Assembly: GCF_900108585.1 (NCBI RefSeq)
Contig: NZ_UESZ01000001.1
Coordinates: 248,001-312,000 of the forward strand
Direction of reading: 5' to 3'
Source of the DNA: Branchiibius hedensis
GTDB taxonomy: Bacteria > Actinomycetota > Actinomycetes > Actinomycetales > Dermatophilaceae
Length of the DNA: 64,000 nt
Shown here: positions 1-64,000 of the stretch, one piece after another
Layout of the letters: each line of letters starts with the position of its first letter
Position numbering within the stretch: the stretch's first letter is position 1
The notes under the pieces: generated by a model
What the model was told of the DNA's origin: nothing
Databases searched by the model: none
The model's input: the letters and a program-made list of their open reading frames with translations, nothing else
Made by a program: the position numbers and the translations under genes

Positions 1-4
1 GGAC

Positions 5-862
5 GTGATCTCCAGGCGGCAGGCGCAGGTCCGGGGCATGAGTGAGCGAGACCTGCAACGACTGGTCGCCGACGGTTCCTGGACCAGGCTGCGCCGGGGT
101 TGGTACCTGACCCGGCCGCCGACGGACGACTCGGATCGACACCGGCAACTGCTCGACACCTTCTTGGTCGAGTTCGGGGCCACCGCGGTCGCGGGCTACG
201 TCTCGGCGGCGGTGTGTCACGGCCTGGCGTTGCATCGGGCGGATCTGTCCACGGTGCACCTGTGTCGCGTCGGCGGTGGCCGGTCCAAACGCGCCCCCGG
301 TGTCCATCTGCACGCGGCGCTACGGCGCCATCCACCCGCCCAGGGTGTGGAACACGTTGCCACGACCGTGGTGCAGATCGCGTCGCTGGATCTGGAAGCC
401 GGGCTGGTGGCAGCAGATGATGCGCTCCATCGGGCGCTGCTGACGCGCGAGGACCTTGCGCGTGCCGCGGCGGCACGGCGACTGGCTACCGGCGCCGAGC
501 GGGTCCGCCAATTAGCGCTGCGGGCCGATGCGCGGCACGAGTCTGCGGCAGAGACGTTGGCGGCCATGCGGTTGTGCGAGGCCGGAATCCTGGTGGATCC
601 CCAGTTTCGGGTGCCGGACACCGGCCGGTGGACCCGCAACGGAGAGGGATACCGCACCGACTTCCGGGTGCGGGGGACCCGGGTGCTGATCGAGTTCGAC
701 GGGGCAGGCAAGTACGACGAGCCAGGGGCTTTGTGGCGCGAGAAACAGCGCGAGGACCGGATCCGCTCGCTGGGCTGGATCGTCGTACGCCTGGTCTGGT
801 CCGACCTGTTCCACGGGCGGGTGGCGGCGAAGGTCGGGGCGGCACTGGCGATGGCCTGCTGA
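5..862 (+). CDS. AbiEi-like winged-helix / DUF559-type nuclease-fold protein
   Basis: A 285-residue protein starting at a GTG near the window edge; a start upstream of the window cannot be excluded. The N-terminal part (about residues 1-60, with SERDLQRLVADGSWTRLRRG) resembles the winged-helix domain of AbiEi-type antitoxins. The C-terminal part (about 215-285) resembles the DUF559/Vsr-like PD-(D/E)XK fold, with TDFRVRG, VLIEFDG and WREKQRED carrying candidate D, E and K/R residues. Such two-domain proteins are common and mostly uncharacterised in Actinobacteria. No toxin partner is visible downstream. A role as a stand-alone nuclease or regulator is only inference. Confidence 0.65.
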   Translation: MISRRQAQVRGMSERDLQRLVADGSWTRLRRGWYLTRPPTDDSDRHRQLLDTFLVEFGATAVAGYVSAAVCHGLALHRADLSTVHLCRVGGGRSKRAPGVHLHAALRRHPPAQGVEHVATTVVQIASLDLEAGLVAADDALHRALLTREDLARAAAARRLATGAERVRQLALRADARHESAAETLAAMRLCEAGILVDPQFRVPDTGRWTRNGEGYRTDFRVRGTRVLIEFDGAGKYDEPGALWREKQREDRIRSLGWIVVRLVWSDLFHGRVAAKVGAALAMAC

Positions 863-932
863 ATCTGCGCGGGTTGTCGACAGGTGCGCGGATTGCAACG
901 CGCGCCGATGTCGCTACCCTGCGCAGATGCGC
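863..932. repeat. Intergenic repeat, copy 1
   Basis: Immediately after the stop of the preceding gene. Bases 863-905 match bases 20370-20412 at 37 of 43 positions. The core reads GCGCGGGTTGTCGACAG followed by a second GCGCGG half. The ends are inverted: ATCTGCGCGGGT at 863-874 against ACCCTGCGCAGAT at 916-928. A related copy lies upstream of infA. Confidence 0.6.
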
Positions 933-954
933 CCAGCGGGCGTCACTCCGCCAC

Positions 955-988
955 CGATTTGGCCCGGCACCGCCCTCTCTGGCACACT
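955..988 (+). promoter_or_regulatory. Probable S10 operon promoter
   Basis: TTGGCC at 959-964 as the -35, an 18-bp spacer and CACACT at 983-988 as the -10. The -35 sits inside CGATTTGG (955-962), a string that recurs with the same spacing upstream of infA and rplM. TAGAAC directly follows the -10. The call rests on this shared geometry, not on a consensus -10. Confidence 0.45.
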
Positions 989-1293
989 AGAACGGTTGCT
1001 TGACGCGCGCCCACGTGCCGTCCCGGGCTGAGAAGACCGGGGAAGTACGACGAGCGCCGCCTCATCACGAGCAGGAGCTGGACCTGGTTCTCCCACGGGA
1101 GACGAGCAGGGCCGCACGGCGGTGATGGGAAGCGTAAGCAGGTCGATCCAACGGAGCGACCGCCCACCCATGGGAAATGTGAGTGGTTGTGCCACGGGCA
1201 CAGCGCGACACGCCCGACCGCGGGGGGCGGATGAACCGGCGGTTCGATCACAACAGTTTTCTAGGTAATCCGGCGAGAGAGAGACGCACGCGA
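989..1293 (+). other. Long untranslated leader of the S10 operon
   Basis: About 300 bases between the likely promoter and rpsJ with no convincing ORF. One short hairpin is visible (TGTGCC at 1188-1193 pairing with GGCACA at 1197-1202). A leader this long could carry ribosomal-protein feedback control, but no known L4-type structure was recognised. Confidence 0.35.
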
Positions 1294-1602
1294 ATGGCGG
1301 GACAAAAGATCCGCATCCGGCTGAAGTCGTACGACCACGAGGTCATCGACTCTTCCGCGCGCAAGATTGTGGACACCGTGACTCGTGCCGGTGCGACGGT
1401 GGTGGGCCCTGTGCCGCTGCCCACGGAGAAGAATGTCTTCTGCGTGATCCGTTCGCCGCACAAGTACAAGGACAGCCGCGAGCACTTCGAGATGCGCACG
1501 CACAAGCGGCTCATCGACATCGTTGACCCGACGCCGAAGGCCGTCGACTCGCTCATGCGTCTCGATCTTCCGGCGGACGTCAACATCGAGATCAAGCTCT
1601 GA
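1294..1602 (+). CDS. rpsJ: Small ribosomal subunit protein uS10
   Basis: A 102-residue protein beginning [20 protein letters not shown], the standard uS10 start, so ATG 1294 is chosen over in-frame upstream starts (from GTG 1183). uS10 is part of the 30S head and also takes part in transcription antitermination as NusE. It contains the family's [10 protein letters not shown] segment near residue 70. First gene of the S10 string, 16 bases before rplC. Confidence 0.97.
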
Positions 1603-1618
1603 GCGGGGGTAGAGGAAC

Positions 1619-2266
1619 ATGACTGCCACCAAAACCGTCAAGGGCGTGCTCGGCGAGAAGCTCGGCATGACCCAGGTCTGGGATGAGAACGGTCGGCTCG
1701 TGCCGGTCACCGTCATCCAGGCGGGTCCCTGCGTCGTCACCCAGGTGCGCGGCGAGGCCGATGGCTACGACGCCGTTCAGCTCGGCTGGGGTCAGATCGA
1801 CCCGCGCAAGGTGACCAAGCCGCTCGTCGGCCACTTCGAGAAGGCCGGGGTTACCCCGCGCCGTCACCTGGTCGAACTGCGCACCGCAGACGCCGCCGAG
1901 TACGAGCCCGGCCAGGAGATCACGGTCGAGGCGTTCGAGGCCGGCCAGAAGGTCGACGTCGTCGGCCGCACCAAGGGCAAGGGCTTCGCCGGTGTCATGA
2001 AGCGCCACGGCTTCCACGGCGTTTCCGCCAGCCACGGTGCGCACCGTAACCACCGCAAGCCGGGTTCGATCGGTGGCTGCGCCACCCCGGGCCGCGTCTT
2101 CAAGGGGATGCGTATGGCCGGCCGCATGGGCGGCGTACGCCAGACCACCCAGAACCTCACGATCCACGCCGTCGATGCCGACAAGGGCCTGCTGCTGGTC
2201 AAGGGTGCCGTTCCCGGCGCTCGCGGCCGCGTGGTCTTCGTCAAGACGGCTGCCAAGGGAGCCTGA
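1619..2266 (+). CDS. rplC: Large ribosomal subunit protein uL3
   Basis: A 215-residue uL3, an early assembly protein that reaches toward the peptidyl-transferase centre. Family signatures are [17 protein letters not shown] near the N-terminus and the loop [25 protein letters not shown] around residues 125-150, followed by [15 protein letters not shown]. Full length. ATG start preceded by an AGAGGAAC ribosome-binding site; rplD follows after 5 bases. Confidence 0.97.
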
Positions 2267-2271
2267 GTCTC

Positions 2272-2940
2272 ATGACCACTATTACGATCACTGACCCCGC
2301 GGGGAAGCAGGCCGGCAGCATCGAGTTGCCCGCCGAGGTCTTCGACGTGGCCACCAACGTGCCGCTGATCCACCAGGTCGTCGTCGCGCAGTTGGCCGCC
2401 GCCCGCCAGGGAACCCACTCCACCAAGACCCGCGGTGAAGTCCGCGGTGGTGGCCGCAAGCCCTACCGCCAGAAGGGCACCGGTCGCGCCCGCCAGGGTT
2501 CGACCCGTGCGCCGCAGTTCGCCGGCGGTGGCGTTGTGCACGGTCCGAAGCCGCGGGACTACTCGCAGCGGACCCCCAAGAAGATGAAGGCTGCCGCGCT
2601 GCGCGGTGCACTGTCGGACCGCGCCCGTCACGGCCGCATCCACGTGCTGAGCTCGATCGTCGCGGGGGAGACCCCCTCGACCCGCGCCGCGGCGACGCTG
2701 CTGGCCGGACTGACCGAGCGCAAGAACCTGCTGGTGGTGCTGGACCGCGGCAACGAGAACGCGTTGCTGTCGGTGCGCAACCTGGCTGACGTGCACGTGT
2801 TGTACGCCGACCAGCTGAACACCTACGACGTGCTCTGCGCCGACGACATCGTCTTCACGCAGGCCGCGCTCGAGGCGTTCCTCGGTGGCAGCAGCCAGTC
2901 GGTTGACGCCGCCGCAGACGAGAAGGAGAGCGCGAAGTGA
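2272..2940 (+). CDS. rplD: Large ribosomal subunit protein uL4
   Basis: A 222-residue uL4. The extended loop that lines the exit tunnel is recognisable ([20 protein letters not shown], about residues 55-75), as is the globular part ending in [20 protein letters not shown]. In many bacteria uL4 represses its own operon by binding the S10 leader; whether that holds here is unknown. Its stop overlaps the rplW start by four bases (GTGA). Confidence 0.97.
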
Positions 2941-3242
2941 GCACCAGCATCCAGCGCAAGGACCCCCGCGACATCCTGATCGCGCCGGTCGTGTCGGAGA
3001 AGTCGTACGCCCTGTTCGACCAGGGCAAGTACACCTTCATCGTCGACCCGAGCGCCAACAAGACGGAGATCAAGATCGCCGTCGAGCAGATCTGGAACGT
3101 CAAGGTCGACTCCGTGCACACCCTGAACCGTCAGGGCAAGACTCGCCGGACCCGCAACGGCTCCGGCAAGCGCAAGGACACCAAGCGCGCGATCGTGTCC
3201 CTCAAAGAGGGCGCCATCGACATCTTCGGCGAGATCAGCTGA
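2937..3242 (+). CDS. rplW: Large ribosomal subunit protein uL23
   Basis: A 101-residue uL23, which sits at the tunnel exit and docks trigger factor and [22 protein letters not shown] near the N-terminus and the basic hairpin [20 protein letters not shown] are typical. The GTG start overlaps the rplD stop (2937-2940), implying translational coupling. Confidence 0.97.
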
Positions 3243-3266
3243 AGCGACGAGGACTGAAGGACTGAC

Positions 3267-4103
<837 letters not shown>

Positions 4104-4106
4104 GCC

Positions 4107-4388
4107 ATGCCCCGTAGTTTGAAGAAGGGCCCGTTCGTCGACGACCACCTGGCCAAAAAGGTGGCGGCGCAGAACGAAGCGGGCACCAAGACCGTGATCA
4201 AGACCTGGTCTCGCCGGTCGATGATCACCCCGGACATGCTCGGCCACACGTTGGCCGTGCACGACGGCCGCAAGCACGTCCCGGTCTTTGTGACCGAGTC
4301 GATGGTCGGCCACAAGTTGGGTGAGTTCGCCCCGACTCGGACCTTCAAGGGTCACGAGAAGGACGACAAGAAGGGCCGCCGCCGCTGA
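4107..4388 (+). CDS. rpsS: Small ribosomal subunit protein uS19
   Basis: A 93-residue uS19, a 30S head protein contacting uS13 and the A-site finger. The start [15 protein letters not shown] and the segment [29 protein letters not shown] are family signatures. It ends in a basic tail (KKGRRR). ATG start three bases after rplB. Confidence 0.97.
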
Positions 4389-4414
4389 CGCGGCGGGGGT
4401 TACGGAGCACCCAC

Positions 4415-4819
4415 ATGAGTACTAAGACTGACGAAAGCAAAGGGACAGCGATGCAAGCCAAGGCGCAGGCACGCTTTGTGCGCGTGACGCCGACGAAGGC
4501 GCGCCGCGTGGTGGACCTCATCCGCGGCAAGCAGGCCACGGATGCCATCAACGTGCTCACCTTCGCGCCGCAGACCGCGAGCGAGCCGGTGCTGAAGGTA
4601 CTGCGCAGCGCGATCGCGAACGCACGGTTCGAGGCCGACAAGAACTCGACCGCGTTCGACGAGCGGGACCTGGTGGTTTCCGAGGCGTACGTCGATGAAG
4701 GTCCCACCATGAAGCGGTTCCGGCCGCGTGCCCAGGGTCGGGCCAGCCAGATCCTGAAGCGCACGAGCCACATCACCGTGTACGTCACCCAGCCCGAGCG
4801 CACGGATGGAGGCCGCTGA
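4415..4819 (+). CDS. rplV: Large ribosomal subunit protein uL22
   Basis: A 134-residue uL22 with its tunnel-lining hairpin ([20 protein letters not shown], about residues 88-107) and the ending [13 protein letters not shown]. Two starts are possible: ATG 4415 after GGAG, giving a 12-residue polar extension, or ATG 4451 ([19 protein letters not shown]) after AGGGAC, which matches the usual family start. The stop overlaps the rpsC ATG by one base. Confidence 0.96.
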
Positions 4820-5673
4820 TGGGGCAGAAGGTCAACCCGAACGGTTTCCGTCTCGGTATCACCACCGAGCACAAGAGCCGCTGGTTCGCTGACAGCAGCA
4901 AGGTCGGGCAGCGTTACCGCGACTACGTCAAGGAAGACGTCGCGATCCGCAACCTGATGGCCAAGGGCATGGAGCGTGCCGGCATCTCCCGCGTGGAGAT
5001 CGAGCGCACCCGTGACCGCGTCCGCGTCGACATTCACACCGCCCGTCCGGGCATCGTGATCGGTCGCCGTGGTGCCGAGGCCGACCGCCTGCGCAGCGAG
5101 CTGGAGAAGCTCACCGCCAAGCAGGTGCAGCTGAACATCCTCGAGGTCAAGAACCCCGAGGCTGACGCCCAGCTGGTCGCCCAGGGCATCGCCGAGCAGC
5201 TGTCGGCCCGCGTGAACTTCCGTCGGGCGATGCGCAAGGGCATGCAGTCCGCGCAGCGCGCCGGTGCCAAGGGCATCCGGGTGATGGTTTCCGGTCGTCT
5301 GAACGGCGCCGAGATGAGCCGCACCGAGTTCTACCGCGAGGGCCGCGTTCCGCTGCACACCCTGCGCGCCAACATCGACTACGGCTTCTACGAGGCCCGT
5401 ACGACGTTCGGCCGCATCGGCGTGAAGGTCTGGATCTACAACGGCGACCTGACCGCCAAGGAACTGGCTCGCGAGCAGGCGGCTGCGCCGTCGCGTCCGG
5501 CCCGTGGTCGTCGTGACGACCGCCGCGATGACCGTCGTGACTCGCGTCGTCCGCGCCGCGAGGAGTCCGGCTCGCAGGAGCAGACCACCGAGCCCGGCGT
5601 GGTCGAGAACGACCAGCAGCCGGCTCAAGAAGCAGTCGCGCAGGTTGCGACCGTAGAAGGAGGCGAGGGCTGA
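4819..5673 (+). CDS. rpsC: Small ribosomal subunit protein uS3 with charged C-terminal tail
   Basis: A 284-residue uS3. The KH domain (about residues 38-106, with the GRRG segment of [14 protein letters not shown]) and the C-terminal domain ([22 protein letters not shown]) are intact. After residue 222 there is an unusual low-complexity tail, first rich in Arg-Asp ([19 protein letters not shown]) and then acidic (about 60 residues in all). uS3 forms part of the mRNA entry channel. The start overlaps rplV and the stop overlaps rplP by one base. Confidence 0.97.
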
Positions 5674-6092
5674 TGCTGATCCCGCGTCGTGTGAAGCACC
5701 GCAAGCAGCACCACCCCGGCCGCAGCGGCGCCGCCAAGGGCGGCACCACCGTGGCGTTCGGTGACTACGGCATCCAGGCTCTGGAGCCGGCGTACGTCAC
5801 CAACCGGCAGATCGAGTCCGCTCGTATCGCCATGACCCGCTACATGAAGCGTGGCGGAAAGGTGTGGATCAACATCTACCCGGACCGTCCGCTGACCAAG
5901 AAGCCGGCCGAAACCCGCATGGGTTCCGGTAAGGGTTCCCCGGAATGGTGGGTCGCCAACGTGAAGCCGGGTCGCGTGATGTTCGAGATTTCCGGTGTTC
6001 CGGAGGATGTGGCCCGCGAGGCAATGCGCCTGGCGATCCACAAGCTGCCGATGAAGTGCCGGTTTGTGTCCCGTGAAGGTGGTGACTACTGA
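5673..6092 (+). CDS. rplP: Large ribosomal subunit protein uL16
   Basis: A 139-residue uL16, which helps shape the A-site tRNA pocket. Signatures are [19 protein letters not shown] at the start, the arginine segment [21 protein letters not shown], and [20 protein letters not shown] around residues 87-106. Length as expected. One-base overlaps with rpsC upstream and rpmC downstream indicate tight coupling. Confidence 0.98.
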
Positions 6093-6340
6093 TGGCAGTG
6101 GGTAGCAAGGACCTGGCTCCGGCCAAGTTGCGCGAGCTCGACGACGAGTCGTTGAAGTCGGAGTTGGCCAAGGCGAAGGTCGAGCTGTTCAACCTGCGCT
6201 TCCAGTCGGCCACCGGCCAGCTGGAGAACAACTCCCGGCTGCGCGCGGTCAAGAAAGACATCGCTCGGCTCTACACCGAGATGCGTGAGCGCGAGCTCGG
6301 CATCGGACGTGCCGCCGAGACCAGCAAGCAGGAGGGCTGA
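6092..6340 (+). CDS. rpmC: Large ribosomal subunit protein uL29
   Basis: An 82-residue uL29, a two-helix protein at the tunnel exit beside uL23. The diagnostic segment is [31 protein letters not shown]. It has a short C-terminal extension relative to the usual 65-70 residues. ATG overlaps the rplP stop; rpsQ starts one base after the stop. Confidence 0.96.
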
Positions 6341-6341
6341 C

Positions 6342-6629
6342 ATGGCCGACACCCAAACGAACGCCCCGGAGACCGGTGCGCGTAACTACCGCAAGACCCG
6401 CCGGGGTTACGTGGTCAGCGACAAGATGCAGAAGACCGTCGTGGTCGAGGTCGAGGACCGCAAGAAGCACGCCCTGTACGGCAAGGTCATGAAGCACACC
6501 AGCCGCGTCAAGGCGCACGACGAGAACGACGACTGCGGCGTGGGCGACCTGGTGCTGATCATGGAAACCCGTCCGCTGTCGGCGCAGAAGCGCTGGCGTG
6601 TGGTCGAGATCCTCGAGCGCGCCAAGTAA
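6342..6629 (+). CDS. rpsQ: Small ribosomal subunit protein uS17
   Basis: A 95-residue uS17 with the OB-fold signature [41 protein letters not shown] and a polar N-terminal extension of about 15 residues. ATG 6342 is chosen because it follows GGAGGGCTGAC and the family homology starts just after it; the longer reading from 6285 lies inside rpmC. A hairpin follows before rplN. Confidence 0.96.
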
Positions 6630-6646
6630 TTCGCGGATGACCCTCG

Positions 6647-6677
6647 GGTACGGCGGTCGGTTGCCGGCCGTCGTACC
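6647..6677 (+). other. Strong hairpin between rpsQ and rplN
   Basis: Bases 6647-6660 pair with 6664-6677 over 14 bp (two of the pairs are G-U) around a 3-base loop. It lies in a 119-base gap, the only large break between S10-type and spc-type genes. No T run follows, so it is more likely an attenuator, RNA-processing site or mRNA stabiliser than a simple terminator. Confidence 0.55.
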
Positions 6678-6748
6678 AACCAAGACCCATATCCGTTCCG
6701 CAAGGCTCACGGACTCGTGAGAACCAGTGAGACGACAGGAGAAGAACT

Positions 6749-7117
6749 GTGATCCAGCAGGAGTCGCGACTGCGAGTCGCCGACAACACCGGTGCCAAGG
6801 AGATCTTGTGCATCCGGGTGCTCGGTGGTTCCGGACGTCGCTACGCCGGCATCGGTGACACCATCGTGGCGACCGTCAAGGACGCCATCCCGGGTGGCAA
6901 CGTCAAGAAAGGCGATGTCGTCAAGGCGGTCATCGTCCGGACCAAGAAAGAGCGTCGTCGTCCCGACGGCAGCTACATCAAATTCGATGAGAACGCGGCC
7001 GTGATCCTCAAGGGTGACGGCGACCCGCGTGGCACGCGCATCTTCGGCCCGGTGGGCCGCGAACTGCGCGACAAGAAATTCATGAAGATCATTTCGCTGG
7101 CCCCGGAGGTGCTGTGA
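6749..7117 (+). CDS. rplN: Large ribosomal subunit protein uL14
   Basis: A 122-residue uL14, which bridges the subunits and contacts ribosome-silencing factor RsfS. The protein opens [20 protein letters not shown] and contains [30 protein letters not shown], both classical. The GTG start follows a strong ACAGGAGAAGAACT leader. First gene of the spc-like string. Confidence 0.98.
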
Positions 7118-7120
7118 ACC

Positions 7121-7492
7121 ATGGCAACTCGTAAGCCCAAGATGAAGATCAAGAAGAACGACCTCGTTCAGGTCATCAGCGGTCGCTCCCAGGCCAACGG
7201 TGGCGACAAGGGCAAGCAGGGCAAGGTCATCGCCGTGTACCCCGAGACTCAGCGTGTGCTGGTCGAGGGCATCAACCGCGTGACCAAGCACGTGCGCGCT
7301 GGTCAGCCGGGCAGCAGCTCCGGTGGCATCGAGGTCGTCGAGGCGCCGATCCACGTCTCCAACGTGGCCATCGTCGACCCCGAGACGAACAAGCCGACCC
7401 GGATCAAGACGCGGGTCGAGAGCGTGGAGCGCGACGGTCGTACCAAGACGGTGCGCACCCGGGTGTCGGTTCGCTCCGGTAAGGACCTGTGA
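7121..7492 (+). CDS. rplX: Large ribosomal subunit protein uL24
   Basis: A 123-residue uL24, an assembly initiator that binds 23S rRNA through a KOW motif ([28 protein letters not shown], about residues 6-33). The [10 protein letters not shown] segment is also typical. The stop overlaps the rplE start. Confidence 0.97.
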
Positions 7493-8085
7493 TGACGACC
7501 GTAGAAAGCACCGAGCAGACGGCAACCGCCGCCGAGAAGGTCACGCCGCGCCTGAAGACGCGGTACGCCGAGGAGATCCGGCCCGCGCTGCAGAGCCAGT
7601 TCGAGATCCCCAACGTGATGCTCGTGCCCACCGTGACCAAGGTCGTGGTGAACATGGGTGTCGGCGACGCGGCCAAGGACTCCAAGCTGATCGAGGGCGC
7701 GATTCGCGACCTGAGCGCCATCACCGGCCAGGCGCCGACCGTGACCAAGGCCCGCAAGTCCATCGCGCAGTTCAAGCTGCGTGAGGGTATGCCGATCGGT
7801 GCGCACGTCACGTTGCGCGGCGACCGGATGTGGGAGTTCCTCGACCGTCTGGTCTCGATCGCGCTGCCCCGTATCCGCGACTTCCGCGGCCTGTCCGGTA
7901 AGCAGTTCGACGGGAACGGCAACTACACCTTCGGTCTGACCGAGCAGTCGATGTTCCACGAGATCGACCCGGACAAGATCGACCGCGTCCGCGGTATGGA
8001 CATCACGGTCGTCACGACCGCCACCACCGACGACCAGGGCCGTGCGCTGCTCAAGCAGCTCGGGTTCCCGTTCAAGGAGCAGTGA
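7492..8085 (+). CDS. rplE: Large ribosomal subunit protein uL5
   Basis: A 197-residue uL5, a central protuberance protein that binds 5S rRNA and contacts P-site tRNA. Conserved segments are [41 protein letters not shown] and [24 protein letters not shown] 7492 is preferred; it overlaps the rplX stop, and an adjacent in-frame GTG at 7489 is less likely. A polar 15-residue extension precedes the core. Confidence 0.97.
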
Positions 8086-8088
8086 GCA

Positions 8089-8274
8089 ATGGCTAAGACA
8101 GCTTTGGTCAACAAGGCCAACAAGAAGCCGAAGTTCGCCGTCCGCGCCTACACCCGCTGCCAGCGGTGTGGCCGGCCGCACTCGGTGTACCGCAAGTTCG
8201 GCCTGTGCCGTATCTGCCTGCGCGAGATGGCGCACCGGGGCGAGTTGCCCGGCGTGACCAAATCCAGCTGGTAG
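8089..8274 (+). CDS. rpsN: Small ribosomal subunit protein uS14, zinc type
   Basis: A 61-residue uS14 of the short zinc-binding (Z) form. It has two CxxC pairs (CQRC and CRIC, about residues 24-43) and ends [11 protein letters not shown]. Many Actinobacteria also keep a zinc-free paralogue elsewhere that replaces this one under zinc starvation; none is in the window. ATG three bases after rplE. Confidence 0.97.
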
Positions 8275-8367
8275 ACCACCCAACCTTCTTCATTCCGAAA
8301 ACAACTACACCGTAGGTCGGTCCCGCGCAGCGGGAACTGAAACCCCGGTGAGGGAGGGCAAGAGCCC

Positions 8368-8766
8368 ATGACCATGACCGATCCGATTGCGGACATGCTG
8401 ACGCGCGTCCGCAACGCCAATTCGGCCCACCACGACTCGACGTCGATGCCGTACTCCAAGCTGAAGTCGCACATCGCCGAGATCCTGCAGGCCGAGGGTT
8501 ACATCGCCGGTTTCCGCGTCGAGGACGCGACCGTCGGTAAGACGCTGATCATCGACCTGAAGTACGGCCCCAACCGCGAGCGTTCCATCGCGGGTGTTCG
8601 CCGGATCTCCAAGCCGGGTCTGCGTGTCTACGCCAAGTCCACCAACCTGCCCCGAGTCCTCGGTGGTCTGGGAGTGGCGATTCTGTCCACGTCGTCCGGT
8701 TTGTTGACCGACAAGCAGGCGGCCTCTAAGGGTGTTGGCGGGGAAGTCCTCGCCTACATCTGGTAA
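8368..8766 (+). CDS. rpsH: Small ribosomal subunit protein uS8
   Basis: A 132-residue uS8, a primary 16S rRNA-binding protein. [20 protein letters not shown] at the start and [11 protein letters not shown] at the end are diagnostic. In E. coli uS8 represses the spc operon. The 93-base gap before it contains a small hairpin (TCCCGC/GCGGGA around 8323-8337), and a ribosome-binding site GGAGGGCAAG precedes the ATG. Confidence 0.97.
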
Positions 8767-8788
8767 TCGGGAAAAGGAGAGTACTGCG

Positions 8789-9328
8789 ATGTCACGTATT
8801 GGACGTCTCCCGGTTTCCGTGCCCAGCGGCGTGGATGTCACCATCGACGGTCAGTCCGTTGCGGTGAAGGGCCCCAAGGGTCAGTTGAGCTTCGTCGTCC
8901 CCGAGCCGATCTCGGTCGCCAAGGGTGAGGACGGCGCGCTGCAGGTCAGCCGCCCCAACGACGGCCGCGACGCGCGGTCCCGCCACGGCCTGACCCGCAC
9001 GCTGATCAACAACATGGTCATCGGTGTCACCGAGGGCTACACCAAGAAGCTGGAAATCCACGGCACGGGTTACCGCGTGACCGCCAAGGGCAAGGACCTC
9101 GAGTTCGCCCTGGGTTACAGCCACCCGATCCTGGTCCCCGCACCGGAGGGCATCACCTTCACGGTCGAGAACCCCACCCGGTTCTCGGTCTCCGGGATCG
9201 ACAAGCAGCAGGTCGGCGAGGTCGCTGCAAACATCCGCAAGCTGCGTAAGCCCGACCCGTACAAGGCCAAGGGCGTGCGCTACGAAGGCGAGCACATCCG
9301 CCGCAAGGTCGGAAAGGCTGGTAAGTAA
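8789..9328 (+). CDS. rplF: Large ribosomal subunit protein uL6
   Basis: A 179-residue uL6, near the GTPase centre. It begins [19 protein letters not shown] and ends with [25 protein letters not shown], both family hallmarks. ATG 8789 follows AAAAGGAGAG; a longer in-frame reading into rpsH is rejected. rplR follows after three bases. Confidence 0.97.
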
Positions 9329-9331
9329 GCC

Positions 9332-9712
9332 ATGGCAAACGCCAGGATCGTCAAGCGTTCGAGCACCCGTTCGGCCGCCCGTAACCGCCGCCACTTCCGG
9401 CTGCGCAAGAACCTCACGGGTACGCCGGAGCGTCCCCGTCTGGTGGTCACCCGCAGCTCCCGGCACGTCTTCGTGCAGGTCGTCGACGACACCGTCGGCC
9501 AGACCGTCGCGTCGGCCTCGACCATGGAAGCTGATCTGCGTGGCTTCGAGGGCGACAAGACCGCCAAGGCAAAGCGGGTTGGTGAACTCGTTGCTGCTCG
9601 TGCGAAGGAAGCCGGCATCGAGGCCGTTGTCTTCGACCGTGGTGGTAACCGCTACACCGGTCGCGTCGCCGCGATTGCCGACGGCGCCCGCGAAGGCGGG
9701 TTGACCCTGTGA
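9332..9712 (+). CDS. rplR: Large ribosomal subunit protein uL18
   Basis: A 126-residue uL18, which binds 5S rRNA with uL5. Key segments are [24 protein letters not shown] and the ending [26 protein letters not shown], typical of the C-terminal 5S-binding half. Full length, ATG start. Confidence 0.97.
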
Positions 9713-9758
9713 TGAGCAACCCGAGCATTCAGGTTTTGATTGAGATGAGGAAGAACTG

Positions 9759-10457
9759 ATGGCTGGACCGCAGCGTCGCGCCGCTGGCTCCGCCCAGGGG
9801 ACGACTGACTCCAACACCGACAACACTAACAACGACCGCCGGGACAACCGTCGCGGTGGCCGTGACGACCGCCGGGACAACCGTCGCGGCGGTAACGATG
9901 ACCGCAACCAGTACCTGGAGCGCGTCGTCACCATCAACCGCGTCGCCAAGGTCGTGCAGGGTGGTCGCCGGTTCAGCTTCACCGCGCTGGTCGTGGTGGG
10001 CGACGGCAACGGCACCGTGGGTGTCGGCTACGGCAAGGCCAAGGAAGTTCCGGCCGCCATCGCCAAGGGCGTTGAAGAGGCCAAGAAGAACTTCTTCCGC
10101 GTCCCGGTGATCGCCGGCTCCATCCCGCACCCGGTGCAGGGTGAGGCCGCCGCGGGCGTCGTCATGCTGCGTCCGGCCTCCGCCGGTACCGGTGTGATCG
10201 CCGGTGGTCCGGTGCGCGCCGTCCTGGAGTGCGCCGGTGTCCACGACGTGCTGTCCAAGTCGTTGGGCAGCAGCAACCCGATCAACATCGTGCACGCGAC
10301 CGTTGCCGCGCTGAAGGGTCTGGAGCGGCCCGAGGCCGTCGCCGCCCGTCGTGGTCTGCCGCTGGACGCGGTGGCCCCGGTGCGGTTGCAGCGTGCGCTG
10401 GCAGAGGACGCAGCCGCCAAGGCCGACGCTGCCAAGACCGCGAAGGTAGGTTCCTGA
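9759..10457 (+). CDS. rpsE: Small ribosomal subunit protein uS5 with Arg-Asp repeat N-terminus
   Basis: A 232-residue uS5. The double-stranded RNA-binding domain ([30 protein letters not shown]) begins near residue 48, and [22 protein letters not shown] is intact. The first 47 residues are low-complexity and include two copies of an 11-residue unit (DRRDNRRGG plus two residues) encoded by 33-bp tandem repeats at 9834-9899. Together with the uS3 tail this puts two Arg-Asp-rich extensions at the mRNA entry site. The stop overlaps rpmD. Confidence 0.96.
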
Positions 10458-10639
10458 TGACTTCCCTGAAGGTGACGCAGACCCGTTCCGAGATCGGCGC
10501 CAAGGCCAACCACCGCGAGACGTTGCGTTCGCTGGGCCTCAAGCGCGTCGGTCACACGGTGGTGAAAGAGGACCGTCCCGAGTTCCGCGGCATGGTCCAG
10601 ACGGTTCGCCACCTGGTGACCGTTGAGGAGATTGACTGA
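10457..10639 (+). CDS. rpmD: Large ribosomal subunit protein uL30
   Basis: A 60-residue uL30. [20 protein letters not shown] followed by [20 protein letters not shown] matches the family from end to end. The ATG overlaps the rpsE stop by one base, and rplO starts one base after the stop. Small size and clear homology make the call secure. Confidence 0.96.
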
Positions 10640-10640
10640 C

Positions 10641-11108
10641 ATGACTGAAGAGACGCAGAGCGAGGGCCACGCCCTCAAGGTGCACCACCTGCGGCCTGCC
10701 CCGGGCGCCAAGACCGCCAAGACCCGCGTGGGTCGTGGTGAGGGCTCCAAGGGTAAGACTGCCGGCCGTGGCACCAAGGGCACCAAGGCCCGTTACCAGG
10801 TGTCGGCTGCCTTCGAAGGTGGTCAGACCCCGATCCACATGCGGCTTCCGAAGCTGCGTGGTTTCAAGAACCCGTTCAAGGTGACCTACCAGGTCGTGAA
10901 CCTGGACAAGATCTCCGCCCTCTTCCCCGAGGGTGGGCAGGTCGATGCGGAGACGCTGGTGGCCAAGGGCGCGGTCCGCAAGGGTCAGCCGATCAAGGTT
11001 CTCGGCACCGGTGAGCTGACCGTCAAGGTCGACGTCACCGCCGCGAAGTTCTCGGCAACCGCCAAGGACAAGATCGAAGCTGCGGGCGGCACGATCACCC
11101 TCGTGTGA
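10641..11108 (+). CDS. rplO: Large ribosomal subunit protein uL15
   Basis: A 155-residue uL15, a late assembly protein of the 50S subunit. The glycine/arginine-rich N-terminal segment ([30 protein letters not shown]) and the [20 protein letters not shown] motif are diagnostic. ATG 10641 is taken as the start; an in-frame upstream reading within rpmD is rejected. A structured 134-base gap precedes secY. Confidence 0.97.
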
Positions 11109-11146
11109 TCGTTCAGCCAAGCGACGACGTACTTGCTCATCGCACA

Positions 11147-11192
11147 CGCCTCGGCGCAGGTCCCGGTTCGCCGGTGCACCGGCGTCGAGGCG
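11147..11192 (+). other. Nested hairpin ahead of secY
   Basis: Outer arms CGCCTCG (11147-11153) and CGAGGCG (11186-11192) enclose an inner stem CGCCGG (11169-11174) / CCGGCG (11179-11184) with a TGCA loop. No T run follows. It could attenuate or protect the mRNA between rplO and secY. Confidence 0.4.
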
Positions 11193-11242
11193 TTGCTGTC
11201 TGGCCTGTGTAACCTCAGGCGAGAACCTAGGTAGGAGGACCC

Positions 11243-12562
11243 GTGCTAGGCGCTTTCGGCCGCGCGTTCAGAACCCCCGAGTTGCGGAACAAGATCTTGT
11301 TCACGCTCGGGGTCATGGCCATTTTCCGGCTGGGGTCGCACATTCCCACGCCAGGCATCGATTTCAGTCTCGTCCAGCAGTGCCAGCGGAACGCGAGCGG
11401 CAGCCAGAGCCTGCTCGGCCTGGCCAACCTGTTCTCCGGTGGCGCGCTGTTGCAGCTGTCGATCTTCGCGCTCGGGATCATGCCCTACATCACCGCGAGC
11501 ATCATCGTGCAGTTGCTCACGGTGGTCATCCCGCGGTTCGAGACGCTGCGCAAGGAGGGCCAGGCCGGTCAGCAGAAGCTGACGCAGTACACCCGGTACA
11601 TCACCATCGGCCTGGCGCTGCTGCAGTCCGCGACCCTGGTCACTGCGGCCAAGGCGGATCCGTCCCGGTTGCTGGGCGGTACCTCGCTGACCTGCCCGAC
11701 GGTGATGAGCGACGACAGTGCCTTCACCCTGGTGCTGATGGTGCTGGTGCTGACCGCCGGTACCGGTCTGATCATGTGGATGGGTGAGCAGGTCACCGAG
11801 CGCGGTGTCGGCAACGGTATGTCGCTGCTGATCCTGACGGCGATCGCCTCCAGCGTGCCGGCCTCGGTCTGGGCCACCCGGCAGCAGGGCTGGGGTCAAT
11901 TCGTGCTGATCATCCTGTTGGGCATCTTGATCACGGCCGCGGTGGTCTACGTCGAGAACTCCCAACGCCGGATCCCGGTGCAGTACGCCAAACGCACGAT
12001 CGGGCGCAAGCAGTACGGCGGCACCTCCACCTACATCCCGCTGAAGGTGAACATGGCGCAGGTGATCCCGATCATCTTCGCGACCTCGCTGCTGTCGCTG
12101 CCGGTGTTGATCGCCCAGTTCGTCCGACCCGCCAACGGTGCCAGTAGTGGCTGGGCCGAGTGGGTGCTGAACAACCTGGCGCGCAGCGACCACCCGACGT
12201 ACATGATCGCCTACACCGTCCTGATCATCTTCTTCACGTTCTTCTATGTGTCGATCACGTACCAGCCGAACGAAGTGGCCGATAACCTGAAGCAGTCAGG
12301 ATCGTTCATCCCCGGCGTGCGCGCTGGTAAGGCGACCGCGGACTACATCAGCTACGTGCTGAACCGCATCACCGTCGTCGGCGCGTTGTGGCTGGCGTTC
12401 ATCGCACTGATCCCGGTCATTGCCCTCGCCAAGTTCAACGCGGGTGGCAACTTCCCGTTCGGTGGTGCATCGATCCTGATCCTGGTGAGTGTCGGAATCG
12501 ACACCTACAAGCAGATCGAGTCGAAGGTGCAGCAGCACCGTTACGAAGGGTTCTTGCGCTGA
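11243..12562 (+). CDS. secY: Protein translocase channel subunit SecY
   Basis: A 439-residue, ten-helix membrane protein forming the SecYEG channel. The N-terminus [39 protein letters not shown], the plug-region segment [30 protein letters not shown] and the cytosolic loop [10 protein letters not shown] are characteristic. The GTG start lies six bases after GGAGG. The stop overlaps the adk ATG, the classical secY-adk-map arrangement. Confidence 0.98.
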
Positions 12563-13146
12563 TGCGATTGATCATCCTCGGTCCTCCCGGAGCGGGCAAA
12601 GGCACCCAGGCCGAGCGGCTGGCAGCCCACCGGGGCATCCCGCACGTCTCGACCGGCGACATCTTCCGTTCCAACATCAAGAACGAAACGCCGCTGGGGT
12701 TGCAGGTCAAGGACATCCTGGCCTCCGGTGGTTACGTGACCGATGAGATCACCAACCAGATCGTGGCGGACCGGCTCGCCGAGCCCGATGCCGCGCAGGG
12801 CTTCCTGCTGGATGGTTACCCGCGCACCCTGGCGCAGGTGGACGCGCTGGATGCCTACCTCGCGGGGCAGGGTCTGAGCCTGGACGCGGTCATCGAGTTG
12901 ACCGTGGATGAGGACGAGATCGTGCAGCGGATCCTCAAGCGCGCCGAGACCAGTGGTCGAGCCGATGACACCGAGGACGTCATCCGCGAGCGGCAGGACA
13001 TCTACCAGCGCGAGACCGCGCCGCTGGCCCAGCGGTACGCCGATCGCGGACTGCTGCGCCAGGTCGACGGCCTGGGTAGCGTGGACGAGGTCGAGACGCG
13101 CATCGGTGCTGTGCTGGACACCGTCGGCAACGAGCAATCGGCCTGA
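12562..13146 (+). CDS. adk: Adenylate kinase, short-LID form
   Basis: A 194-residue enzyme catalysing ATP + AMP = 2 ADP. The P-loop GPPGAGKGT lies at residues 7-15; DGYPRTLAQ (AMP-binding region) and the [12 protein letters not shown] arginines follow. The LID is the short type without zinc cysteines, as is usual in Actinobacteria. ATG 12562 overlaps the secY stop; a longer reading upstream is an artefact inside secY. Confidence 0.98.
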
Positions 13147-13152
13147 GATTTC

Positions 13153-14013
13153 GTGTTCGGCCGGGAGCAACTGCCCACCAAGTCCACCGATGAGCTCCTG
13201 GCGATGCGCCGGGCCGGCCTCGTGGTGGCCGAGCTTCTCGCGGCTGTCCGGGACGCCGTACGCGATGGGATCACCACGTGGGAACTGGACGCCGTTGCGG
13301 CCGAGGTGATTGCCCGCAACGGTGCACGGTCCAACTTCCTGGGCTATCACGGTTTTCCTGCCGTCATCTGCACCTCGGTCAACGAGCAAGTGGTGCACGG
13401 CATCCCGGGCGATCAGGTGCTGCACACCGGTGACCTGCTGTCGATCGACGGCGGCGCGATCGTCGACGGCTGGCACGGCGACAGCGCGATCAGTCTGATC
13501 GTCGGCGGCGACCAACACGCTTCAGCTGCGGATCGGGCGCTGGTCGAGGCCACCCGCGAGTCGATGTGGGCGGGTATCGGCGGCTTTCGTGAAGGTCGTG
13601 GCGTCTACGAACTGGGCGGGGACATCCAGGACAGCGTGCACGCTGCCGCCAACCGGTACCGCGAAGCGGGCCTCGACCTCGATTTCGAGATCGTCGACGG
13701 CTACACCGGTCACGGTATTGGCCGCGAAATGCACATGGAGCCAACGGTTTTCAACGAGCGCGTCAGCGCCAAGGGTCCTCGGGTGCGGGTGGGTGCCACC
13801 GTTGCCATCGAACCGATGGTCACTCTCGGGACCTTCGAGACCGAGGAACTGGACGACGGCTGGACGGTCATCACCCTGGACGGGTCACGTGCGGCGCATT
13901 GGGAGCACACCGTGGCCTGCACCCCCGGCGGTCTGTGGGTGCTCACGGCCCCGGATGGCGGCGCGACCGAACTGGCCGCACACGGTCTGCCGTTCGGGCC
14001 CTTGGCGGACTAG
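13153..14013 (+). CDS. map: Methionine aminopeptidase, type I
   Basis: A 286-residue metalloenzyme that removes N-terminal methionine. Metal-ligand regions are visible: LLSIDGGAIVDGWHGDSA (two Asp), GHGIGREMHMEP (His), VAIEPMV (Glu) and WEHTVAC (Glu). The GTG start is six bases after the adk stop. Slightly longer than the 250-260 residue norm. The stop codon shares a CTAG with the convergent downstream gene. Confidence 0.97.
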   Translation: MFGREQLPTKSTDELLAMRRAGLVVAELLAAVRDAVRDGITTWELDAVAAEVIARNGARSNFLGYHGFPAVICTSVNEQVVHGIPGDQVLHTGDLLSIDGGAIVDGWHGDSAISLIVGGDQHASAADRALVEATRESMWAGIGGFREGRGVYELGGDIQDSVHAAANRYREAGLDLDFEIVDGYTGHGIGREMHMEPTVFNERVSAKGPRVRVGATVAIEPMVTLGTFETEELDDGWTVITLDGSRAAHWEHTVACTPGGLWVLTAPDGGATELAAHGLPFGPLAD

Positions 14014-14267
14014 CGGACCTCGATACTCCACGCGCTGCTGGTGTCGCCAGGTGCCGGCGGCGCGACGACGGCGGCGTGGTCGGACGCTGCCCCCGCGGGC
14101 TTGATCCCGGTGTCCACCTGGGCGCCGGCGCGCTGCGCCAATTGCTCGAATGCGTGCGTGGTCACGGGGTCGGGGGTCGTTGCCGGGTGGTTGGTGGCCG
14201 CGGCCACGGCGGTCAATGCCCCGATCGCCACCAGCGATATCAGCAGGGGCCTGCTCTGACTGCTCAT
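14010..14267 (-). CDS. Small exported protein of unknown function
   Basis: An 85-residue reading frame with a clear signal-type N-terminus (short polar start, then LLISLVAIGALTAVAAAT as the hydrophobic core) and a probable cleavage near residue 24. The mature part of about 60 residues is Ala/Pro/Thr-rich with no recognised domain. It ends in the same CTAG as map. Not recognised; real coding status is likely but not certain. Confidence 0.5.
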   Translation of the reverse strand: MSSQSRPLLISLVAIGALTAVAAATNHPATTPDPVTTHAFEQLAQRAGAQVDTGIKPAGAASDHAAVVAPPAPGDTSSAWSIEVR

Positions 14268-14585
14268 CCGTCAACCTCGTTGTTGCCTCGAGCATCCGGT
14301 ACCGGCGACTCGTGTCCCACACCGTAGAAGGAGACGGACCGGCACGGAATCCGGACACCTTCTGCACAGCGCTTCCTAAGGATGCTGATGCATCGAGCTG
14401 AACGGCGGGTGAAGCCACACCGGAAAGGATAGAAATTCCCCTGGTGGAGTGGCCGGATCGTGGACAGCGTTCAACATTATGGAATGCATAACATAACGTT
14501 TGGCATGCCATTTTCGTGGTGCCGCGGCATCGAGTTAGGATGGCCTTAGTTTTTGACCACCCCCTGTTGTTGATGGAGCACACCA
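14268..14585. promoter_or_regulatory. Divergent control region before fprA
   Basis: A 318-base gap with no gene. An AT-rich island (about 14470-14515) carries two similar decamers, TGGAATGCAT (14480-14489) and TGGCATGCCA (14501-14510), 21 bp apart, i.e. on one face of the helix. At 14535-14549 TTAGGATGGCCTTAG weakly resembles a DtxR/IdeR iron box. A ribosome-binding GGAG (14575-14578) precedes the fprA TTG. Confidence 0.35.
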
Positions 14586-15949
14586 TTGAGTAGGCATCTG
14601 CGCGTCGCCGTCGTGGGCGCTGGTCCCGCCGGGATCTACGCTGCGGACATCCTGACCAAGTCGGACCGGGATGTGAGCGTTGACATCCTCGAGGCTGACC
14701 CGACCCCGTTCGGTCTGATCCGCTACGGCGTGGCACCGGACCACCCGCGGATCAAGGAAATCGTCAAAGCGCTGCACCGGGTGATGAACCAGCCGCAGAT
14801 CCGCTTCTTCGGCAACGTCTCCTACGGCCCGGACGTGAAACTCGATGACCTGCGCCAGTTCTACGACGCGGTCATCTTCGCCACCGGCGCTCGTCGGGAC
14901 CGGGACCTGGACATCCCGGGCATCGACCTGGCCGGCTCCTACGGGGCCGCGGACTTCGTGGCGTGGTACGACGGGCACCCGGAAGCGCCGCGCACCTGGG
15001 ACTTCCAGCCGCACGCCGAAGAGATCGCCGTGATCGGCGTCGGGAACGTCGGCCTGGACGTCGCCCGCATCCTGGCCAAGACCGCCGATGAGTTGCTGGT
15101 CACGGAGATCCCGGACAACGTCTACGACGGGCTGAAGGCCAACGCCGCCAAGGACGTGCACGTCTTCGCCCGCCGCGGACCAGCTCAGGTGAAGTTCACG
15201 CCCATGGAGTTGCGCGAGCTGTCCCACAGCCCGAACATCGACGTCGTCGTCCACCCGGAGGGCTTCGAGTTCGATGAAGGCTCGATGGACGCACTGCGCA
15301 ACTCCAAGAGCCAGAAGCTGACCGTCGACGTCCTGCAGAACTACCTGGCCAAGGACGAGACCGGCGCTGCGCACCGCATCCACATCCACTTCTGCAACAA
15401 CCCCGTCGAGGTGTTGGGTGAGGACGGGCGGGTCGTCGGATTGCGCACCGAGATCACCGAGCTGGACGGCACCGGCAACGTCCGGGGAACCGGGGAGTTC
15501 AAGGACTGGCCGGTGCAGGCGGTCTACCGGGCGATCGGCTACTACTCGGACAACCTCAGCGGGTTGCCCTTCGACGGCGCGCGCGGCGTGGTCCCCAACG
15601 ACGGCGGGCGGGTCCTGCAGATCGACGGTTCGCCGCTGCCGGGTGCCTACGTCACCGGGTGGATCAAGCGCGGGCCGGTTGGCCTGATCGGGCACACCAA
15701 GTCCGATGCGGCGCAGACCATTTCGCTGCTGCTTGAAGACGTGGACCAGTTGGCGGCGCCGGAGTCGCCCCGACCCGAGGCGGTCGAGCGCTATCTCGCC
15801 GAGCGGGCATCGACTTCACGACGTGGGAGGGCTGGCAGCGGCTCGACGAACACGAGCGGTCGTTGGGTGAGAACCACCAGCACACTCGCGAGCGGGTGAA
15901 GGTCGTACCGCGCGAGGAGATGGTCCAGATCGCGCGGGTTACCGGCTGA
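14586..15949 (+). CDS. fprA: Ferredoxin-NADP+ reductase FprA-like, apparent 3' frameshift
   Basis: Flavoenzyme moving electrons between NADPH and ferredoxin, like mycobacterial FprA and adrenodoxin reductase. It shows the FAD motif VVGAGPAGIYAADIL, PFGLIRYGVAPDH, the NADP-site GVGNVGLDVARIL, the FARRGPAQVKFTPMELREL segment and GWIKRGPVGLIGHTKSDA. The TTG start has a GGAG seven bases upstream. As sequenced, the frame runs to 15899 with an unrelated tail. Adding one G in the run at 15805-15807 restores the family ending (FTTWEGWQRLDEHERSLGE) and moves the stop to 15947-15949. Most likely a sequencing error. Confidence 0.9.
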
Positions 15950-16031
15950 GCCGATACGCGGCGTACGCCGATCGGCACGTAGCCGCGACCCCTGGTGGCC
16001 AGGGGTCGAGGCAGATGACACGCTGGGTGTC

Positions 16032-18287
16032 GTGACTGCCGCTGATGTCCCCGCTGCATCGTGGTCGCGCACCATGGAGCGGGTCAGCCGGGGTTTCTAC
16101 TTCGGTGCCTGCGTGCTGTTCCTGGCGGTCATGTGGGCCAGTTCGGCCAACCTGCTGCTCGACTCCACGGCGGCGGCGATCGCCGGCATCGGCACGACCG
16201 TTGCCCTGCTCGTGCTGGCGGCATCGGTGTGGCGCTCGGGCTTTCGTCGTGACGTGGCGATCGTCGTTGCGGTCGTCGCCGCCGCGACCGCGCTGATCTG
16301 TGGCCTCGGCCGGGTGGGGTTCCGCGCGGACGGCGCCGGGTGGTGGGTCACCGTCGTGCTGGCGTTGCCTCTGCTGTACGTGCTGCTCGGCCTGCCGGAC
16401 TGGCGGGGCGCACTGCTGGCCGCCGCGGTGGTGGTGGTGGCGGTGGTCGGTCGCTGGGTCGTGGATCCACGCCACCCAGCCCTGGCCGTCGTGGAGATCC
16501 TCGGGGCGTGTGCGGCGGCGATCGCCACAGCCCAGGCGGCCGGTCTGCTGCGCAGGGTCGGGGAAGTGAATGATGCGCGGGAGCGCCGGCAGGTGATCCA
16601 GCTGACCGCGGAGGCCCGGTCGGTCGGCAAGGAAGCGCACACCCGCTGGGTCGACCGGTTCCTGCATGACGAGGTCGCCCATGCGCTGCGGGCAGTGACG
16701 CTCAGTGAGCGACTCGACCGCGCCGAGGTGCGCTCCATCGCTGCGGAGGCGGCTGACCGGCTGGCCGATCTGAGCGTTACCGATCCGCCCACGGTCGACC
16801 TGGGCGGTGTGCTGAGCGACGTCGCCGCCGAGAGCGGACTGACGGTGGACCTCGACCTTGCGTCCGTCACGGTTGCGCCCGACGTCGTGGACGTGGTCGC
16901 CGCCGTGGTGCGCGAGGCCTTGCGCAACGTCCGCCGGCACGCGGGTGTCGGGGAGGCGCGGGTCGTACTGCGGGACGTCGGCAATGCGGTTGTGGTCGAC
17001 GTGATCGACCAGGGGCGGGGTTTCAAACCCGCCCAGGTGCCGCGCGACCGGTTCGGGGTCCGGGACGGGATCGTGGCCAGGATGGGTGACATCGCCGGTA
17101 CGGCGAGCATCACCTCCGGCGCAACCGGCACCCGGGTGCGGCTGCAGTGGGCGTCGCAGACCAGTGAGGACACCGACTGGGTCGACCAGGTCCGGGCCCG
17201 GCGGGTCGCTGTGCTGATCAGTGGCCCGTTCGTCGTGGCGTGTGTGCTGCAGTGTGCGCTGCGCGCGGGCGAACTGCAGCACCCGTGGGCGGGAGTGCTC
17301 GGAACCGTCCTGGTGGTGCTGGCGTGGTGTTTCGGGGCTTGGGCCTACCGGCAGCGGGACATCGGGTGGCGGATGAACCTGGTGATGGTGGCGATCGCCT
17401 GCACGGCGATCGGTCTCAACGCCTATGCGCTCCCGGCCGGTGCCTCCGACCCGACGCTGTTCTGGTTGGCCTCGTCGGCGATGCCGTTGACCGCTTTCTC
17501 GGTTGTCGGGCGCTCGCTGCTGGAGTGCGCGATTGCCGTCCTGGTCATTGCGACCCTGCCGGTCGCGCTGCTGGTCGTCACCGGATCCAGTCTCAATCAG
17601 ATCCTGGGGTTGGCCGGTGCCCTCTTCGCGCCGTTCGCGTTGGCTCCATTGATCCTCGGCGGTGCGTGGTGGACCGAGCGGGGAGTTCGAAGAGCGTTGC
17701 AAGACAACGACATCCGGCAGCACAGTGTGGTGCGTCAGGTCGAGGCGGACCTGCGAGAGCAGGCGCTGCGCGACCGGGTGGGGGATCTGCGCGCCCGGAT
17801 CCAGCCGTTCCTTGCCGACGTCGCCAGCCCGGACAGCGATCCTCGTGACGACGCGGTCCGTCGGCGGGCGGCCGTGCTCGAGGCGTGGGTGCGCGACGGG
17901 CTCGGCGGACCGACGACGCAATGGCCGGCCGATCTGACCGCGCCGGTGCACAGTCTGCGCGAGAGCGGCGCCCAGGTGACCTTGAGCCAGGTGGCGCCGA
18001 TGCCATCCGAGCACATGGCCTTCGTGACGCAGGTGCTCGCAGCGCTGAGGAACTGTGCGCCCGCCCGCATCGGGGTCTCCAGCACTGCGGGCCCGGATGG
18101 CACCCGGACCACCGTCACGGTGCGACCGGTGGACCAAGAGGCATGCGAGCAGATTTCGGCGCTCGGTGTGGGTTCGGTGCGAACGGATGGATCGACGTAC
18201 CTTGTGGTGCAGTTCGATTCGGCTCAGGTGTCCGGAGTTCCCCGGACTGTCCCTGGGGCGTCAGGGTCGGCGATGATCGGACCGTGA
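16032..18287 (+). CDS. Membrane sensor kinase of the HisKA_3/NarL class with duplicated architecture
   Basis: A 751-residue protein. Residues about 20-170 form several membrane helices, followed by a DHp-like segment (FLHDEVAHALRAV, candidate phospho-His near 212) and an HATPase domain (REALRNVRRHA with Asn near 299, DQGRGF, GVRDGI). Unusually, a second set of membrane helices (about 392-545) follows, then a charged helix and a C-terminal region laid out like a second, degenerate kinase half. Its GTGA overlap with the next gene pairs it with that response regulator. The signal is unknown. Confidence 0.8.
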   Translation: MTAADVPAASWSRTMERVSRGFYFGACVLFLAVMWASSANLLLDSTAAAIAGIGTTVALLVLAASVWRSGFRRDVAIVVAVVAAATALICGLGRVGFRADGAGWWVTVVLALPLLYVLLGLPDWRGALLAAAVVVVAVVGRWVVDPRHPALAVVEILGACAAAIATAQAAGLLRRVGEVNDARERRQVIQLTAEARSVGKEAHTRWVDRFLHDEVAHALRAVTLSERLDRAEVRSIAAEAADRLADLSVTDPPTVDLGGVLSDVAAESGLTVDLDLASVTVAPDVVDVVAAVVREALRNVRRHAGVGEARVVLRDVGNAVVVDVIDQGRGFKPAQVPRDRFGVRDGIVARMGDIAGTASITSGATGTRVRLQWASQTSEDTDWVDQVRARRVAVLISGPFVVACVLQCALRAGELQHPWAGVLGTVLVVLAWCFGAWAYRQRDIGWRMNLVMVAIACTAIGLNAYALPAGASDPTLFWLASSAMPLTAFSVVGRSLLECAIAVLVIATLPVALLVVTGSSLNQILGLAGALFAPFALAPLILGGAWWTERGVRRALQDNDIRQHSVVRQVEADLREQALRDRVGDLRARIQPFLADVASPDSDPRDDAVRRRAAVLEAWVRDGLGGPTTQWPADLTAPVHSLRESGAQVTLSQVAPMPSEHMAFVTQVLAALRNCAPARIGVSSTAGPDGTRTTVTVRPVDQEACEQISALGVGSVRTDGSTYLVVQFDSAQVSGVPRTVPGASGSAMIGP

Positions 18288-18952
18288 GCGAGCATTTGGA
18301 GGGCGCGGCGACCACCCCGATCCGGATCGGGGTGGTCGATGATCACCCGATTGTGTTGCGGGGAGTGATCAGCGGGCTGGCTCAGATCGCGCCGGACATT
18401 CACGTCGATTTCCTCGTGTCCAGCGTCAAGGACCTGGACTGGGACCGCAACGCCCGACCCGACCTGGTGCTGCTGGACGTCGACGTTGACGACGGCAGCG
18501 ACCCCGAAGCCAACGTCGCGATGGTCGTGGGGCGTGGCCTGCGCGTGTTGCTCTTCACGGCGAGCACTCGCCCGGCGCAGTTGCGCGCGTTGGTCAGCGC
18601 GGGTGCTTCCGGGCTGGCGCTGAAGTCCGATCCCGAGGAAGACCTGGTCGATGCCATCCGGTCGGTGGCAGCGGGGGAGTTCGCGGTGTCCGGACACTTC
18701 GCCGAGGCGCTACTGACCGAACCCGGGCTGATGGCCTCCCTTGCGCCGCGCGAGGTGGAGGTACTGCGGCAGCTGGCGGCCGGCGTACCCAAGAAGGCGA
18801 TCGGTAAGTCTCTGCCGCAACCGGTTTCGGCGCGCACGGTGGAGACCTACGTGCAACGGATCGCCGCGCGGTACGCCGAGTTGGGGCGCCCGGTCAGCAA
18901 TCTGTACGCGTCGCTGCGGGAAGCGACCAAGGACGGGTACGTCGACCTCTAG
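18284..18952 (+). CDS. LuxR/NarL-family response regulator
   Basis: A 222-residue regulator with a receiver domain (IGVVDDHPIVLRGV; phospho-acceptor in LVLLDVDVDD, about residue 65) and a LuxR-type helix-turn-helix (LAPREVEVLRQLAAGVPKKAIGKSL, SARTVETYVQRI, about 155-200). GTG 18284 overlaps the kinase stop, so the two are translationally coupled. Likely partner of the upstream kinase; targets unknown, though the neighbouring P450 and fprA genes are candidates. The stop shares CTAG with the P450 gene. Confidence 0.9.
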   Translation: MSEHLEGAATTPIRIGVVDDHPIVLRGVISGLAQIAPDIHVDFLVSSVKDLDWDRNARPDLVLLDVDVDDGSDPEANVAMVVGRGLRVLLFTASTRPAQLRALVSAGASGLALKSDPEEDLVDAIRSVAAGEFAVSGHFAEALLTEPGLMASLAPREVEVLRQLAAGVPKKAIGKSLPQPVSARTVETYVQRIAARYAELGRPVSNLYASLREATKDGYVDL

Positions 18953-20280
18953 ACCTGCGCGGGCAGGGTTCGCCAGCCACGCAGGATGCGGGTCGGCCGG
19001 CGCTGCGCCCCCGGCAGCAGGGTGACGTCGGGGTAGCGGTCGAAGAACGACTTCAGCCCCACTTCGCCTTCCATCCGGGCCAGCGCCGCGCCGAGGCAGT
19101 GGTGCCGACCGGCGGAGAACGACAGATGGTCGCGGGCGTTGGCTCGTGTGACATCGAAGCGGGTCGGGTCCTCAAACACGTGGGGATCGCGGTTGGCCCC
19201 GGCCAGGAGTACGACGACCTGCAGGCCCGCCGAAATGTATTGTCCCTCAAGGGTCGTCGGCTCGGGGGCGAATCGAGCGGTCAGTAACACCGGGGGATCG
19301 ATGCGCAGCACTTCCTCGACCGCGTTGGGCCACAGGGCCGGATCCTGCTGGAGCTTGCTGAGTTCCTCTGGGTTGTCATGGAGCAGCTTGATGCCGTTGC
19401 CGAGCAGGTTGACGGTGGTTTCGAAGCCCGCCGCCAGCACCAGGCCTGCGGTGGCCTTCAACTCGGCCATGTCGAGGGTGCCGTCCTCGTCCTGCACGTG
19501 GACCAGTTGGCTCAGCAGGTCATCGCCGGGGTTCTTGCGCAGCGTCTCGATGTGCGCCTCTTGCCACGCGTCGAACCGGCGCAGACCCGCGTCGACGTCG
19601 CGGTACTCCGGCCAGGACAGTCCGAAGTCGAGGCTGGCGGCGATGTCCGAACCCATCGCCAGCACGTTGCGGCGCTCGGAGGTCGGGATGCCGAGGATCT
19701 GCGAGATCAGGGTGACCGGCAGGAGGCTGCAGTACTGCTCGACCAGGTCGACCCGGCCCTCGAGCTCATCGAGCAGTTCGCGCGCGACGGTCTCGGCGCG
19801 GTCACGCAACTTCTCCACCGCGCGCATCGTGAAGACGCGCGTCACCAGCTTGCGATAGCGGGTGTGATCCGGCGGCTCGGTGACCAGCAGCGACGGCTCG
19901 ACCAACGGGTGCATCGTGTCCGGGCGCAGCCGGATGCTGGCAGTGGCCAGGAAGCCGAGGCGGTCCAGCGGGTTGCCGGTGCGGAATGCCTTGGAGGTGA
20001 GCACCTCGCTCACGACTGCGTGGTCCGCGGTGATGAAGGTGACCCGGCCTTTGACCAGCGGCCCCTGCGCGCGAACCTGGTCGATGACCTCCCAGATCTC
20101 ATCGCCGCTGCCCGCCTGGGTCAGCAGGCCCTGCAGGTCGCCCTTGCGCGCGGCCATCTTGACCACGACGTTGGGCAGGCCCTGGGACAGCCCCCAGTGC
20201 AGCATCGACTGCGCCTTATGACGTACGCCGGCGCCGTGGCTGGCGGGGCGATGCAGACTGGGCAGGTGGGTCAGGCTCAT
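18949..20280 (-). CDS. Cytochrome P450
   Basis: A 443-residue soluble bacterial P450. It has the I-helix LVLAAGFETTVN (AGFETT), the K-helix EEVLR (ExxR) and the heme loop FSAGRHHCLGAALARME with the ligand Cys near residue 395. The substrate cannot be read from sequence. No ferredoxin gene is beside it, but an FprA-type reductase lies 3 kb away in the same block, a plausible electron source with a ferredoxin encoded elsewhere. ATG at 20280; an AT-rich stretch (about 20318-20345) upstream probably carries its promoter. Confidence 0.92.
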   Translation of the reverse strand: MSLTHLPSLHRPASHGAGVRHKAQSMLHWGLSQGLPNVVVKMAARKGDLQGLLTQAGSGDEIWEVIDQVRAQGPLVKGRVTFITADHAVVSEVLTSKAFRTGNPLDRLGFLATASIRLRPDTMHPLVEPSLLVTEPPDHTRYRKLVTRVFTMRAVEKLRDRAETVARELLDELEGRVDLVEQYCSLLPVTLISQILGIPTSERRNVLAMGSDIAASLDFGLSWPEYRDVDAGLRRFDAWQEAHIETLRKNPGDDLLSQLVHVQDEDGTLDMAELKATAGLVLAAGFETTVNLLGNGIKLLHDNPEELSKLQQDPALWPNAVEEVLRIDPPVLLTARFAPEPTTLEGQYISAGLQVVVLLAGANRDPHVFEDPTRFDVTRANARDHLSFSAGRHHCLGAALARMEGEVGLKSFFDRYPDVTLLPGAQRRPTRILRGWRTLPAQV

Positions 20281-20369
20281 GGTCGTACTGCTCCCGGTGG
20301 TTTTCGACAGCTGTAGTGACCCAGATTACATAACGGTGGCTACTGGGCGGTAGGTAGCTGCTCGGTGCC

Positions 20370-20433
20370 ATCTGCGCGGGTTATCGACAGCCGCGCGGGT
20401 TGTAACTCGCGCATCTGTTGCCAACCCGCGCGG
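20370..20433. repeat. Intergenic repeat, copy 2, with perfect inverted repeat
   Basis: Matches the copy at 863-905 over its first 43 bases (37 identical). It contains a perfect 12-bp inverted repeat, CCGCGCGGGTTG (20391-20402) with CAACCCGCGCGG (20422-20433), enclosing 19 bases. It sits between the P450 and infA promoters and contains no ORF. Confidence 0.6.
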
Positions 20434-20465
20434 ATCGGCTGATCCGACTCCCTCGACGCCGCGAT

Positions 20466-20494
20466 TTGGGCGGTATCGCGCGGGCAGGTAGGCT
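20466..20494 (+). promoter_or_regulatory. Probable infA operon promoter
   Basis: TTGGGC (20466-20471), 17-bp spacer, TAGGCT (20489-20494). The -35 is embedded in CGATTTGG (20462-20469), as at the S10 and rplM promoters. It implies a leader of about 120 bases and explains how infA is expressed although split from map. Confidence 0.55.
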
Positions 20495-20621
20495 AGTACG
20501 TCGGGTCAGGAATGTCCGCGGAAGGCACACCGTTCACACGGATGCCGACCGCAATTCCCGGTCCGCACTCATCGCAGTCAGACAATTCTGGAGGTTAACC
20601 CGCGCAGGCGGGGGCAGATTT

Positions 20622-20843
20622 ATGGCCAAAAAGGACGGTGTCATCGAGATCGAGGGCACGATCGTGGAAGCTCTCCCGAACGCCATGTTCCGGGTGGAGT
20701 TGACCAACGGTCACAAGGTTCTCGCTCATATCTCGGGCAAGATGCGCCAGCACTACATCCGGATCCTCCCTGAGGACCGCGTGGTGGTGGAGCTCAGCCC
20801 GTACGACCTGACCCGCGGCCGGATCGTCTTCCGGTACCGCTGA
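20622..20843 (+). CDS. infA: Translation initiation factor IF-1
   Basis: A 73-residue OB-fold protein that occupies the ribosomal A site during initiation. The sequence [20 protein letters not shown] followed by [19 protein letters not shown] and [16 protein letters not shown] matches the family throughout. ATG 20622 is the family start; the longer in-frame reading from 20418 crosses the promoter and is rejected. Confidence 0.98.
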
Positions 20844-20953
20844 CCGCGATACCAGCAACAACCAGCAGTATCCGCGTCCATCCCGGACGCACCCACCCAC
20901 ACGTCAACCGCCGAGCTGTCCGCAGCACGGCCCGACTTCGAGACGGTAGGCAG

Positions 20954-21067
20954 ATGAAGGTCCAGCCGAGCGTCAAGAAGATCTGCGACAAGTGCAAGGT
21001 GATCCGCCGTCACGGCCGGGTCATGGTGATCTGCGAGAACCCGCGCCACAAGCAGCGCCAGGGCTGA
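20954..21067 (+). CDS. rpmJ: Large ribosomal subunit protein bL36
   Basis: A 37-residue protein ([20 protein letters not shown] to the RQG end). It is the zinc-binding form, with Cys11, Cys14, Cys27 and His32. Too short for many gene finders but identical in plan to bL36 elsewhere, and in the expected infA-rpmJ-rpsM order, 110 bases after infA. Confidence 0.96.
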
Positions 21068-21192
21068 TCGCAGGGCCACCGCCCCGCACGACCCGCCGGT
21101 CTTCAAGACCAGCAAGACGTAGTACCCGCACCACACAACTGAATGACAACAACCGCAACGCCCAGCCCCTGCGCAGCTGCGCAGGACGCCAC

Positions 21193-21322
21193 CTTCGGCC
21201 GCGGAGGCCGAAGACCCGCAAGAACCACTCCGGTTCGAGCCGGCGCTCACCACATGAGGGCCGTCGACCAACGGGACCGACGTTGCACCAGACCTCCGCA
21301 CGTTGCGGGCCCGAAAGGCCCG
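21193..21322 (+). other. Two hairpins in the rpmJ-rpsM gap
   Basis: The 284-base gap has no credible ORF. CTTCGGCC (21193-21200) pairs with GGCCGAAG (21206-21213) around five bases. CGGGCC (21306-21311) pairs with GGCCCG (21317-21322), 30 bases before rpsM. Possible regulatory leader for the alpha-type operon, in which uS4 is the repressor in E. coli. Confidence 0.4.
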
Positions 21323-21351
21323 TGGCGACCAATCACAGGAGAACAGCCGCC

Positions 21352-21726
21352 ATGGCACGTTTGATCGGTGTCGACCTGCCGCGCGAGAAGCGCGTCGAGG
21401 TCGGCCTTACTTACATCTTCGGCGTGGGCAAGACCCGCGCCCAGGAGACGCTGGCAGCGACCGGCATCAACCCGGACACCCGTGTCCGTGACCTCAGCGA
21501 CGAAGAGCTGGTTCAGCTCCGCGACTACCTCGAGGGCAACTTCCGCCTCGAAGGTGACCTGCGCCGCGAGGTGGCCGCCGACATCCGCCGCAAGGTGGAG
21601 ATCGGCTCCTACCAGGGCCTGCGCCACCGTCGTGGCCTGCCCGTCCACGGTCAGCGCACGAAGACCAACGCGCGCACCCGCAAGGGCCCGAAGAAGACCG
21701 TGGCCGGCAAGAAGAAGGCCAAGTAA
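21352..21726 (+). CDS. rpsM: Small ribosomal subunit protein uS13
   Basis: A 124-residue uS13, a 30S head protein contacting P-site t[29 protein letters not shown] at the start, [26 protein letters not shown] near the C-terminus and a lysine-rich tail are typical. ATG 21352 follows CACAGGAGAA; a reading extended upstream into rpmJ is rejected. Confidence 0.98.
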
Positions 21727-21792
21727 TCCGCTCACCAGCGGACTGCTGCCTTTTCGAGCACAGCTGAGAACTGACACAGGAGTTAGAAGAGA

Positions 21793-22194
21793 ATGCCTCC
21801 CAAGAGCCGTGTAGCGGGCGCCAAGAAGGTGCGCCGCAAGGAGAAGAAGAACGTTGCCGCTGGCAACGCCTACATCCGCAGCACGTTCAACAACACCATC
21901 GTCTCGATCACCGACCCCACGGGTGCTGTGATCGCGTGGGCCTCCGCCGGCCAGGTCGGCTTCAAGGGCTCGCGTAAGTCCACGCCGTACGCCGCGCAGA
22001 TGGCCGCCGAGGCCGCCGCCCGCCGTGCCATGGAGCACGGCATGCGCAAGGTCGACGTTTTCGTCAAGGGTCCGGGCTCCGGCCGTGAGACCGCCATCCG
22101 TTCGCTGGCCGCCGCGGGCCTCGAGGTCGGCGCGATCGCCGACGTCACCCCGCAGCCGCACAACGGTGTCCGCCAGCCCAAGCGCCGCAGCTGA
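21793..22194 (+). CDS. rpsK: Small ribosomal subunit protein uS11
   Basis: A 133-residue uS11, which helps form the E-site region of the platform. Signatures are [21 protein letters not shown] and [35 protein letters not shown], ending RQPKRRS. ATG start after GGAGTTAGAAGAGA. Confidence 0.98.
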
Positions 22195-22223
22195 CGCGAC
22201 AGACCGTAAAGGAGATCTGAATC

Positions 22224-22832
22224 ATGGCCCGTTACACCGGACCCATCACCAAGAAGTCTCGTCGCCTCAAGGTCGACCTCGTCGGCGGCGACAAGAGCTT
22301 CGAGCAGCGCCCCTTCCCGCCCGGCCAGCACGGCCGCGGTCGCATCCAGGAGAAGGAGTACCTGAACCAGCTGCAGGAGAAGCAGAAGGCTCGCTTCACC
22401 TACGGCGTCATGGAGAAGCAGTTCGTCCGCTACTACAAGGAAGCGGCGCGTCGCCCCGGTAAGACCGGTGCGAACCTGCTGACCATCCTGGAGTCCCGCC
22501 TGGACAACGTGATCTACCGCGCCGGCCTGGCCCGTACCCGTCGGGCCGCCCGCCAGCTGGTCACGCACGGCCACTTCGAGGTCAACGGCGTGCGCGTCGA
22601 CGTCCCGTCCTACCGCGTCGAGCAGTACGACATCATCACGGTCCGCGAGAAGTCCCGGGAAGCCTTCCCGATCCAGCTGGCTCGCGAGACCTTCGGTGAG
22701 CGCCCGGTCCCGGCCTGGCTGCACGTGTCCGAGGGCACCCTGCAGGTCCTGGTCCACCAGCTGCCGACCCGTGAGCAGATCGACGTGCCGCTGTCTGAGC
22801 AGCTGATCGTCGAGCTCTACTCGAAGAACTGA
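22224..22832 (+). CDS. rpsD: Small ribosomal subunit protein uS4
   Basis: A 202-residue uS4, a primary 16S assembly protein lining the mRNA entry channel with uS3 and uS5. The S4 RNA-binding domain (LDNVIYRAGLARTRRAARQLVTHGHFEVNG, about residues 93-122) is intact. It lacks the N-terminal zinc cysteines, i.e. the C-minus form. Position between rpsK and rpoA is usual for many bacteria but not for Streptomyces. Confidence 0.97.
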   Translation: MARYTGPITKKSRRLKVDLVGGDKSFEQRPFPPGQHGRGRIQEKEYLNQLQEKQKARFTYGVMEKQFVRYYKEAARRPGKTGANLLTILESRLDNVIYRAGLARTRRAARQLVTHGHFEVNGVRVDVPSYRVEQYDIITVREKSREAFPIQLARETFGERPVPAWLHVSEGTLQVLVHQLPTREQIDVPLSEQLIVELYSKN

Positions 22833-22839
22833 TCCACGC

Positions 22840-22914
22840 CGGTACGCCGCGTGCCCACCTGGGCTTGTCACAAGCGAAGGTGGGCGCTCGGCGTACCGAA
22901 CCCCGCCGGTTCGG
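22840..22914 (+). other. Very long hairpin and overlapping second hairpin between rpsD and rpoA
   Basis: Bases 22840-22860 pair with 22878-22898 over 21 positions (one mismatch, one G-U). Within the loop GCTTG (22863-22867) pairs with CAAGC (22871-22875). A second stem, CCGAAC (22896-22901) with GTTCGG (22909-22914), shares three bases with the foot of the first, so the two compete at that point. No T run follows. Candidate attenuator, RNase III site or mRNA-stability element. Confidence 0.6.
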
Positions 22915-22978
22915 ACAGATGATCCGGCGGCCAGTCACGAGGCGTCATATAGCGGTCGCCCGTGGGAAGGAATGAAAA

Positions 22979-24004
22979 GTGCTCATCGCACAGCGCCCCA
23001 CCCTCAGCGAGGAGTTCGTCTCCGACAACCGTTCGCGGTTCGTCATCGAGCCGCTGGAGCCCGGTTTCGGCTACACGCTCGGCAACTCCCTGCGTCGCAC
23101 CCTGCTGTCGTCCATTCCGGGCGCGGCCGTCACCAGCCTGCGCATCGACGGTGTGCAGCACGAGTTCTCCACGATCCCCGGGGTCAAGGAGGACGTCACC
23201 GAGATCATCCTGAACGTCAAGGGTCTGGTCGTCTCCTCCGAGCACGACGAGCCCGTCGTGATGTACCTGCGCAAGCAGGGCCCCGGTGAGGTCACCGCTG
23301 CGGACATCGCGCCGCCGGCCGGTGTCGAGGTGCACAACCCGCACCTGCACATCGCCACCCTGAACGACAAGGGCAAGATCGAGGTCGAGCTGACCGTCGA
23401 GCGTGGTCGTGGCTACGTCTCGGCGCAGCAGAACAAGTCCGCTGACCAGGAGATCGGCCGGATCCCGGTCGACTCGATCTACTCGCCGGTGCTGGCCGTG
23501 ACCTACAAGGTCGAGGCGACCCGTGTCGAGCAGCGCACCGACTTCGACAAGCTGATCGTCGATGTGGAGACCAAGAACGCGATCGCTCCGCGCGACGCCA
23601 TGGCCTCCGCCGGTAAGACGCTGGTCGAGCTGTTCGGTCTGGCCCGTGAGCTCAACGTCGAGGCCGAGGGCATCGACATGGGCCCCTCGCCGACCGACGC
23701 TGCGCTGGCCGCTGACCTGGCCCTGCCGATCGAGGACCTGGACCTGACGGTCCGCTCCTACAACTGCCTCAAGCGCGAGGCCATCCACACCGTGGGTGAA
23801 CTCGTCGCCCGCAGCGAGGCCGACCTGCTGGATATCCGCAACTTCGGTGCGAAGTCCATCGATGAGGTCAAGGAGAAGTTGCAGGAGATGGGTCTGCAGC
23901 TCAAGGACAGCCCGCCCGGGTTCGACGCGAGCGCCATCGCCGACCGCTACGAGGATGACGTCGACGATGACGACGCCGCCTTCGCCGAGGACGAGCAGTA
24001 CTGA
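22979..24004 (+). CDS. rpoA: RNA polymerase alpha subunit
   Basis: A 341-residue alpha subunit. The N-terminal assembly domain ([54 protein letters not shown]) and the C-terminal DNA/activator-binding domain ([49 protein letters not shown], about 250-300) are complete, followed by an acidic tail. The GTG start ([11 protein letters not shown]) follows GGGAAGGAATGAAAA. Confidence 0.98.
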
Positions 24005-24016
24005 GCCGCAAGGGAT

Positions 24017-24045
24017 TTGGCGTTAGCCGAACCCAGAACTACTAG
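24017..24045 (+). promoter_or_regulatory. Possible internal promoter before rplQ
   Basis: TTGGCG (24017-24022), 17 bp, TACTAG (24040-24045), with GATTTGG as in the other r-protein promoters. The -10 is poor and overlaps the rplQ ribosome-binding site, so transcripts would be nearly leaderless. Low confidence. Confidence 0.25.
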
Positions 24046-24053
24046 GAGAACCA

Positions 24054-24650
24054 ATGCCTACCCCTACCAAGGGCCCCCGCGTCGGTGGCGGACCCGCGCA
24101 CGAGCGGCTCATCCTCGCCAACCTGGCGACCAGCCTGTTCGAGCACGACCGCATCACCACCACCGAGGCCAAGGCCAAGCGGTTGCGTCCGCTGGCCGAG
24201 CGGCTGGTCACCTTCGCCAAGCGCGGTGACTTGCACTCGCGCCGCCGCGTGCTGACCGTGGTGCGCGACAAGGGTGTCGTGCACCGCCTCTTCACCGAGA
24301 TCGCGCCTGACATGGACGGTCGCGACGGTGGCTACACCCGCATCACCAAGATCGGCCCCCGCAAGGGCGACAACGCGCCGATGGCCGTCATCGAACTCGT
24401 CCGCGAGCCGGTGAACGCCAAGCCGAAGCGCGCCGTCGTGGCCGAGGCCGAGGGTGCGACCAAGAAGGCTGCTTCGAAGAAGGCCGCTGACGAGGACGCT
24501 GCTCCCGCCGAGGAGATCGTCGAAGCAGAGGCTCCCGTTGACGAGCCGACGGTCGCCGAAGAGGCGGACGCTGTGGCCAGCGACGAGACCGTAGCCGACG
24601 ACTCCGCGGCGGACGACTCCGCTGCGGCAGAGGGCGACGCGAAGGCCTGA
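24054..24650 (+). CDS. rplQ: Large ribosomal subunit protein bL17 with long acidic tail
   Basis: A 198-residue bL17. The core, about 115 residues ([20 protein letters not shown] and [32 protein letters not shown]), is normal. About 75 Ala/Glu/Asp-rich residues follow, beginning with a short lysine patch ([16 protein letters not shown]). Acidic extensions of bL17 are seen in other Actinobacteria; their role is not established. A terminator follows 18 bases after the stop. Confidence 0.96.
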
Positions 24651-24667
24651 TCGCTCGATCACCGAAG

Positions 24668-24703
24668 AAGGTCCCGTCCGGTCTACCGGGCGGGACCTTT
24701 CTC
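24668..24703 (+). terminator. Rho-independent terminator of the alpha operon
   Basis: 14-bp stem (24668-24681 with 24686-24699, one G-U) around a TCTA loop, followed by TTCTC. It overlaps the stop codon of the convergent small gene, so it may serve both directions. Confidence 0.85.
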
Positions 24704-25037
24704 ATGGCTGGAGCTGTTGCACCAATGCCTCCGGGTCGGCCGCATCGATGATCAACCGGTCGAAGCGTTCGTCGGTGAGGGTGATGTCGATCGCGGGCCG
24801 GCCGGAGCGGTGGAAGATGAAGTACCGCAGACCGTCCCCGCGGAACCGGCCGGCGCGGAACACGCCGGGAAAGTGGGTGCCGACCCGCCACCACGGCAGG
24901 GGCTGACCCTCTTCGAAGACCCGGGCGTCGGCGACCGCGGACAACGGCACCTCGAACGTCGAGGTGAGCGTCAACAGGTGCTCGCGATGGTTCAACGCGA
25001 CGTGCAGCTCGTCATCGGCGACGGTGACCTCCGGCAT
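24702..25037 (-). CDS. Conserved hypothetical protein, PH-like beta-rich fold
   Basis: A 111-residue protein read from ATG 25037 (MPEVTVADDELHVALNHREHL); longer upstream starts would run into the truA start. Features are alternating beta-strand-like segments, WWRVGTHFPGVFRAGRFRGDGLRYFIFHRSGRPAIDI and a C-terminal helix. This looks like the bacterial PH-like family found next to ribosomal genes in Actinobacteria. No enzyme motif. Function unknown. Confidence 0.65.
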   Translation of the reverse strand: MPEVTVADDELHVALNHREHLLTLTSTFEVPLSAVADARVFEEGQPLPWWRVGTHFPGVFRAGRFRGDGLRYFIFHRSGRPAIDITLTDERFDRLIIDAADPEALVQQLQP

Positions 25038-25072
25038 CTTCCCAGGGTAGGGCGACTGGCTAGGCTGAACGA

Positions 25073-25900
25073 GTGCGTGTGCGGGTGGATTTCGGGTACG
25101 ACGGGGCCGGATTCGCCGGCTGGGCGGCACAACCCGGACTGCGGACCGTCGAGTCCGAACTCGCAGCCGCCTGGGCGACGGTGCTGCGGACACCACCGCC
25201 GAAGCTGACGACCGCCGGACGCACCGACGCGGGAGTCCACGCCCGCGGAGCGGTCGCGCACCTGGACGTCGACCGATCGGCGTACGACGATCTGCCGGGC
25301 CGCTCGGACCGCACCCCTGACGCGGCGGCAGTCACGCGCCTGAACGGGGTGCTGCCGCAGGACATCCGGGTGCGCGCGGTCCATGAGGCGCCGGAGGGTT
25401 TCGACGCACGGTTCTCGGCGACGTCGCGGCGGTACAGCTACCGGCTCGCGGACGGCTGGGCGGATCCGACCCGACGCGGCGACACCGTGTCGTGGCGCAA
25501 ACCGCTGGACGTCGACGCGATGCACGAGGCCGCGAACGCGCTGGTCGGCCTCAACGACTTCGCTGCCTTCTGCAAACGCCGCGAGGGTGCGACGACCGTT
25601 CGCACGCTGCTGCGCTACGACTGGACTCGCGACGATGACGGTGTCCTGGTGGCCACCGTCATCGCCGACGCGTTCTGTCACTCGATGGTGCGATCCCTGG
25701 TCGGGGTGGTCGTGCCGGTCGGTGAGGGACGACAGCCGAGGTACTGGCCGGGGAGAAACTCGCTGCGCGGCAACGGGATTCAGCGATCCTGGTGATGCCA
25801 CCGCACGGGTTGTGCCTCGAAGAGGTGAGGTACCCCCGCGACGATCAACTCGGCGTACGAGCCAAGGAGTCGCGCTCGGTGCGCTCGCTGCCGGACTGAA
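25073..25900 (+). CDS. truA: tRNA pseudouridine synthase A, apparent 3' frameshift
   Basis: Converts U38-40 of the tRNA anticodon stem to pseudouridine. The catalytic motif [14 protein letters not shown] (Asp near residue 55), RYSYRL and [11 protein letters not shown] are present. As sequenced the frame ends at 25795 with an atypical tail. From about 25738 the neighbouring frame encodes the usual ending ([20 protein letters not shown], then [12 protein letters not shown]), so one G is missing after CAGCC. The restored stop is 25898-25900 and overlaps the convergent transporter gene by 56 bases. Probably an undercalled G. Confidence 0.9.
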
Positions 25901-27404
25901 CCGGTCGGCGTTGCACCAGCAGCGCCAGGCAGACCACGGCACCGATCAGAGCGACGGCGCCACCCACCCACAGCACGGTGTGGATCGCCTCGGCGGTCGC
26001 GGCCCGGGCTACGTGTGCGACCGTCTCCTGCTGCGCCGGTGGGACGGCGGCGGCCACCCGGACGCCGGCTCCGGAGGACACGGCGTCGGCCATCGCGGTC
26101 ACCTGCGCGGCGGGGGCGGCGCTATCCAGCGAGGTGTGCACGTGGGACGTGGCGGTCGCGGTGAAGAGCGCCCCACAGATCGCCACCCCGGTCGCGGTGC
26201 CGACCTGGCGCAGCGTGTTGACCAACCCGGTGGCCATCCCGGCCCGGTCCGGCTCGACGGTCGCCAGCGCGGCGGCTGAGAGCACGGCACTGGATGCGCC
26301 CAGACCGATACCGGCGAGGACGAATCCGGGTGCGGTCGCGGTCCAGTCCGATGCGGCGTCGACGTGCGAGGCCCACCACATGCCGACACCGACGAAGGCG
26401 AGTGAGACGGGCACGGAGACTTGCAGCGGGATGCGATGCATCAGCTGGGCGGCGATGGGCGCCGCCACGAAGGACGCGAGGGTCAGCGTCAGGAACCGAA
26501 GGCCGGCTTGGAAGGGCGTGTAGCCGAGGGTGTTCACGAAGTACAGGCCGACGTAGTTGGTCGCCGCGACGATGGTGCCGGCGATCAGGAGGGCGGCGAG
26601 ACCCACTCCCACGAAACGCCGCTCGGTGAACAGGTGCAGGTCCACCAGCGGTGCCGGGGTGGTGGCCATTCGGGCGATGAAGGCGACCAGCGCAGCGGCC
26701 GCGAGCGCGAATCCGCCGACGATCACCGGCGATCCCCACCCCTGCGCCTGGCCGCGGATGATCGCGAAGACCAAGGCCGTCAGCGACACCGTCAGCGCGA
26801 GCGTGCCCCACCAGTCGGCCGGCCGCGGGGTCGCCGCACGCGATTCGGCCATCCAGCGCCACGCACCGACGAACGCCAGGATGCCGACCGGCACGTTGAT
26901 CGCGAAGATCCACGCCCAGCCGATGTTGTCGACGATCGCGCCGCCCAGCAGCGGCCCGACCGCGGTAGCCGACGCCAGCGTCGCTCCGAAGGCGCCGATT
27001 GCCTTGGCGCGCGCCTTGGGGTCGGGGAAGGCGTCGCCCAGGATCGGCATCGCGACGCCGAAGAGCATCGCAGCGCCGATGCCCTGGAAAGCGCGAGACA
27101 GGTTCAATGCCAGGGCATTCACTGCCAGTGCACAGGCAAGGGAGCCGAGGGTGAAGATCGCCATTCCGGCGAGGAAGACCCGACGTCGGCCGATCCGGTC
27201 ACCCATCGTGGCCGCGGTGAGCAGCAGCGCGGCCAGCGGCAGCGTGTAGGCGTCAATGACCCACTGCAGATCGGACAGGCCCGCGTGCAGCGACTCCTGG
27301 ATGTCCGGCAGGGCCACCGCGACGATCGTGAGGTCGAGCATGAGCATGAACATCGCCGTGCAGATCAACAACAGGGTGCGGCCGGGGGTGCGGCTGGCAG
27401 TCAT
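25845..27404 (-). CDS. DHA2-family MFS drug exporter (EmrB/QacA-like)
   Basis: A 519-residue, 14-helix proton-driven exporter. Characteristic segments are [19 protein letters not shown] (motif D1), [16 protein letters not shown] (motif A), [15 protein letters not shown] (motif B) and [29 protein letters not shown] (motif C). It is divergent from a TetR gene whose likely operator lies in the shared promoter. Exports drugs or toxic metabolites by family; the actual substrate is unknown. ATG 27404 with GGAG seven bases upstream. Confidence 0.92.
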
Positions 27405-27436
27405 GGTTTGTCTCCGGTCCTGGGTTTGGTGAACAT

Positions 27437-27471
27437 CCGTAGCCTAACGCTCGTTAGGCTACGGGTGTCAA
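27437..27471. promoter_or_regulatory. TetR operator and exporter promoter
   Basis: A perfect 13-bp inverted repeat, CCGTAGCCTAACG (27437-27449) and CGTTAGGCTACGG (27452-27464), separated by CT. A consensus minus-strand -35 (TTGACA; 27466-27471 on the plus strand) abuts it, with TAGGCT inside the repeat as a possible -10 at 19-bp spacing. Repressor binding here would block the exporter and probably tetR. Confidence 0.75.
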
Positions 27472-27491
27472 CCCGCAGCTAGGATGAGGTC

Positions 27492-28097
27492 GTGAGCAGC
27501 GACACCGCGCGACGTCGCCCCGCCGTCCGAGGCGAGGGCGCCCGGCTGCGCGAGGAGATCATCGAGGCCGCGATGCGGTTGACCGAGCAGGCTGAAGACC
27601 CCTGGGCGCTCTCGTTGCGCGCGGTTGCCCGTGAGGTGGGGGTGGCCACGACCTCGCTCTATCTGCATTTCGACTCCCTCGACGAGTTGCTGATGGCGAT
27701 GAAGACCGCGTTCTACGAACGCTTCGGGGCCGCCCTCCAAGAGGCCGCCGCGGAAGCCGGCCCTACGCCGTACGAGCAGATCAGGGCGTACGGCGATGGC
27801 TACCTGGCGTTCGCCCGCACCTACCCCGGCGCCTACAAGGCGCTGTTCACCACCACCCTCGGCGTGACGCAGTTGGTGGGGGAGCAGTATCCGGGCAAGG
27901 ACCAGTTCGAAATGACCGTGTCGGTGTTGCGGCACGTGCCGCTGCCCGAGGATGAGGCGCGTCATCGGGCGGTACTCCTGTGGTGCGCGATCCACGGTCT
28001 GGTGAGCCTGACCGACGCGGTCCGCCGCTTCCCCTGGCCGCCCGAAGGTGAGTTGCTGGACGGCATCGCACGCCAGGCGACGCGGGCGCTCACGTAG
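27492..28097 (+). CDS. TetR-family regulator, WHG-type ligand domain
   Basis: A 201-residue regulator. The N-terminal helix-turn-helix spans about residues 18-62 (LREEIIEAAMRLTEQ, LSLRAVAREVGVATTSLYLHF). The C-terminal domain carries AIHGLVSL, the segment that names the WHG-type TetR C-domain. Divergent from the DHA2 exporter with a palindromic operator between, so it most likely represses that exporter. GTG start. Confidence 0.9.
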   Translation: MSSDTARRRPAVRGEGARLREEIIEAAMRLTEQAEDPWALSLRAVAREVGVATTSLYLHFDSLDELLMAMKTAFYERFGAALQEAAAEAGPTPYEQIRAYGDGYLAFARTYPGAYKALFTTTLGVTQLVGEQYPGKDQFEMTVSVLRHVPLPEDEARHRAVLLWCAIHGLVSLTDAVRRFPWPPEGELLDGIARQATRALT

Positions 28098-28115
28098 CCG
28101 GGCTACGGTGCCTTC

Positions 28116-28328
28116 ATGGCGAAGAAGAAGTGGTCCGACCTGTCCACCGGCCAGCAGGCCGCAGTCGTAGCGGCGGGTGCCGTCGAGGTGGTCCTCACCG
28201 CATACGCGTTGACCGATCTGGTCCGCCGGCCGGCCTCCGCCGTGCGCGGGCCGAAGCTGCTGTGGGCCGCGGGATGCTTCGTGCAACCGCTTGGTCCAAT
28301 CGCCTATCTGGCGCGGGGTCGACGCTAG
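28116..28328 (+). CDS. Small membrane protein with PLDc_N-type domain
   Basis: A 70-residue protein with two probable membrane segments (AAVVAAGAVEVVLTAYALTDLV and LLWAAGCFVQPLGPIAYLARG). The spacing of AYALTDLVRRP and QPLGPIAYL fits the stand-alone phospholipase D N-terminal (PLDc_N) membrane family. Function unknown. The stop shares the CTAG at 28325-28328 with pxpC on the other strand. Confidence 0.75.
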   Translation: MAKKKWSDLSTGQQAAVVAAGAVEVVLTAYALTDLVRRPASAVRGPKLLWAAGCFVQPLGPIAYLARGRR

Positions 28329-29182
28329 ATCGGGTTGTCCCGCAGGGAGATTCGGACCACATCGCCTGGCCGCGCCTGGCCGAGGTGAGCGAGATCCTCG
28401 GTGCGGATGCACGCCACGATCGGGTATCCACCCGTGGTCGGGTGATCGTTGAGGAAGATGATCGGCTGCCCGGACGGCGGCACCTGGATCGCGCCGGCGA
28501 TGATCGGCGAGCTGGGTAGCTCCCCGGTGTGCGTGAGGTCGAGGGGCGGACCCTCCAGTCGTACGCCGATCCGGTCGGTGTGGCTCGAAACGCGCCAAAC
28601 GCTCTGGGCCAGTTGATCTTTCGCTTCATTGGTCAACAGATCGTCACGTGGTCCCAGATGCGCCACCACCTGGACCGGGCCACCAGGGACGGGCAGGTGG
28701 TCGGCGTGGGTCACCGGTTGGTCGGGGGCAGGGCCCACCGGGAGTTGGTCTCCGGCTTGCAGGGGTGTCGGCCCGAGACCGCTGGAGGTGTCGGTGCTGC
28801 GCGATCCCAGGACGGCAGGGACGTCGATCCCACCGCGAATGGCAACGTAACTCCGCAGGGCCGCTGGTGGTCGGCCGAGGGCGAGCCGTGACCCCGGCGC
28901 TACGGTAACGGGCTCACCGAAGGGGACGGCCCTCCTGTCGATGGTTACCGGAGCGGGGGCACCGGCCACCATGACCACAATTGGCGAATCTGCCTGCAAC
29001 ACCAGCCCGCCCAGCACAACCTCAAGGCCGGCGGCGTCTTCGGGGTTGCCAACGACTCGATTGGCCAGCCGCAGGCTTGGGGCGTCGATGGCCCCACTGG
29101 GAGCGACCCCGATCGCAAGGTGACCGGGGCGACCGAGGTCTTCGATCAGCGCCTGCGGCCCGGTTGCAACGACGTGGATCAC
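28325..29182 (-). CDS. pxpC: 5-oxoprolinase subunit C (biotin-dependent carboxyltransferase family)
   Basis: A 285-residue subunit of PxpABC, which opens 5-oxoproline to glutamate at the cost of ATP. Family marks are EDLGRPGHLAIGVAPSGAIDAPSLRLANRVVGNPEDAAGLEVVLGG near the start and FLNDHPTTGGYPIVACI at the end. GTG 29182 overlaps the pxpB stop (GTGA), so the very long upstream reading is rejected. Last gene of the pxpABC set. Confidence 0.92.
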   Translation of the reverse strand: MIHVVATGPQALIEDLGRPGHLAIGVAPSGAIDAPSLRLANRVVGNPEDAAGLEVVLGGLVLQADSPIVVMVAGAPAPVTIDRRAVPFGEPVTVAPGSRLALGRPPAALRSYVAIRGGIDVPAVLGSRSTDTSSGLGPTPLQAGDQLPVGPAPDQPVTHADHLPVPGGPVQVVAHLGPRDDLLTNEAKDQLAQSVWRVSSHTDRIGVRLEGPPLDLTHTGELPSSPIIAGAIQVPPSGQPIIFLNDHPTTGGYPIVACIRTEDLAHLGQARPGDVVRISLRDNPI

Positions 29183-29781
29183 GGCCACGACGGTGAGAAG
29201 CGGACGGTGTCGCCGGGGTGCAGGAGGGCCGGGTCGTCTGCTCCCGGGTCGAAGAGGGTGGCGTCGGTGTGGCCGATCAGCTGCCAGCCGCCGGGGGTGG
29301 CCTGCGGGTAGATGCCGCAGTAGTGCGCAGCCAGGGCGACCGAGCCGGCCGGGATGCGGGTGCGGGGCGAGTCGCGGCGCGGCATCTGCGGCAGCTCCTG
29401 ATCGGTGACGAGATAGCCGAAACCCGGCGTGAAACCAAGGAATTCGACGGTCCAGGAGATGCTGGCGTGTCTGTCCGCGACCGCCTCGGGCGAACAGCCC
29501 CACACCGCCGCGACGACCGCGAGGTCGGCCCCGTCGTAGGTCACCGCGATGGTGTGCTCGCGGGCACCGTCCGCAGCGACCGGTCGAGTGAGATCCAGCG
29601 CTCGCAACTCCTCGGCAACCGTTGCTCGCCGGCCGGGCGGTGCGAGGACCAGCACCGAGTGCTCCCCGGCCACGACCTCCAGATCCGCCCGGCCGTCCAG
29701 TGCCTGCAGGAGCGCTCGCCGGCCCGCGCGGGAGGGGAGGTCCACGAGGAGTCCGCGATCGGCGTACGGGCGCAGGATCAC
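29179..29781 (-). CDS. pxpB: 5-oxoprolinase subunit B
   Basis: A 200-residue subunit (formerly KipI type). It starts at GTG 29781 (VILRPYADRGLLVDLP), overlapping the pxpA stop. Diagnostic segments are FLGFTPGFGYLVTDQELPQMPRRDSPRTRIPAGSVALAAHYCGIYPQATPGGWQLIGHT. Acts with PxpC in ATP-dependent activation of 5-oxoproline. Four-base overlaps on both sides imply a coupled operon. Confidence 0.92.
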   Translation of the reverse strand: MILRPYADRGLLVDLPSRAGRRALLQALDGRADLEVVAGEHSVLVLAPPGRRATVAEELRALDLTRPVAADGAREHTIAVTYDGADLAVVAAVWGCSPEAVADRHASISWTVEFLGFTPGFGYLVTDQELPQMPRRDSPRTRIPAGSVALAAHYCGIYPQATPGGWQLIGHTDATLFDPGADDPALLHPGDTVRFSPSWP

Positions 29782-30533
29782 GGCGCCGCCACGCGCACGC
29801 CCGCGGCCTGTAGGGCATCCCGCACCGCGTGGGCCAGGTCCACCGCGCCGGCGGTGTCGCCGTGCAAGCACAGCGAATCGGCCTCAATCGGCACCATCTC
29901 GCCCGTGATCGAGCGCACCCGGTGGTCCACCGCGATGGAGGTGGCACGATCGCACACCTCGAGGGTGTGGGTGATGACGGCGCCCTTCGCCGAGCGCGGC
30001 ACGAGGGTGCCGTCCGCGGCGTAGCCTCGGTCGACGAATGCCTCGGCGTAACAGGTCAATCCGGCCGCGGCGGCGAACGTGAGCAGCCGTGACCCGGGTA
30101 GGCCCATCACCGGCAGACCGCCCGCGGCGATCGCTGCGTCCACCACTGCGCGCGCGTGGGTCTCGTGGTGCACCGCGGTGTTGTAGAGCGCGCCATGCGG
30201 TTTCACGTACGCAACCCGGCCGCCCTGGCTGCGGGCGATGCCGTCCAGCGCACCGATCTGGTAGAGCACGTCGGCGAACAGTTCCTCGTAGGACGCGTCC
30301 ACGAAACGACGGCCGAACCCGGCCAGGTCCCGGTAGGCGACCTGAGCCCCGATCCGGACGGAATGCTCGACGGCTATCGAACAGGTCCGCACCAGGGTTG
30401 CCGGATCGCCCGCGTGGAATCCGCACGCGATGTTGGCCGAGGTGAGGAAGGGCAGTAGGCCGGCGTCGTCACCCAACTGCCACCGACCGAAGGACTCGCC
30501 CAGGTCAGCGTTCAGGTCGATGCGCTCAGCCAT
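29778..30533 (-). CDS. pxpA: 5-oxoprolinase subunit A (LamB/YcsF family)
   Basis: A 251-residue protein of the LamB/YcsF family, with IDLNADLGESFGRW at the start, ANIACGFHAGDPATL near residue 45 and VKPHGALYN near 115. ATG 30533 (MAERIDLNADLG) is the family start. It overlaps by eight bases the end of the upstream YcaQ-like gene, so the four genes may be co-transcribed. Confidence 0.93.
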   Translation of the reverse strand: MAERIDLNADLGESFGRWQLGDDAGLLPFLTSANIACGFHAGDPATLVRTCSIAVEHSVRIGAQVAYRDLAGFGRRFVDASYEELFADVLYQIGALDGIARSQGGRVAYVKPHGALYNTAVHHETHARAVVDAAIAAGGLPVMGLPGSRLLTFAAAAGLTCYAEAFVDRGYAADGTLVPRSAKGAVITHTLEVCDRATSIAVDHRVRSITGEMVPIEADSLCLHGDTAGAVDLAHAVRDALQAAGVRVAAP

Positions 30534-31635
30534 CGCTGCGCCGCACGCCGAGCCACGCTGCCAGGTCATCGATTTCGTGCTGCACGGCATCCATCATGGC
30601 GCGGCTCGGATCGACATCCCAGTGCAGGGCGTGGACTCGCAGTCGGCCGGCGTCGCGATCGGTCTGTGCGTCGAGTTTGCCGACGAGTTCGTCGCCGTAA
30701 AGGACCGGCATCGCCCAATAGCCCCAGCGGCGTTTGTCCTTCGGGGTATACATCTCGAGTTTGTAGTCGAAGTCGAAGAGCTCGGCGGTGCGCTTCCGGT
30801 CGAAGACCAACCGGTCCAGGGGAGACAGGAGCGCGGCCCGTGGCAGAAACGGCGCGTCAGTCAGGTACGTCGGGTCCACCCGCCAGATCCCGCGCAGTCC
30901 CTCGATCCGCGCCGGAACCCCGATCTCGTTGATCACCAGCGGTTCTCGTGGATCCTGCTGGCCACCGCTGCGGGCTATGCCCATCGCGGACAGGAAGCGT
31001 GCCGCGCGTGCCGTCCGCGCCACCTCCAGCGCTGGCACCGGATCGTCGGGGTAGACCCGTTCGGCCAGGTCGTAGAGCACGGCCTGACCTTCGCGTCCGG
31101 CCACGGCGACTTCTCCGCGACGGACCATCATGGCGAGCACGGCGTTCACGTTCTTGTCGTTCGTCCACCCTGAGGAGCGCCAGGGGACAATCGTGGTATC
31201 CGGGAAATCGCTTGCGGCGGTTGGGCCTTCGTCGGTGAGGCGGGCGAGGATGTCCAGTCGGCAGTCGTCGTTGGCCGCCAGCCATTCGGCCCCGTCCTCC
31301 TGCCATTCCCGCAGTGGCTCGTCGCCGGGCCAGTTGGCCATCTCGGCCCGGTAGAGCGCCATGTCCCGGGCCGGCACCAGGCGCATCAGGAACTCCACCA
31401 GGTCACCGCTGACCACGGCGTCATCCAGTTCGGCAGGGTCATAGCTGCGCCCCAGCCGACTCCACGCGACCACGTGGGCGGTCGGCGCGACGTACGCCGT
31501 GTGTTCGATCTGCAACGAACCCAGGTGGTCAACCAAGGGCAGCAGGCCCGCAGGCCGGGCGGCGGTCAGCAAGGGGGCACGTACGGCGATCGCTCGCGCC
31601 TGCGGGCGAGTGAGAGTGATCGGCGACCCGGCCAT
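30526..31635 (-). CDS. YcaQ/AlkX-like winged-helix DNA repair family protein
   Basis: A 369-residue protein of the family that includes E. coli YcaQ (AlkX) and Streptomyces AlkZ, glycosylases that unhook interstrand crosslinks. The N-terminal pattern LPLVDHLGSLQIEHTAYVAPTAHVVAWSRLG fits; the family catalytic Q-x-Q/Q-x-D site reads Q-I-E here, so activity is not assured. LSPLDRLVFDRKRTAELFDFDYKLEMYTPKDKRRWGYWAMPVLYGDELVGKLD is the typical C-terminal part. ATG start. Confidence 0.8.
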   Translation of the reverse strand: MAGSPITLTRPQARAIAVRAPLLTAARPAGLLPLVDHLGSLQIEHTAYVAPTAHVVAWSRLGRSYDPAELDDAVVSGDLVEFLMRLVPARDMALYRAEMANWPGDEPLREWQEDGAEWLAANDDCRLDILARLTDEGPTAASDFPDTTIVPWRSSGWTNDKNVNAVLAMMVRRGEVAVAGREGQAVLYDLAERVYPDDPVPALEVARTARAARFLSAMGIARSGGQQDPREPLVINEIGVPARIEGLRGIWRVDPTYLTDAPFLPRAALLSPLDRLVFDRKRTAELFDFDYKLEMYTPKDKRRWGYWAMPVLYGDELVGKLDAQTDRDAGRLRVHALHWDVDPSRAMMDAVQHEIDDLAAWLGVRRSDG

Positions 31636-31655
31636 GAGTCCAGTGAATCAGGGGG

Positions 31656-31726
31656 TTCCCATCGGACTGTGATCTGCGCTACATTGTTCGCTGTAAGAAC
31701 AGATGTGCGCAATGCGAACATTCGCA
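31656..31726 (+). promoter_or_regulatory. Promoter and IclR-type operators of the hydroaromatic operon
   Basis: Possible -35 TTCCCA (31656-31661) and -10 TACATT (31680-31685), 18 bp apart. Just downstream lie TGTTC/GAACA arms (31685-31701), the motif GTGCGCAATGCGAAC (31705-31719), and the palindrome TGCGAACATTCGCA (31713-31726). The 15-bp motif recurs before iclR and pcaH. Placement over the transcription start suits repression relieved by a ligand. Confidence 0.6.
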
Positions 31727-31760
31727 GAGCGTGAGCAGGGCGACGTCAAAGGAGCACCCC

Positions 31761-33167
31761 ATGCCGGATCTGTCGGATATGCATCTACCGGGCCATGACC
31801 GCCCGGAACTGAAGAAGACCCCAGGAAAGGCCGCGGCCAGCGGCTGGGTGGGTAGTGCGCTTGAGTACTACGACTTCTTCCTCTACGCCAGCGCCGCGGC
31901 TCTGGTCTTCCCCCAGGTCTTCTTCCCCAAGGGCAACGACGCGGTCGCCATCATCGGGTCGCTGGCGACCTTCGGTGTCGGCTACGTCGCCCGGCCGGTC
32001 GGTGCGTTCTTCATGGGCCACTTCGGAGACACCATCGGACGCAAGAAGGTCCTGGTCATCTGCATGATGATGATGGGGACATCGACGTTCCTGGTCGGCT
32101 GTCTGCCCAGTTACGACACCATCGGCCTCTGGGCGCCGGCTGCGTTGGTCTTCCTGCGGCTGCTGCAGGGCTTCGCGGTCTCCGGTGAGTTGGCCGGTGC
32201 CGCCGCCATGACGCTGGAGCACGCACCGTTCGGCAAGCGCGGTTTCTACGGCAGTTTCAACTTGCAGGGCACGCAGGCGGGGCAGATTCTGGCGGCAGCG
32301 CTGTTCATCCCGCTGTCCGCGTGGTTGCCCGACGACCAGTTCACCAGCTGGGGCTGGCGCATCCCCTTCCTCTTGAGCGCGCTGGTGGTGCTCGCGGCGT
32401 ACATCATCCGCAGCCGGGTCGATGAGACTCCGGCCTTCCAGGAGGAGATCCTGGAGAACGAGGTGCCTCGCGCCCCCATCCCGACGGCCTTCGCCCAGAG
32501 CAAGGCCAACATGGCTCGAGTCATGATCATGTGCTTCGTCAACGCCGTCGCGGTGACGACAACCGTCTTCGGTGCGGCCTACGCCACCCAGGACGGCTAC
32601 GGCCTGAAGATGGACAAGACGACCTTCTTGTGGATCCCGGTGGCCGGCAACATTGCCGCCGTCCTGATCATCCCGTTCGTCGGGCGCCTGTCGGACAAGA
32701 TCGGTCGCCGACCGGTCTACATCACCGGGACCCTGCTGTCCGGTGCCCTGGTCTTTCCCTACCTGGTGGCTATCCAGCACAAGAACGACCTGGCCGCGTT
32801 GGTGATGGCCGTGGTCATGTGGGGCGTCTTCTACCAGGGCTACAACGCGGTGTACCCCTCCTTCTTCCTGGAGCTGTTCCCGACCAAGACCCGGGTGACC
32901 GCCACGGCGATCGCCACTCAGGTGGGCTTCGGCTTCACCGGCTTCATCCCGACTCTGGAGAGCTGGATCGCCCCTCCCGGGACGAACCGATCGGTGCCAC
33001 TGACCGTGGGACTGTTCGTCTTCGGTTTCACCATCCTGGCGGCGATCGCGGCGTACACGGTGCGCGAACCCTTCCGGATCCCGTTGGATCAGTTGGGTAA
33101 GCGCGACGCCCAGCCGTTGAGCAAGGAAGAGTACGAGCAGGCGCGATCCCAGCCTGTGTCGGTCTGA
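31761..33167 (+). CDS. MHS-family MFS transporter, probable hydroaromatic acid importer
   Basis: A 468-residue, 12-helix proton symporter of the metabolite:H+ symport (MHS) family that includes shikimate transporter ShiA. Signatures are SALEYYDFFLYASAAALVFPQVFFP, GHFGDTIGRKKVLV and LLQGFAVSGELAGAAAMTLEHAP. ATG 31761 is chosen for the AAAGGAG six bases upstream; a GTG at 31731 is weaker and falls near the operators. The stop overlaps the next ATG. Given the downstream pathway, shikimate or a related acid is the probable substrate. Confidence 0.88.
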   Translation: MPDLSDMHLPGHDRPELKKTPGKAAASGWVGSALEYYDFFLYASAAALVFPQVFFPKGNDAVAIIGSLATFGVGYVARPVGAFFMGHFGDTIGRKKVLVICMMMMGTSTFLVGCLPSYDTIGLWAPAALVFLRLLQGFAVSGELAGAAAMTLEHAPFGKRGFYGSFNLQGTQAGQILAAALFIPLSAWLPDDQFTSWGWRIPFLLSALVVLAAYIIRSRVDETPAFQEEILENEVPRAPIPTAFAQSKANMARVMIMCFVNAVAVTTTVFGAAYATQDGYGLKMDKTTFLWIPVAGNIAAVLIIPFVGRLSDKIGRRPVYITGTLLSGALVFPYLVAIQHKNDLAALVMAVVMWGVFYQGYNAVYPSFFLELFPTKTRVTATAIATQVGFGFTGFIPTLESWIAPPGTNRSVPLTVGLFVFGFTILAAIAAYTVREPFRIPLDQLGKRDAQPLSKEEYEQARSQPVSV

Positions 33168-34213
33168 TGCCGCAACTGGGAATCGCCGTCGCCGGAGCAG
33201 GTCTGATCGGCCGCCGGCACATCGAAGAAATCGTCGCCTGCGATGCGACCCGGTTGGTGGGGGTGCTCGACCCGGCCCCCACCGGCCGGGAGGTCGCAGC
33301 CGCGTACGACGTCCCGTGCGTCGACAGCTGGCCGGACCTTTTCGATCGGTGCCGCCCCGACGGTGTCATCGTCGCGACCCCCAACGCGCAGCACGTGCCG
33401 GGCGGCCTGGCCTGTATCGAAGCGGGCATCCCGGTCCTCGTCGAAAAGCCCCTCGCGCCGACAACGGCTGAGGCCGAAGTGCTGGTCGCAGCCGCGGAGA
33501 CGTCTGGCGTGCCCTTGTTGGTCGGACACCACCGCCAGCACAGCCCGCTGCTGCGCGAAACCCGCGCGATCATCGACTCCGGCGCATTGGGCAGCATTGT
33601 CGCGGTGAGCGGTTCGGCGACGTTCGCCAAGCCGGCCGACTACTTCGACGTCGGAGGTGGGTGGCGGCGCGAACCCGGTGGTGGTCCGGTGCTGATCAAC
33701 CTGGTGCACGACGTGAACGCGTTGCTCGGGCTGTTCGGTCCGATCGTGCAGGTCGAGGCGATCGCCGCCAACGCGACCCGGGGGTTCCCCGTCGAAGACA
33801 CGGCCGCGATCCTGTTCCGGTTCGCCAGCGGCGCGCTCGGGACCTTCACCCTGTCCGATGCGGCGGCTTCGCCGTGGTCCTGGGAGCAGACCGCACAGGA
33901 GAACCTGGCCTACCCGACGTTCCCCGATGAGGACTGCTACCGGATCAGTGGCACTCTCGGCTCGCTCGGCGTGCCGACCATGCGGCTGCGGACCACGACC
34001 GGCGAACCATCGTGGTGGTCGCCGATGCAGACGCGCGTGCTGGAGGTGCACCGCACCGATCCGTTGGCGGAACAGATCGCGCACTTCGCAGCGGTGATCC
34101 GAGGAGAGTGCGCCCCGTTGGTCACCGGCCGCTCCGGTCTGGAGACGTTGCGGGTGATCGACGCCATCGAGCAATCGATCGCCCGTGGCGCCGAGATGGC
34201 GGTCGCGTCATGA
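33167..34213 (+). CDS. Gfo/Idh/MocA-family NAD(P)-dependent oxidoreductase
   Basis: A 348-residue two-domain oxidoreductase. The Rossmann motif GIAVAGAGLIGRRHIEEI starts at residue 5, VATPNAQHV and the EKPLA motif (about 92-96) follow, and the second domain has GGGPVLINLVHDVNALLGLFG with the conserved His. Relatives oxidise polyols such as myo-inositol. In this operon it may oxidise a ring hydroxyl of a cyclohexane/cyclohexene carboxylate. One-base overlap with the transporter gene. Confidence 0.88.
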   Translation: MPQLGIAVAGAGLIGRRHIEEIVACDATRLVGVLDPAPTGREVAAAYDVPCVDSWPDLFDRCRPDGVIVATPNAQHVPGGLACIEAGIPVLVEKPLAPTTAEAEVLVAAAETSGVPLLVGHHRQHSPLLRETRAIIDSGALGSIVAVSGSATFAKPADYFDVGGGWRREPGGGPVLINLVHDVNALLGLFGPIVQVEAIAANATRGFPVEDTAAILFRFASGALGTFTLSDAAASPWSWEQTAQENLAYPTFPDEDCYRISGTLGSLGVPTMRLRTTTGEPSWWSPMQTRVLEVHRTDPLAEQIAHFAAVIRGECAPLVTGRSGLETLRVIDAIEQSIARGAEMAVAS

Positions 34214-35028
34214 CCGATCGTACTCTCGGCCTGGCTCACTTGTCCCTCATCGAGCTCACCCCGCCGCAGCTGGTCGAGGTCGCCGCAGGCGCCGGTTTCG
34301 AGGTGGTCGGCGTGCGGGCCCGCGCGGTCACCGCAGCTGAGTCGCCCTTCGACCTCAGTATCGGGTCGCCGCTGCTCCAGCAAACCGTCGAGCGCTGTGC
34401 CGACCTCGGCGTGAGCGTCCAGGACGTGGAGTTCATTCTGTTGAATGGCGCTGTGACACAGGATGATTGGCTGCCGATGTTGGACACTGCGGCCGCCCTC
34501 GGTGCTCAGTCGGTGACTGTCGCGGTCGATGACCCGGATCGGGACCGGGCGCTGGGTGCGATCACCGGGGTGGTTGCGGATGCGCGGGATCGCTCGTTGA
34601 CGGTCACCCTGGAGCCGATCTCCTACAACAGCCTGCACTCGCTGCCCGAGGCATTCGACCTGGCCCAGCACGCCGACTGTCTGATCCTGCTCGACGCTCT
34701 GCACCTGTTGCGCTTCGGGGCAACGACCGATCAGGTACGCCGAGTGGCTGGCCGGGTCGGTCTGGTCCAGGTCTGCGACGCCCCGGCCCAGCGACCTGCT
34801 GACAAGGCCGCTCTGGTCGCGGAATCGCGGGTCGAGCGACTCGCCCCGGGGCTGGGCGACGCCGACGTCACCGGTCTCTTGCAAGCGGTTGCTCCTGAGG
34901 TGGTTGTCAGCGTCGAGTGCCCTAGTGCGATCGGTCGGCGGACCCGATCTGCGCAGCAGTGGGCGCAGTATCTGTACGACACAACGGTTTCCGCGATCAA
35001 GGAAGCGGAGGAAGGACACGATGACTGA
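34210..35028 (+). CDS. TIM-barrel sugar-isomerase / IolE-like family protein
   Basis: A 272-residue protein of the AP-endonuclease-2/sugar phosphate isomerase superfamily, which also contains inosose dehydratase and 3-dehydroshikimate dehydratase. Candidate metal ligands are Glu in VTLEPISYNS, Asp/His in ILLDALHLLRFG, the VQVCDAP segment and Glu in VSVECPSA. ATG 34210 overlaps the preceding stop (ATGA). It sits directly after a MocA-type dehydrogenase, the same pairing as IolG/IolE. Could be a dehydratase or epimerase. Confidence 0.75.
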   Translation: MTDRTLGLAHLSLIELTPPQLVEVAAGAGFEVVGVRARAVTAAESPFDLSIGSPLLQQTVERCADLGVSVQDVEFILLNGAVTQDDWLPMLDTAAALGAQSVTVAVDDPDRDRALGAITGVVADARDRSLTVTLEPISYNSLHSLPEAFDLAQHADCLILLDALHLLRFGATTDQVRRVAGRVGLVQVCDAPAQRPADKAALVAESRVERLAPGLGDADVTGLLQAVAPEVVVSVECPSAIGRRTRSAQQWAQYLYDTTVSAIKEAEEGHDD

Positions 35029-36795
35029 CGCAGCGATGCTCAGCGAGCAGGGCCCTGTCGAGGCCTTCGACGAAGTCGTCGATGTGCTCGTGGTCGGATC
35101 GGGCGCCGGTGGTTTGGCTGCTGCGGTCACCGCCGCGGACAGTGGCTGCTCGGTCATGGTGGCGGAGAAGGCGGACCGCTGCGGTGGTGCGACCGGTCGC
35201 TCCGGCGGTTGGATGTGGACACCGGGCACGTCGTTCGCCAAGGCCGACGGGGTGGACGAGGATCCGCTGGACGGACCGCGCACCTACCTCGAGCAGCGGC
35301 TGGGCGAGCAGTTCGACGCCTCGCGCGTGGAAGCCTATCTGCGTGCCGCGCCGCGCATGGTCGACTTCTTCCAGCAGCGGACCCACCTCACCTTCACCCC
35401 GGGCTCCTGGATCCACGACATCTACGGGGACACTCCGGGCGCCGGCACCGGGCACCGCTCGGTCGGACCGGATCCAATCGACACCAACACGCTGCCGGAG
35501 CGGGTGCGCAGCATCCTGCCGAAACAACTATGGGAGACCTCGTTCCTGGGCATGGGCATTATGGCCGGTCCCGACCTGCAGGGCTTCCTACGCGCCGCAC
35601 AACGCGATCCGCGCGGACTGTGGCACGCAACCAAACGAACCACCAGGCACCTGCTGGACCTGACCCTGCACCGGGAGAGCCGCCACCTGGTCAACGGCGC
35701 CGCCCTGATCGCCCGCCTCCTCGCCTCGGCCGACGACCTCGGCGTCGACGTCCGAGTGAACACGGCGGTGCGCTCCTTGATCCGCGACAGCAGCGGCGCG
35801 ATCCGCGGTGCCGTGCTCGAAAGTCCCCGTGGCACAGTGACGGTCGGTGCCCGACGCGCAGTTGTGCTGGCAGCGGGTGGGTTCCCGGCCGACGTACGGC
35901 GACGGGTCGAGTTCTTCCCGCACGGCACCGGAGCGGACCATCACACGTTGGCTCCGGCCACCGACACCGGCGACGGGCTACGGATGGGCACCTGGGCCGG
36001 TGGCGATCTGGACACGAGCGTTGCCTCACCGGTCGCCTGGTGCCCGGTCTCCCTCGTGCCGCACCGCGGCCGAGCAGACGGGGTCTTCCCGCACATCATG
36101 GACCGCGGCAAACCAGGCATCATCGGCGTCACGGCGGATGGGCGACGATTCGTCAACGAAGCCAACGGCTACCACGACTACGTGCTCGGCATGTTGCGGG
36201 CAACACCCGAGGGCCAGCCCGTGGAGTCCTGGCTGATCGCAGACCACCGAGCGCAGCGACGGTACCCGCTGGGAATGTCCAAACCCTTCCCGGTGCCGGT
36301 GTGGCCCTACCTGCGCAGCGGCTATCTCCAACGCGCGGACACCCTGGAGGAGCTGGCCGAGAAGTGCGGCATCGACGGCGCTCAGTTGGCGAAGACCGTC
36401 CAGCAGTTCAACGAAGAGGCGGCTCGCGGGCAGGATCCCGAATACGGCCGGGGGACAACTGCATTCAATCGATACTCCGGTGACCCGACCGTGCGGCCGA
36501 ACCCGACACTGGCGGTACTGGACCGTCCGCCGTACTACGCGGTGAAGGTGCTGCCGGGATCATTCGGAACGTTCTTGGGGCTGCGCGCCGACGAGCGTTC
36601 GCGGGTGCTGAGCGCCGACGGTTCGGTCATTCCCGGACTGTACGCCGTGGGTACCGACCAGGGCTCGGTCTTCGGCGGGCACTACCCGTCGGGGGCATCA
36701 ACATCGGGCCGGCGATGGTTTTCGGATATCTGACTGGTCTGGAAGCGGCCGCGGCACAAACGTTTTCATCGCAAGCCGTGGAGGCAACGAGATGA
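35021..36795 (+). CDS. FAD-dependent dehydrogenase (KstD / fumarate reductase flavoprotein family), apparent 3' frameshift
   Basis: A flavoprotein of about 590 residues with the FAD motif DVLVVGSGAGGLAAAVTAADSG, GGATGRSGGWMW, FVNEANGYHDYV and the C-terminal GLYAVGTDQGSVFGGHYPSG. Members include 3-ketosteroid-1-dehydrogenases, which desaturate rings. As sequenced it stops at 36733. One extra G in the run at 36691-36695 restores the family ending (GINIGPAMVFGYLTGLEAAA) with a stop at 36793-36795 overlapping the next ATG. ATG 35021 overlaps the upstream stop by eight bases. Possible role: ring desaturation or aromatisation. Confidence 0.85.
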
Positions 36796-37673
36796 GCACG
36801 ACTGCGCAGTCCTACCTGGTCGGGTTGATCGGTGATGGCGTCCTGCCGTCGCTGACCCCGCCGATGCACGAGCACGAGGCCGACGCGCACGGGTTGCGCT
36901 ACCTCTACCGCCCGCTGGACCTGGCGATGATGGGCCGGCGTCCTGAGCAGGTGGGAGACATCCTGCACGAGGCAGTCGGGCTGGGCTACAACGCTTTCAA
37001 CATCACCTTCCCGTGCAAGCAGTTGGCGATCGCCCATCTGGACGAGATCGCCGAGGACGCCCAACGTCTTGAGGCAGTGAATACCGTTCTGGTGCAGGAT
37101 GGTCGGCTCATCGGGCACAACACCGATCGTTCGGGCTTCGCCTCGGGTCTGGCCACCGGTCTGCCCGGTGCCGATCTGACCCGCGTGGTACTGATGGGTT
37201 CTGGCGGCGCCGGATCGGCCGTGGCCTACGCCATCCTCGAAGCAGGCGCCGAGCGCCTCGACATCCTGGACCTCGACGCCGACCGGGCGACCGAGCGCGC
37301 GAACCACCTGGCGGCGTACTTCCCGGGTGCGCGGGTGCACGGTGGCGGGATCGACGAGTTGCCAGTCCGGCTGACCAGGGCCACCGGTTTGGTCAACGCC
37401 ACCCCGGTCGGGATGCACCATCACCCCGGAATTCCGGTGGATGCGGCCCTGCTGGATGCCCGGTTGTGGGTGGGCGACATCGTGTATCGGCCGGTGCGCA
37501 CGCCGCTGATCGTCGCCGCCGAAGCAGCCGGTTGCCGGGTGCTGGACGGTGGCAACATGGCAGTGGGACAGGCGGTTGACGCGTTCGGGCTGATCACCGG
37601 GGTCACGGCTGACCGGGTCCGTATGCGGGCGCATTTTCTGGCGCTGGTGGACGCGGAGTCCGCGGCGCACTGA
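36792..37673 (+). CDS. Quinate/shikimate dehydrogenase (catabolic, QsuD/AroE-like)
   Basis: A 293-residue NAD(P)-dependent dehydrogenase. The substrate domain has LIGDGVLPSLTPPMHEHEADAHG, the catalytic Lys in FNITFPCKQLAI and Asp in GHNTDRSGF. The cofactor site is VLMGSGGAGSAVAYA, and ATPVGMHHHPG follows. The S-x-T-P-x-M-H-E pattern is that of catabolic QsuD-type enzymes rather than biosynthetic AroE. Predicted to oxidise shikimate to 3-dehydroshikimate (and/or quinate to 3-dehydroquinate). Fifth gene of the operon. Confidence 0.85.
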   Translation: MSTTAQSYLVGLIGDGVLPSLTPPMHEHEADAHGLRYLYRPLDLAMMGRRPEQVGDILHEAVGLGYNAFNITFPCKQLAIAHLDEIAEDAQRLEAVNTVLVQDGRLIGHNTDRSGFASGLATGLPGADLTRVVLMGSGGAGSAVAYAILEAGAERLDILDLDADRATERANHLAAYFPGARVHGGGIDELPVRLTRATGLVNATPVGMHHHPGIPVDAALLDARLWVGDIVYRPVRTPLIVAAEAAGCRVLDGGNMAVGQAVDAFGLITGVTADRVRMRAHFLALVDAESAAH

Positions 37674-37721
37674 CGAATCCACACCGGACCGATACGATGG
37701 TGCGAGATACGAACATTCGTA
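37670..37721 (+). promoter_or_regulatory. Promoter and operator of the iclR gene
   Basis: Possible -35 CTGACG (37670-37675), 17 bp, -10 TACGAT (37693-37698). Immediately downstream lie the 15-bp motif GTGCGAGATACGAAC (37700-37714) and the palindrome TACGAACATTCGTA (37708-37721), the same arrangement as before the transporter gene. It suggests autoregulation. Confidence 0.55.
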
Positions 37722-37733
37722 CGTTATGCGCAC

Positions 37734-38540
37734 ATGGGGGCACTCGTGACCGTTGATGACACCGACGCACCGGCAGTGGAGCGTGACGGCCGGGTGCAGA
37801 GTCTGGCCAAGGGGCTGGCAGTGATCCAAGCGTTCGACGCGGCGCACCCGGAGCAGACCCTGAGCGATGTCGCCCGAAGTACGGGGCTGACCCGGGCCAC
37901 TGCGCGGCGCTTCCTGCTGACGTTGATCGACCTGGGTTACATGCGCACGGACGGCCGGTTGTTCCGGCTCACCCCGCAGGTGCTGAATCTGGGTCATGCC
38001 TATCTGTCGTCCCTGCAGTTGCCCGAGATCGCCCAGCCCCATCTGCAGGAACTCTCCGATCAGGTTGGTGAATCTTCCTCTGTTGCAGTGTTGGACGGCT
38101 CGGACATCGTCTACGTCGCGCGGGTTGCGTTGAAACGGATCATGACCGTCGCCATCACGGTCGGCACCCGGTTCCCGGCGTACGCCACCTCGATGGGCCA
38201 GGTGTTGTTGGCCGACCTCGACCCCCAAGAGTTGGACGAGGTACTGGCCCGCACCGATCTCGTACCGCTCACGCCACAGACCGTGACCAGCCGCAGCCAA
38301 CTGGAGAAGGAACTCGCCGGGGTGCGAGAGAGCGGCTACAGCCTCAACGATCAGCAACTCGAGATCGGCCTGGTTTCCTTGGCGGCACCGATCCGGGGCT
38401 CGGACGGGCGGGTCATTGCGGCCGTGAACGTGTCGACCAGGGCGGGCAATGCCGAGCAACTGCGCACCGAGCAGTTCCTGCCCGCACTGTTGAGGGCTGC
38501 GACGGCCATCAGCGACGACGTCCGGCTCGCCGGACTCTGA
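37734..38540 (+). CDS. IclR-family regulator (PcaR/PobR-like)
   Basis: A 268-residue regulator. The N-terminal winged helix (SLAKGLAVIQAFDAAHPEQTLSDVARSTGLTRATARRFLLTLIDLGYM, about residues 23-70) is followed by the IclR ligand domain (SVAVLDGSDIVYVARVALKR, FPAYATSMGQVLLADL, GYSLNDQQLEIGLVSLAAPIR). It most resembles the group that controls protocatechuate and hydroxybenzoate genes. ATG at 37734. Shared operators suggest it controls the transporter operon, itself and the pca operon. Confidence 0.9.
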   Translation: MGALVTVDDTDAPAVERDGRVQSLAKGLAVIQAFDAAHPEQTLSDVARSTGLTRATARRFLLTLIDLGYMRTDGRLFRLTPQVLNLGHAYLSSLQLPEIAQPHLQELSDQVGESSSVAVLDGSDIVYVARVALKRIMTVAITVGTRFPAYATSMGQVLLADLDPQELDEVLARTDLVPLTPQTVTSRSQLEKELAGVRESGYSLNDQQLEIGLVSLAAPIRGSDGRVIAAVNVSTRAGNAEQLRTEQFLPALLRAATAISDDVRLAGL

Positions 38541-38552
38541 GCGGGTACGCCG

Positions 38553-40406
38553 ATGCATCAGTCGATCGCGACCGTTTCCGTCAGCGGGGGGCTGGCGGAC
38601 AAGCTCTCGGCCATCGCTGCCGCAAAATTCGACGGGATCGAGATCTTCGACCAGGATCTGATCTCCAGCCCACTCTCACCGGCCCAGGTCGCGGATCGAT
38701 GCGCGGAACTGGGGTTGAGCATTGACTTGTTCCAGCCGGTCCGCGACGTGGAAGGCGTTGCACCGCAAGCATTCGCCGCGGTGGAGCACAGGCTGCGGGT
38801 GAAGCTGACGGTGATGCGCGATCTGGGCGTCACGACCCTGCTGGCCTGCTCCAACACGTTGCCGGGGGCGATCGACGATCCCGATCTGTCCGCCGAGCAG
38901 TTGCACCGACTGGGTGAACTTGCCGCCGACCAGGGCTGCCGCATCGCGTTCGAGGCGCTTGCCTGGGGGCGACACGTCAGCCGGATCGGCCAGGCATGGG
39001 ACATCGTGCAACGGGCCGACCACCCTGCGGTCACCGTTGCGGTGGACACCTTCCACATGCTCGCCCGCGGTGACGGAGCAGAAGCACTCGAACACATTCC
39101 TGGTGACCAGATCGGCTTCCTGCAGGTGGCCGACGCCCCGGTGCTCGGAATGGATGTGCTGCAGTGGAGTCGCCACCACCGGGTCTTCCCCGGGCAAGGT
39201 GGCTTCGATCTCGCGCCGCTGGTCGCCAAGGTCTTCGAGGTCGGCTACCGCGGCCCGCTGTCCTTGGAAGTCTTCAGCGACGTGATCCGGGAGGCCGATG
39301 CCTCGATCACCGCGCTGGACGCCAAGCGTTCCCTGTTACATCTGGAGGAGGAATTGCGTCGGCACTGGGCCGCCGCCGGTGTCGCCCGACCACGCATCGG
39401 CCTCTTCGATCCACCACCGGTGCCCTCTGATCCAGAGGTCGGGTTCATCGAAATCGCCACAGAGCCAGCGCAACTCGATGTCCTGCTGACGGCGGCAGGC
39501 TTCCGAGTCGCCGGGCGGCACCGCAGCAAGCCGGTGACGTGGTGGGCGAACGGCGGAGCCAACCTGCTCACCAATGAGTCGACTCCTGACACTGATCGGT
39601 GGGTAGCGGACCAACCCCGGCCGACCGTGACTGGCGTGGGTCTGCAGGTCGACGACGTCAGCGGGTTCACCGGGCGCCGGGAAGCCCTCTTGTGGCCCGC
39701 CCTGCCGCTTCGCCGGGGCGAAGGCGAAGCACCGCTGGCCGGTGTCGACAGTCCGGCCGGAATCCACTACTTCGTTTCCGGACAACCCGGCACCCGCGAG
39801 GACTGGCGCCTGGACTTCGTGCCGGAGCGGATTCCGCGACCGGCCGGCGAGGGTGCGTGGTCCGCGTTGGATCATCTCGGATACCCCGTCGCGTTCGACG
39901 TCAGTGAGGCCGAGATCTCCTTCTACCGGACCCTTTTCGGGTTGCTGCCCGGTGACGTTTCGGAGTTCATCGACCCTCGCGGACGGTTGCGCAGCCGGGT
40001 GATGCACTCCGACGCAAGCTCGGCGCGCGTCGTACTCAACGTTACCGAAGGGCACTTCGCGGCTCCGCGCCGTGGGCTGAACCAACTCGCGTTCGGTTGC
40101 TCCGACGTTCTCGCGGCGTCCACCGCGATGCGGGCGGCCGGCGTACCTCTGCTCGCGGTGCCGGCCAACTATTACGTGGATCTGGACGCTCGGTTCGACC
40201 TACCAGAGGAGCAATTGGCGCAGTGGCGCGAGGCGGGCGTGATGTACGACCGGGACGAGAGCGGCGGTGAGCTGCTGCACGTCTACACCGACCGGATCGC
40301 CGGGGCGTTCTACGTCGAACTGGTCCAGCGCAGTGGGGGGTACGACGGGTATGGCGCCGCCGGAACTCCCGTGCGCCTGGCGGCGCAGCGCGACATCGAG
40401 CTCTGA
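38553..40406 (+). CDS. quiC: 3-dehydroshikimate dehydratase, two-domain (QuiC1-like)
   Basis: A 617-residue fusion. Residues 1-280 are a TIM-barrel dehydratase with EALAWGRHVSRIGQAWDIV, VAVDTFHMLARGDG, FLQVADAPVLGMDVLQWSRHHRVFPGQGG and LSLEVFSDVIREAD (metal-ligand Glu, Asp, Gln, Glu regions). From about 290 to the end there are two HPPD-like vicinal-oxygen-chelate repeats (LDHLGYPVAFDVSEAEISFYRTLFGL, YVDLDARFDL, GELLHVYTD). This is the layout of pseudomonad QuiC1, which converts 3-dehydroshikimate to protocatechuate. 12 bases after iclR, likely the same transcript. Confidence 0.92.
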   Translation: MHQSIATVSVSGGLADKLSAIAAAKFDGIEIFDQDLISSPLSPAQVADRCAELGLSIDLFQPVRDVEGVAPQAFAAVEHRLRVKLTVMRDLGVTTLLACSNTLPGAIDDPDLSAEQLHRLGELAADQGCRIAFEALAWGRHVSRIGQAWDIVQRADHPAVTVAVDTFHMLARGDGAEALEHIPGDQIGFLQVADAPVLGMDVLQWSRHHRVFPGQGGFDLAPLVAKVFEVGYRGPLSLEVFSDVIREADASITALDAKRSLLHLEEELRRHWAAAGVARPRIGLFDPPPVPSDPEVGFIEIATEPAQLDVLLTAAGFRVAGRHRSKPVTWWANGGANLLTNESTPDTDRWVADQPRPTVTGVGLQVDDVSGFTGRREALLWPALPLRRGEGEAPLAGVDSPAGIHYFVSGQPGTREDWRLDFVPERIPRPAGEGAWSALDHLGYPVAFDVSEAEISFYRTLFGLLPGDVSEFIDPRGRLRSRVMHSDASSARVVLNVTEGHFAAPRRGLNQLAFGCSDVLAASTAMRAAGVPLLAVPANYYVDLDARFDLPEEQLAQWREAGVMYDRDESGGELLHVYTDRIAGAFYVELVQRSGGYDGYGAAGTPVRLAAQRDIEL

Positions 40407-40419
40407 CGCGTGGGGGCGA

Positions 40420-41085
40420 TCAGCCCTGGCGCAGCGGAACCTTCACCAGGTCGGCCAACTCATCGAAGCCGATGCCGAACGTCTCCCGCACGACCACGCC
40501 GTCCTGCTCGATCAGGAACACCGCCAGGTCGGTGTAGATGCGGCTGACACAGGCAACGCCGGTCAGCGGATAGCTGCAGGTCTCCACCAGTTTCGAATCG
40601 CCCTGTCGGGTCAGCAGATTCATCATGACGAAGGTGTCCTTGGCGCCGATGGCCAGGTCCATCGCGCCGCCCACTGCGGGGATGGCGTCGGGGGCTCCGG
40701 TGTGCCAGTTGGCAAGGTCCCCGGTGACCGACACCTGGTAGGCGCCCAGCACGCAGATGTCGAGGTGACCGCCGCGCATCATCGCGAAGGAATCGGCGTG
40801 GTGGAAGTAGGAGGCACCCGGCAACTCGGTGACTGGGATCTTCCCGGCGTTGATCAGGTCGAGATCGACCTGATCGCCGGTGGCCTCCGGACCCATCCCC
40901 AGCATGCCGTTCTCGGTGTGCAGGGTGACCCCACTGGCCGGGTCGAGGTAGTTCGAGACCAGCGTGGGCTGGCCGATCCCCAGGTTGACGTAGGCGCCGG
41001 CCGGGATGTCGGCAGCGATCAGCTTGGCCAGCGCATGTTTGTCCAGCCGGCTGGGTGTGCTCGTGGCGTCGGTGGTCATGGTCAC
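40420..41085 (-). CDS. pcaJ: 3-oxoadipate CoA-transferase subunit B
   Basis: A 221-residue beta subunit that transfers CoA from succinyl-CoA to 3-oxoadipate. The catalytic Glu lies in TLHTENGMLGMGP (about residue 58). NLGIGQPTLVSNYL and GGAMDLAIGAKDTFVMM are typical. GTG 41085 overlaps the pcaI stop; ATG 41079 two codons later is an alternative. Last gene of the pca operon; it converges with quiC 13 bases away. Confidence 0.93.
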   Translation of the reverse strand: MTMTTDATSTPSRLDKHALAKLIAADIPAGAYVNLGIGQPTLVSNYLDPASGVTLHTENGMLGMGPEATGDQVDLDLINAGKIPVTELPGASYFHHADSFAMMRGGHLDICVLGAYQVSVTGDLANWHTGAPDAIPAVGGAMDLAIGAKDTFVMMNLLTRQGDSKLVETCSYPLTGVACVSRIYTDLAVFLIEQDGVVVRETFGIGFDELADLVKVPLRQG

Positions 41086-41774
41086 TGTCCCTGCTCCTGA
41101 TCGGGTACGGCGGCCTGCGGGATGACGACCACCTGGTCGACATACAGGCCGGGGGTGATGACGTTCTCCGGGTCGATGTCGCCCACCGGCACGACCTGGT
41201 GCACCTGCGCGATCGTCCGGTCGGCAGCGGCGGCCATGATCGGTCCGAAGTTGCGAGCGGTCTTGCGGTAGACCAGGTTTCCCACCTGGTCAGCGGTGTG
41301 GCCCTTGATCAACGCGAAGTCGCCGCGGATCGGGTACTCCAACACGTAATGCTTCCCGTCGATCTCGCGGGTTTCCTTGCCCTCGGCGATCGGCGTGCCG
41401 TACCCGGTGGGGGTGAAGAAGGCCCCGATCCCGGCACCGGCGGCACGGATCCGCTCGGCCAGGTTGCCCTGCGGCACCAGCTCGAGTTCGATCTCGCCGG
41501 CGCGGTACTTCGCGTCGAACTGGTGGCTGTCGCTCTGCCGGGGGAAGGAGCAGATGATCTTGCGGACCCGGCCGGCACCGATCAACGCGGCGAGTCCGAC
41601 GTCGCCGTTGCCTGCGTTGTTGTTGACGATCGTCAGATCGGTGGCGCCGCTGTCGACGAGTGCCTCGATGAGTTCGACCGGTTGCCCGGCCGTGCCGAAC
41701 CCGCCGACCAGGATGGTGGCGCCGTCCGGGATGTCGGCTACCGCTGCCGCAGCGCTCTGGGTGACTTCGACCAT
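41082..41774 (-). CDS. pcaI: 3-oxoadipate CoA-transferase subunit A
   Basis: A 230-residue alpha subunit. GATILVGGFGTAGQPVELIEAL near the start, CSFPRQSDSHQFDAKYRAGEIELELVPQGNLAERIRAAGAGIGAFFTPTGYGT and GLYVDQVVVI near the end match the family. ATG 41774; the longer reading into pcaF is an artefact. It forms the transferase with the overlapping downstream pcaJ product. Confidence 0.94.
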   Translation of the reverse strand: MVEVTQSAAAAVADIPDGATILVGGFGTAGQPVELIEALVDSGATDLTIVNNNAGNGDVGLAALIGAGRVRKIICSFPRQSDSHQFDAKYRAGEIELELVPQGNLAERIRAAGAGIGAFFTPTGYGTPIAEGKETREIDGKHYVLEYPIRGDFALIKGHTADQVGNLVYRKTARNFGPIMAAAADRTIAQVHQVVPVGDIDPENVITPGLYVDQVVVIPQAAVPDQEQGQ

Positions 41775-41778
41775 GGCC

Positions 41779-42981
41779 TCAGGCCCCTTGCGTGGTGTTC
41801 TCGAGGACGACGGCCAACCCCTGGCCGACGCCGATACAGATGGCGGCCACGCCCCAGCGCTGCCCGCTGTGTCGCAGTTGCTTGGCCAACGTGGCCAGGA
41901 TCCGGCCGCCGGAGGCACCCAGCGGGTGCCCGATGGCGATGGCGCCACCATGGGCGTTGACGATCTGCGGATCGATCTGCCAGGCGTCAAGGCACGCCAG
42001 CGACTGCGCGGCGAAGGCTTCATTGAGCTCGACCGCGCCGACGTCGGACCAGGAGATGCCGGCCTGGCGCAGGGCCCGCTCGGCGGCCTCGACCGGCGCA
42101 TACCCGAAGTACCGCGGGTCGCCCGCAGCCGCGCCGCGCCCGGCGATGCGGGCAAGGGGGGCGCGACCCAGTCGCTCGCCGGCGGCTTCGGACGCCACCA
42201 GCAGGGCGGAAGCGCCGTCGTTGAGCGGTGATGCGTTGCCGGCGGTGACGGTGCCGTCGGTCTTGCGGAACGACGTGCGCAACCTGGCGAGGGTCTGCGG
42301 GGTGGTCTCCGGGCGGATCGACTCATCGCGAGCCAACTCCACTCCGTCGACGGCGACGACTAGGTCGTCGTAGAAGCCATCGCGCCACGCCGCGTCAGCC
42401 AGCTGGTGGGAACGCGCGGCGAACTCGTCCTGTCGTTCGCGGCTGATGTCGTACTTCTCGCGCAGCAGCTCCGTGGCTTCACCCAGCGACACGGTCCATT
42501 CCGCCGGCATCGCGGGATTGACCAGTCGCCAGCCCAGGGTGGTGGACGAAAGCTGCAGATTACCTGCCGGATAGGGCTTTTCGGTCTTCGGTAGCACCCA
42601 CGGCGCCCGGGTCATCGATTCCACCCCGCCGACCAGGATCACCTCAGCATCACCGGTCTCGATCTGACGAGAGGCAATCATCGCGGCGTCGAGGCTCGAG
42701 CCGCACAGCCGGTTCACCGTGGTGCCGGGAAGGCTCGTGGGCAGGCCGGCAAGCAGGGTGGCCATGCGAGCGACGTTGCGGTTCTCCTCGCCGGCTCCGT
42801 TGGCGTTGCCGAAGATCACCTCGTCGATGACGCTCGGGTCGGCACCCAGCGCCGGTGTCCGTTCGACGATCGACCGGACCACCGTTGCGGCCAGGTCGTC
42901 GGGACGCACCCCGGCGAGGGCGCCGCCGAACCGGCCGAACGGCGTACGCACCCCGTCATAGACGAACGCTGACTGATTCAT
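41779..42981 (-). CDS. pcaF: 3-oxoadipyl-CoA thiolase
   Basis: A 400-residue thiolase that cleaves 3-oxoadipyl-CoA to succinyl-CoA and acetyl-CoA. Active-site Cys lies in VNRLCGSSLDA (about residue 90), with NAHGGAIAIGHPLGASG (His) and AAICIGVGQGLAVV (Cys) toward the C-terminus. ATG 42981 overlaps the pcaC stop. Four bases separate it from pcaI. Confidence 0.95.
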   Translation of the reverse strand: MNQSAFVYDGVRTPFGRFGGALAGVRPDDLAATVVRSIVERTPALGADPSVIDEVIFGNANGAGEENRNVARMATLLAGLPTSLPGTTVNRLCGSSLDAAMIASRQIETGDAEVILVGGVESMTRAPWVLPKTEKPYPAGNLQLSSTTLGWRLVNPAMPAEWTVSLGEATELLREKYDISRERQDEFAARSHQLADAAWRDGFYDDLVVAVDGVELARDESIRPETTPQTLARLRTSFRKTDGTVTAGNASPLNDGASALLVASEAAGERLGRAPLARIAGRGAAAGDPRYFGYAPVEAAERALRQAGISWSDVGAVELNEAFAAQSLACLDAWQIDPQIVNAHGGAIAIGHPLGASGGRILATLAKQLRHSGQRWGVAAICIGVGQGLAVVLENTTQGA

Positions 42982-43388
42982 TCTCCGGCTCCCTCTTGCT
43001 CATCAAATGCGGCGATCTCGCGTTCGGCGATCGCGAACGCGTGGTTGGCGCTGGGTACCCCCAGGTAGATCGCAGCCTGCAGCAGTACTTCCTGGATCTG
43101 CTCGACGCTCATCCCGTTCCGGCGCGCGGCGCGCACGTGCATCGCGAACTCGTCCCAATGGTCCCGGGCGATCAACGCGGTCAGGGTGATGGCGCTGCGG
43201 GTCGGTCGGTCCAGGCCCGGCCGGGTCCAGATCTCACCCCAGGCGTAGCGCGTGATCAGGTCCTGGAAGGGCTCGGTGAACGCCGTGGTGGCTGCTTGCG
43301 CTCGATCGACGTGGGCGTCGGACAACACCGCGCGACGGACGGCCAAACCCTCACTGGTGGCGTCGGATTCGGTGCGGTCGGGTCTCAT
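42978..43388 (-). CDS. pcaC: 4-carboxymuconolactone decarboxylase
   Basis: A 136-residue CMD-family enzyme that removes CO2 from 4-carboxymuconolactone to give 3-oxoadipate enol-lactone. TRYAWGEIWTRPGLDRPTRSAITLTALIARDHWDEFAMHVRAARRNGMSVEQIQEVLLQAAIYLGVP is the family core. In many Actinobacteria this activity is fused to the enol-lactonase (PcaL); here the two are separate, overlapping genes. Confidence 0.94.
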   Translation of the reverse strand: MRPDRTESDATSEGLAVRRAVLSDAHVDRAQAATTAFTEPFQDLITRYAWGEIWTRPGLDRPTRSAITLTALIARDHWDEFAMHVRAARRNGMSVEQIQEVLLQAAIYLGVPSANHAFAIAEREIAAFDEQEGAGE

Positions 43389-44170
43389 CGGATCTCCTTG
43401 GTCAGGAAGGTGTCGAGCAGCGCCGCAACGGCAGCAGGCTGCTCGGCCGGTGCCAGATGGGCGGCGCCGGTGATCAGCGCCGCCTGACCGTTGGTGCCGG
43501 CTGCGATCTCCTCGGCGAACGACAACGGGGTCACCTCGTCATGGTCTCCGGCGACGGCCAGGACCGGGATCCGTATGTCCGACAGACTGTTTCGTGCGTC
43601 GAACGCGGCCAACGCCTCGCAGCACGCGGCGTAGGACTCTTTGTCAGTGTGTTGTAAGCCGTTCAGCAGGGTGGTCCCGGTGCCAGGGTCACGCTCGAGG
43701 AAGCCGGACGCGAACCAGCGCTGCGCCGAACCGCTCACCATGACCGGGGTGCCCGCGCGTCGGACCAGAGTGGCGCGGTCGTGCCAGCCTTCGGGCGTAC
43801 CGATCTTGGCGCCGGAGCACACCGGCGCGACACCGGCGAGTTCCGTGCCGTGATCGATGGCCAGCTGCAGTCCGACGGTGCCGCCGAGCGAAACACCCGC
43901 GTAGTACGGCGCCGCCGAATGTTCCTCGCGCACAGCACTGGTCGCGCTCCACACGACTGTTGCCAGGTCGGCGATCGTGAACGGATCCGGATCAGGGACG
44001 CTTCGGCCGTGCCCGGGAAGGTCCCAGCCGACGACGGTGACCGGCCCGGCCAGGGCGCGTGCGCAGGCGTCCCACAGCGGGGTGACTGCGGTGCCCAGAG
44101 AGGGGCCGACGATCAGCAGGACGGCTTGCGGGCCATCGTCGCGCAGGAGGGACACAGTGGGTTGCTTCAC
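43385..44170 (-). CDS. pcaD: 3-oxoadipate enol-lactonase
   Basis: A 261-residue alpha/beta hydrolase that opens 3-oxoadipate enol-lactone. Nucleophile elbow GVSLGGTVGLQLA (Ser near residue 94), VVGWDLPGHGRSVPDPDPF, catalytic Asp in VAGDHDEVTP and His in GAAHLAPAEQP. GTG 44170 overlaps the pcaB stop; the long upstream reading within pcaB is rejected. Acts directly after PcaC. Confidence 0.92.
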   Translation of the reverse strand: MKQPTVSLLRDDGPQAVLLIVGPSLGTAVTPLWDACARALAGPVTVVGWDLPGHGRSVPDPDPFTIADLATVVWSATSAVREEHSAAPYYAGVSLGGTVGLQLAIDHGTELAGVAPVCSGAKIGTPEGWHDRATLVRRAGTPVMVSGSAQRWFASGFLERDPGTGTTLLNGLQHTDKESYAACCEALAAFDARNSLSDIRIPVLAVAGDHDEVTPLSFAEEIAAGTNGQAALITGAAHLAPAEQPAAVAALLDTFLTKEIR

Positions 44171-45384
44171 GAATCCAGCTCCTTGCGCAACGTGGCGTGT
44201 GCGTCCAACGTGCGATCGATCAACGCAGGCACAACCCCCAGATAGTCCGCGGCAGAGACCGATTCGTCGGGGCGCACCGACCGTCGTTCGGCGACCAGTG
44301 CGGGCATTGCCGCATCGACGTTGGCTTGCATGGCCTCGCGGTGCACCTCCAGGCCGCTGAGGACCTCTGCCGCCTGACTGGCTGCGGTCGGCACGAGGGT
44401 CAGCAGCGACATCACGGGCTGCCACTCCGCATGCCACGCACCGTCGGGGCGTTCGTCGGCGGCCAGGGCGGCGCTGGTGTGCAGCGATGCCGACAGGTGC
44501 GGCGCCTGCAGCGCGGCGGAGCGGACCAGCACCGACAACACCGGGTTGTGCTTCTGCGGCATCGTCGAGGATCCGCCGCGACCGGTCGCCTGCGGCTCGG
44601 ACAACTCACCGATCTCCGGGCGGGCGGCCAGGACGATGTCGCCGGCGATCTTGCCGAGGATGTCCGACGCGCGGGTCAGGCCATCGCCGAGGGCGGTGAC
44701 GGGGGAGCGGTCGGTATGCCAGGGACCCAACGGCTCAGTCAGGCCCAACCGATCGGCCAGGAGACCGGGTGCGGTGGCAGCCAGCCCGGGGGCCAGCGTC
44801 TCCAGCAGTGACAACGTGCCGGCCGCGCCACCGCACTGGACCGGGAAGTTCAGCGCGGACACAGCGCGCAGGGCATCATCCAGCCCACGCAACCAACCCG
44901 CCGCCTTCGCGCCGAACGTCGTGGGGACCGCCGGCTGACCGAGGGTGCGCGCGGTCATGACGGTGCCGCGTTCGCGCTGCGCCAGGTCAGCAACGGCATC
45001 GGCGGCCGCCAGCAGACTGCGCTGCAGCTGCGCGGCGCAGTCCCGCGCGATCAGCATCACGGCGGTGTCGATGACGTCCTGGCTGGTGAGTCCCTTGTGC
45101 ACCAAAGCTGCCGTCGCTGAATCGCTTTCGGCAACCTGGGCCCGTAGTGCGGCCACGACCGGGATGGCCGGGTTACCGCCGGACTCGACGTTGGCGGCTA
45201 GTTGCGACACGTCGTACCTGCTGGGGTTGCACGCGTCGGCGACCACCTGCGCCTGCTGCGCGGTGAGCACGCCGAGGTCGCCGAGCACCCCGGCCCACGC
45301 AGATTCGACCGACAGCATCGCCGAGAGCACCGCGGTGTCATCGGTCAGGCCGTCGGCGCGATCGGCGCCCGGGGTCAGCAGCAT
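44167..45384 (-). CDS. pcaB: 3-carboxy-cis,cis-muconate cycloisomerase
   Basis: A 405-residue member of the fumarase/aspartase superfamily that lactonises 3-carboxymuconate. The superfamily signature GRGGSSTMPQKHNPVLS lies near residue 275; HKGLTSQDVIDTAVML and TARTLGQPAVPTTFGAKAAGW are also conserved. Slightly short of the 440-450 residues seen in many homologues, lacking part of the C-terminal region. Four bases after pcaG. Confidence 0.93.
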   Translation of the reverse strand: MLLTPGADRADGLTDDTAVLSAMLSVESAWAGVLGDLGVLTAQQAQVVADACNPSRYDVSQLAANVESGGNPAIPVVAALRAQVAESDSATAALVHKGLTSQDVIDTAVMLIARDCAAQLQRSLLAAADAVADLAQRERGTVMTARTLGQPAVPTTFGAKAAGWLRGLDDALRAVSALNFPVQCGGAAGTLSLLETLAPGLAATAPGLLADRLGLTEPLGPWHTDRSPVTALGDGLTRASDILGKIAGDIVLAARPEIGELSEPQATGRGGSSTMPQKHNPVLSVLVRSAALQAPHLSASLHTSAALAADERPDGAWHAEWQPVMSLLTLVPTAASQAAEVLSGLEVHREAMQANVDAAMPALVAERRSVRPDESVSAADYLGVVPALIDRTLDAHATLRKELDS

Positions 45385-45388
45385 GGGA

Positions 45389-45961
45389 TCAGTCCTGATG
45401 GCGCGGGTAGCTCAGGAAGACGGTCTCGTCCTCGCCCTGCAAGCGGATGTCGAAGCGCAGCGTCCGCTCGTCCTCCTGCACACACAGCAAAGTCGAACGA
45501 CGCTCGGGGTCAACAGAACTCAGCAACGCGTCGTTGGCCAACGCGGTGTCGTCGCCGGGCACGTAGGCACGGGTGAACAACCGGTTGAGCAGGCCGCGGG
45601 CGAAGACGGTCACCGCGAAGAAGGGTGCAGCGCCGTCCCTGGTCGGCCCGGGGGTGAGCGTCGAGAAGGTGAAGTAGCCGTCGCGGCGGGTGGCAGTCCG
45701 GCCGAATCCGGTGAAGGTGAATTCGTCCCGATCGCGGCGCAGCGAACCTTGCTGCTGCGGGATGCGACCGTCGGCGTCGGCCTGCCAGATCTCGACCAGC
45801 GCGTCCTGCAGGCCGTCGCCGTTGCCGTCGAGGACCCGCCCGTGCAGTCTGATTGCACCGGGCGTTCCAACCGAGGCGATGAGATGTCCTGTCTCCCAGG
45901 GCAATCCGTAGTGGAAGAACGGACCGATGGTCTGTCCGGGGGTTGGGGTCAACTCAGGCAT
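45389..45961 (-). CDS. pcaG: Protocatechuate 3,4-dioxygenase alpha subunit
   Basis: A 190-residue intradiol dioxygenase subunit, structurally like the beta subunit but without the iron ligands. TPGQTIGPFFHYGLPWETG at the start, ALVEIWQADADGRI and FTFSTLTPGPTRDGAAPFFAVTVFARGLLNRLFTRAYVPGD are typical. ATG 45961 overlaps the pcaH stop by eight bases, fitting stoichiometric synthesis. Confidence 0.95.
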   Translation of the reverse strand: MPELTPTPGQTIGPFFHYGLPWETGHLIASVGTPGAIRLHGRVLDGNGDGLQDALVEIWQADADGRIPQQQGSLRRDRDEFTFTGFGRTATRRDGYFTFSTLTPGPTRDGAAPFFAVTVFARGLLNRLFTRAYVPGDDTALANDALLSSVDPERRSTLLCVQEDERTLRFDIRLQGEDETVFLSYPRHQD

Positions 45962-46748
45962 CGTCGTGCTCCTGCTCCATCCGGGTGGCGTGCGTGCCGG
46001 TCAACACAATGTCCCACCGATAGCCCAGGATCCACTCGTGCTCGGACAGATCGTGGTCGTAGCTGGCGACCAGTCGCTCGCGAGCCGCCGGGTTGGTGAT
46101 CGACTGCAGGATCGGGTCGAGTGGGAAGAGTGGGTCGCCGGGGAAGTACATCTGGGTGATCATCCGCTGGGTGAACTCAGTGCCGAACAGCGAGAAGTGC
46201 ACGTGGGCGGGGCGCCAGGCGTTGCGGTGGTTGCCCCATGGGTAGGGACCTGGCTTGATCGTGGTGAATTCGTAGTTGCCGTCATCATCGGTCAGGGTGC
46301 GACCGGCTCCGGTGAAGTTCGGGTCCAGGGGGGCAGGGTGCTGGTCACGCTTGTGCACATACCGGCCCGCCGCGTTGGCCTGCCAGATCTCGACCAGTTG
46401 TCGGCGCACCGGGCGGCCGTCGCCATCGACGATGCGGCCGGAGATCCGGATCCGCTCGCCGATCGGCTCACCCGTGCCGGCCAGGGTCAGGTCGGCCTCC
46501 AGGGGATCGACGTCGCGCTGCCCGAAGACCGGAGCCAGCAATTCGAGCTCCTCGGGGTCGGCGTGCCAGGCCGCCTTCGTCGGGTGGCGCAACAGCGAGC
46601 TGCGGTACGGCGGGAAGTCCACCCGGGGTTGCAGCAGCGGATCGGCCGACGCGTCCGTGGTCTGGATCGCCTCGATCTCCCGGCTGATCGCCGATTGTGA
46701 GGCGAGGGCGCCCTCGGCATCCGCGGTCTCGATGGTCAGTTCGCTCAT
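45954..46748 (-). CDS. pcaH: Protocatechuate 3,4-dioxygenase beta subunit
   Basis: A 264-residue catalytic subunit that cleaves protocatechuate to 3-carboxy-cis,cis-muconate. Non-heme iron ligands are the Tyr in NAAGRYVHKRDQHPAP, the Tyr in KPGPYPWGN and two His in WRPAHVHFSLFG. ATG 46748 is selected for AAGGAG six bases upstream; a TTG two codons earlier sits directly on that site. First gene of pcaHGBDCFIJ. Confidence 0.95.
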   Translation of the reverse strand: MSELTIETADAEGALASQSAISREIEAIQTTDASADPLLQPRVDFPPYRSSLLRHPTKAAWHADPEELELLAPVFGQRDVDPLEADLTLAGTGEPIGERIRISGRIVDGDGRPVRRQLVEIWQANAAGRYVHKRDQHPAPLDPNFTGAGRTLTDDDGNYEFTTIKPGPYPWGNHRNAWRPAHVHFSLFGTEFTQRMITQMYFPGDPLFPLDPILQSITNPAARERLVASYDHDLSEHEWILGYRWDIVLTGTHATRMEQEHDDA

Positions 46749-46774
46749 GTCCAACTCCTTAGCTCCCGAATGAG

Positions 46775-46822
46775 ACCTTAGTCACTAGTTCGCATAATGC
46801 ACAAGTGTTCGCTCAGCGAACA
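46775..46822 (-). promoter_or_regulatory. pca operon promoter and IclR-type operators
   Basis: Minus-strand -35 TTGTGC (plus coordinates 46799-46804), 18 bp, -10 TAAGGT (46775-46780). The 15-bp motif (46788-46802) overlaps the -35 and spacer, and a 17-bp palindrome TGTTCGCTCAGCGAACA lies just upstream (46806-46822). Its TGTTCGCT/GAACA arms also match 31685-31701. Both are probable IclR sites; the divergent mshB start is only 29 bases from the palindrome. Confidence 0.65.
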
Positions 46823-46850
46823 TTTCGTGACAAGGCCTACGGTGGTGCGG

Positions 46851-47801
46851 GTGAGCCGACCTGTTGCCCCGCCCGACCGCCGCCTGATGCTGGTGCACGC
46901 CCACCCCGACGACGAGAGCAGCACGACCGGGGCGACCATCGCGACGTACGCCGATCAAGGGGCGGGCGTCACCCTCGTCACCTGCACGTTGGGCGAGCGG
47001 GGCGACATCGTGCTCCCGGAACTCGCGCACTTGTCGCACGACCAGGAGAACGCGCTGGCGCAGGTCCGCGTCGTCGAACTCACCGAGGCGATGGCCGCCC
47101 TCGGTGTGACCGATTTCGTCCGGCTCGGCGGTGACGGCCGCTGGCACGACACGGGCATGGTGTTCGGTCCGGACGGGATGGCCGCTCCGCCGCCGGATGC
47201 CGACGAGGCGTCATTCTGGCGCGCCGACCTGCTGGAGGCGGCCAACGCGCTGGTGCCGCTGATCCGGGACCGCCGTCCCCAGGTGTTGATCACCTATGAC
47301 GAGTTCGGCTTCTACGGCCACCCCGATCACATCCAGGCGCACCGGGTCGCTACCTACGCCATCGCGCTGGCCGCCGTGCCCAGTTACCGTCCGGATCTGG
47401 GCGAGCCGTGGCAGGTGCAGCGGGTGCTCTGGCCGGCCTACTCCGAGAGCCAGATGCGGACGATGATCGCGGGCGCGCAAGCCGAGCGCCAGGCAGCGAT
47501 CGAGGCGGGGGAGGATCGCGGCGAAGACTTCTTCGCGGACTTCGACCTCGACTCCGGGCAGCGACCGCCGATGTGTGTCGCCGACGACGACATCGCGGTC
47601 CGGGTCGATGGCTATCCCGTTGCCGCCCAACGATTCGCGGCGTTGCGGGCGCACCGCAGCCAGATCAAGCCGGACGAGTTCTTCTTCGCCCTCGAGGGCT
47701 CGCCGCCGGGTCTGCTGTGGCAGGAGTGTTACCGGCTGGCCGGTGGAGCGCCGCCGCCTGCTGGAGCAACCGACATCTTCGCGGGGCTATCGATCGATTA
47801 A
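46851..47801 (+). CDS. mshB: Mycothiol biosynthesis deacetylase (MshB-like)
   Basis: A 316-residue zinc-dependent deacetylase of the PIG-L/LmbE family, acting on GlcNAc-inositol in mycothiol synthesis. Zinc-ligand motifs HAHPDDESSTTGATIATYADQGAGVTLVTCTLGERGD and YGHPDHIQAHRV are present. WHDTGM and GEPWQVQRVLW favour MshB over the amidase Mca. GTG 46851 is taken as the start; an in-frame ATG at 46797 would overlap the pca operator. Confidence 0.88.
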   Translation: MSRPVAPPDRRLMLVHAHPDDESSTTGATIATYADQGAGVTLVTCTLGERGDIVLPELAHLSHDQENALAQVRVVELTEAMAALGVTDFVRLGGDGRWHDTGMVFGPDGMAAPPPDADEASFWRADLLEAANALVPLIRDRRPQVLITYDEFGFYGHPDHIQAHRVATYAIALAAVPSYRPDLGEPWQVQRVLWPAYSESQMRTMIAGAQAERQAAIEAGEDRGEDFFADFDLDSGQRPPMCVADDDIAVRVDGYPVAAQRFAALRAHRSQIKPDEFFFALEGSPPGLLWQECYRLAGGAPPPAGATDIFAGLSID

Positions 47802-47841
47802 CCGGCAACGATCCGTCCGCAATGAGTCCTACGGTCGGCTC

Positions 47842-48606
47842 ATGGTCGATTTTCAAGACGAAGATCTGAGTACGTCGCGCTTCACCCGGGTGCGCCTGAG
47901 CGGCAGCAACCTGGACAACGTCTACTTCAACGACGCCCAGTTCCGCGAGGTCGATCTGTCGGGGACGAGGTTCAACGGCGTCAGCTTCGAGCGGGCCCAG
48001 ATCTGGGGTGATATCGACGGGCTGATCATCAACAGCGTGCTGGTGGCGCCGCTGATAGACGCCGAGCTCGATCGGCGCTATCCCGAGCATGCGATGCTGA
48101 AACCGACCACCGCCCAGGGCTATCGGGATGCGTGGCGACAGTTACAGCACACGTGGCAGCCCACGCTTGCTCGGGCCGCGGCGTTGTCGGAACAACAGCA
48201 GAACGCGCACATCGGCGGCGAGTGGTCGGTCATCCAGACCGTGCGTCACCTCAGCTTCGCCATCACCAGTTGGCTGGACCGCGCGATCCTCGGCGACCCG
48301 TCGCCATGGCAGCCGTTGGATCTGCCGTGGGACCAGATGCCGCCGCATCCGGACGTGCCGTGGGACACCGACACCGACGTCACGTGGGCCCAAGCGCGCG
48401 GGCTGTACGACGCGTCGGCCAGCAGGCTCACGGCGTACCTCGAGGGGCTGCGTGACGATGAACTGGGTCAGCCCGCGAAGCTGTCGTCCAATCCGAACTG
48501 GCCCGATGAGCACCCGGAGGTTGCCGAGTGCCTGCGGGTGATCCTCAATGAGACGTTCTGGCACCACCGGTTTGCGGTGCGTGACCTGGATCAACTCGAT
48601 AACTGA
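47842..48606 (+). CDS. Pentapeptide-repeat / DinB-like fusion protein
   Basis: A 254-residue protein. Residues about 5-55 form pentapeptide repeats (STSRFTRVRLSGSNLDNVYFNDAQFREVDLSGTRFNGVSFERAQI), followed by a DinB-like four-helix domain (EWSVIQTVRHLSFAITSWLDRAI; conserved His residues; NETFWHHRFAVRDLDQL at the end). DinB proteins often bind a metal and include thiol-dependent enzymes, such as mycothiol-dependent ones, which makes the neighbouring mshB suggestive. Substrate unknown. Confidence 0.75.
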   Translation: MVDFQDEDLSTSRFTRVRLSGSNLDNVYFNDAQFREVDLSGTRFNGVSFERAQIWGDIDGLIINSVLVAPLIDAELDRRYPEHAMLKPTTAQGYRDAWRQLQHTWQPTLARAAALSEQQQNAHIGGEWSVIQTVRHLSFAITSWLDRAILGDPSPWQPLDLPWDQMPPHPDVPWDTDTDVTWAQARGLYDASASRLTAYLEGLRDDELGQPAKLSSNPNWPDEHPEVAECLRVILNETFWHHRFAVRDLDQLDN

Positions 48607-48636
48607 GGTGCGCGCCGTCCCCTGTGTCAGTCATGC

Positions 48637-50328
48637 TTGACGATCGTGGGTCACGTCGATGTCAACACCGTGGAGTACTACCTGCCGGACGGGCGGCCGT
48701 TGCTGGGCGGGGTCAGCCTGCGGGTCGGGGAAGGCGCGAAGGTTGCGCTCGTCGGCCCCAACGGCACGGGTAAGACCACGCTGCTGCGGATCATCTCCGG
48801 TGAGATCGACGCTCACGAGGGGGCGATCACCCGCTCGGGCGGACTGGGTATCATGTCGCAGTTCGTCGGCAAGCAGGGCCAGGAGCAGACCGTCCGCGAT
48901 CTCTTGGTCAGCGTCGCGCCCGAGCCCATCGCTAAGGCCGCGCGAGCCGTCGACGCCGCCGAGATGGCCATCATGGAGCGCGACGACGAACCGGCCCAGA
49001 TGGCCTACGCCCAGGCGCTCGCGGACTGGGCCGAGGTGGGCGGCTACGAGTACGAGACGCTGTGGGACGTCTGCACGGTCGCTGCACTCGCAATCCCTTA
49101 TGACAGAGCGCAATTCCGTGATCTGCACACGCTGTCGGGGGGTGAGCAGAAACGCCTGGTGCTCGAGGCTTTGCTGCGTGGCCCGGAGGAAGTGCTGCTG
49201 CTGGACGAGCCGGACAACTACCTCGACGTGCCCACCAAGCGTTGGTTGGAGCAGGCCCTGCACGACTCGCCCAAGACCGTGCTGCTGATCAGCCACGACC
49301 GGGAGTTGTTGGAGCAGGTCGCGACCCGCATCGTCACCCTCGAACCGCAGGCCGCCGGCGCAGTCGCCTGGACGCACCCGGGCCGATTCTCGACGTACCA
49401 CCAGGCCCGGATCGACCGGAACGCGCGGTTGGAGGAGTTGCGGCGCCGCTGGGATGAGGAGCACGCCAAGCTCAAGACCCTGGTCAACACGCTCAAGGTC
49501 AAAGCGGCGTACAACGACGGGATGGCGCCGCGCTACCACGCCGCCCAGACCCGGCTGCGCAAATTCGAGGAGGCCGGGCCGCCGCAGGCGGTCCCCTTCG
49601 AGCAGAAGGTGACCATGCGCCTCAAGGGCGGCCGCACCGCCAAACGCGCCGTGGTCGCCGAGGGCCTCGAACTCACCGGTCTGATGAAGCCGTTCGACCT
49701 GGAGATCTGGTACGGCGAGCGCGTGGCCGTCCTCGGATCCAACGGTTCGGGCAAGAGCCACTTCCTGCGTCTGCTGGCCGCGGGCGGCTCGGACCCGGAT
49801 ATCGAGCACCAACCCGTTGGTGACGTGGCGCCGGATCCCGTTGCGCACCAAGGGAAAGTGCGCCTGGGGTCGCGAGTGCGACCGGGCTGGTTCGCGCAGA
49901 CCCACGCCCATCCCGAGTTGGTCGGCCGCACGCTGCTGGAGATCCTGCACCGCGGTGACGAGCACCGCGCGGGGATGCCACGCGAGCAGGCGTCGCGGGT
50001 GCTGGACCGGTACGAGCTCGCGCACGCCGCGGAGCAGACGTTCGGCTCCCTGTCCGGCGGCCAGCAGGCACGGTTCCAGATCCTGCTGCTGGAGTTGTCC
50101 GGAGCGACCCTGCTGCTGCTGGACGAACCCACCGACAACCTCGATCTGCAATCGGCCGAGGCGCTGGAGGAGGGCCTGGAGCAGTTCGAAGGGACCGTCG
50201 TGGCGGTCACCCACGACCGTTGGTTCGCAAGGGGATTCGACCGCTACCTGGTCTTCGGTGCCGATGGCCGGGTCTACGAGTCGCCCGAACCGGTCTGGGA
50301 CGAGAAGCGCGTCGAGCGAGCCCGGTGA
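48637..50328 (+). CDS. ABC-F family ATP-binding protein
   Basis: A 563-residue protein with two ABC domains and no membrane helices. NBD1 has VALVGPNGTGKTTLL, LSGGEQKRLVLEALL and VLLLDEPDNYLDVPT. NBD2 has VAVLGSNGSGKSHFLRLL (a His after the Walker Ser), LSGGQQARFQILLLELSG and LLLLDEPTDNLDLQS. A charged coiled linker (RLEELRRRWDEEHAKLKTL) joins them. ABC-F proteins act on ribosomes; a role in antibiotic protection or translation control is possible. Start is TTG 48637 or GTG 48646; no clear ribosome-binding site. Confidence 0.9.
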   Translation: MTIVGHVDVNTVEYYLPDGRPLLGGVSLRVGEGAKVALVGPNGTGKTTLLRIISGEIDAHEGAITRSGGLGIMSQFVGKQGQEQTVRDLLVSVAPEPIAKAARAVDAAEMAIMERDDEPAQMAYAQALADWAEVGGYEYETLWDVCTVAALAIPYDRAQFRDLHTLSGGEQKRLVLEALLRGPEEVLLLDEPDNYLDVPTKRWLEQALHDSPKTVLLISHDRELLEQVATRIVTLEPQAAGAVAWTHPGRFSTYHQARIDRNARLEELRRRWDEEHAKLKTLVNTLKVKAAYNDGMAPRYHAAQTRLRKFEEAGPPQAVPFEQKVTMRLKGGRTAKRAVVAEGLELTGLMKPFDLEIWYGERVAVLGSNGSGKSHFLRLLAAGGSDPDIEHQPVGDVAPDPVAHQGKVRLGSRVRPGWFAQTHAHPELVGRTLLEILHRGDEHRAGMPREQASRVLDRYELAHAAEQTFGSLSGGQQARFQILLLELSGATLLLLDEPTDNLDLQSAEALEEGLEQFEGTVVAVTHDRWFARGFDRYLVFGADGRVYESPEPVWDEKRVERAR

Positions 50329-50350
50329 GCCGCCGGGATACAGTTCGCCC

Positions 50351-51349
50351 ATGAAACGCCGCACGGGGGCCGCGGCGCTCGCTGCGGTCGCGATGTCACT
50401 GACCGCCTGCGGCGCAACCATCACCCTGCCGGCGATTCCCACCGCGTCGGTCGCTGCAACCAGTTCCCCGACGTCATCCGCCGGTGCGGCGCCGTCGTCG
50501 GCGACACCGTCGGCCGCCGCCACGAGCACCGACGGTTCGATGCGACAGGGACTGCCCGATGAGGTCGTCGACCGGCTGACGCTGAGCCGGGTCTTCCTCG
50601 AGGTGGCCGAGGTCAAAGGCCTGCACTATCGGATCAGCGGACGAGTCGTGGCGGTCGGCAACACCTCGGACTCGGTCCTGACGACGGTGACCGATGCCGC
50701 CGACGAGTCGATTCCGCGGATCGAAGCCCTCAGCGGGCAGCACGCCAAGGACAAGTACCTGATCCTCGCCGCCGCCGACGACAGCACGGCGCAGAAGTGG
50801 ACCGGGGACTCGAATGTCGCCGACGCCGACGGGATCACCATGCCGTACGGGAAGGCGGCGTGGATCGTGATTCCCACCGGGCACCGCTTCAGCGACGGCG
50901 GGCGGGTCCTCGACGACGACGAGTACTTCACCCACGTGATGGACCACGAGGTGTTCCATGCGGACACTCTGCCCGTGGATTTCGACGACCCGTCGGTACC
51001 CGAGTGGATGGTCGAGGGGTACGCCGAATGGGCGGCCAATCAAGAGGTTTCGACCGGCCCGGAGAAAGAACCCCCGGCGCGGCTGCCGTCCGACACCGAG
51101 GTGGTCGACGACACCGACGACGGCTACTTCCGGGCCGGGATGTTCGTGCAGTACCTGGCCGACCGCTTCGGGACCAGCAAGGCGCTCGCCTACTACCGGG
51201 CCATGCTGGTGGCCACCCACGGCTCGATCGCCGAAGAGTTCCACCGGGCGACCGATGCCGACTTCACCGCGACGGTGGCGGCCTGGCAGCGGCAGTTCCA
51301 CCAGCAGTTCGTATCGTTCGATCCGGAGTGGCAGTGGGTTTCGGACTGA
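50351..51349 (+). CDS. Secreted lipoprotein with HEXXH metallopeptidase site
   Basis: A 332-residue protein with a lipoprotein signal (MKRRTGAAALAAVAMSLTAC; lipobox Cys20) and a Ser/Thr/Ala-rich linker to about residue 60. The globular domain contains HVMDHEVFHADT, a zinc HEXXH motif, with EWMVEGYAEWAA 20-25 residues later supplying a candidate third ligand Glu (gluzincin type). Probably a membrane-anchored extracellular peptidase. Substrate unknown. ATG 50351; longer readings into the ABC-F gene are rejected. Confidence 0.82.
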   Translation: MKRRTGAAALAAVAMSLTACGATITLPAIPTASVAATSSPTSSAGAAPSSATPSAAATSTDGSMRQGLPDEVVDRLTLSRVFLEVAEVKGLHYRISGRVVAVGNTSDSVLTTVTDAADESIPRIEALSGQHAKDKYLILAAADDSTAQKWTGDSNVADADGITMPYGKAAWIVIPTGHRFSDGGRVLDDDEYFTHVMDHEVFHADTLPVDFDDPSVPEWMVEGYAEWAANQEVSTGPEKEPPARLPSDTEVVDDTDDGYFRAGMFVQYLADRFGTSKALAYYRAMLVATHGSIAEEFHRATDADFTATVAAWQRQFHQQFVSFDPEWQWVSD

Positions 51350-51353
51350 GACC

Positions 51354-51899
51354 TCAGCGGGCAGGCGGTGGGTCGATCGGCAACAAGGCGGAGTACCCCG
51401 CCACCCGGCGTGCCCCCGGTGTACCCGCACCGGCCCGTCGGTAACGCTCGAAGACCTCACCCAGCTCGGCGGCCAACGCCGTCAGTTGCTCCTGGGTGAC
51501 CAGCACCGCGTGGTCCACCAGTCCGCAGTCGGCCCGCCACGCGGGCGGCCAGTCGTCCTGCGCCTCGATCCAGGCCCCGGCGCGCTCACCGAAGTGCTCG
51601 ACGTAGTCGTGTTGCAACCACCGGGCCGCCGCCTCGTCGTCCTCGTCGAGGGGAGCGTCATCGACCGTTGGTTCCCGTACGGCGCCCCACACCCGCCGCT
51701 TTCCGTCACCGTGACCGGTGTCGAAGACCAGTCCTGCGTCCGCCAGCCGCCGAAGGTGGTAGGAGGTCGCGCCGGTGTGCGTGTCGAGGGCCGTCGCCAA
51801 CTCGGTGGCCGTGGCCTCGCCGTGGACGCGAAGGTGGGCCAGGATCCGTGACCGCAACGGGTGCGCGAGAGTTCGTAAGGGGGAGTCCGAACCGGCCAT
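51354..51899 (-). CDS. ArsR/HTH_20-type winged-helix regulator
   Basis: A 181-residue regulator with an N-terminal winged helix (SPLRTLAHPLRSRILAHLRVHGEATATELATALDTHTGATSYHLRRLADAGLV) and an alpha-helical C-terminal part of unknown role. ATG 51899 is preferred over GTG 51908, because the GTG would lie within the predicted -10. No metal-binding cysteines are seen, so it is not a classic metal sensor. Convergent with the lipoprotein gene, four bases apart. Confidence 0.82.
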   Translation of the reverse strand: MAGSDSPLRTLAHPLRSRILAHLRVHGEATATELATALDTHTGATSYHLRRLADAGLVFDTGHGDGKRRVWGAVREPTVDDAPLDEDDEAAARWLQHDYVEHFGERAGAWIEAQDDWPPAWRADCGLVDHAVLVTQEQLTALAAELGEVFERYRRAGAGTPGARRVAGYSALLPIDPPPAR

Positions 51900-51903
51900 G
51901 AAT

Positions 51904-51934
51904 TGCACAATATCTGTGCATAATCTCTGTGCAA
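51904..51934 (-). promoter_or_regulatory. Promoter and operator of the ArsR-like gene
   Basis: Minus-strand -35 TTGCAC (51929-51934) and -10 TATTGT (51907-51912), 16 bp apart, would start transcription at about the ATG, giving a leaderless mRNA. TGCACA (51904-51909) and TGTGCA (51915-51920) form an inverted repeat, and a third TGTGCA is at 51928-51933. Likely autoregulation. Confidence 0.5.
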
Positions 51935-51996
51935 AGGCGCCGCGCGGCAGCGGTCAGGCGGAACAATCCCGCGGAATGCCGCGGTTCTCTCGCGAT

Positions 51997-52026
51997 TTGG
52001 GGCACCGACCGGGGTCTCCGTAGAAT
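51997..52026 (+). promoter_or_regulatory. Probable rplM-rpsI promoter
   Basis: TTGGGG (51997-52002), 18 bp, TAGAAT (52021-52026). The -35 lies in CGATTTGG (51993-52000), shared with the S10 and infA promoters. About 100 bases of leader precede rplM. Confidence 0.6.
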
Positions 52027-52129
52027 GGTGACTCGGGTGCTTCAGGGCCCCGCAGACTTGTGCGCGATGGCTTCGAGCAGAAGCCCGCAGCACGTTTCAC
52101 CAGAAGAACCAACGGAAAAGGTAACGACA

Positions 52130-52579
52130 GTGCGTACCTACACGCCCAAGCCGGCGGACCTGCAGGACAACGTCACGTGGCACGTCATCGACGCCACCGA
52201 CGTCGTCCTCGGCCGTCTGGCCAGCCAGACCGCCATCCTCCTGCGCGGCAAGCACAAGCCGATCTTCGCCCCGAACGCGGACACCGGTGACTTCGTCATC
52301 ATCGTCAACGCCGACAAGGTCGCGCTGACCGGTGCCAAGCTGGAGAAGAAGAAGGCCTACCGCCACTCCGGTTTCCCGGGCGGTCTGAAGACCACCTCCT
52401 ACACCGAGCTGATGGCCAAGGACCCGGCCGGCGCCGTGGAGAAGGCCATCAAGGGGATGCTGCCGCACAACTCCCTCGGTCGCGCCCAGCTCAAGAAGCT
52501 GAAGGTCTACGCCGGCCCGGAGCACCCGCACGCCGCGCAGCAGCCGACCCCGTTCGAGATCACCCAGGTCGCGCAGTAA
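52130..52579 (+). CDS. rplM: Large ribosomal subunit protein uL13
   Basis: A 149-residue uL13, an early 50S assembly protein. Conserved segments are [52 protein letters not shown] and [30 protein letters not shown]. The GTG start ([10 protein letters not shown]) follows GGAAAAGGTAACGACA; longer upstream readings cross the promoter and are rejected. Paired with rpsI as usual. Confidence 0.97.
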
Positions 52580-52618
52580 AGCCGCGCCCCTCTACACACT
52601 TTGAATTGAAGGAGAATC

Positions 52619-53122
52619 GTGGCTGACTACACCGAGGTCGACGTCCTGGAGGACGACGAGCCGCAGTTGACCGAATACACCACCGAGAGTGGCGCCGAGG
52701 TCGTGGACGAGAACCGTCCGCGTCCGACCGCTTCTGCACCCGGCGCCGCCACCGGCCGCCGCAAGCAGGCCATTGCCCGCGTCCGCATCGTGCCGGGCAC
52801 CGGTGAGTGGAAGGTCAACGGCCGCACCCTGGAGGAGTACTTCCCCAACAAGGTCCACCAGCAGCTGGTCAACGAGCCGCTGAAGGTCCTGGAGCTGGAC
52901 GGCGCGTACGACGTGCTGGTCCGCGTGCACGGCGGTGGCCCCTCCGGCCAGGCCGGTGCCGTCCGTCTGGGCGTCGCGCGTTCGCTGAACGGCGTCGACG
53001 AGGAACTGAACCGTCCGGCCCTGAAGAAGGCCGGCCTGCTGACCCGTGACGCGCGCGTCCCGGAGCGCAAGAAGGCTGGTCTGAAGAAGGCCCGTAAGGC
53101 GCCGCAGTACAGCAAGCGCTGA
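52619..53122 (+). CDS. rpsI: Small ribosomal subunit protein uS9
   Basis: A 167-residue uS9 whose C-terminal [17 protein letters not shown] tail reaches P-site t[34 protein letters not shown] and [19 protein letters not shown] are diagnostic. It has an acidic N-terminal extension of about 40 residues before the core ([18 protein letters not shown]), longer than in E. coli. GTG start after AAGGAGAATC. Confidence 0.97.
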
Positions 53123-53137
53123 TCGCAGCTGCTTCAC

Positions 53138-53177
53138 CGAAGCCCGGACTCCTGGTGGGTCCGGGCTTCGCTGTTTC
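53138..53177 (+). terminator. Rho-independent terminator after rpsI
   Basis: A perfect 12-bp stem, CGAAGCCCGGAC (53138-53149) with GTCCGGGCTTCG (53159-53170), a 9-base loop and a following CTGTTTC tract. It separates rplM-rpsI from glmM. Confidence 0.88.
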
Positions 53178-53235
53178 TGCGCCGAACGGCCCGACGTTTC
53201 GTGACTAACGGGTCTCGTCGGCTAGTTTTGGTCCA

Positions 53236-54582
53236 ATGAGCAGATTGTTCGGGACCGACGGTGTCCGGGGTGTCGCCAACCGGGACATCACCGCGGAACT
53301 CGCGCTCGACCTGGCCGTCGCCGCAGCGCACGTGTTGGCGGAGAAGGGCGAGTTCGCAGGTCACCGGCCGTCGGCCGTCGTGGGCCGCGACCCGCGAGCA
53401 TCCGGTGAGTTCCTCGCCGCTGCCACGATCGCCGGGCTGGCCTCCGCGGGCGTCGACGTCTACGACGCCGGGGTGCTACCAACCCCCGCGATCGCCTATC
53501 TGACGGCCGACCTGGACGTCGATCTGGGCGTGATGATCTCCGCCTCACACAACCCGATGCCCGACAACGGCATCAAATTCTTCTCCCGCGGTGGATTCAA
53601 ACTGCCTGACGCCACCGAGGACGCGATCGCGGCGAGCCTGCGGGCGGACTGGCAGCGCCCGACCGGTGCCGCGGTCGGGAGGGCCAAGACCCTGCCCGGC
53701 GGCGGCGAGAGGTACGTCGAGCACCTGCTGGGCGCCGTACCCGCGGCATTGGACGGGCTGCACGTCGTCCTTGACGCTGCTCACGGCGCCGCCAGTGAGG
53801 TCGCCCCGGAGGTCTTCCGCCGAGCCGGCGCGCGAGTGACCGTGATCGGCGCCGAGCCGGACGGGTTGAACATCAACGACGGGTACGGCTCGACCCACCT
53901 CGGCCACCTGCGGGTCATGGTCGCGCAGGTCGGTGCGGACCTCGGCCTGGCCTTCGACGGAGATGCCGACCGGTGCCTCGCGGTCGACGCCAGCGGTCAG
54001 GTCGTCGACGGCGACCAGATCATGGCCATCCTGGCGCTGGACCTGAAGGAGCGCGGCGTCCTGCGCGGCGACACGCTGGTGGCCACCGTGATGAGCAATC
54101 TGGGCATGCTGCAGGCGATGCAGCGCGAAGGGGTCAACGTCCTGCAGACCGCGGTCGGCGACCGCTATGTCCTGGAGGAGATGAAGTCGGGCAATTTCTC
54201 CCTCGGCGGGGAGCAGTCCGGCCACGTCATCATGCTCGATCACGCGACGACCGGTGACGGCGTGCTGACCGGGCTGACCCTGGCCGCCCGGATCGCCAGC
54301 ACCAGCAAGTCCCTGGCCGACCTCGCGGCGTGTATGACCCGCCTGCCGCAGTTCCTGATCAACGTCGCGGGCGTTGACAAGAACGCCGTCGACAGCAACG
54401 CCGTCGTGCAGGCAGCGGTGGTGTCGATCGAGCAGGAGCTGGCCGGCACCGGCCGGGTGCTGCTGCGCAAATCCGGCACCGAGCCGGTCGTGCGGGTGAT
54501 GGTCGAAGCGGCGACCGCGCAGCACGCCGAGGATGTCGCGCAGCGGTTGGCGGCCGTGGTGCTCACCGAGTTGGCGCTCTAA
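53236..54582 (+). CDS. glmM: Phosphoglucosamine mutase
   Basis: A 448-residue enzyme that converts glucosamine-6-phosphate to glucosamine-1-phosphate for peptidoglycan precursors. [11 protein letters not shown] at the start, the phosphoserine loop [17 protein letters not shown] (Ser104), the metal loop [13 protein letters not shown] and [14 protein letters not shown] at the phosphate-binding end are all present. The rplM-rpsI-glmM order is conserved in Actinobacteria. The stop overlaps the convergent MOSC gene. Confidence 0.97.
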
Positions 54583-55382
54583 GCGGGCGTCACTTCGTCG
54601 CCGACGTGGATCTCGCCCTCGGCGTCGGGGATCAGGTGGATCGCGAACCAGGTTTTGCCGTCCCAGCGACGATGTTTCGCCAAGGTCGCGATCGGCTCCT
54701 TGGAGCGGTCGAGGCTGACCGGATCAATGGTCGTCATCACACAGCGATCCACTGCCTTGGCGACGCGGAACGGCACGTCACCGATGCGCACCGACGTCCA
54801 CGTGTCCTCGACGAACGCCTCGTTGCCGTCGATCACCACGTTAGCCCGGAATCGTTGCACCGCAAGGTCTTTGCCTGCCCAGTCGCTGAGCAGTGCCGCT
54901 GAGGTAGTGCTCGCCAACGTCACCGGGTAGCCGTCCTGGAAGACCGCGTGATCCTCCGGTCGGGAGAACTGCGGGTTGAGGGAGCGCTGCAACGGATCCT
55001 CACACCACACCAGGTGCAGATCATCCCTGCCCAGGACCCCAGCCAGCCACCGATCGGCCGCCGGGCCGGCGTAGCGCACCTGGGTGTGCGGCCGGGTGAA
55101 GAGGCGGGCGGGAGCCAGCCGGCCGGCGTACGGGAAGGAGATCTCGAGCGGTTCGGTGCCGGGGGCGGACAAGGTCAGGTCCGCTGTGCCCCCGGTCTGC
55201 GGGGTGTCGGCGACGATCGTGAAGAGCTGGTTGATCTCCCGCGCAGAGACCATGTCGCCCGCGTCGTCGACGATCATCCACTCCCGATCGCCGCGCAGAC
55301 CCGCTAGCCCGACGTACGCCGAGTCAACCCTTCGGATGGCTGTGGACTTGACCGGGTGGAGGTTGAGCGCTGTGACCTGCAC
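54579..55382 (-). CDS. MOSC-domain protein with MOSC N-terminal beta barrel
   Basis: A 267-residue protein. The N-terminal barrel ([38 protein letters not shown]) is followed by a MOSC domain ([44 protein letters not shown]) with the conserved Cys that in related proteins handles molybdenum cofactor sulfur (mARC, YcbX-like). Probably a molybdoenzyme reducing N-hydroxylated compounds, by family. GTG 55382, ten bases after the permease gene, suggests co-transcription. Confidence 0.85.
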
Positions 55383-55392
55383 GGGTCCTAGG

Positions 55393-57108
55393 TTAGTCGT
55401 TGAGGTCTTCGCGGCGGACGGCTCGTTGGCCGGGCGGCAGGTTGGACAGGTCATCGCTGATCAGGATGTCGGGCAGGCCGGCGTCGGGCAGTCGGATCTC
55501 GGCGTCACCAGCCGGGTCGTGCGGGATGCCGGCGAGGACGAGCTCGTGAGCAGCCTTGCGCGGCAGCGTCTTCTGCCGGAAGAAGTCCGATTTGATCGAC
55601 CACCACACGATCATCAGCACGATGCCGAGGGCCAGCGCCGCGATGCCCACGACGGCGACCGCACCCTGACCGAAGATGGTGATGTTGTTGCCGTCGTCGT
55701 CCTGCAACCAGTCAGGAGCGATGTAGGACTTGATCGCATAGCAAAACGCACCGATCAGGATCGCCCCGCCCAGGAACGGGAAGAGCCCCTGCATGACGAA
55801 ATTGCGCGGCGATGTGAACAGGTTGCGCCGGTAGAACCAGGTGCACGCGAAGCCAGTCAGCCCGTAGTAGAAGGCGATCATCAGACCGATCGAGCCGATC
55901 AGCGCCGACAACAGGCTCTGGCTGACCAGCGTGAACAGCAGGTAGAAGACGATCGAGATGACGCCCATGCCGATCGTCGACCAGGTGGGCGTCAGGTACT
56001 TGGGGTGGATCCGGGCGAACCGCTCCGGGATCGCCTTGTAGACCGCCATCGACAGCGCGGTGCGCGCCGTCGGCAGGATCGTGGTCTGGGTCGAGGCGGA
56101 GGCCGAGGTCAGGATCGAGGCCGCCAGCAGCAGTTGACCGACGTGCCCCAGGCCGCTGTTACCGAACAGCTGCGGAGAGATGGCGGTGAAGACATCCTCG
56201 GCGTTCTTGGCGTTGCCCAGGCCGATCCCCTCGGTGCCCGTGCCGGCGAAGGCGACCGCCGCGACGGTCACGATGGCGTAGGTGAACAGCAGGATCAGCG
56301 TGGACAGGACCGCAGCCCGGCCGGGGGTCGTGGCGGGGTCGTCGGTCTCCTCGTTGATGGACACCGCGGAGTCCCAACCCCAGTAGATGAAGACCGCGGT
56401 CAGCAGGGCGGGCGCGATGACGTCAGTGAATGAGAGGCCCCCCGGCCACAGCCAGGACCATTGCGGGTGAAGGGAATACGACTCGGCGTGGCCGGAGTAG
56501 ACCTTGTAGAGCGCGACCGCTGCAAACAGGAAGAGCACGAGCACTTCGATGGTCAGCAATCCGTACTGGATCCGGGCACTGATCTCGATGCCGCGGTAGC
56601 AGATGTAGGTCATCACCGCGATCCAGATGATGCCGGCGACCGTTGACCAGAACGTGTTGGAAGACAGCGTGTTGTGCAGACCGAGGGTGTTGGCGAAGGA
56701 GAACGAATACGAGCCGGCGATCTGCGCGAGGTTGGCCATCACGATGACGTCGGCGGCGATGATGCCCCACCCGGTCATCCACCCAACGGCGGGGCCGAAG
56801 GCCCGTGAGGCCCAGGTGAACGACGTACCGCAGTCCGGTTCGGCCTTGTTGAGCTCCTGGTAGGCGACCGCGATGAAGTACATCGGAACGAACGCCAACA
56901 GGATGATCGCCGGGGCCTTGACCCCGGCCAACAGGGCACCGCCGCTGGCGACGACGAATCCCAGACTCGCGGCGAGAGAGTAGGCCGGGGCGGTGGAGGC
57001 CACGCCGACGACGATGGTCGAGATCAGCCCGACCGCGCCGGACTTCAGGCCTTTGTCACCAGCGGTCTCCGGGAAGCCGATCGGTGCGGCATCAGGGGTA
57101 GTGCTCAC
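55393..57108 (-). CDS. APC-family amino acid permease
   Basis: A 571-residue, about 12-helix permease with GLISTIVVGVASTAPAYSLAASLGFVVASGG, YQELNKAEPDCGTSFTWASRAFGPAVGWMTGWGIIAADVIVMANLAQIAGSY and GWDSAVSINEETDDPATTPGRAAVLSTLIL. A cytosolic C-terminal tail of about 60 residues (IRLPDAGLPDILISDDLSNLPPG) is unusual. Substrate not predictable; amino acids or amines by family. Lies 72 bases downstream of the carbonic anhydrase gene. Confidence 0.9.
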   Translation of the reverse strand: MSTTPDAAPIGFPETAGDKGLKSGAVGLISTIVVGVASTAPAYSLAASLGFVVASGGALLAGVKAPAIILLAFVPMYFIAVAYQELNKAEPDCGTSFTWASRAFGPAVGWMTGWGIIAADVIVMANLAQIAGSYSFSFANTLGLHNTLSSNTFWSTVAGIIWIAVMTYICYRGIEISARIQYGLLTIEVLVLFLFAAVALYKVYSGHAESYSLHPQWSWLWPGGLSFTDVIAPALLTAVFIYWGWDSAVSINEETDDPATTPGRAAVLSTLILLFTYAIVTVAAVAFAGTGTEGIGLGNAKNAEDVFTAISPQLFGNSGLGHVGQLLLAASILTSASASTQTTILPTARTALSMAVYKAIPERFARIHPKYLTPTWSTIGMGVISIVFYLLFTLVSQSLLSALIGSIGLMIAFYYGLTGFACTWFYRRNLFTSPRNFVMQGLFPFLGGAILIGAFCYAIKSYIAPDWLQDDDGNNITIFGQGAVAVVGIAALALGIVLMIVWWSIKSDFFRQKTLPRKAAHELVLAGIPHDPAGDAEIRLPDAGLPDILISDDLSNLPPGQRAVRREDLND

Positions 57109-57180
57109 CGGTAGAAGGTAGAGCGGATGCGCGCCGGTAGGCGACCGGTTGCGGGGAACTCACAGCCGGCATTCAGGCTG

Positions 57181-57804
57181 TCAGGTGGTGCTGACCTCAC
57201 CCACCGTGGTGGCCACGGTGGCCTTGCCACCGCCGAGGTCGTACGTCGCGCCCACGATCGCCAGCTTGCCGGCGGCGATGGCGTTGTGCACCACCACGGA
57301 TCGCTCGGTGAGCAACTGCGTGGTGTTGCGCACGTGTTCGGCTTCCAACTCCTCCAGGGTGGTGGCGCCGTCCTTGCGGGCGGTCATCACGCTGGGGGTG
57401 ATTCGCTCGACGATGTCGCGGATGTAGCCGGTGGGCACGTCGCCGGTCAGCACCGCGTCAGCAGTGGCCTTGATCGCGCCACACGAATCGTGGCCGAGGA
57501 CCACGATCAACGGCACACCCAGGACGGCGACCGCGAACTCGACCGAGCCCAGCACCGCGTTATCGACGACGTGTCCAGCGGTGCGCACCACGAACAGGTC
57601 ACCCAGGCCCTGGTCGAAGATGATCTCAGCGGCCACCCGGGAATCCGCGCAGCCGAAGAAGATGGCTGACGGGGTCTGCCCGGCCTCCAGGATGTGTCGT
57701 CGCTGCGCGTCCTGGTTGGGGTGTCGCGGACTGTTGGCGACGAACCGCGCGTTGCCGGCGGCCAGTTCGTCCCACGCCCACTGCGGGGTGAGCGGGTGGC
57801 TCAC
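57181..57804 (-). CDS. Beta-class carbonic anhydrase
   Basis: A 207-residue zinc enzyme interconverting CO2 and bicarbonate. The zinc/catalytic motif CADSRVAAE (Cys52, Asp54, Arg56) and the second pair in [13 protein letters not shown] (His and Cys) are intact, with [21 protein letters not shown] between. GTG 57804 overlaps the fumarase stop (GTGA), so the two are coupled; bicarbonate supply to anaplerosis could explain the pairing. Confidence 0.93.
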
Positions 57805-59480
57805 AGGCCGGGCCTGGTCGAGATCGAGAAGGCGACCGGCTTGGCGACCGAGGCGAAGAAGTCCTCACCCTTGTCATCGACGACGATGAAGGCCGGGAAA
57901 TCCTCGACCTCGATCTTCCAGATCGCTTCCATGCCCAACTCCGGGTACTCGATGACGTCGACGTGCTTGATGCAGTCCTTGGCCAGGCGGGCCGCCGGGC
58001 CACCGATCGAGCCGAGATAGAAACCGCCGTGCTTCGCACACGCGTCGGTCACCTGTTTGCTCCGGTTGCCCTTGGCCAACATGACCATCGAACCACCTGC
58101 AGCCTGGAACTGGTCCACATAGGAGTCCATCCGTCCGGCGGTGGTCGGCCCGAAGGAGCCTGAGGCGTAACCGTCGGGGGTCTTGGCCGGGCCGGCGTAG
58201 TAGACCGGGTGATCCTTGAGGTACTGCGGCATGGGCTCGCCGGCGTCCAGACGTTCCTTGATCTTGGCGTGCGCGATGTCCCGGGCCACGATCAACGGGC
58301 CGGTCAGCGAAAGCCGTGTCTTGACCGGGTATTTCGACAGTTCAGCCAGGATCGCCGGCATCGGCTGGTTGAGGTCGATCTGCACGACGTCACCAGCCTC
58401 CTCCAGGTCCTCGTGCGTGGTGTCGGGCAGGAACCGGGCCGGGTCACGTTCGAGTTCTTCGATGAAGACGCCTTCAGCGGTGATCTTGCCCAGACACTGC
58501 CGGTCCGCCGAGCAGCTGACCGCGATGGCGACCGGCAGGGAGGCACCGTGCCGGGGCAGCCGCACCACTCGCACGTCGTGGCAGAAGTACTTGCCGCCGA
58601 ACTGCGCGCCGATCCCGAAATTGCGGGTCAACTCAAGGACCTGCTGCTCCAACTCGGTGTCCCGGAACCCGTGGGCGGTCATGTCCCCGGAGGTGGGCAG
58701 GTTGTCGAGGTACTTCGCGCTGGCGTATTTGGCTGTCTTCAAAGCAAATTCGGCGCTGGTGCCGCCGATGACGATGGCCAGGTGGTACGGCGGGCACGCG
58801 GCCGTTCCGATCGCGCGCAGTTTCTCGTCCAGGAAGCGCATCATCGCGTCGGGATTCAGGATCGCCTTGGTCTCCTGGTAGAGGTAGGACTTGTTGGCCG
58901 ACCCGCCACCCTTGGCCATGAAGAGGAATTTGTAGGTCGTCTCGTGACCGGCAGCGGTATCGGCGTACAACTCGATCTGCGCGGGCAGGTTGGACCCGGT
59001 GTTCTTCTCCTCCCACGTCGTGATCGGCGCCATCTGCGAGTAGCGCAGGTTCAGCCGGGTGTAGGCGTCGAAGACGCCGTGCGCGATGGCCTCTTCGTCG
59101 GGCTGCTGCCCCTCGACGAGAACGTGAGATCCCTTCTTGCCCATCACGATCGCCGTACCCGTGTCCTGGCACATCGGCAGCACACCGGCCGCGGCGATGT
59201 TGGCGTTCTTGAGCAGGTCGGTGGCCACGAACTTGTCGTTGGCGCTGGCCTGCGGATCCTCCAGGATCGAGCGCAGCTGGGCCAGGTGCGCCGGCCGCAG
59301 GTAGTGCGCGATGTCGTGCATCGCCGTGTCCGTCAGCAGGGTCAGGACGGCCGGGTCGACTTCCAGGAAGGTGCGCCCGCCCGGTCCGTCAACCGTGCGC
59401 ACTCCCTCGGTGGTCAGCAGACGGTACGACGTGTCGTCCGTCCCAGCGGGCAGCAGGTCCTCATAGGCGAAGTCGGCCAT
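57801..59480 (-). CDS. fum: Fumarate hydratase, class I (iron-sulfur)
   Basis: A 559-residue single-chain class I fumarase with a [4Fe-4S] cluster. Cluster Cys candidates are in [36 protein letters not shown] and [14 protein letters not shown]. The C-terminal domain has [35 protein letters not shown] and [17 protein letters not shown] 59480 ([13 protein letters not shown]). The same frame stays open to 60893 but that extension is antisense to lpqY. Confidence 0.95.
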
Positions 59481-59555
59481 ACCTTCCAGATTATCGACAC
59501 CCCTGAGGGTGAGGCTGTGGTGGCTCCGATAGCGGGGATCGGTTAGGCACGAGGT

Positions 59556-60857
59556 ATGCGCCGGACGATCAAGCAGCAAGCCACAGCCGTCGTGATTGCG
59601 TTGGTCGGATCTGCCGGAATCGCCGCCTGCTCCTCCGCGAGCGGGGGAACGCCGAATCTCACCTGGTACATCAACCCCGACGGTGGCGGCTCGGACCCCA
59701 CCAAGGGCGGTCAGGCGCAGTTGGCGAAGGAGTGCACTGCCGCGTCGAACGGCAAGTACACGATCACCATCCAGCAGTTGCCCAACAGTGCCAGCGACCA
59801 GCGGATCCAACTGTTGCGGCGGCTGGCCGCCGGCGACGCTTCGATGGATCTGATGAGCATGGACCCGGTATTCGTCGCCGAGTTCGCCGAGGCGGGCTAT
59901 CTCGCCCCGGTGCCGCAGTCGATGCAAGCCGAATTCACCCAGGACAGAGTGCAATCGGCGATCGATGCCTCGAAGTGGCAGGGCAAATTGGTCGCGGTGC
60001 CGTTCTGGGCCAACACCCAGCTGCTGTGGTACCGCAAGAGCGTCGCTGCGAAGGCCGGCTTGGACATGAGCAAACCGGTGACCTGGGACCAGCTGATCGC
60101 CGCCGCGCAGAAGACCAACACCAAGATCGGGGTTCAGGCCTCGCTCTACGAGGGTTACATGGTCTGGATCAATGCGCTGATCTCCGGAGCGGGCGGCAAA
60201 ATCGTGGAGAACCCCGGCGCCCGCTACACCGATCTGAAGCTCGGGCTGGACAGTCAGGCCGGGCGCGACGCGGCCAAGATCATTCAGCAGGTCGCCTCGA
60301 CCGGTGTCGGCGGCCCGGCGATGGGGTCCTCGACCGAGACCGAGGCGCTCAACCTCTTCCAGAACACCACCACCAGCGGCTTCCTGGTCAACTGGCCGTA
60401 CACCTACGCGGCACTGACCAGCGCCAAGGTGCCGTTCCTGAACGACATCGGCTGGACGATGTACCCGCAGACCGTCGCCGGGGAGACCTCCCGGCCACCG
60501 TTCGGGGGGATCGAGTTGGGGGTCGGTGCGAAGAGTGCGCACCCGGATCTGGCCTACCAGGCGGCCGCGTGCATCTCCAACGAGAAGAACCAGACGACGT
60601 ACATGCTCGGCACCGGTAACCCCGCCAGCCGCAAGGCGGTCTTCGAGGAGGCAAATGTGAAGAAAGCGTTCCCGATGGCCAATCTGATCCAGGAGTCGCT
60701 GCAACAAGCGGCGCCGCGGCCGCAGTCGCAGTACTACGGCGACATCTCCTCCGGGATCCAGCAACAGTTCAGTCCGCCGAGTTCGGTCAACCAGCAAACA
60801 CCGGCCAAGGCGCAGGATTTCATCCTGAAGGTGCTGAACGGAAAGGCGCTCTTGTGA
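59556..60857 (+). CDS. Sugar ABC transporter substrate-binding lipoprotein (LpqY-like)
   Basis: A 433-residue extracytoplasmic solute-binding protein with a lipoprotein signal (lipobox GIAAC, Cys25). [53 protein letters not shown] and [16 protein letters not shown] resemble mycobacterial LpqY, the trehalose receptor. First gene of a four-gene importer; the stop overlaps the first permease gene. Trehalose is the best guess, other alpha-glucosides are possible. Confidence 0.87.
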
Positions 60858-61807
60858 CCGCCGTGGAGGCTCCCACGAGCCGGAGCGAGGCACGAGAGGA
60901 CAAGCCGCAGCTGTCCGACCGGGCCAAGGCCGAACGATCCCTGGGTTGGAAACTGGCCGGGCCGGCGTTCGTGGTCATGGTCCTGGTCACCATGTATCCG
61001 ATCGGCTACGCGGTCTACCTGTCGCTGTTCAACTACCGGCTCACCGACCCCTCCGGTCGGCGGTTCGTCTTCCTGCAGAACTACCTCACCGCGTTCGGTG
61101 ACTCGCTGTTCTGGAAGTCGGTCGGTGTCACGGTGATCATCACCGTCATCACGCTGTTCTTCGAGTTGATCTTCGGTTTCCTGATCGCGCTGGTGATGAA
61201 CAAGGTGATCATCCCGCGGCGCACGTTGCGCACGATCGTGCTGATCCCGTACGCCATCATCACCGTCGTCTCCGCCTTCAGCTGGAAGTACGCTGCGCAG
61301 GTCGACACCGGTTTCATCAACCACTGGCTGCACACCCTGACGTTCGGCGCGTGGGATCTGAACTACGACTGGTTCGGCGGGACGTGGTCCTCGATCTTCG
61401 TCATCTGTCTGTCGGAGATCTGGAAGACCACCCCGTTCGTGTCGCTGCTGCTCCTGGCCGGCTTGGCCAACGTGGACTCCTCGCTGGAGGAAGCCGCCGA
61501 GGTCGACGGGGCGACGTGGTGGCAGCGAATGACCCGGGTGGTGCTGCCCAACATGAAAGCCGCGATCCTGGTGGCGGCGCTGTTCCGGACCCTGGACGCC
61601 TTCCGGATCTACGACAACCCGTTCATCATGACCGGCGGTGCGAACAACACCACGACGCTGTCCATCCTGGTCGCCCGGCAGACCATCGACCGGGTGGAGA
61701 TCGGGATGGGCTCGGCGCTCGCGGTGATCCTGTTCATCTTCGTGCTGATCATCGCCGGGATCTTCATCAAGGGATTCAAGGTCGATCTGACGGCGGGAAG
61801 GAGCTGA
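60854..61807 (+). CDS. Sugar ABC transporter permease (SugA-like)
   Basis: A 317-residue inner-membrane protein of the MalF type with six or seven helices. The EAA loop that contacts the ATPase is [28 protein letters not shown] (about residues 214-241). GTG 60854 overlaps the receptor stop (GTGA). Works with the next permease and ATPase to import the LpqY-bound sugar. Confidence 0.92.
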
Positions 61808-61810
61808 CCC

Positions 61811-62671
61811 GTGGCCTCATCACGAGAGAACCGCACCAAGTGGGGACTGTTCGCCGTCTCCATCCCGATCATGCTGTGGACGATCATCCCGTTGATCTGG
61901 ATCTTCGCGACGTCCTTGAAATCAACTGCAGCACTGGGTGATTCGACGCAGAACTCGTTCGGCAACTTCTGGCCGAAAGAGCCCACCTGGGACAACTACT
62001 CACTGATCTTCACCGGCGGCGCCAAGGACCTGTTCGTCCCCGCGCTGTGGCACTCGATCATCGTCTGTGTGATCTCCACGCTGATCGCGGTGGTGTTGGC
62101 GACGTTCTGCGCCTACGCGATCGCGCGACTGGACTTCCCCGGCAAGAAGCTCATCCTGGGTACGGCACTCGCGGTCTCGTTCTTCCCGGTCATCGCGATG
62201 GTGACACCGCTGTTCAACTTGTGGCGGCAGATCGGTCTCTTCGACACCATCCCCGGTCTGATCATCCCGTACCTGGCGCTGACCCTGCCGTTGGCGATCT
62301 GGACCCTGACCGCGTTCTTCCAGCAGATCCCGTGGGAGATGGAGCAGGCGGCTCAGGTGGATGGTGCGACCAGTTGGCAGGCGTTCCGCAAGGTCATCGT
62401 CCCGCTGGCCGCACCGGGTGTCTTCACCACGGCGATCATCTCCTTCTTCACCGCGTGGAATGACTTCGTCTTCTCCTCCAACCTGACCTCGTCCAACGCG
62501 CGCACGGTGCCGGCGGCCCTGGCCTTCTTCACCGGCGCAAGCCAGTTCGAACAACCGACGGGCGCGATCTGCGCGGCGGCCGTCGTCGTCACCATCCCCG
62601 TAGTCATCCTGGTGCTGGTCTTCCAGCGTCGCATCGTGACCGGACTCACCTCCGGTGCGGTCAAGGGCTAA
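61811..62671 (+). CDS. Sugar ABC transporter permease (SugB-like)
   Basis: A 286-residue MalG-type permease with six helices. The EAA loop reads EQAAQVDGATSWQAFRKVIVPLAAPG (about residues 178-203). The N-terminal segment LFAVSIPIMLWTIIPLIWIFATSLKS is typical of the family. GTG start three bases after sugA. Confidence 0.92.
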   Translation: MASSRENRTKWGLFAVSIPIMLWTIIPLIWIFATSLKSTAALGDSTQNSFGNFWPKEPTWDNYSLIFTGGAKDLFVPALWHSIIVCVISTLIAVVLATFCAYAIARLDFPGKKLILGTALAVSFFPVIAMVTPLFNLWRQIGLFDTIPGLIIPYLALTLPLAIWTLTAFFQQIPWEMEQAAQVDGATSWQAFRKVIVPLAAPGVFTTAIISFFTAWNDFVFSSNLTSSNARTVPAALAFFTGASQFEQPTGAICAAAVVVTIPVVILVLVFQRRIVTGLTSGAVKG

Positions 62672-62700
62672 CCCGACCATCCCGACTCTTAGGAGCGCCC

Positions 62701-63951
62701 ATGGCACACATCGAACTCAAACACCTGGTCAAGAAGTACGGCGATGGGTTCCCTGCGGTCAACGACGTCTCGTTGGACATCGCGGACGGTGAGTTCGTCA
62801 TCCTGGTCGGCCCGTCCGGGTGCGGGAAGTCCACTCTGCTGCGGATGGTGGTGGGCCTGGAGGACATCACCTCCGGCGAACTGGACATCAACGAGAAGCG
62901 GGTCAACGACCTGGCGCCGCGGGATCGCAACCTGGCGATGGTCTTCCAGAACTACGCGCTCTATCCGCACCTGACCGTGCGCGAGAACATTGCGTTCCCA
63001 CTGCGCCTGGCCAAGGGCAAGCACTCCGAGGCGGAGATCCAGGCCAAGGTCGACCGGGCCGCGGAGATGCTGGAACTGACCGAGCACCTCGAGCGCAAAC
63101 CAGCCAACCTGTCCGGTGGGCAGCGGCAGCGGGTCGCGATGGGCCGGGCCATCGTCCGGGAGGCCGACGCCTTCCTCTTCGACGAGCCGCTGTCGAACCT
63201 CGACGCCAAACTGCGTGGCCAGATGCGCACCGAGATCGCTCGCATGCAGCGCCGGCTCGGGATCACCACGATCTACGTCACGCACGACCAGGTCGAAGCC
63301 ATGACTCTGGGGGACCGGGTCGCCGTGCTCTCCAAAGGCATTCTGCAGCAGGTGGCTTCGCCGCGGGAGCTCTACGAACAGCCGGTCAACCTCTTCGTCG
63401 CCGGCTTCATCGGATCACCGCCGATGAACTTCCTGCCTGCCCAGGTCGACGGCAACACCTTGAAGCTGCCGTTCGTCGACGTGCCCATCCCCGACGATCT
63501 CGCCGAGAAGGTCGCGAACCACGACGTCGTGATCGTGGGTCTGCGCCCGGAGGAGATCAAGCACGAGGAGGTGAACCCCGTCGACGGTGGAGCGTCGTTC
63601 AATGCCGTCGTCGACGTCACCGAGTGGCTGGGCAACGAGCAGTACGCCTACGTGCCGTTCGACGCCGACCCGAAGGTCGGGCAGGCGCTCGCGGATCTCG
63701 ACCGCGATCTGGACGGGGAGAGCCTGCGCACGCAGCTGGTGGTCAACCTCGACTCACGGTCCCGGATCCTCGAGGGCGATGAGGTGACCTTCGTTTTCAG
63801 CCCGGGGAGCATGCACGTCTTCGACCCCGAAACCGGCGAGAACCTGACCCGCGATGACGAGAAGGCGGCGCAGATCGCCAAGGAGTCCGAGGAGGCCCGT
63901 AAGGCGGCGTTGGCCCGGGCGAAAGCGCGGGAGCAGAAAGTCGCCTCCTAA
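62701..63951 (+). CDS. Sugar ABC transporter ATPase (SugC/MsiK-like)
   Basis: A 416-residue ATPase. Walker A GPSGCGKSTLL (about residues 40-50), Q-loop AMVFQNYALYPHLTV, signature LSGGQRQRVAMGRAI, Walker B DAFLFDEPLSNLDAKLR, and H-loop YVTHDQVEA. A regulatory TOBE-like domain follows (GLRPEEIKHEE). The last 40 residues are a charged helix (EKAAQIAKESEEARKAALARAKAREQK) not usual in SugC. ATG after TTAGGAGCGCCC. Confidence 0.93.
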   Translation: MAHIELKHLVKKYGDGFPAVNDVSLDIADGEFVILVGPSGCGKSTLLRMVVGLEDITSGELDINEKRVNDLAPRDRNLAMVFQNYALYPHLTVRENIAFPLRLAKGKHSEAEIQAKVDRAAEMLELTEHLERKPANLSGGQRQRVAMGRAIVREADAFLFDEPLSNLDAKLRGQMRTEIARMQRRLGITTIYVTHDQVEAMTLGDRVAVLSKGILQQVASPRELYEQPVNLFVAGFIGSPPMNFLPAQVDGNTLKLPFVDVPIPDDLAEKVANHDVVIVGLRPEEIKHEEVNPVDGGASFNAVVDVTEWLGNEQYAYVPFDADPKVGQALADLDRDLDGESLRTQLVVNLDSRSRILEGDEVTFVFSPGSMHVFDPETGENLTRDDEKAAQIAKESEEARKAALARAKAREQKVAS

Positions 63952-63960
63952 GCTGTCCAC

Positions 63961-64000
63961 GTGGATCTTCCCGTTGTCCTGATCACCGGCGGTACCCGTG
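63961..64000 (+). CDS. Start of a probable SDR-family oxidoreductase (truncated by window end)
   Basis: GTG 63961 opens a frame (VDLPVVLITGGTR) that runs to the edge. VLITGGTR is the usual beginning of a short-chain dehydrogenase cofactor site (TGGxxGIG). Only 13 codons are visible, so the call rests on this motif and position nine bases after sugC. Confidence 0.5.
   Translation, partial: MDLPVVLITGGTR

Follow-up and report, generated by a model that had tools for sequence, protein, structure and literature searches.

Why a transporter, a quinate/shikimate dehydrogenase (SDH) and a QuiC-type dehydratase of Branchiibius hedensis should share a strand unit with three enzymes foreign to the known quinate/shikimate route is the question raised by the window analysed here, a stretch of 64,000 nucleotides. 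The three are a GFO/IDH/MocA dehydrogenase (MocA), a xylose-isomerase-like TIM barrel (TIM) and a KstD-like flavoprotein (FAD_A). An earlier note had read them, together with the shikimate genes, as one operon in which an inositol-type (IolG/IolE) pair and a ring-desaturating enzyme feed a hydroaromatic acid into protocatechuate. Reading-frame and profile checks confirm all seven genes at the positions in the table, with the families that the note had named (MHS, MocA-type, TIM barrel, KstD-like FAD protein, SDH, IclR and QuiC). The start/stop overlaps that it claimed for each junction hold for the first three, with one base shared between MHS and MocA (33167), four between MocA and TIM (34210-34213) and eight between TIM and FAD_A (35021-35028), but not for FAD_A and SDH, which as deposited stop and start at 36733 and 36792. 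Because IclR follows SDH after 60 bases and QuiC follows IclR after 12, the forward strand can be read as a unit of seven genes (31761-40406). Scans of the sequence returned no promoter-like site (0.6 expected) and four terminator-like sites (3.6 expected). An alternative start of the MHS gene is possible at an upstream GTG (31731).

Table 1. Features of the hydroaromatic locus, in window coordinates.
Feature	Position	Strand	Remark
Inverted repeat with imperfect arms of 11 nt (82%), a short way 5' of the operon	31708..31731	.	Candidate regulator site; short, possibly chance
MHS-family metabolite:H+ symporter	31761..33167	+	Likely uptake of a hydroaromatic acid
GFO/IDH/MocA dehydrogenase (MocA1)	33167..34213	+	Proposed ring-hydroxyl oxidation
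Xylose-isomerase-like TIM barrel, dehydroshikimate-dehydratase relative	34210..35028	+	Proposed beta-elimination of water
KstD/ChcC2-like FAD desaturase (FAD_A)	35021..36733	+	Proposed aromatising step; C-terminus lost to frameshift
Out-of-frame remnant with the conserved FAD_A C-terminal tail	36691..36795	+	Stop overlaps SDH start
Quinate/shikimate dehydrogenase family (SDH)	36792..37673	+	Profile match
IclR regulator, PcaR/PcaU/PobR group	37734..38540	+	Profile match
QuiC/QsuB-type two-domain 3-dehydroshikimate dehydratase	38553..40406	+	Reported active site complete (ten residues)
Convergent pca operon (pcaH, G, B, D, C, F, I, J)	40420..46748	-	Protocatechuate ring cleavage and beta-ketoadipate pathway

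The flanking genes were placed with different degrees of precision. The MHS protein scores below the cut-offs of both transporter models (369 bits against 443 for TIGR00883, and 281 against 538 for the shikimate transporter PRK09952), and its assignment is therefore at the family level only. SDH exceeds the cut-off of PRK12549 (385 bits, cut-off 235) and does not reach that of the QsuD-type model PRK14027 (244 against 515). In the SDH tree, the sequences of FAD loci are not set apart from those linked to QuiC (the labels change 5 times, the mean for shuffled labels being 7.0, and 48 of 500 shuffles are as low), so nothing in these dehydrogenases points to a special substrate. IclR exceeds the cut-off of TIGR02431 (PcaR/PcaU/PobR; 324 bits, cut-off 285). 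QuiC falls below that of NF042435 (495 against 1200) and has both expected domains, a TIM barrel and an HPPD-like one, with the complete set of QuiC1/QsuB active-site residues. Together, SDH, IclR and QuiC resemble the standard shikimate module.

In the eight relatives searched, this standard module lies away from the FAD_A cluster, as does QuiC itself (8/8), which implies that the window joins two modules and that the FAD_A/TIM module adds to the standard route. The one-operon picture of the earlier note merged two modules that are separate in these relatives. QuiC and PcaH both occur in all nine FAD_A genomes searched, those behind the loci other than L011-L015, L017, L019 and L020. A type-II dehydroquinate dehydratase is present in all 11 genomes searched; the operon has no such gene, and the one in G000 lies outside it.

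FAD_A (at least 50% identity) and TIM share a locus in 17 of 17 cases, and each of these loci also carries SDH, a MocA gene or both. SDH is present in 12, with an identity of only 31% in L015, and a MocA gene in 13; the L011 homologue of MocA1 is 40% identical. In the 47 control loci (L021-L067, around weaker or partial flavoprotein matches, some shortened by contig ends), no match to TIM or SDH reaches 60 bits, and one locus has a MocA gene. The linkage of TIM to FAD_A (17/17 vs 0/47) is not due to chance. Five loci stand outside the 17: L016 and L018, at 46% identity and with no TIM found (L016 spans only 5.7 kb), and L088, L090 and L091, which have Chc-type genes (L088 above cut-off, the other two by resemblance); the MocA counts exclude the matches of 28-30% in L083 and L089. 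Of the gene set that the earlier note proposed to trace through other genomes, the FAD_A/TIM pair is constant in the 17 loci, and SDH and MocA come and go. An extra ChcC1-like flavoprotein is found in 9 of the 17 loci, whose substrate range may for this reason differ; the second flavoprotein (FAD_B) of L014 and G075 has ChcC1 as its best Chc model, and in G075 true ChcC1 and ChcC2 genes adjoin the FAD_A cluster.

An MHS or tripartite tricarboxylate transporter accompanies 15 of the 17 loci. In its place, as judged by eye, there is an ABC-type cassette in L017 and a different MFS-like gene in L012. Protocatechuate genes are nearby in four: the pca operon adjoins in the window, L011 carries pcaF, J, I and C, the G212 locus has a protocatechuate 4,5-dioxygenase and LigK/PcmE, both above cut-off, and L015 has QuiC. 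In the stretches fetched for the other 13, no protocatechuate gene was recognised.

The TIM protein belongs to the AP_endonuc_2 TIM barrels and matches no NCBIfam family at E 0.001, hence no IolE model either. Its profile aligns with the QuiC dehydratase domain at E 5e-20 over 223 columns and more weakly, at 7e-10 over 141 columns, with IolE-like proteins from relatives, which themselves fall below the IolE cut-off, a value exceeded in none of 29 genomes. A first tree of 31 rows was dropped as proof of kinship between TIM and QuiC, since in a tree of three groups that lacks outside rows the branch joining them is simply the branch to IolE. The tree of 43 rows, which adds 12 further TIM-barrel proteins (11 of them from weak IolE matches and so biased to the IolE side, several on long branches), unites TIM and QuiC at 95/92 with IolE outside. 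Judged by profile and tree, the TIM barrel is related to the dehydroshikimate-dehydratase (DSD) domain of QuiC and is not an IolE, and as aligned it keeps most of the DSD active site. The counterparts of QuiC1/QsuB Glu134, Asp165, His168, Arg210 and Glu239 (E135, D162, H165, R210 and E236 in TIM) are present in nine of nine rows and that of Gln191 (Q187) in eight. Ser206 is kept in five rows and is Ala in the other four, the Leu136 position holds Ile, Phe or Met, that of Leu97 is not conserved, and Arg64, at an alignment gap in hhalign, has Arg in three of nine. TIM relatives with no FAD_A in the stretch fetched exist in G002 (44% identity), G050 (35%) and G039 (31%), so the family is not bound to the proposed pathway; at the thresholds applied, G002 has no match to QuiC, SDH or PcaH.

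Since MocA scores 100 bits against the IolG inositol 2-dehydrogenase model TIGR04380 (cut-off 355) and TIM lies nearer QuiC, the IolG/IolE pair fails as a matter of family membership, and the inositol analogy survives only as a mechanism of oxidation followed by dehydration. It is quite improbable that the three enzymes oxidise and dehydrate a free sugar or cyclitol in the inositol manner, with the shikimate neighbourhood incidental: most known enzymes of the MocA and xylose-isomerase-like TIM families do act on sugars or cyclitols, and IolI ties for the nearest TIM fold, but the distance of MocA from IolG, the DSD kinship of TIM, the transporter type, the SDH and protocatechuate neighbours and the ChcC2-like flavoprotein all argue against it. 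The nearest solved structures to the TIM model, Lmo2234 (Z 29.7), IolI (29.5) and QuiC1 (29.0), are tied ahead of IolE (24.8), and because of this tie the fold alone does not decide function.

Another explanation would make these genes auxiliary to shikimate and quinate use, with TIM as a second QuiC2-like DSD or a stand-in for the missing dehydroquinate dehydratase and MocA acting on stereoisomers; FAD_A would come first, yielding 3-dehydroshikimate, and TIM last. The grouping of TIM with QuiC, the placement of SDH and QuiC within one strand unit, the lack of a dehydroquinate dehydratase in the operon with one type-II gene elsewhere in G000, and Lmo2234 (PDB 2G0W) as the sole solved relative of TIM by sequence (the three best folds being tied) are in its favor. 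We consider it unlikely, because a second dehydratase for the same substrate should not persist in 17 of 17 loci when QuiC is in all nine FAD_A genomes, and because the type-II enzyme is already universal among the genomes searched.

FAD_A is an FAD_binding_2 domain protein of the family PRK12839. Among the Chc models it scores best with ChcC2 (NF053677; 476 bits, short of the cut-off of 900) and lower with ChcC1 (254 bits). ChcC2 is 4-oxocyclohex-2-ene-1-carboxylate 5-dehydrogenase, which aromatises an oxocyclohexene carboxylate. With KstD positions counted by hand on 4c3x and a 20-residue tag assumed, Tyr318 and Tyr487 have counterparts in nine of nine FAD_A rows and Gly491 in eight, the exception being the frameshifted window copy, while Tyr119 is replaced in all nine by Ile, Val or Thr; FAD_A thus departs from the full KstD catalytic set. 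The KstD-like placement in the earlier note stands; the note recorded neither the likeness to ChcC2 nor the frameshift.

An activity like that of ChcC2 would also allow a direct oxidation of 3-dehydroshikimate to gallate by 4,5-desaturation of the existing enone. This compound is an enone like the ChcC2 substrate, the formula fits, SDH in 12 of 17 loci could supply it, and PcaGH acting on gallate is conceivable. We regard this route as very improbable, because six of nine FAD_A genomes have no LigB-domain match, the match near the G212 cluster is a protocatechuate 4,5-dioxygenase (885 against a cut-off of 837) that falls short of the gallate dioxygenase model (334 against 412), and the constant TIM partner is left unexplained. 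Gallate as the product was set aside: LigB-domain matches occur in 3 of 11 genomes (a 259-aa LigB protein in G000, a 267-codon frame in G288 and two matches in G212), and only that protocatechuate enzyme is near a FAD_A cluster.

In the window, FAD_A is frameshifted at a run of G (36691-36695). Its conserved tail, GGINIGPAMxFGY, continues in another frame to a stop at 36793-36795, and only in this frame does the gene overlap the start of SDH. The tail is in frame in all eight other rows of the alignment and in all 15 unsplit relatives compared; the copy in G398 (L089) is also split, with the tail on the second piece. As deposited, the window copy is probably inactive. That the frameshift is real and the first module no longer works in this genome is possible, if a little doubtful: the tail out of frame holds a catalytic and flavin loop and the G398 copy is split too, but a one-base change in a run of G is also a common sequencing error, and in this one assembly neither the remainder of the gene nor any other overlap is damaged.

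From gene content, linkage, family placement and catalytic-residue conservation, we infer the reactions, their order, the substrate and the regulation as follows. The first module (MHS, MocA, TIM, FAD_A) would take up a saturated hydroxylated cyclohexane carboxylate, the simplest being dihydroshikimate (3,4,5-trihydroxycyclohexane-1-carboxylate) or one of its stereoisomers. Oxidation of a ring hydroxyl to a ketone would fall to an NAD(P)-dependent dehydrogenase (MocA, or SDH in other genomes), TIM would eliminate the beta-hydroxyl as water to give an enone, and FAD_A would desaturate the other side of the ketone, so that the ring tautomerises to protocatechuate. The second module (SDH, IclR, QuiC) would convert shikimate to 3-dehydroshikimate and then to protocatechuate, both feeding the neighboring pca operon. 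The balance from trihydroxycyclohexane carboxylate (C7H12O5 -2H -H2O -2H = C7H6O4) gives protocatechuate, which shikimate and quinate reach without any desaturation. Linkage, family placement, transporter type, protocatechuate neighbors and this balance all fit, and in this broad form, though with neither the IolG/IolE identity nor a single module, the core proposal of the earlier note gains support. We give oxidise-dehydrate-desaturate chemistry ending in protocatechuate an even chance of being correct, and dihydroshikimate itself is a rather unlikely candidate for the actual substrate. More generally, we tentatively suggest a separate protocatechuate entry for saturated hydroaromatic acids, in which a DSD relative acts on a saturated 3-keto acid together with a ChcC2-like desaturase; in loci with an additional ChcC1-like enzyme, desaturation alone would also turn 3,4-dihydroxycyclohexane carboxylate into an aromatic, the branches meeting at one hydroxy-oxo-cyclohexene carboxylate.

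If true, this would identify genes by which dihydroshikimate-type acids are degraded aerobically and give a joint, assayable function to two unnamed groups, the FAD family PRK12839 and the TIM-barrel clade. Desaturase-driven aromatisation would then stand beside dehydration as a general option in hydroaromatic catabolism, and the entry route would be the aerobic counterpart of the reduction of quinate to dihydroshikimate by lactic acid bacteria. We know of no assayed enzyme of the FAD_A/TIM clade, and among the open-licence literature we found no paper describing this gene set, nor one on the Chc genes.

Among the closest known systems is the Chc pathway of cyclohexanecarboxylate (ChcB, ChcC1 and ChcC2; models NF053676, NF053677 and NF053701), in which KstD-like FAD enzymes also aromatise an oxo-cyclohexane carboxylate. 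FAD_A pairs best with ChcC2 and FAD_B with ChcC1, and in G075 the clusters adjoin, but FAD_A stays below the ChcC2 cut-off, the module here has a TIM barrel resembling DSD together with SDH or MocA, and its proposed product is protocatechuate, whereas that of the Chc pathway is 4-hydroxybenzoate. With Qsu/Qui quinate/shikimate catabolism the locus shares SDH, QuiC, an MHS transporter and pca genes; as the earlier note had said, MocA, TIM and FAD_A are foreign to that route, and the operon is without a dehydroquinate dehydratase. The closest solved relative of TIM is Listeria Lmo2234, which we take to be QuiC2, at only about 23% identity; the OYE-TIM gene pairs of L011, L017, L082 and L084 presumably recall the Listeria operon, where to our knowledge there is no FAD_A partner. 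KstD and the intact FAD_A relatives are of one fold family and agree in three of the four catalytic residues, Tyr119 being replaced, and the gene context here is hydroaromatic, not steroid. IolG and IolE offer an analogous logic of oxidising and then dehydrating, in families to which, on the tests applied, neither MocA nor TIM belongs.

The genes of the operon that the earlier note had described, together with the regulator and dehydratase genes that follow it, could all be located in the window and assigned to families (seven genes), and a convergent pca operon lies beyond them, in which PcaH, PcaG, PcaC and the PcaJ family score above the cut-offs of their models and PcaB, PcaD and PcaF below. 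The overlap described for each junction of the five-gene operon is found at three of the four, but not between FAD_A and SDH as deposited, where FAD_A ends early. The conserved tail of FAD_A (GGINIGPAM...) continues in a different frame past the G run at 36691-36695, and this out-of-frame tail (36691-36795) terminates overlapping the SDH start. The frameshift is either a sequencing error or a genuine mutation, and this genome's flavoprotein may be inactive. The FAD_A gene of a relative, G398 (L089 8227-9968), is likewise broken into two frames. Upstream of the transporter gene there is an imperfect inverted repeat (31708-31731), a possible regulator site, and the minus strand at 28325-31635 carries, as judged by eye from translations only, an apparent 5-oxoprolinase set (KipA/KipI-like, LamB/YcsF-like) with a winged-helix protein.

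Genes of the operon and its surroundings, in window positions
Feature	Position
MHS transporter	31761-33167
MocA-type dehydrogenase (MocA)	33167-34213
TIM barrel (TIM)	34210-35028
KstD-like flavoprotein (FAD_A)	35021-36733
Quinate/shikimate dehydrogenase (SDH)	36792-37673
IclR regulator	37734-38540
3-Dehydroshikimate dehydratase, two-domain (QuiC)	38553-40406
pca operon, convergent	40420-46748

Close relatives of FAD_A are sparse. In the named-genome set, 8 of 57 loci carry a match at 51-61% that covers most of the protein. Among 396 genomes of the order, 9 have a match of at least 50%, with the window's genome counted, and among 394 genomes of the class 2 do, neither of them new to the set; a tenth genome listed in the order survey, G346, has a 41% match whose gene scores above the ChcC2 cut-off. 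The final set comprises 17 loci, window included, from named Actinomycetota, one alphaproteobacterium (Mameliella, L015) and relatives from the window's order. TIM is present at all 17, SDH at 12 (the L015 copy at 31% identity) and a MocA gene at 13, with no locus lacking both. At 47 control loci of varying length around weaker or partial flavoprotein matches (L021-L067), no TIM or SDH reaches 60 bits and MocA is matched at one. The smallest gene sets are FAD_A-TIM-MocA2 (G288) and SDH/FAD_A-TIM (Kocuria, L013). An additional ChcC1-like flavoprotein (FAD_B, at least 50%) occurs at nine of the 17 loci; a search at E 1e-60 gave no FAD_B-type match in the genome of the window or in G288, so that a single flavoprotein seems to be enough in these two. 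At four loci (L011 1400-4244, L017 7115-9927, L082 and L084) an Old-yellow-enzyme-like flavoprotein of about 660-740 aa adjoins TIM.

The TIM protein matches AP_endonuc_2 alone in Pfam and no family in NCBIfam. It had been likened to IolE, a likeness that holds only for the mechanism and not for family membership: its profile is nearer to the QuiC dehydratase domain (E 5e-20, 223 columns) than to IolE-like proteins (7e-10, 141 columns; these being relatives' proteins, none at the IolE cut-off). A first tree of three groups was unable to settle the grouping. Once 12 more TIM-barrel proteins had been added, TIM and QuiC clustered together (95/92; bootstrap recovery 96%, 200 trees), and neither IolE nor the other proteins fell within that cluster. 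The nearest folds to the AlphaFold2 model (pLDDT 93.6) are tied among Lmo2234 (Z 29.7, rmsd 2.5, 252 aligned), IolI (29.5, 2.4, 252) and QuiC1 (29.0, 2.5, 256), and IolE (3cny) gives Z 24.8 (rmsd 2.9, 250 aligned). In Listeria, Lmo2234 is presumably linked to the qui operon and QuiC2. Among the QuiC1/QsuB residues named in PMC7442255, Glu134, Asp165, His168, Arg210 and Glu239 are kept in 9/9 TIM rows, Gln191 in eight and Ser206 in five, and the position aligned with Arg64 holds Arg in three. On this evidence, TIM is probably a beta-eliminating dehydratase of the dehydroshikimate dehydratase type in mode of action, and its substrate may be other than 3-dehydroshikimate. Relatives of TIM without a nearby FAD_A occur in G002, G050 and G039. 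The G002 protein (L092 8946-9815; 44%) comes from a genome in the same taxonomic family as the window. The 19 kb around it contain no FAD_A, and QuiC, SDH and PcaH all went unmatched in that genome at the thresholds applied; the protein's function must differ from that of the FAD_A-linked TIM.

The best curated model for FAD_A is PRK12839 (847, cut-off 940), against which the intact L014 copy scores 940.8; among named hydroaromatic functions it scores best with ChcC2 (476, cut-off 900) and then ChcC1 (254), the KstD-like enzymes of the cyclohexanecarboxylate pathway. Catalytic residues of KstD, taken from PMC5348764, were mapped by hand count on the alignment, assuming a 20-residue tag in 4c3x. 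By this count Tyr318 and Tyr487 correspond to Tyr384 and Tyr555 of FAD_A, both in 9/9 copies, and Tyr119 is not conserved. The counterpart of Gly491, position 559, is Gly in 8/9 and missing from the window copy, whose frameshift coincides exactly with the loop carrying it. In G075, genuine ChcC1 and ChcC2 (1035 and 1013 bits, above cut-off) directly adjoin the FAD_A cluster, whose own FAD_A scores 486 against ChcC2, and the FAD_A clade is thus distinct from these enzymes. This stretch (L087 1666-14572) places two desaturase pathways side by side, the ChcC1/ChcC2 genes and a FAD_A/FAD_B/FAD_C cluster.

QuiC is encoded away from FAD_A in all eight relatives' genomes searched (in two pieces in G258), and is also present in G346. 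It adjoins an SDH 55-62% identical to that of the window in G117, G212, G040 and G398, and one of 44% in G288; SDH lies about 3 kb from QuiC in G158, G075 and G258. The window and L015 unite FAD_A-TIM and SDH-QuiC in a single locus. Nothing in the SDH tree hints at a special substrate. PcaH is found in 9/9 FAD_A genomes searched. Protocatechuate genes are nearby at four of the 17 loci (the window, L015, G212 and L011, the last carrying pcaF, J, I and C), and in the sequence covered at the other 13 no such gene could be recognised. These observations suggest that the product is protocatechuate, made by a route additional to the standard shikimate one. The absence of LigB-domain genes from 6/9 FAD_A genomes speaks against gallate as the product. 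In G212, about 15 kb separates FAD_A from genes for a protocatechuate 4,5-dioxygenase and for LigK/PcmE, each of which scores above its cut-off. These 4,5-cleavage genes (contig 8, L103/L083) come within a few kilobases of the cluster at its FAD_C end, and PcaH is present in G212 as well. G288 encodes, adjoining FAD_A (L081 7258-8127), a small protein that has an apparent lipoprotein leader and weakly matches the intradiol-dioxygenase domain (PF00775, 50 bits).

The route from shikimate or quinate to protocatechuate takes a single oxidation, one or two dehydrations and no desaturase. We propose that the substrate here would be a trihydroxycyclohexane carboxylate such as dihydroshikimate, which an NAD(P) dehydrogenase, a dehydratase and an FAD desaturase, one of each, would together convert to protocatechuate; the atom balance, C7H12O5 to C7H6O4, is exact. 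From genome content we infer that TIM would act ahead of FAD_A, on a saturated ketone, since QuiC in every FAD_A genome searched would make a TIM specific for 3-dehydroshikimate redundant. FAD_A would act last, on an enone, in the manner of ChcC2. Where a second flavoprotein is present, 3,4-dihydroxycyclohexane carboxylate (C7H12O4) could give the same product with no dehydration needed.

The module is real, conserved and sparsely distributed, and probably catabolic. We did not find this gene combination described in the literature searched; it is assembled from known enzyme families and would be a variant of hydroaromatic catabolism.
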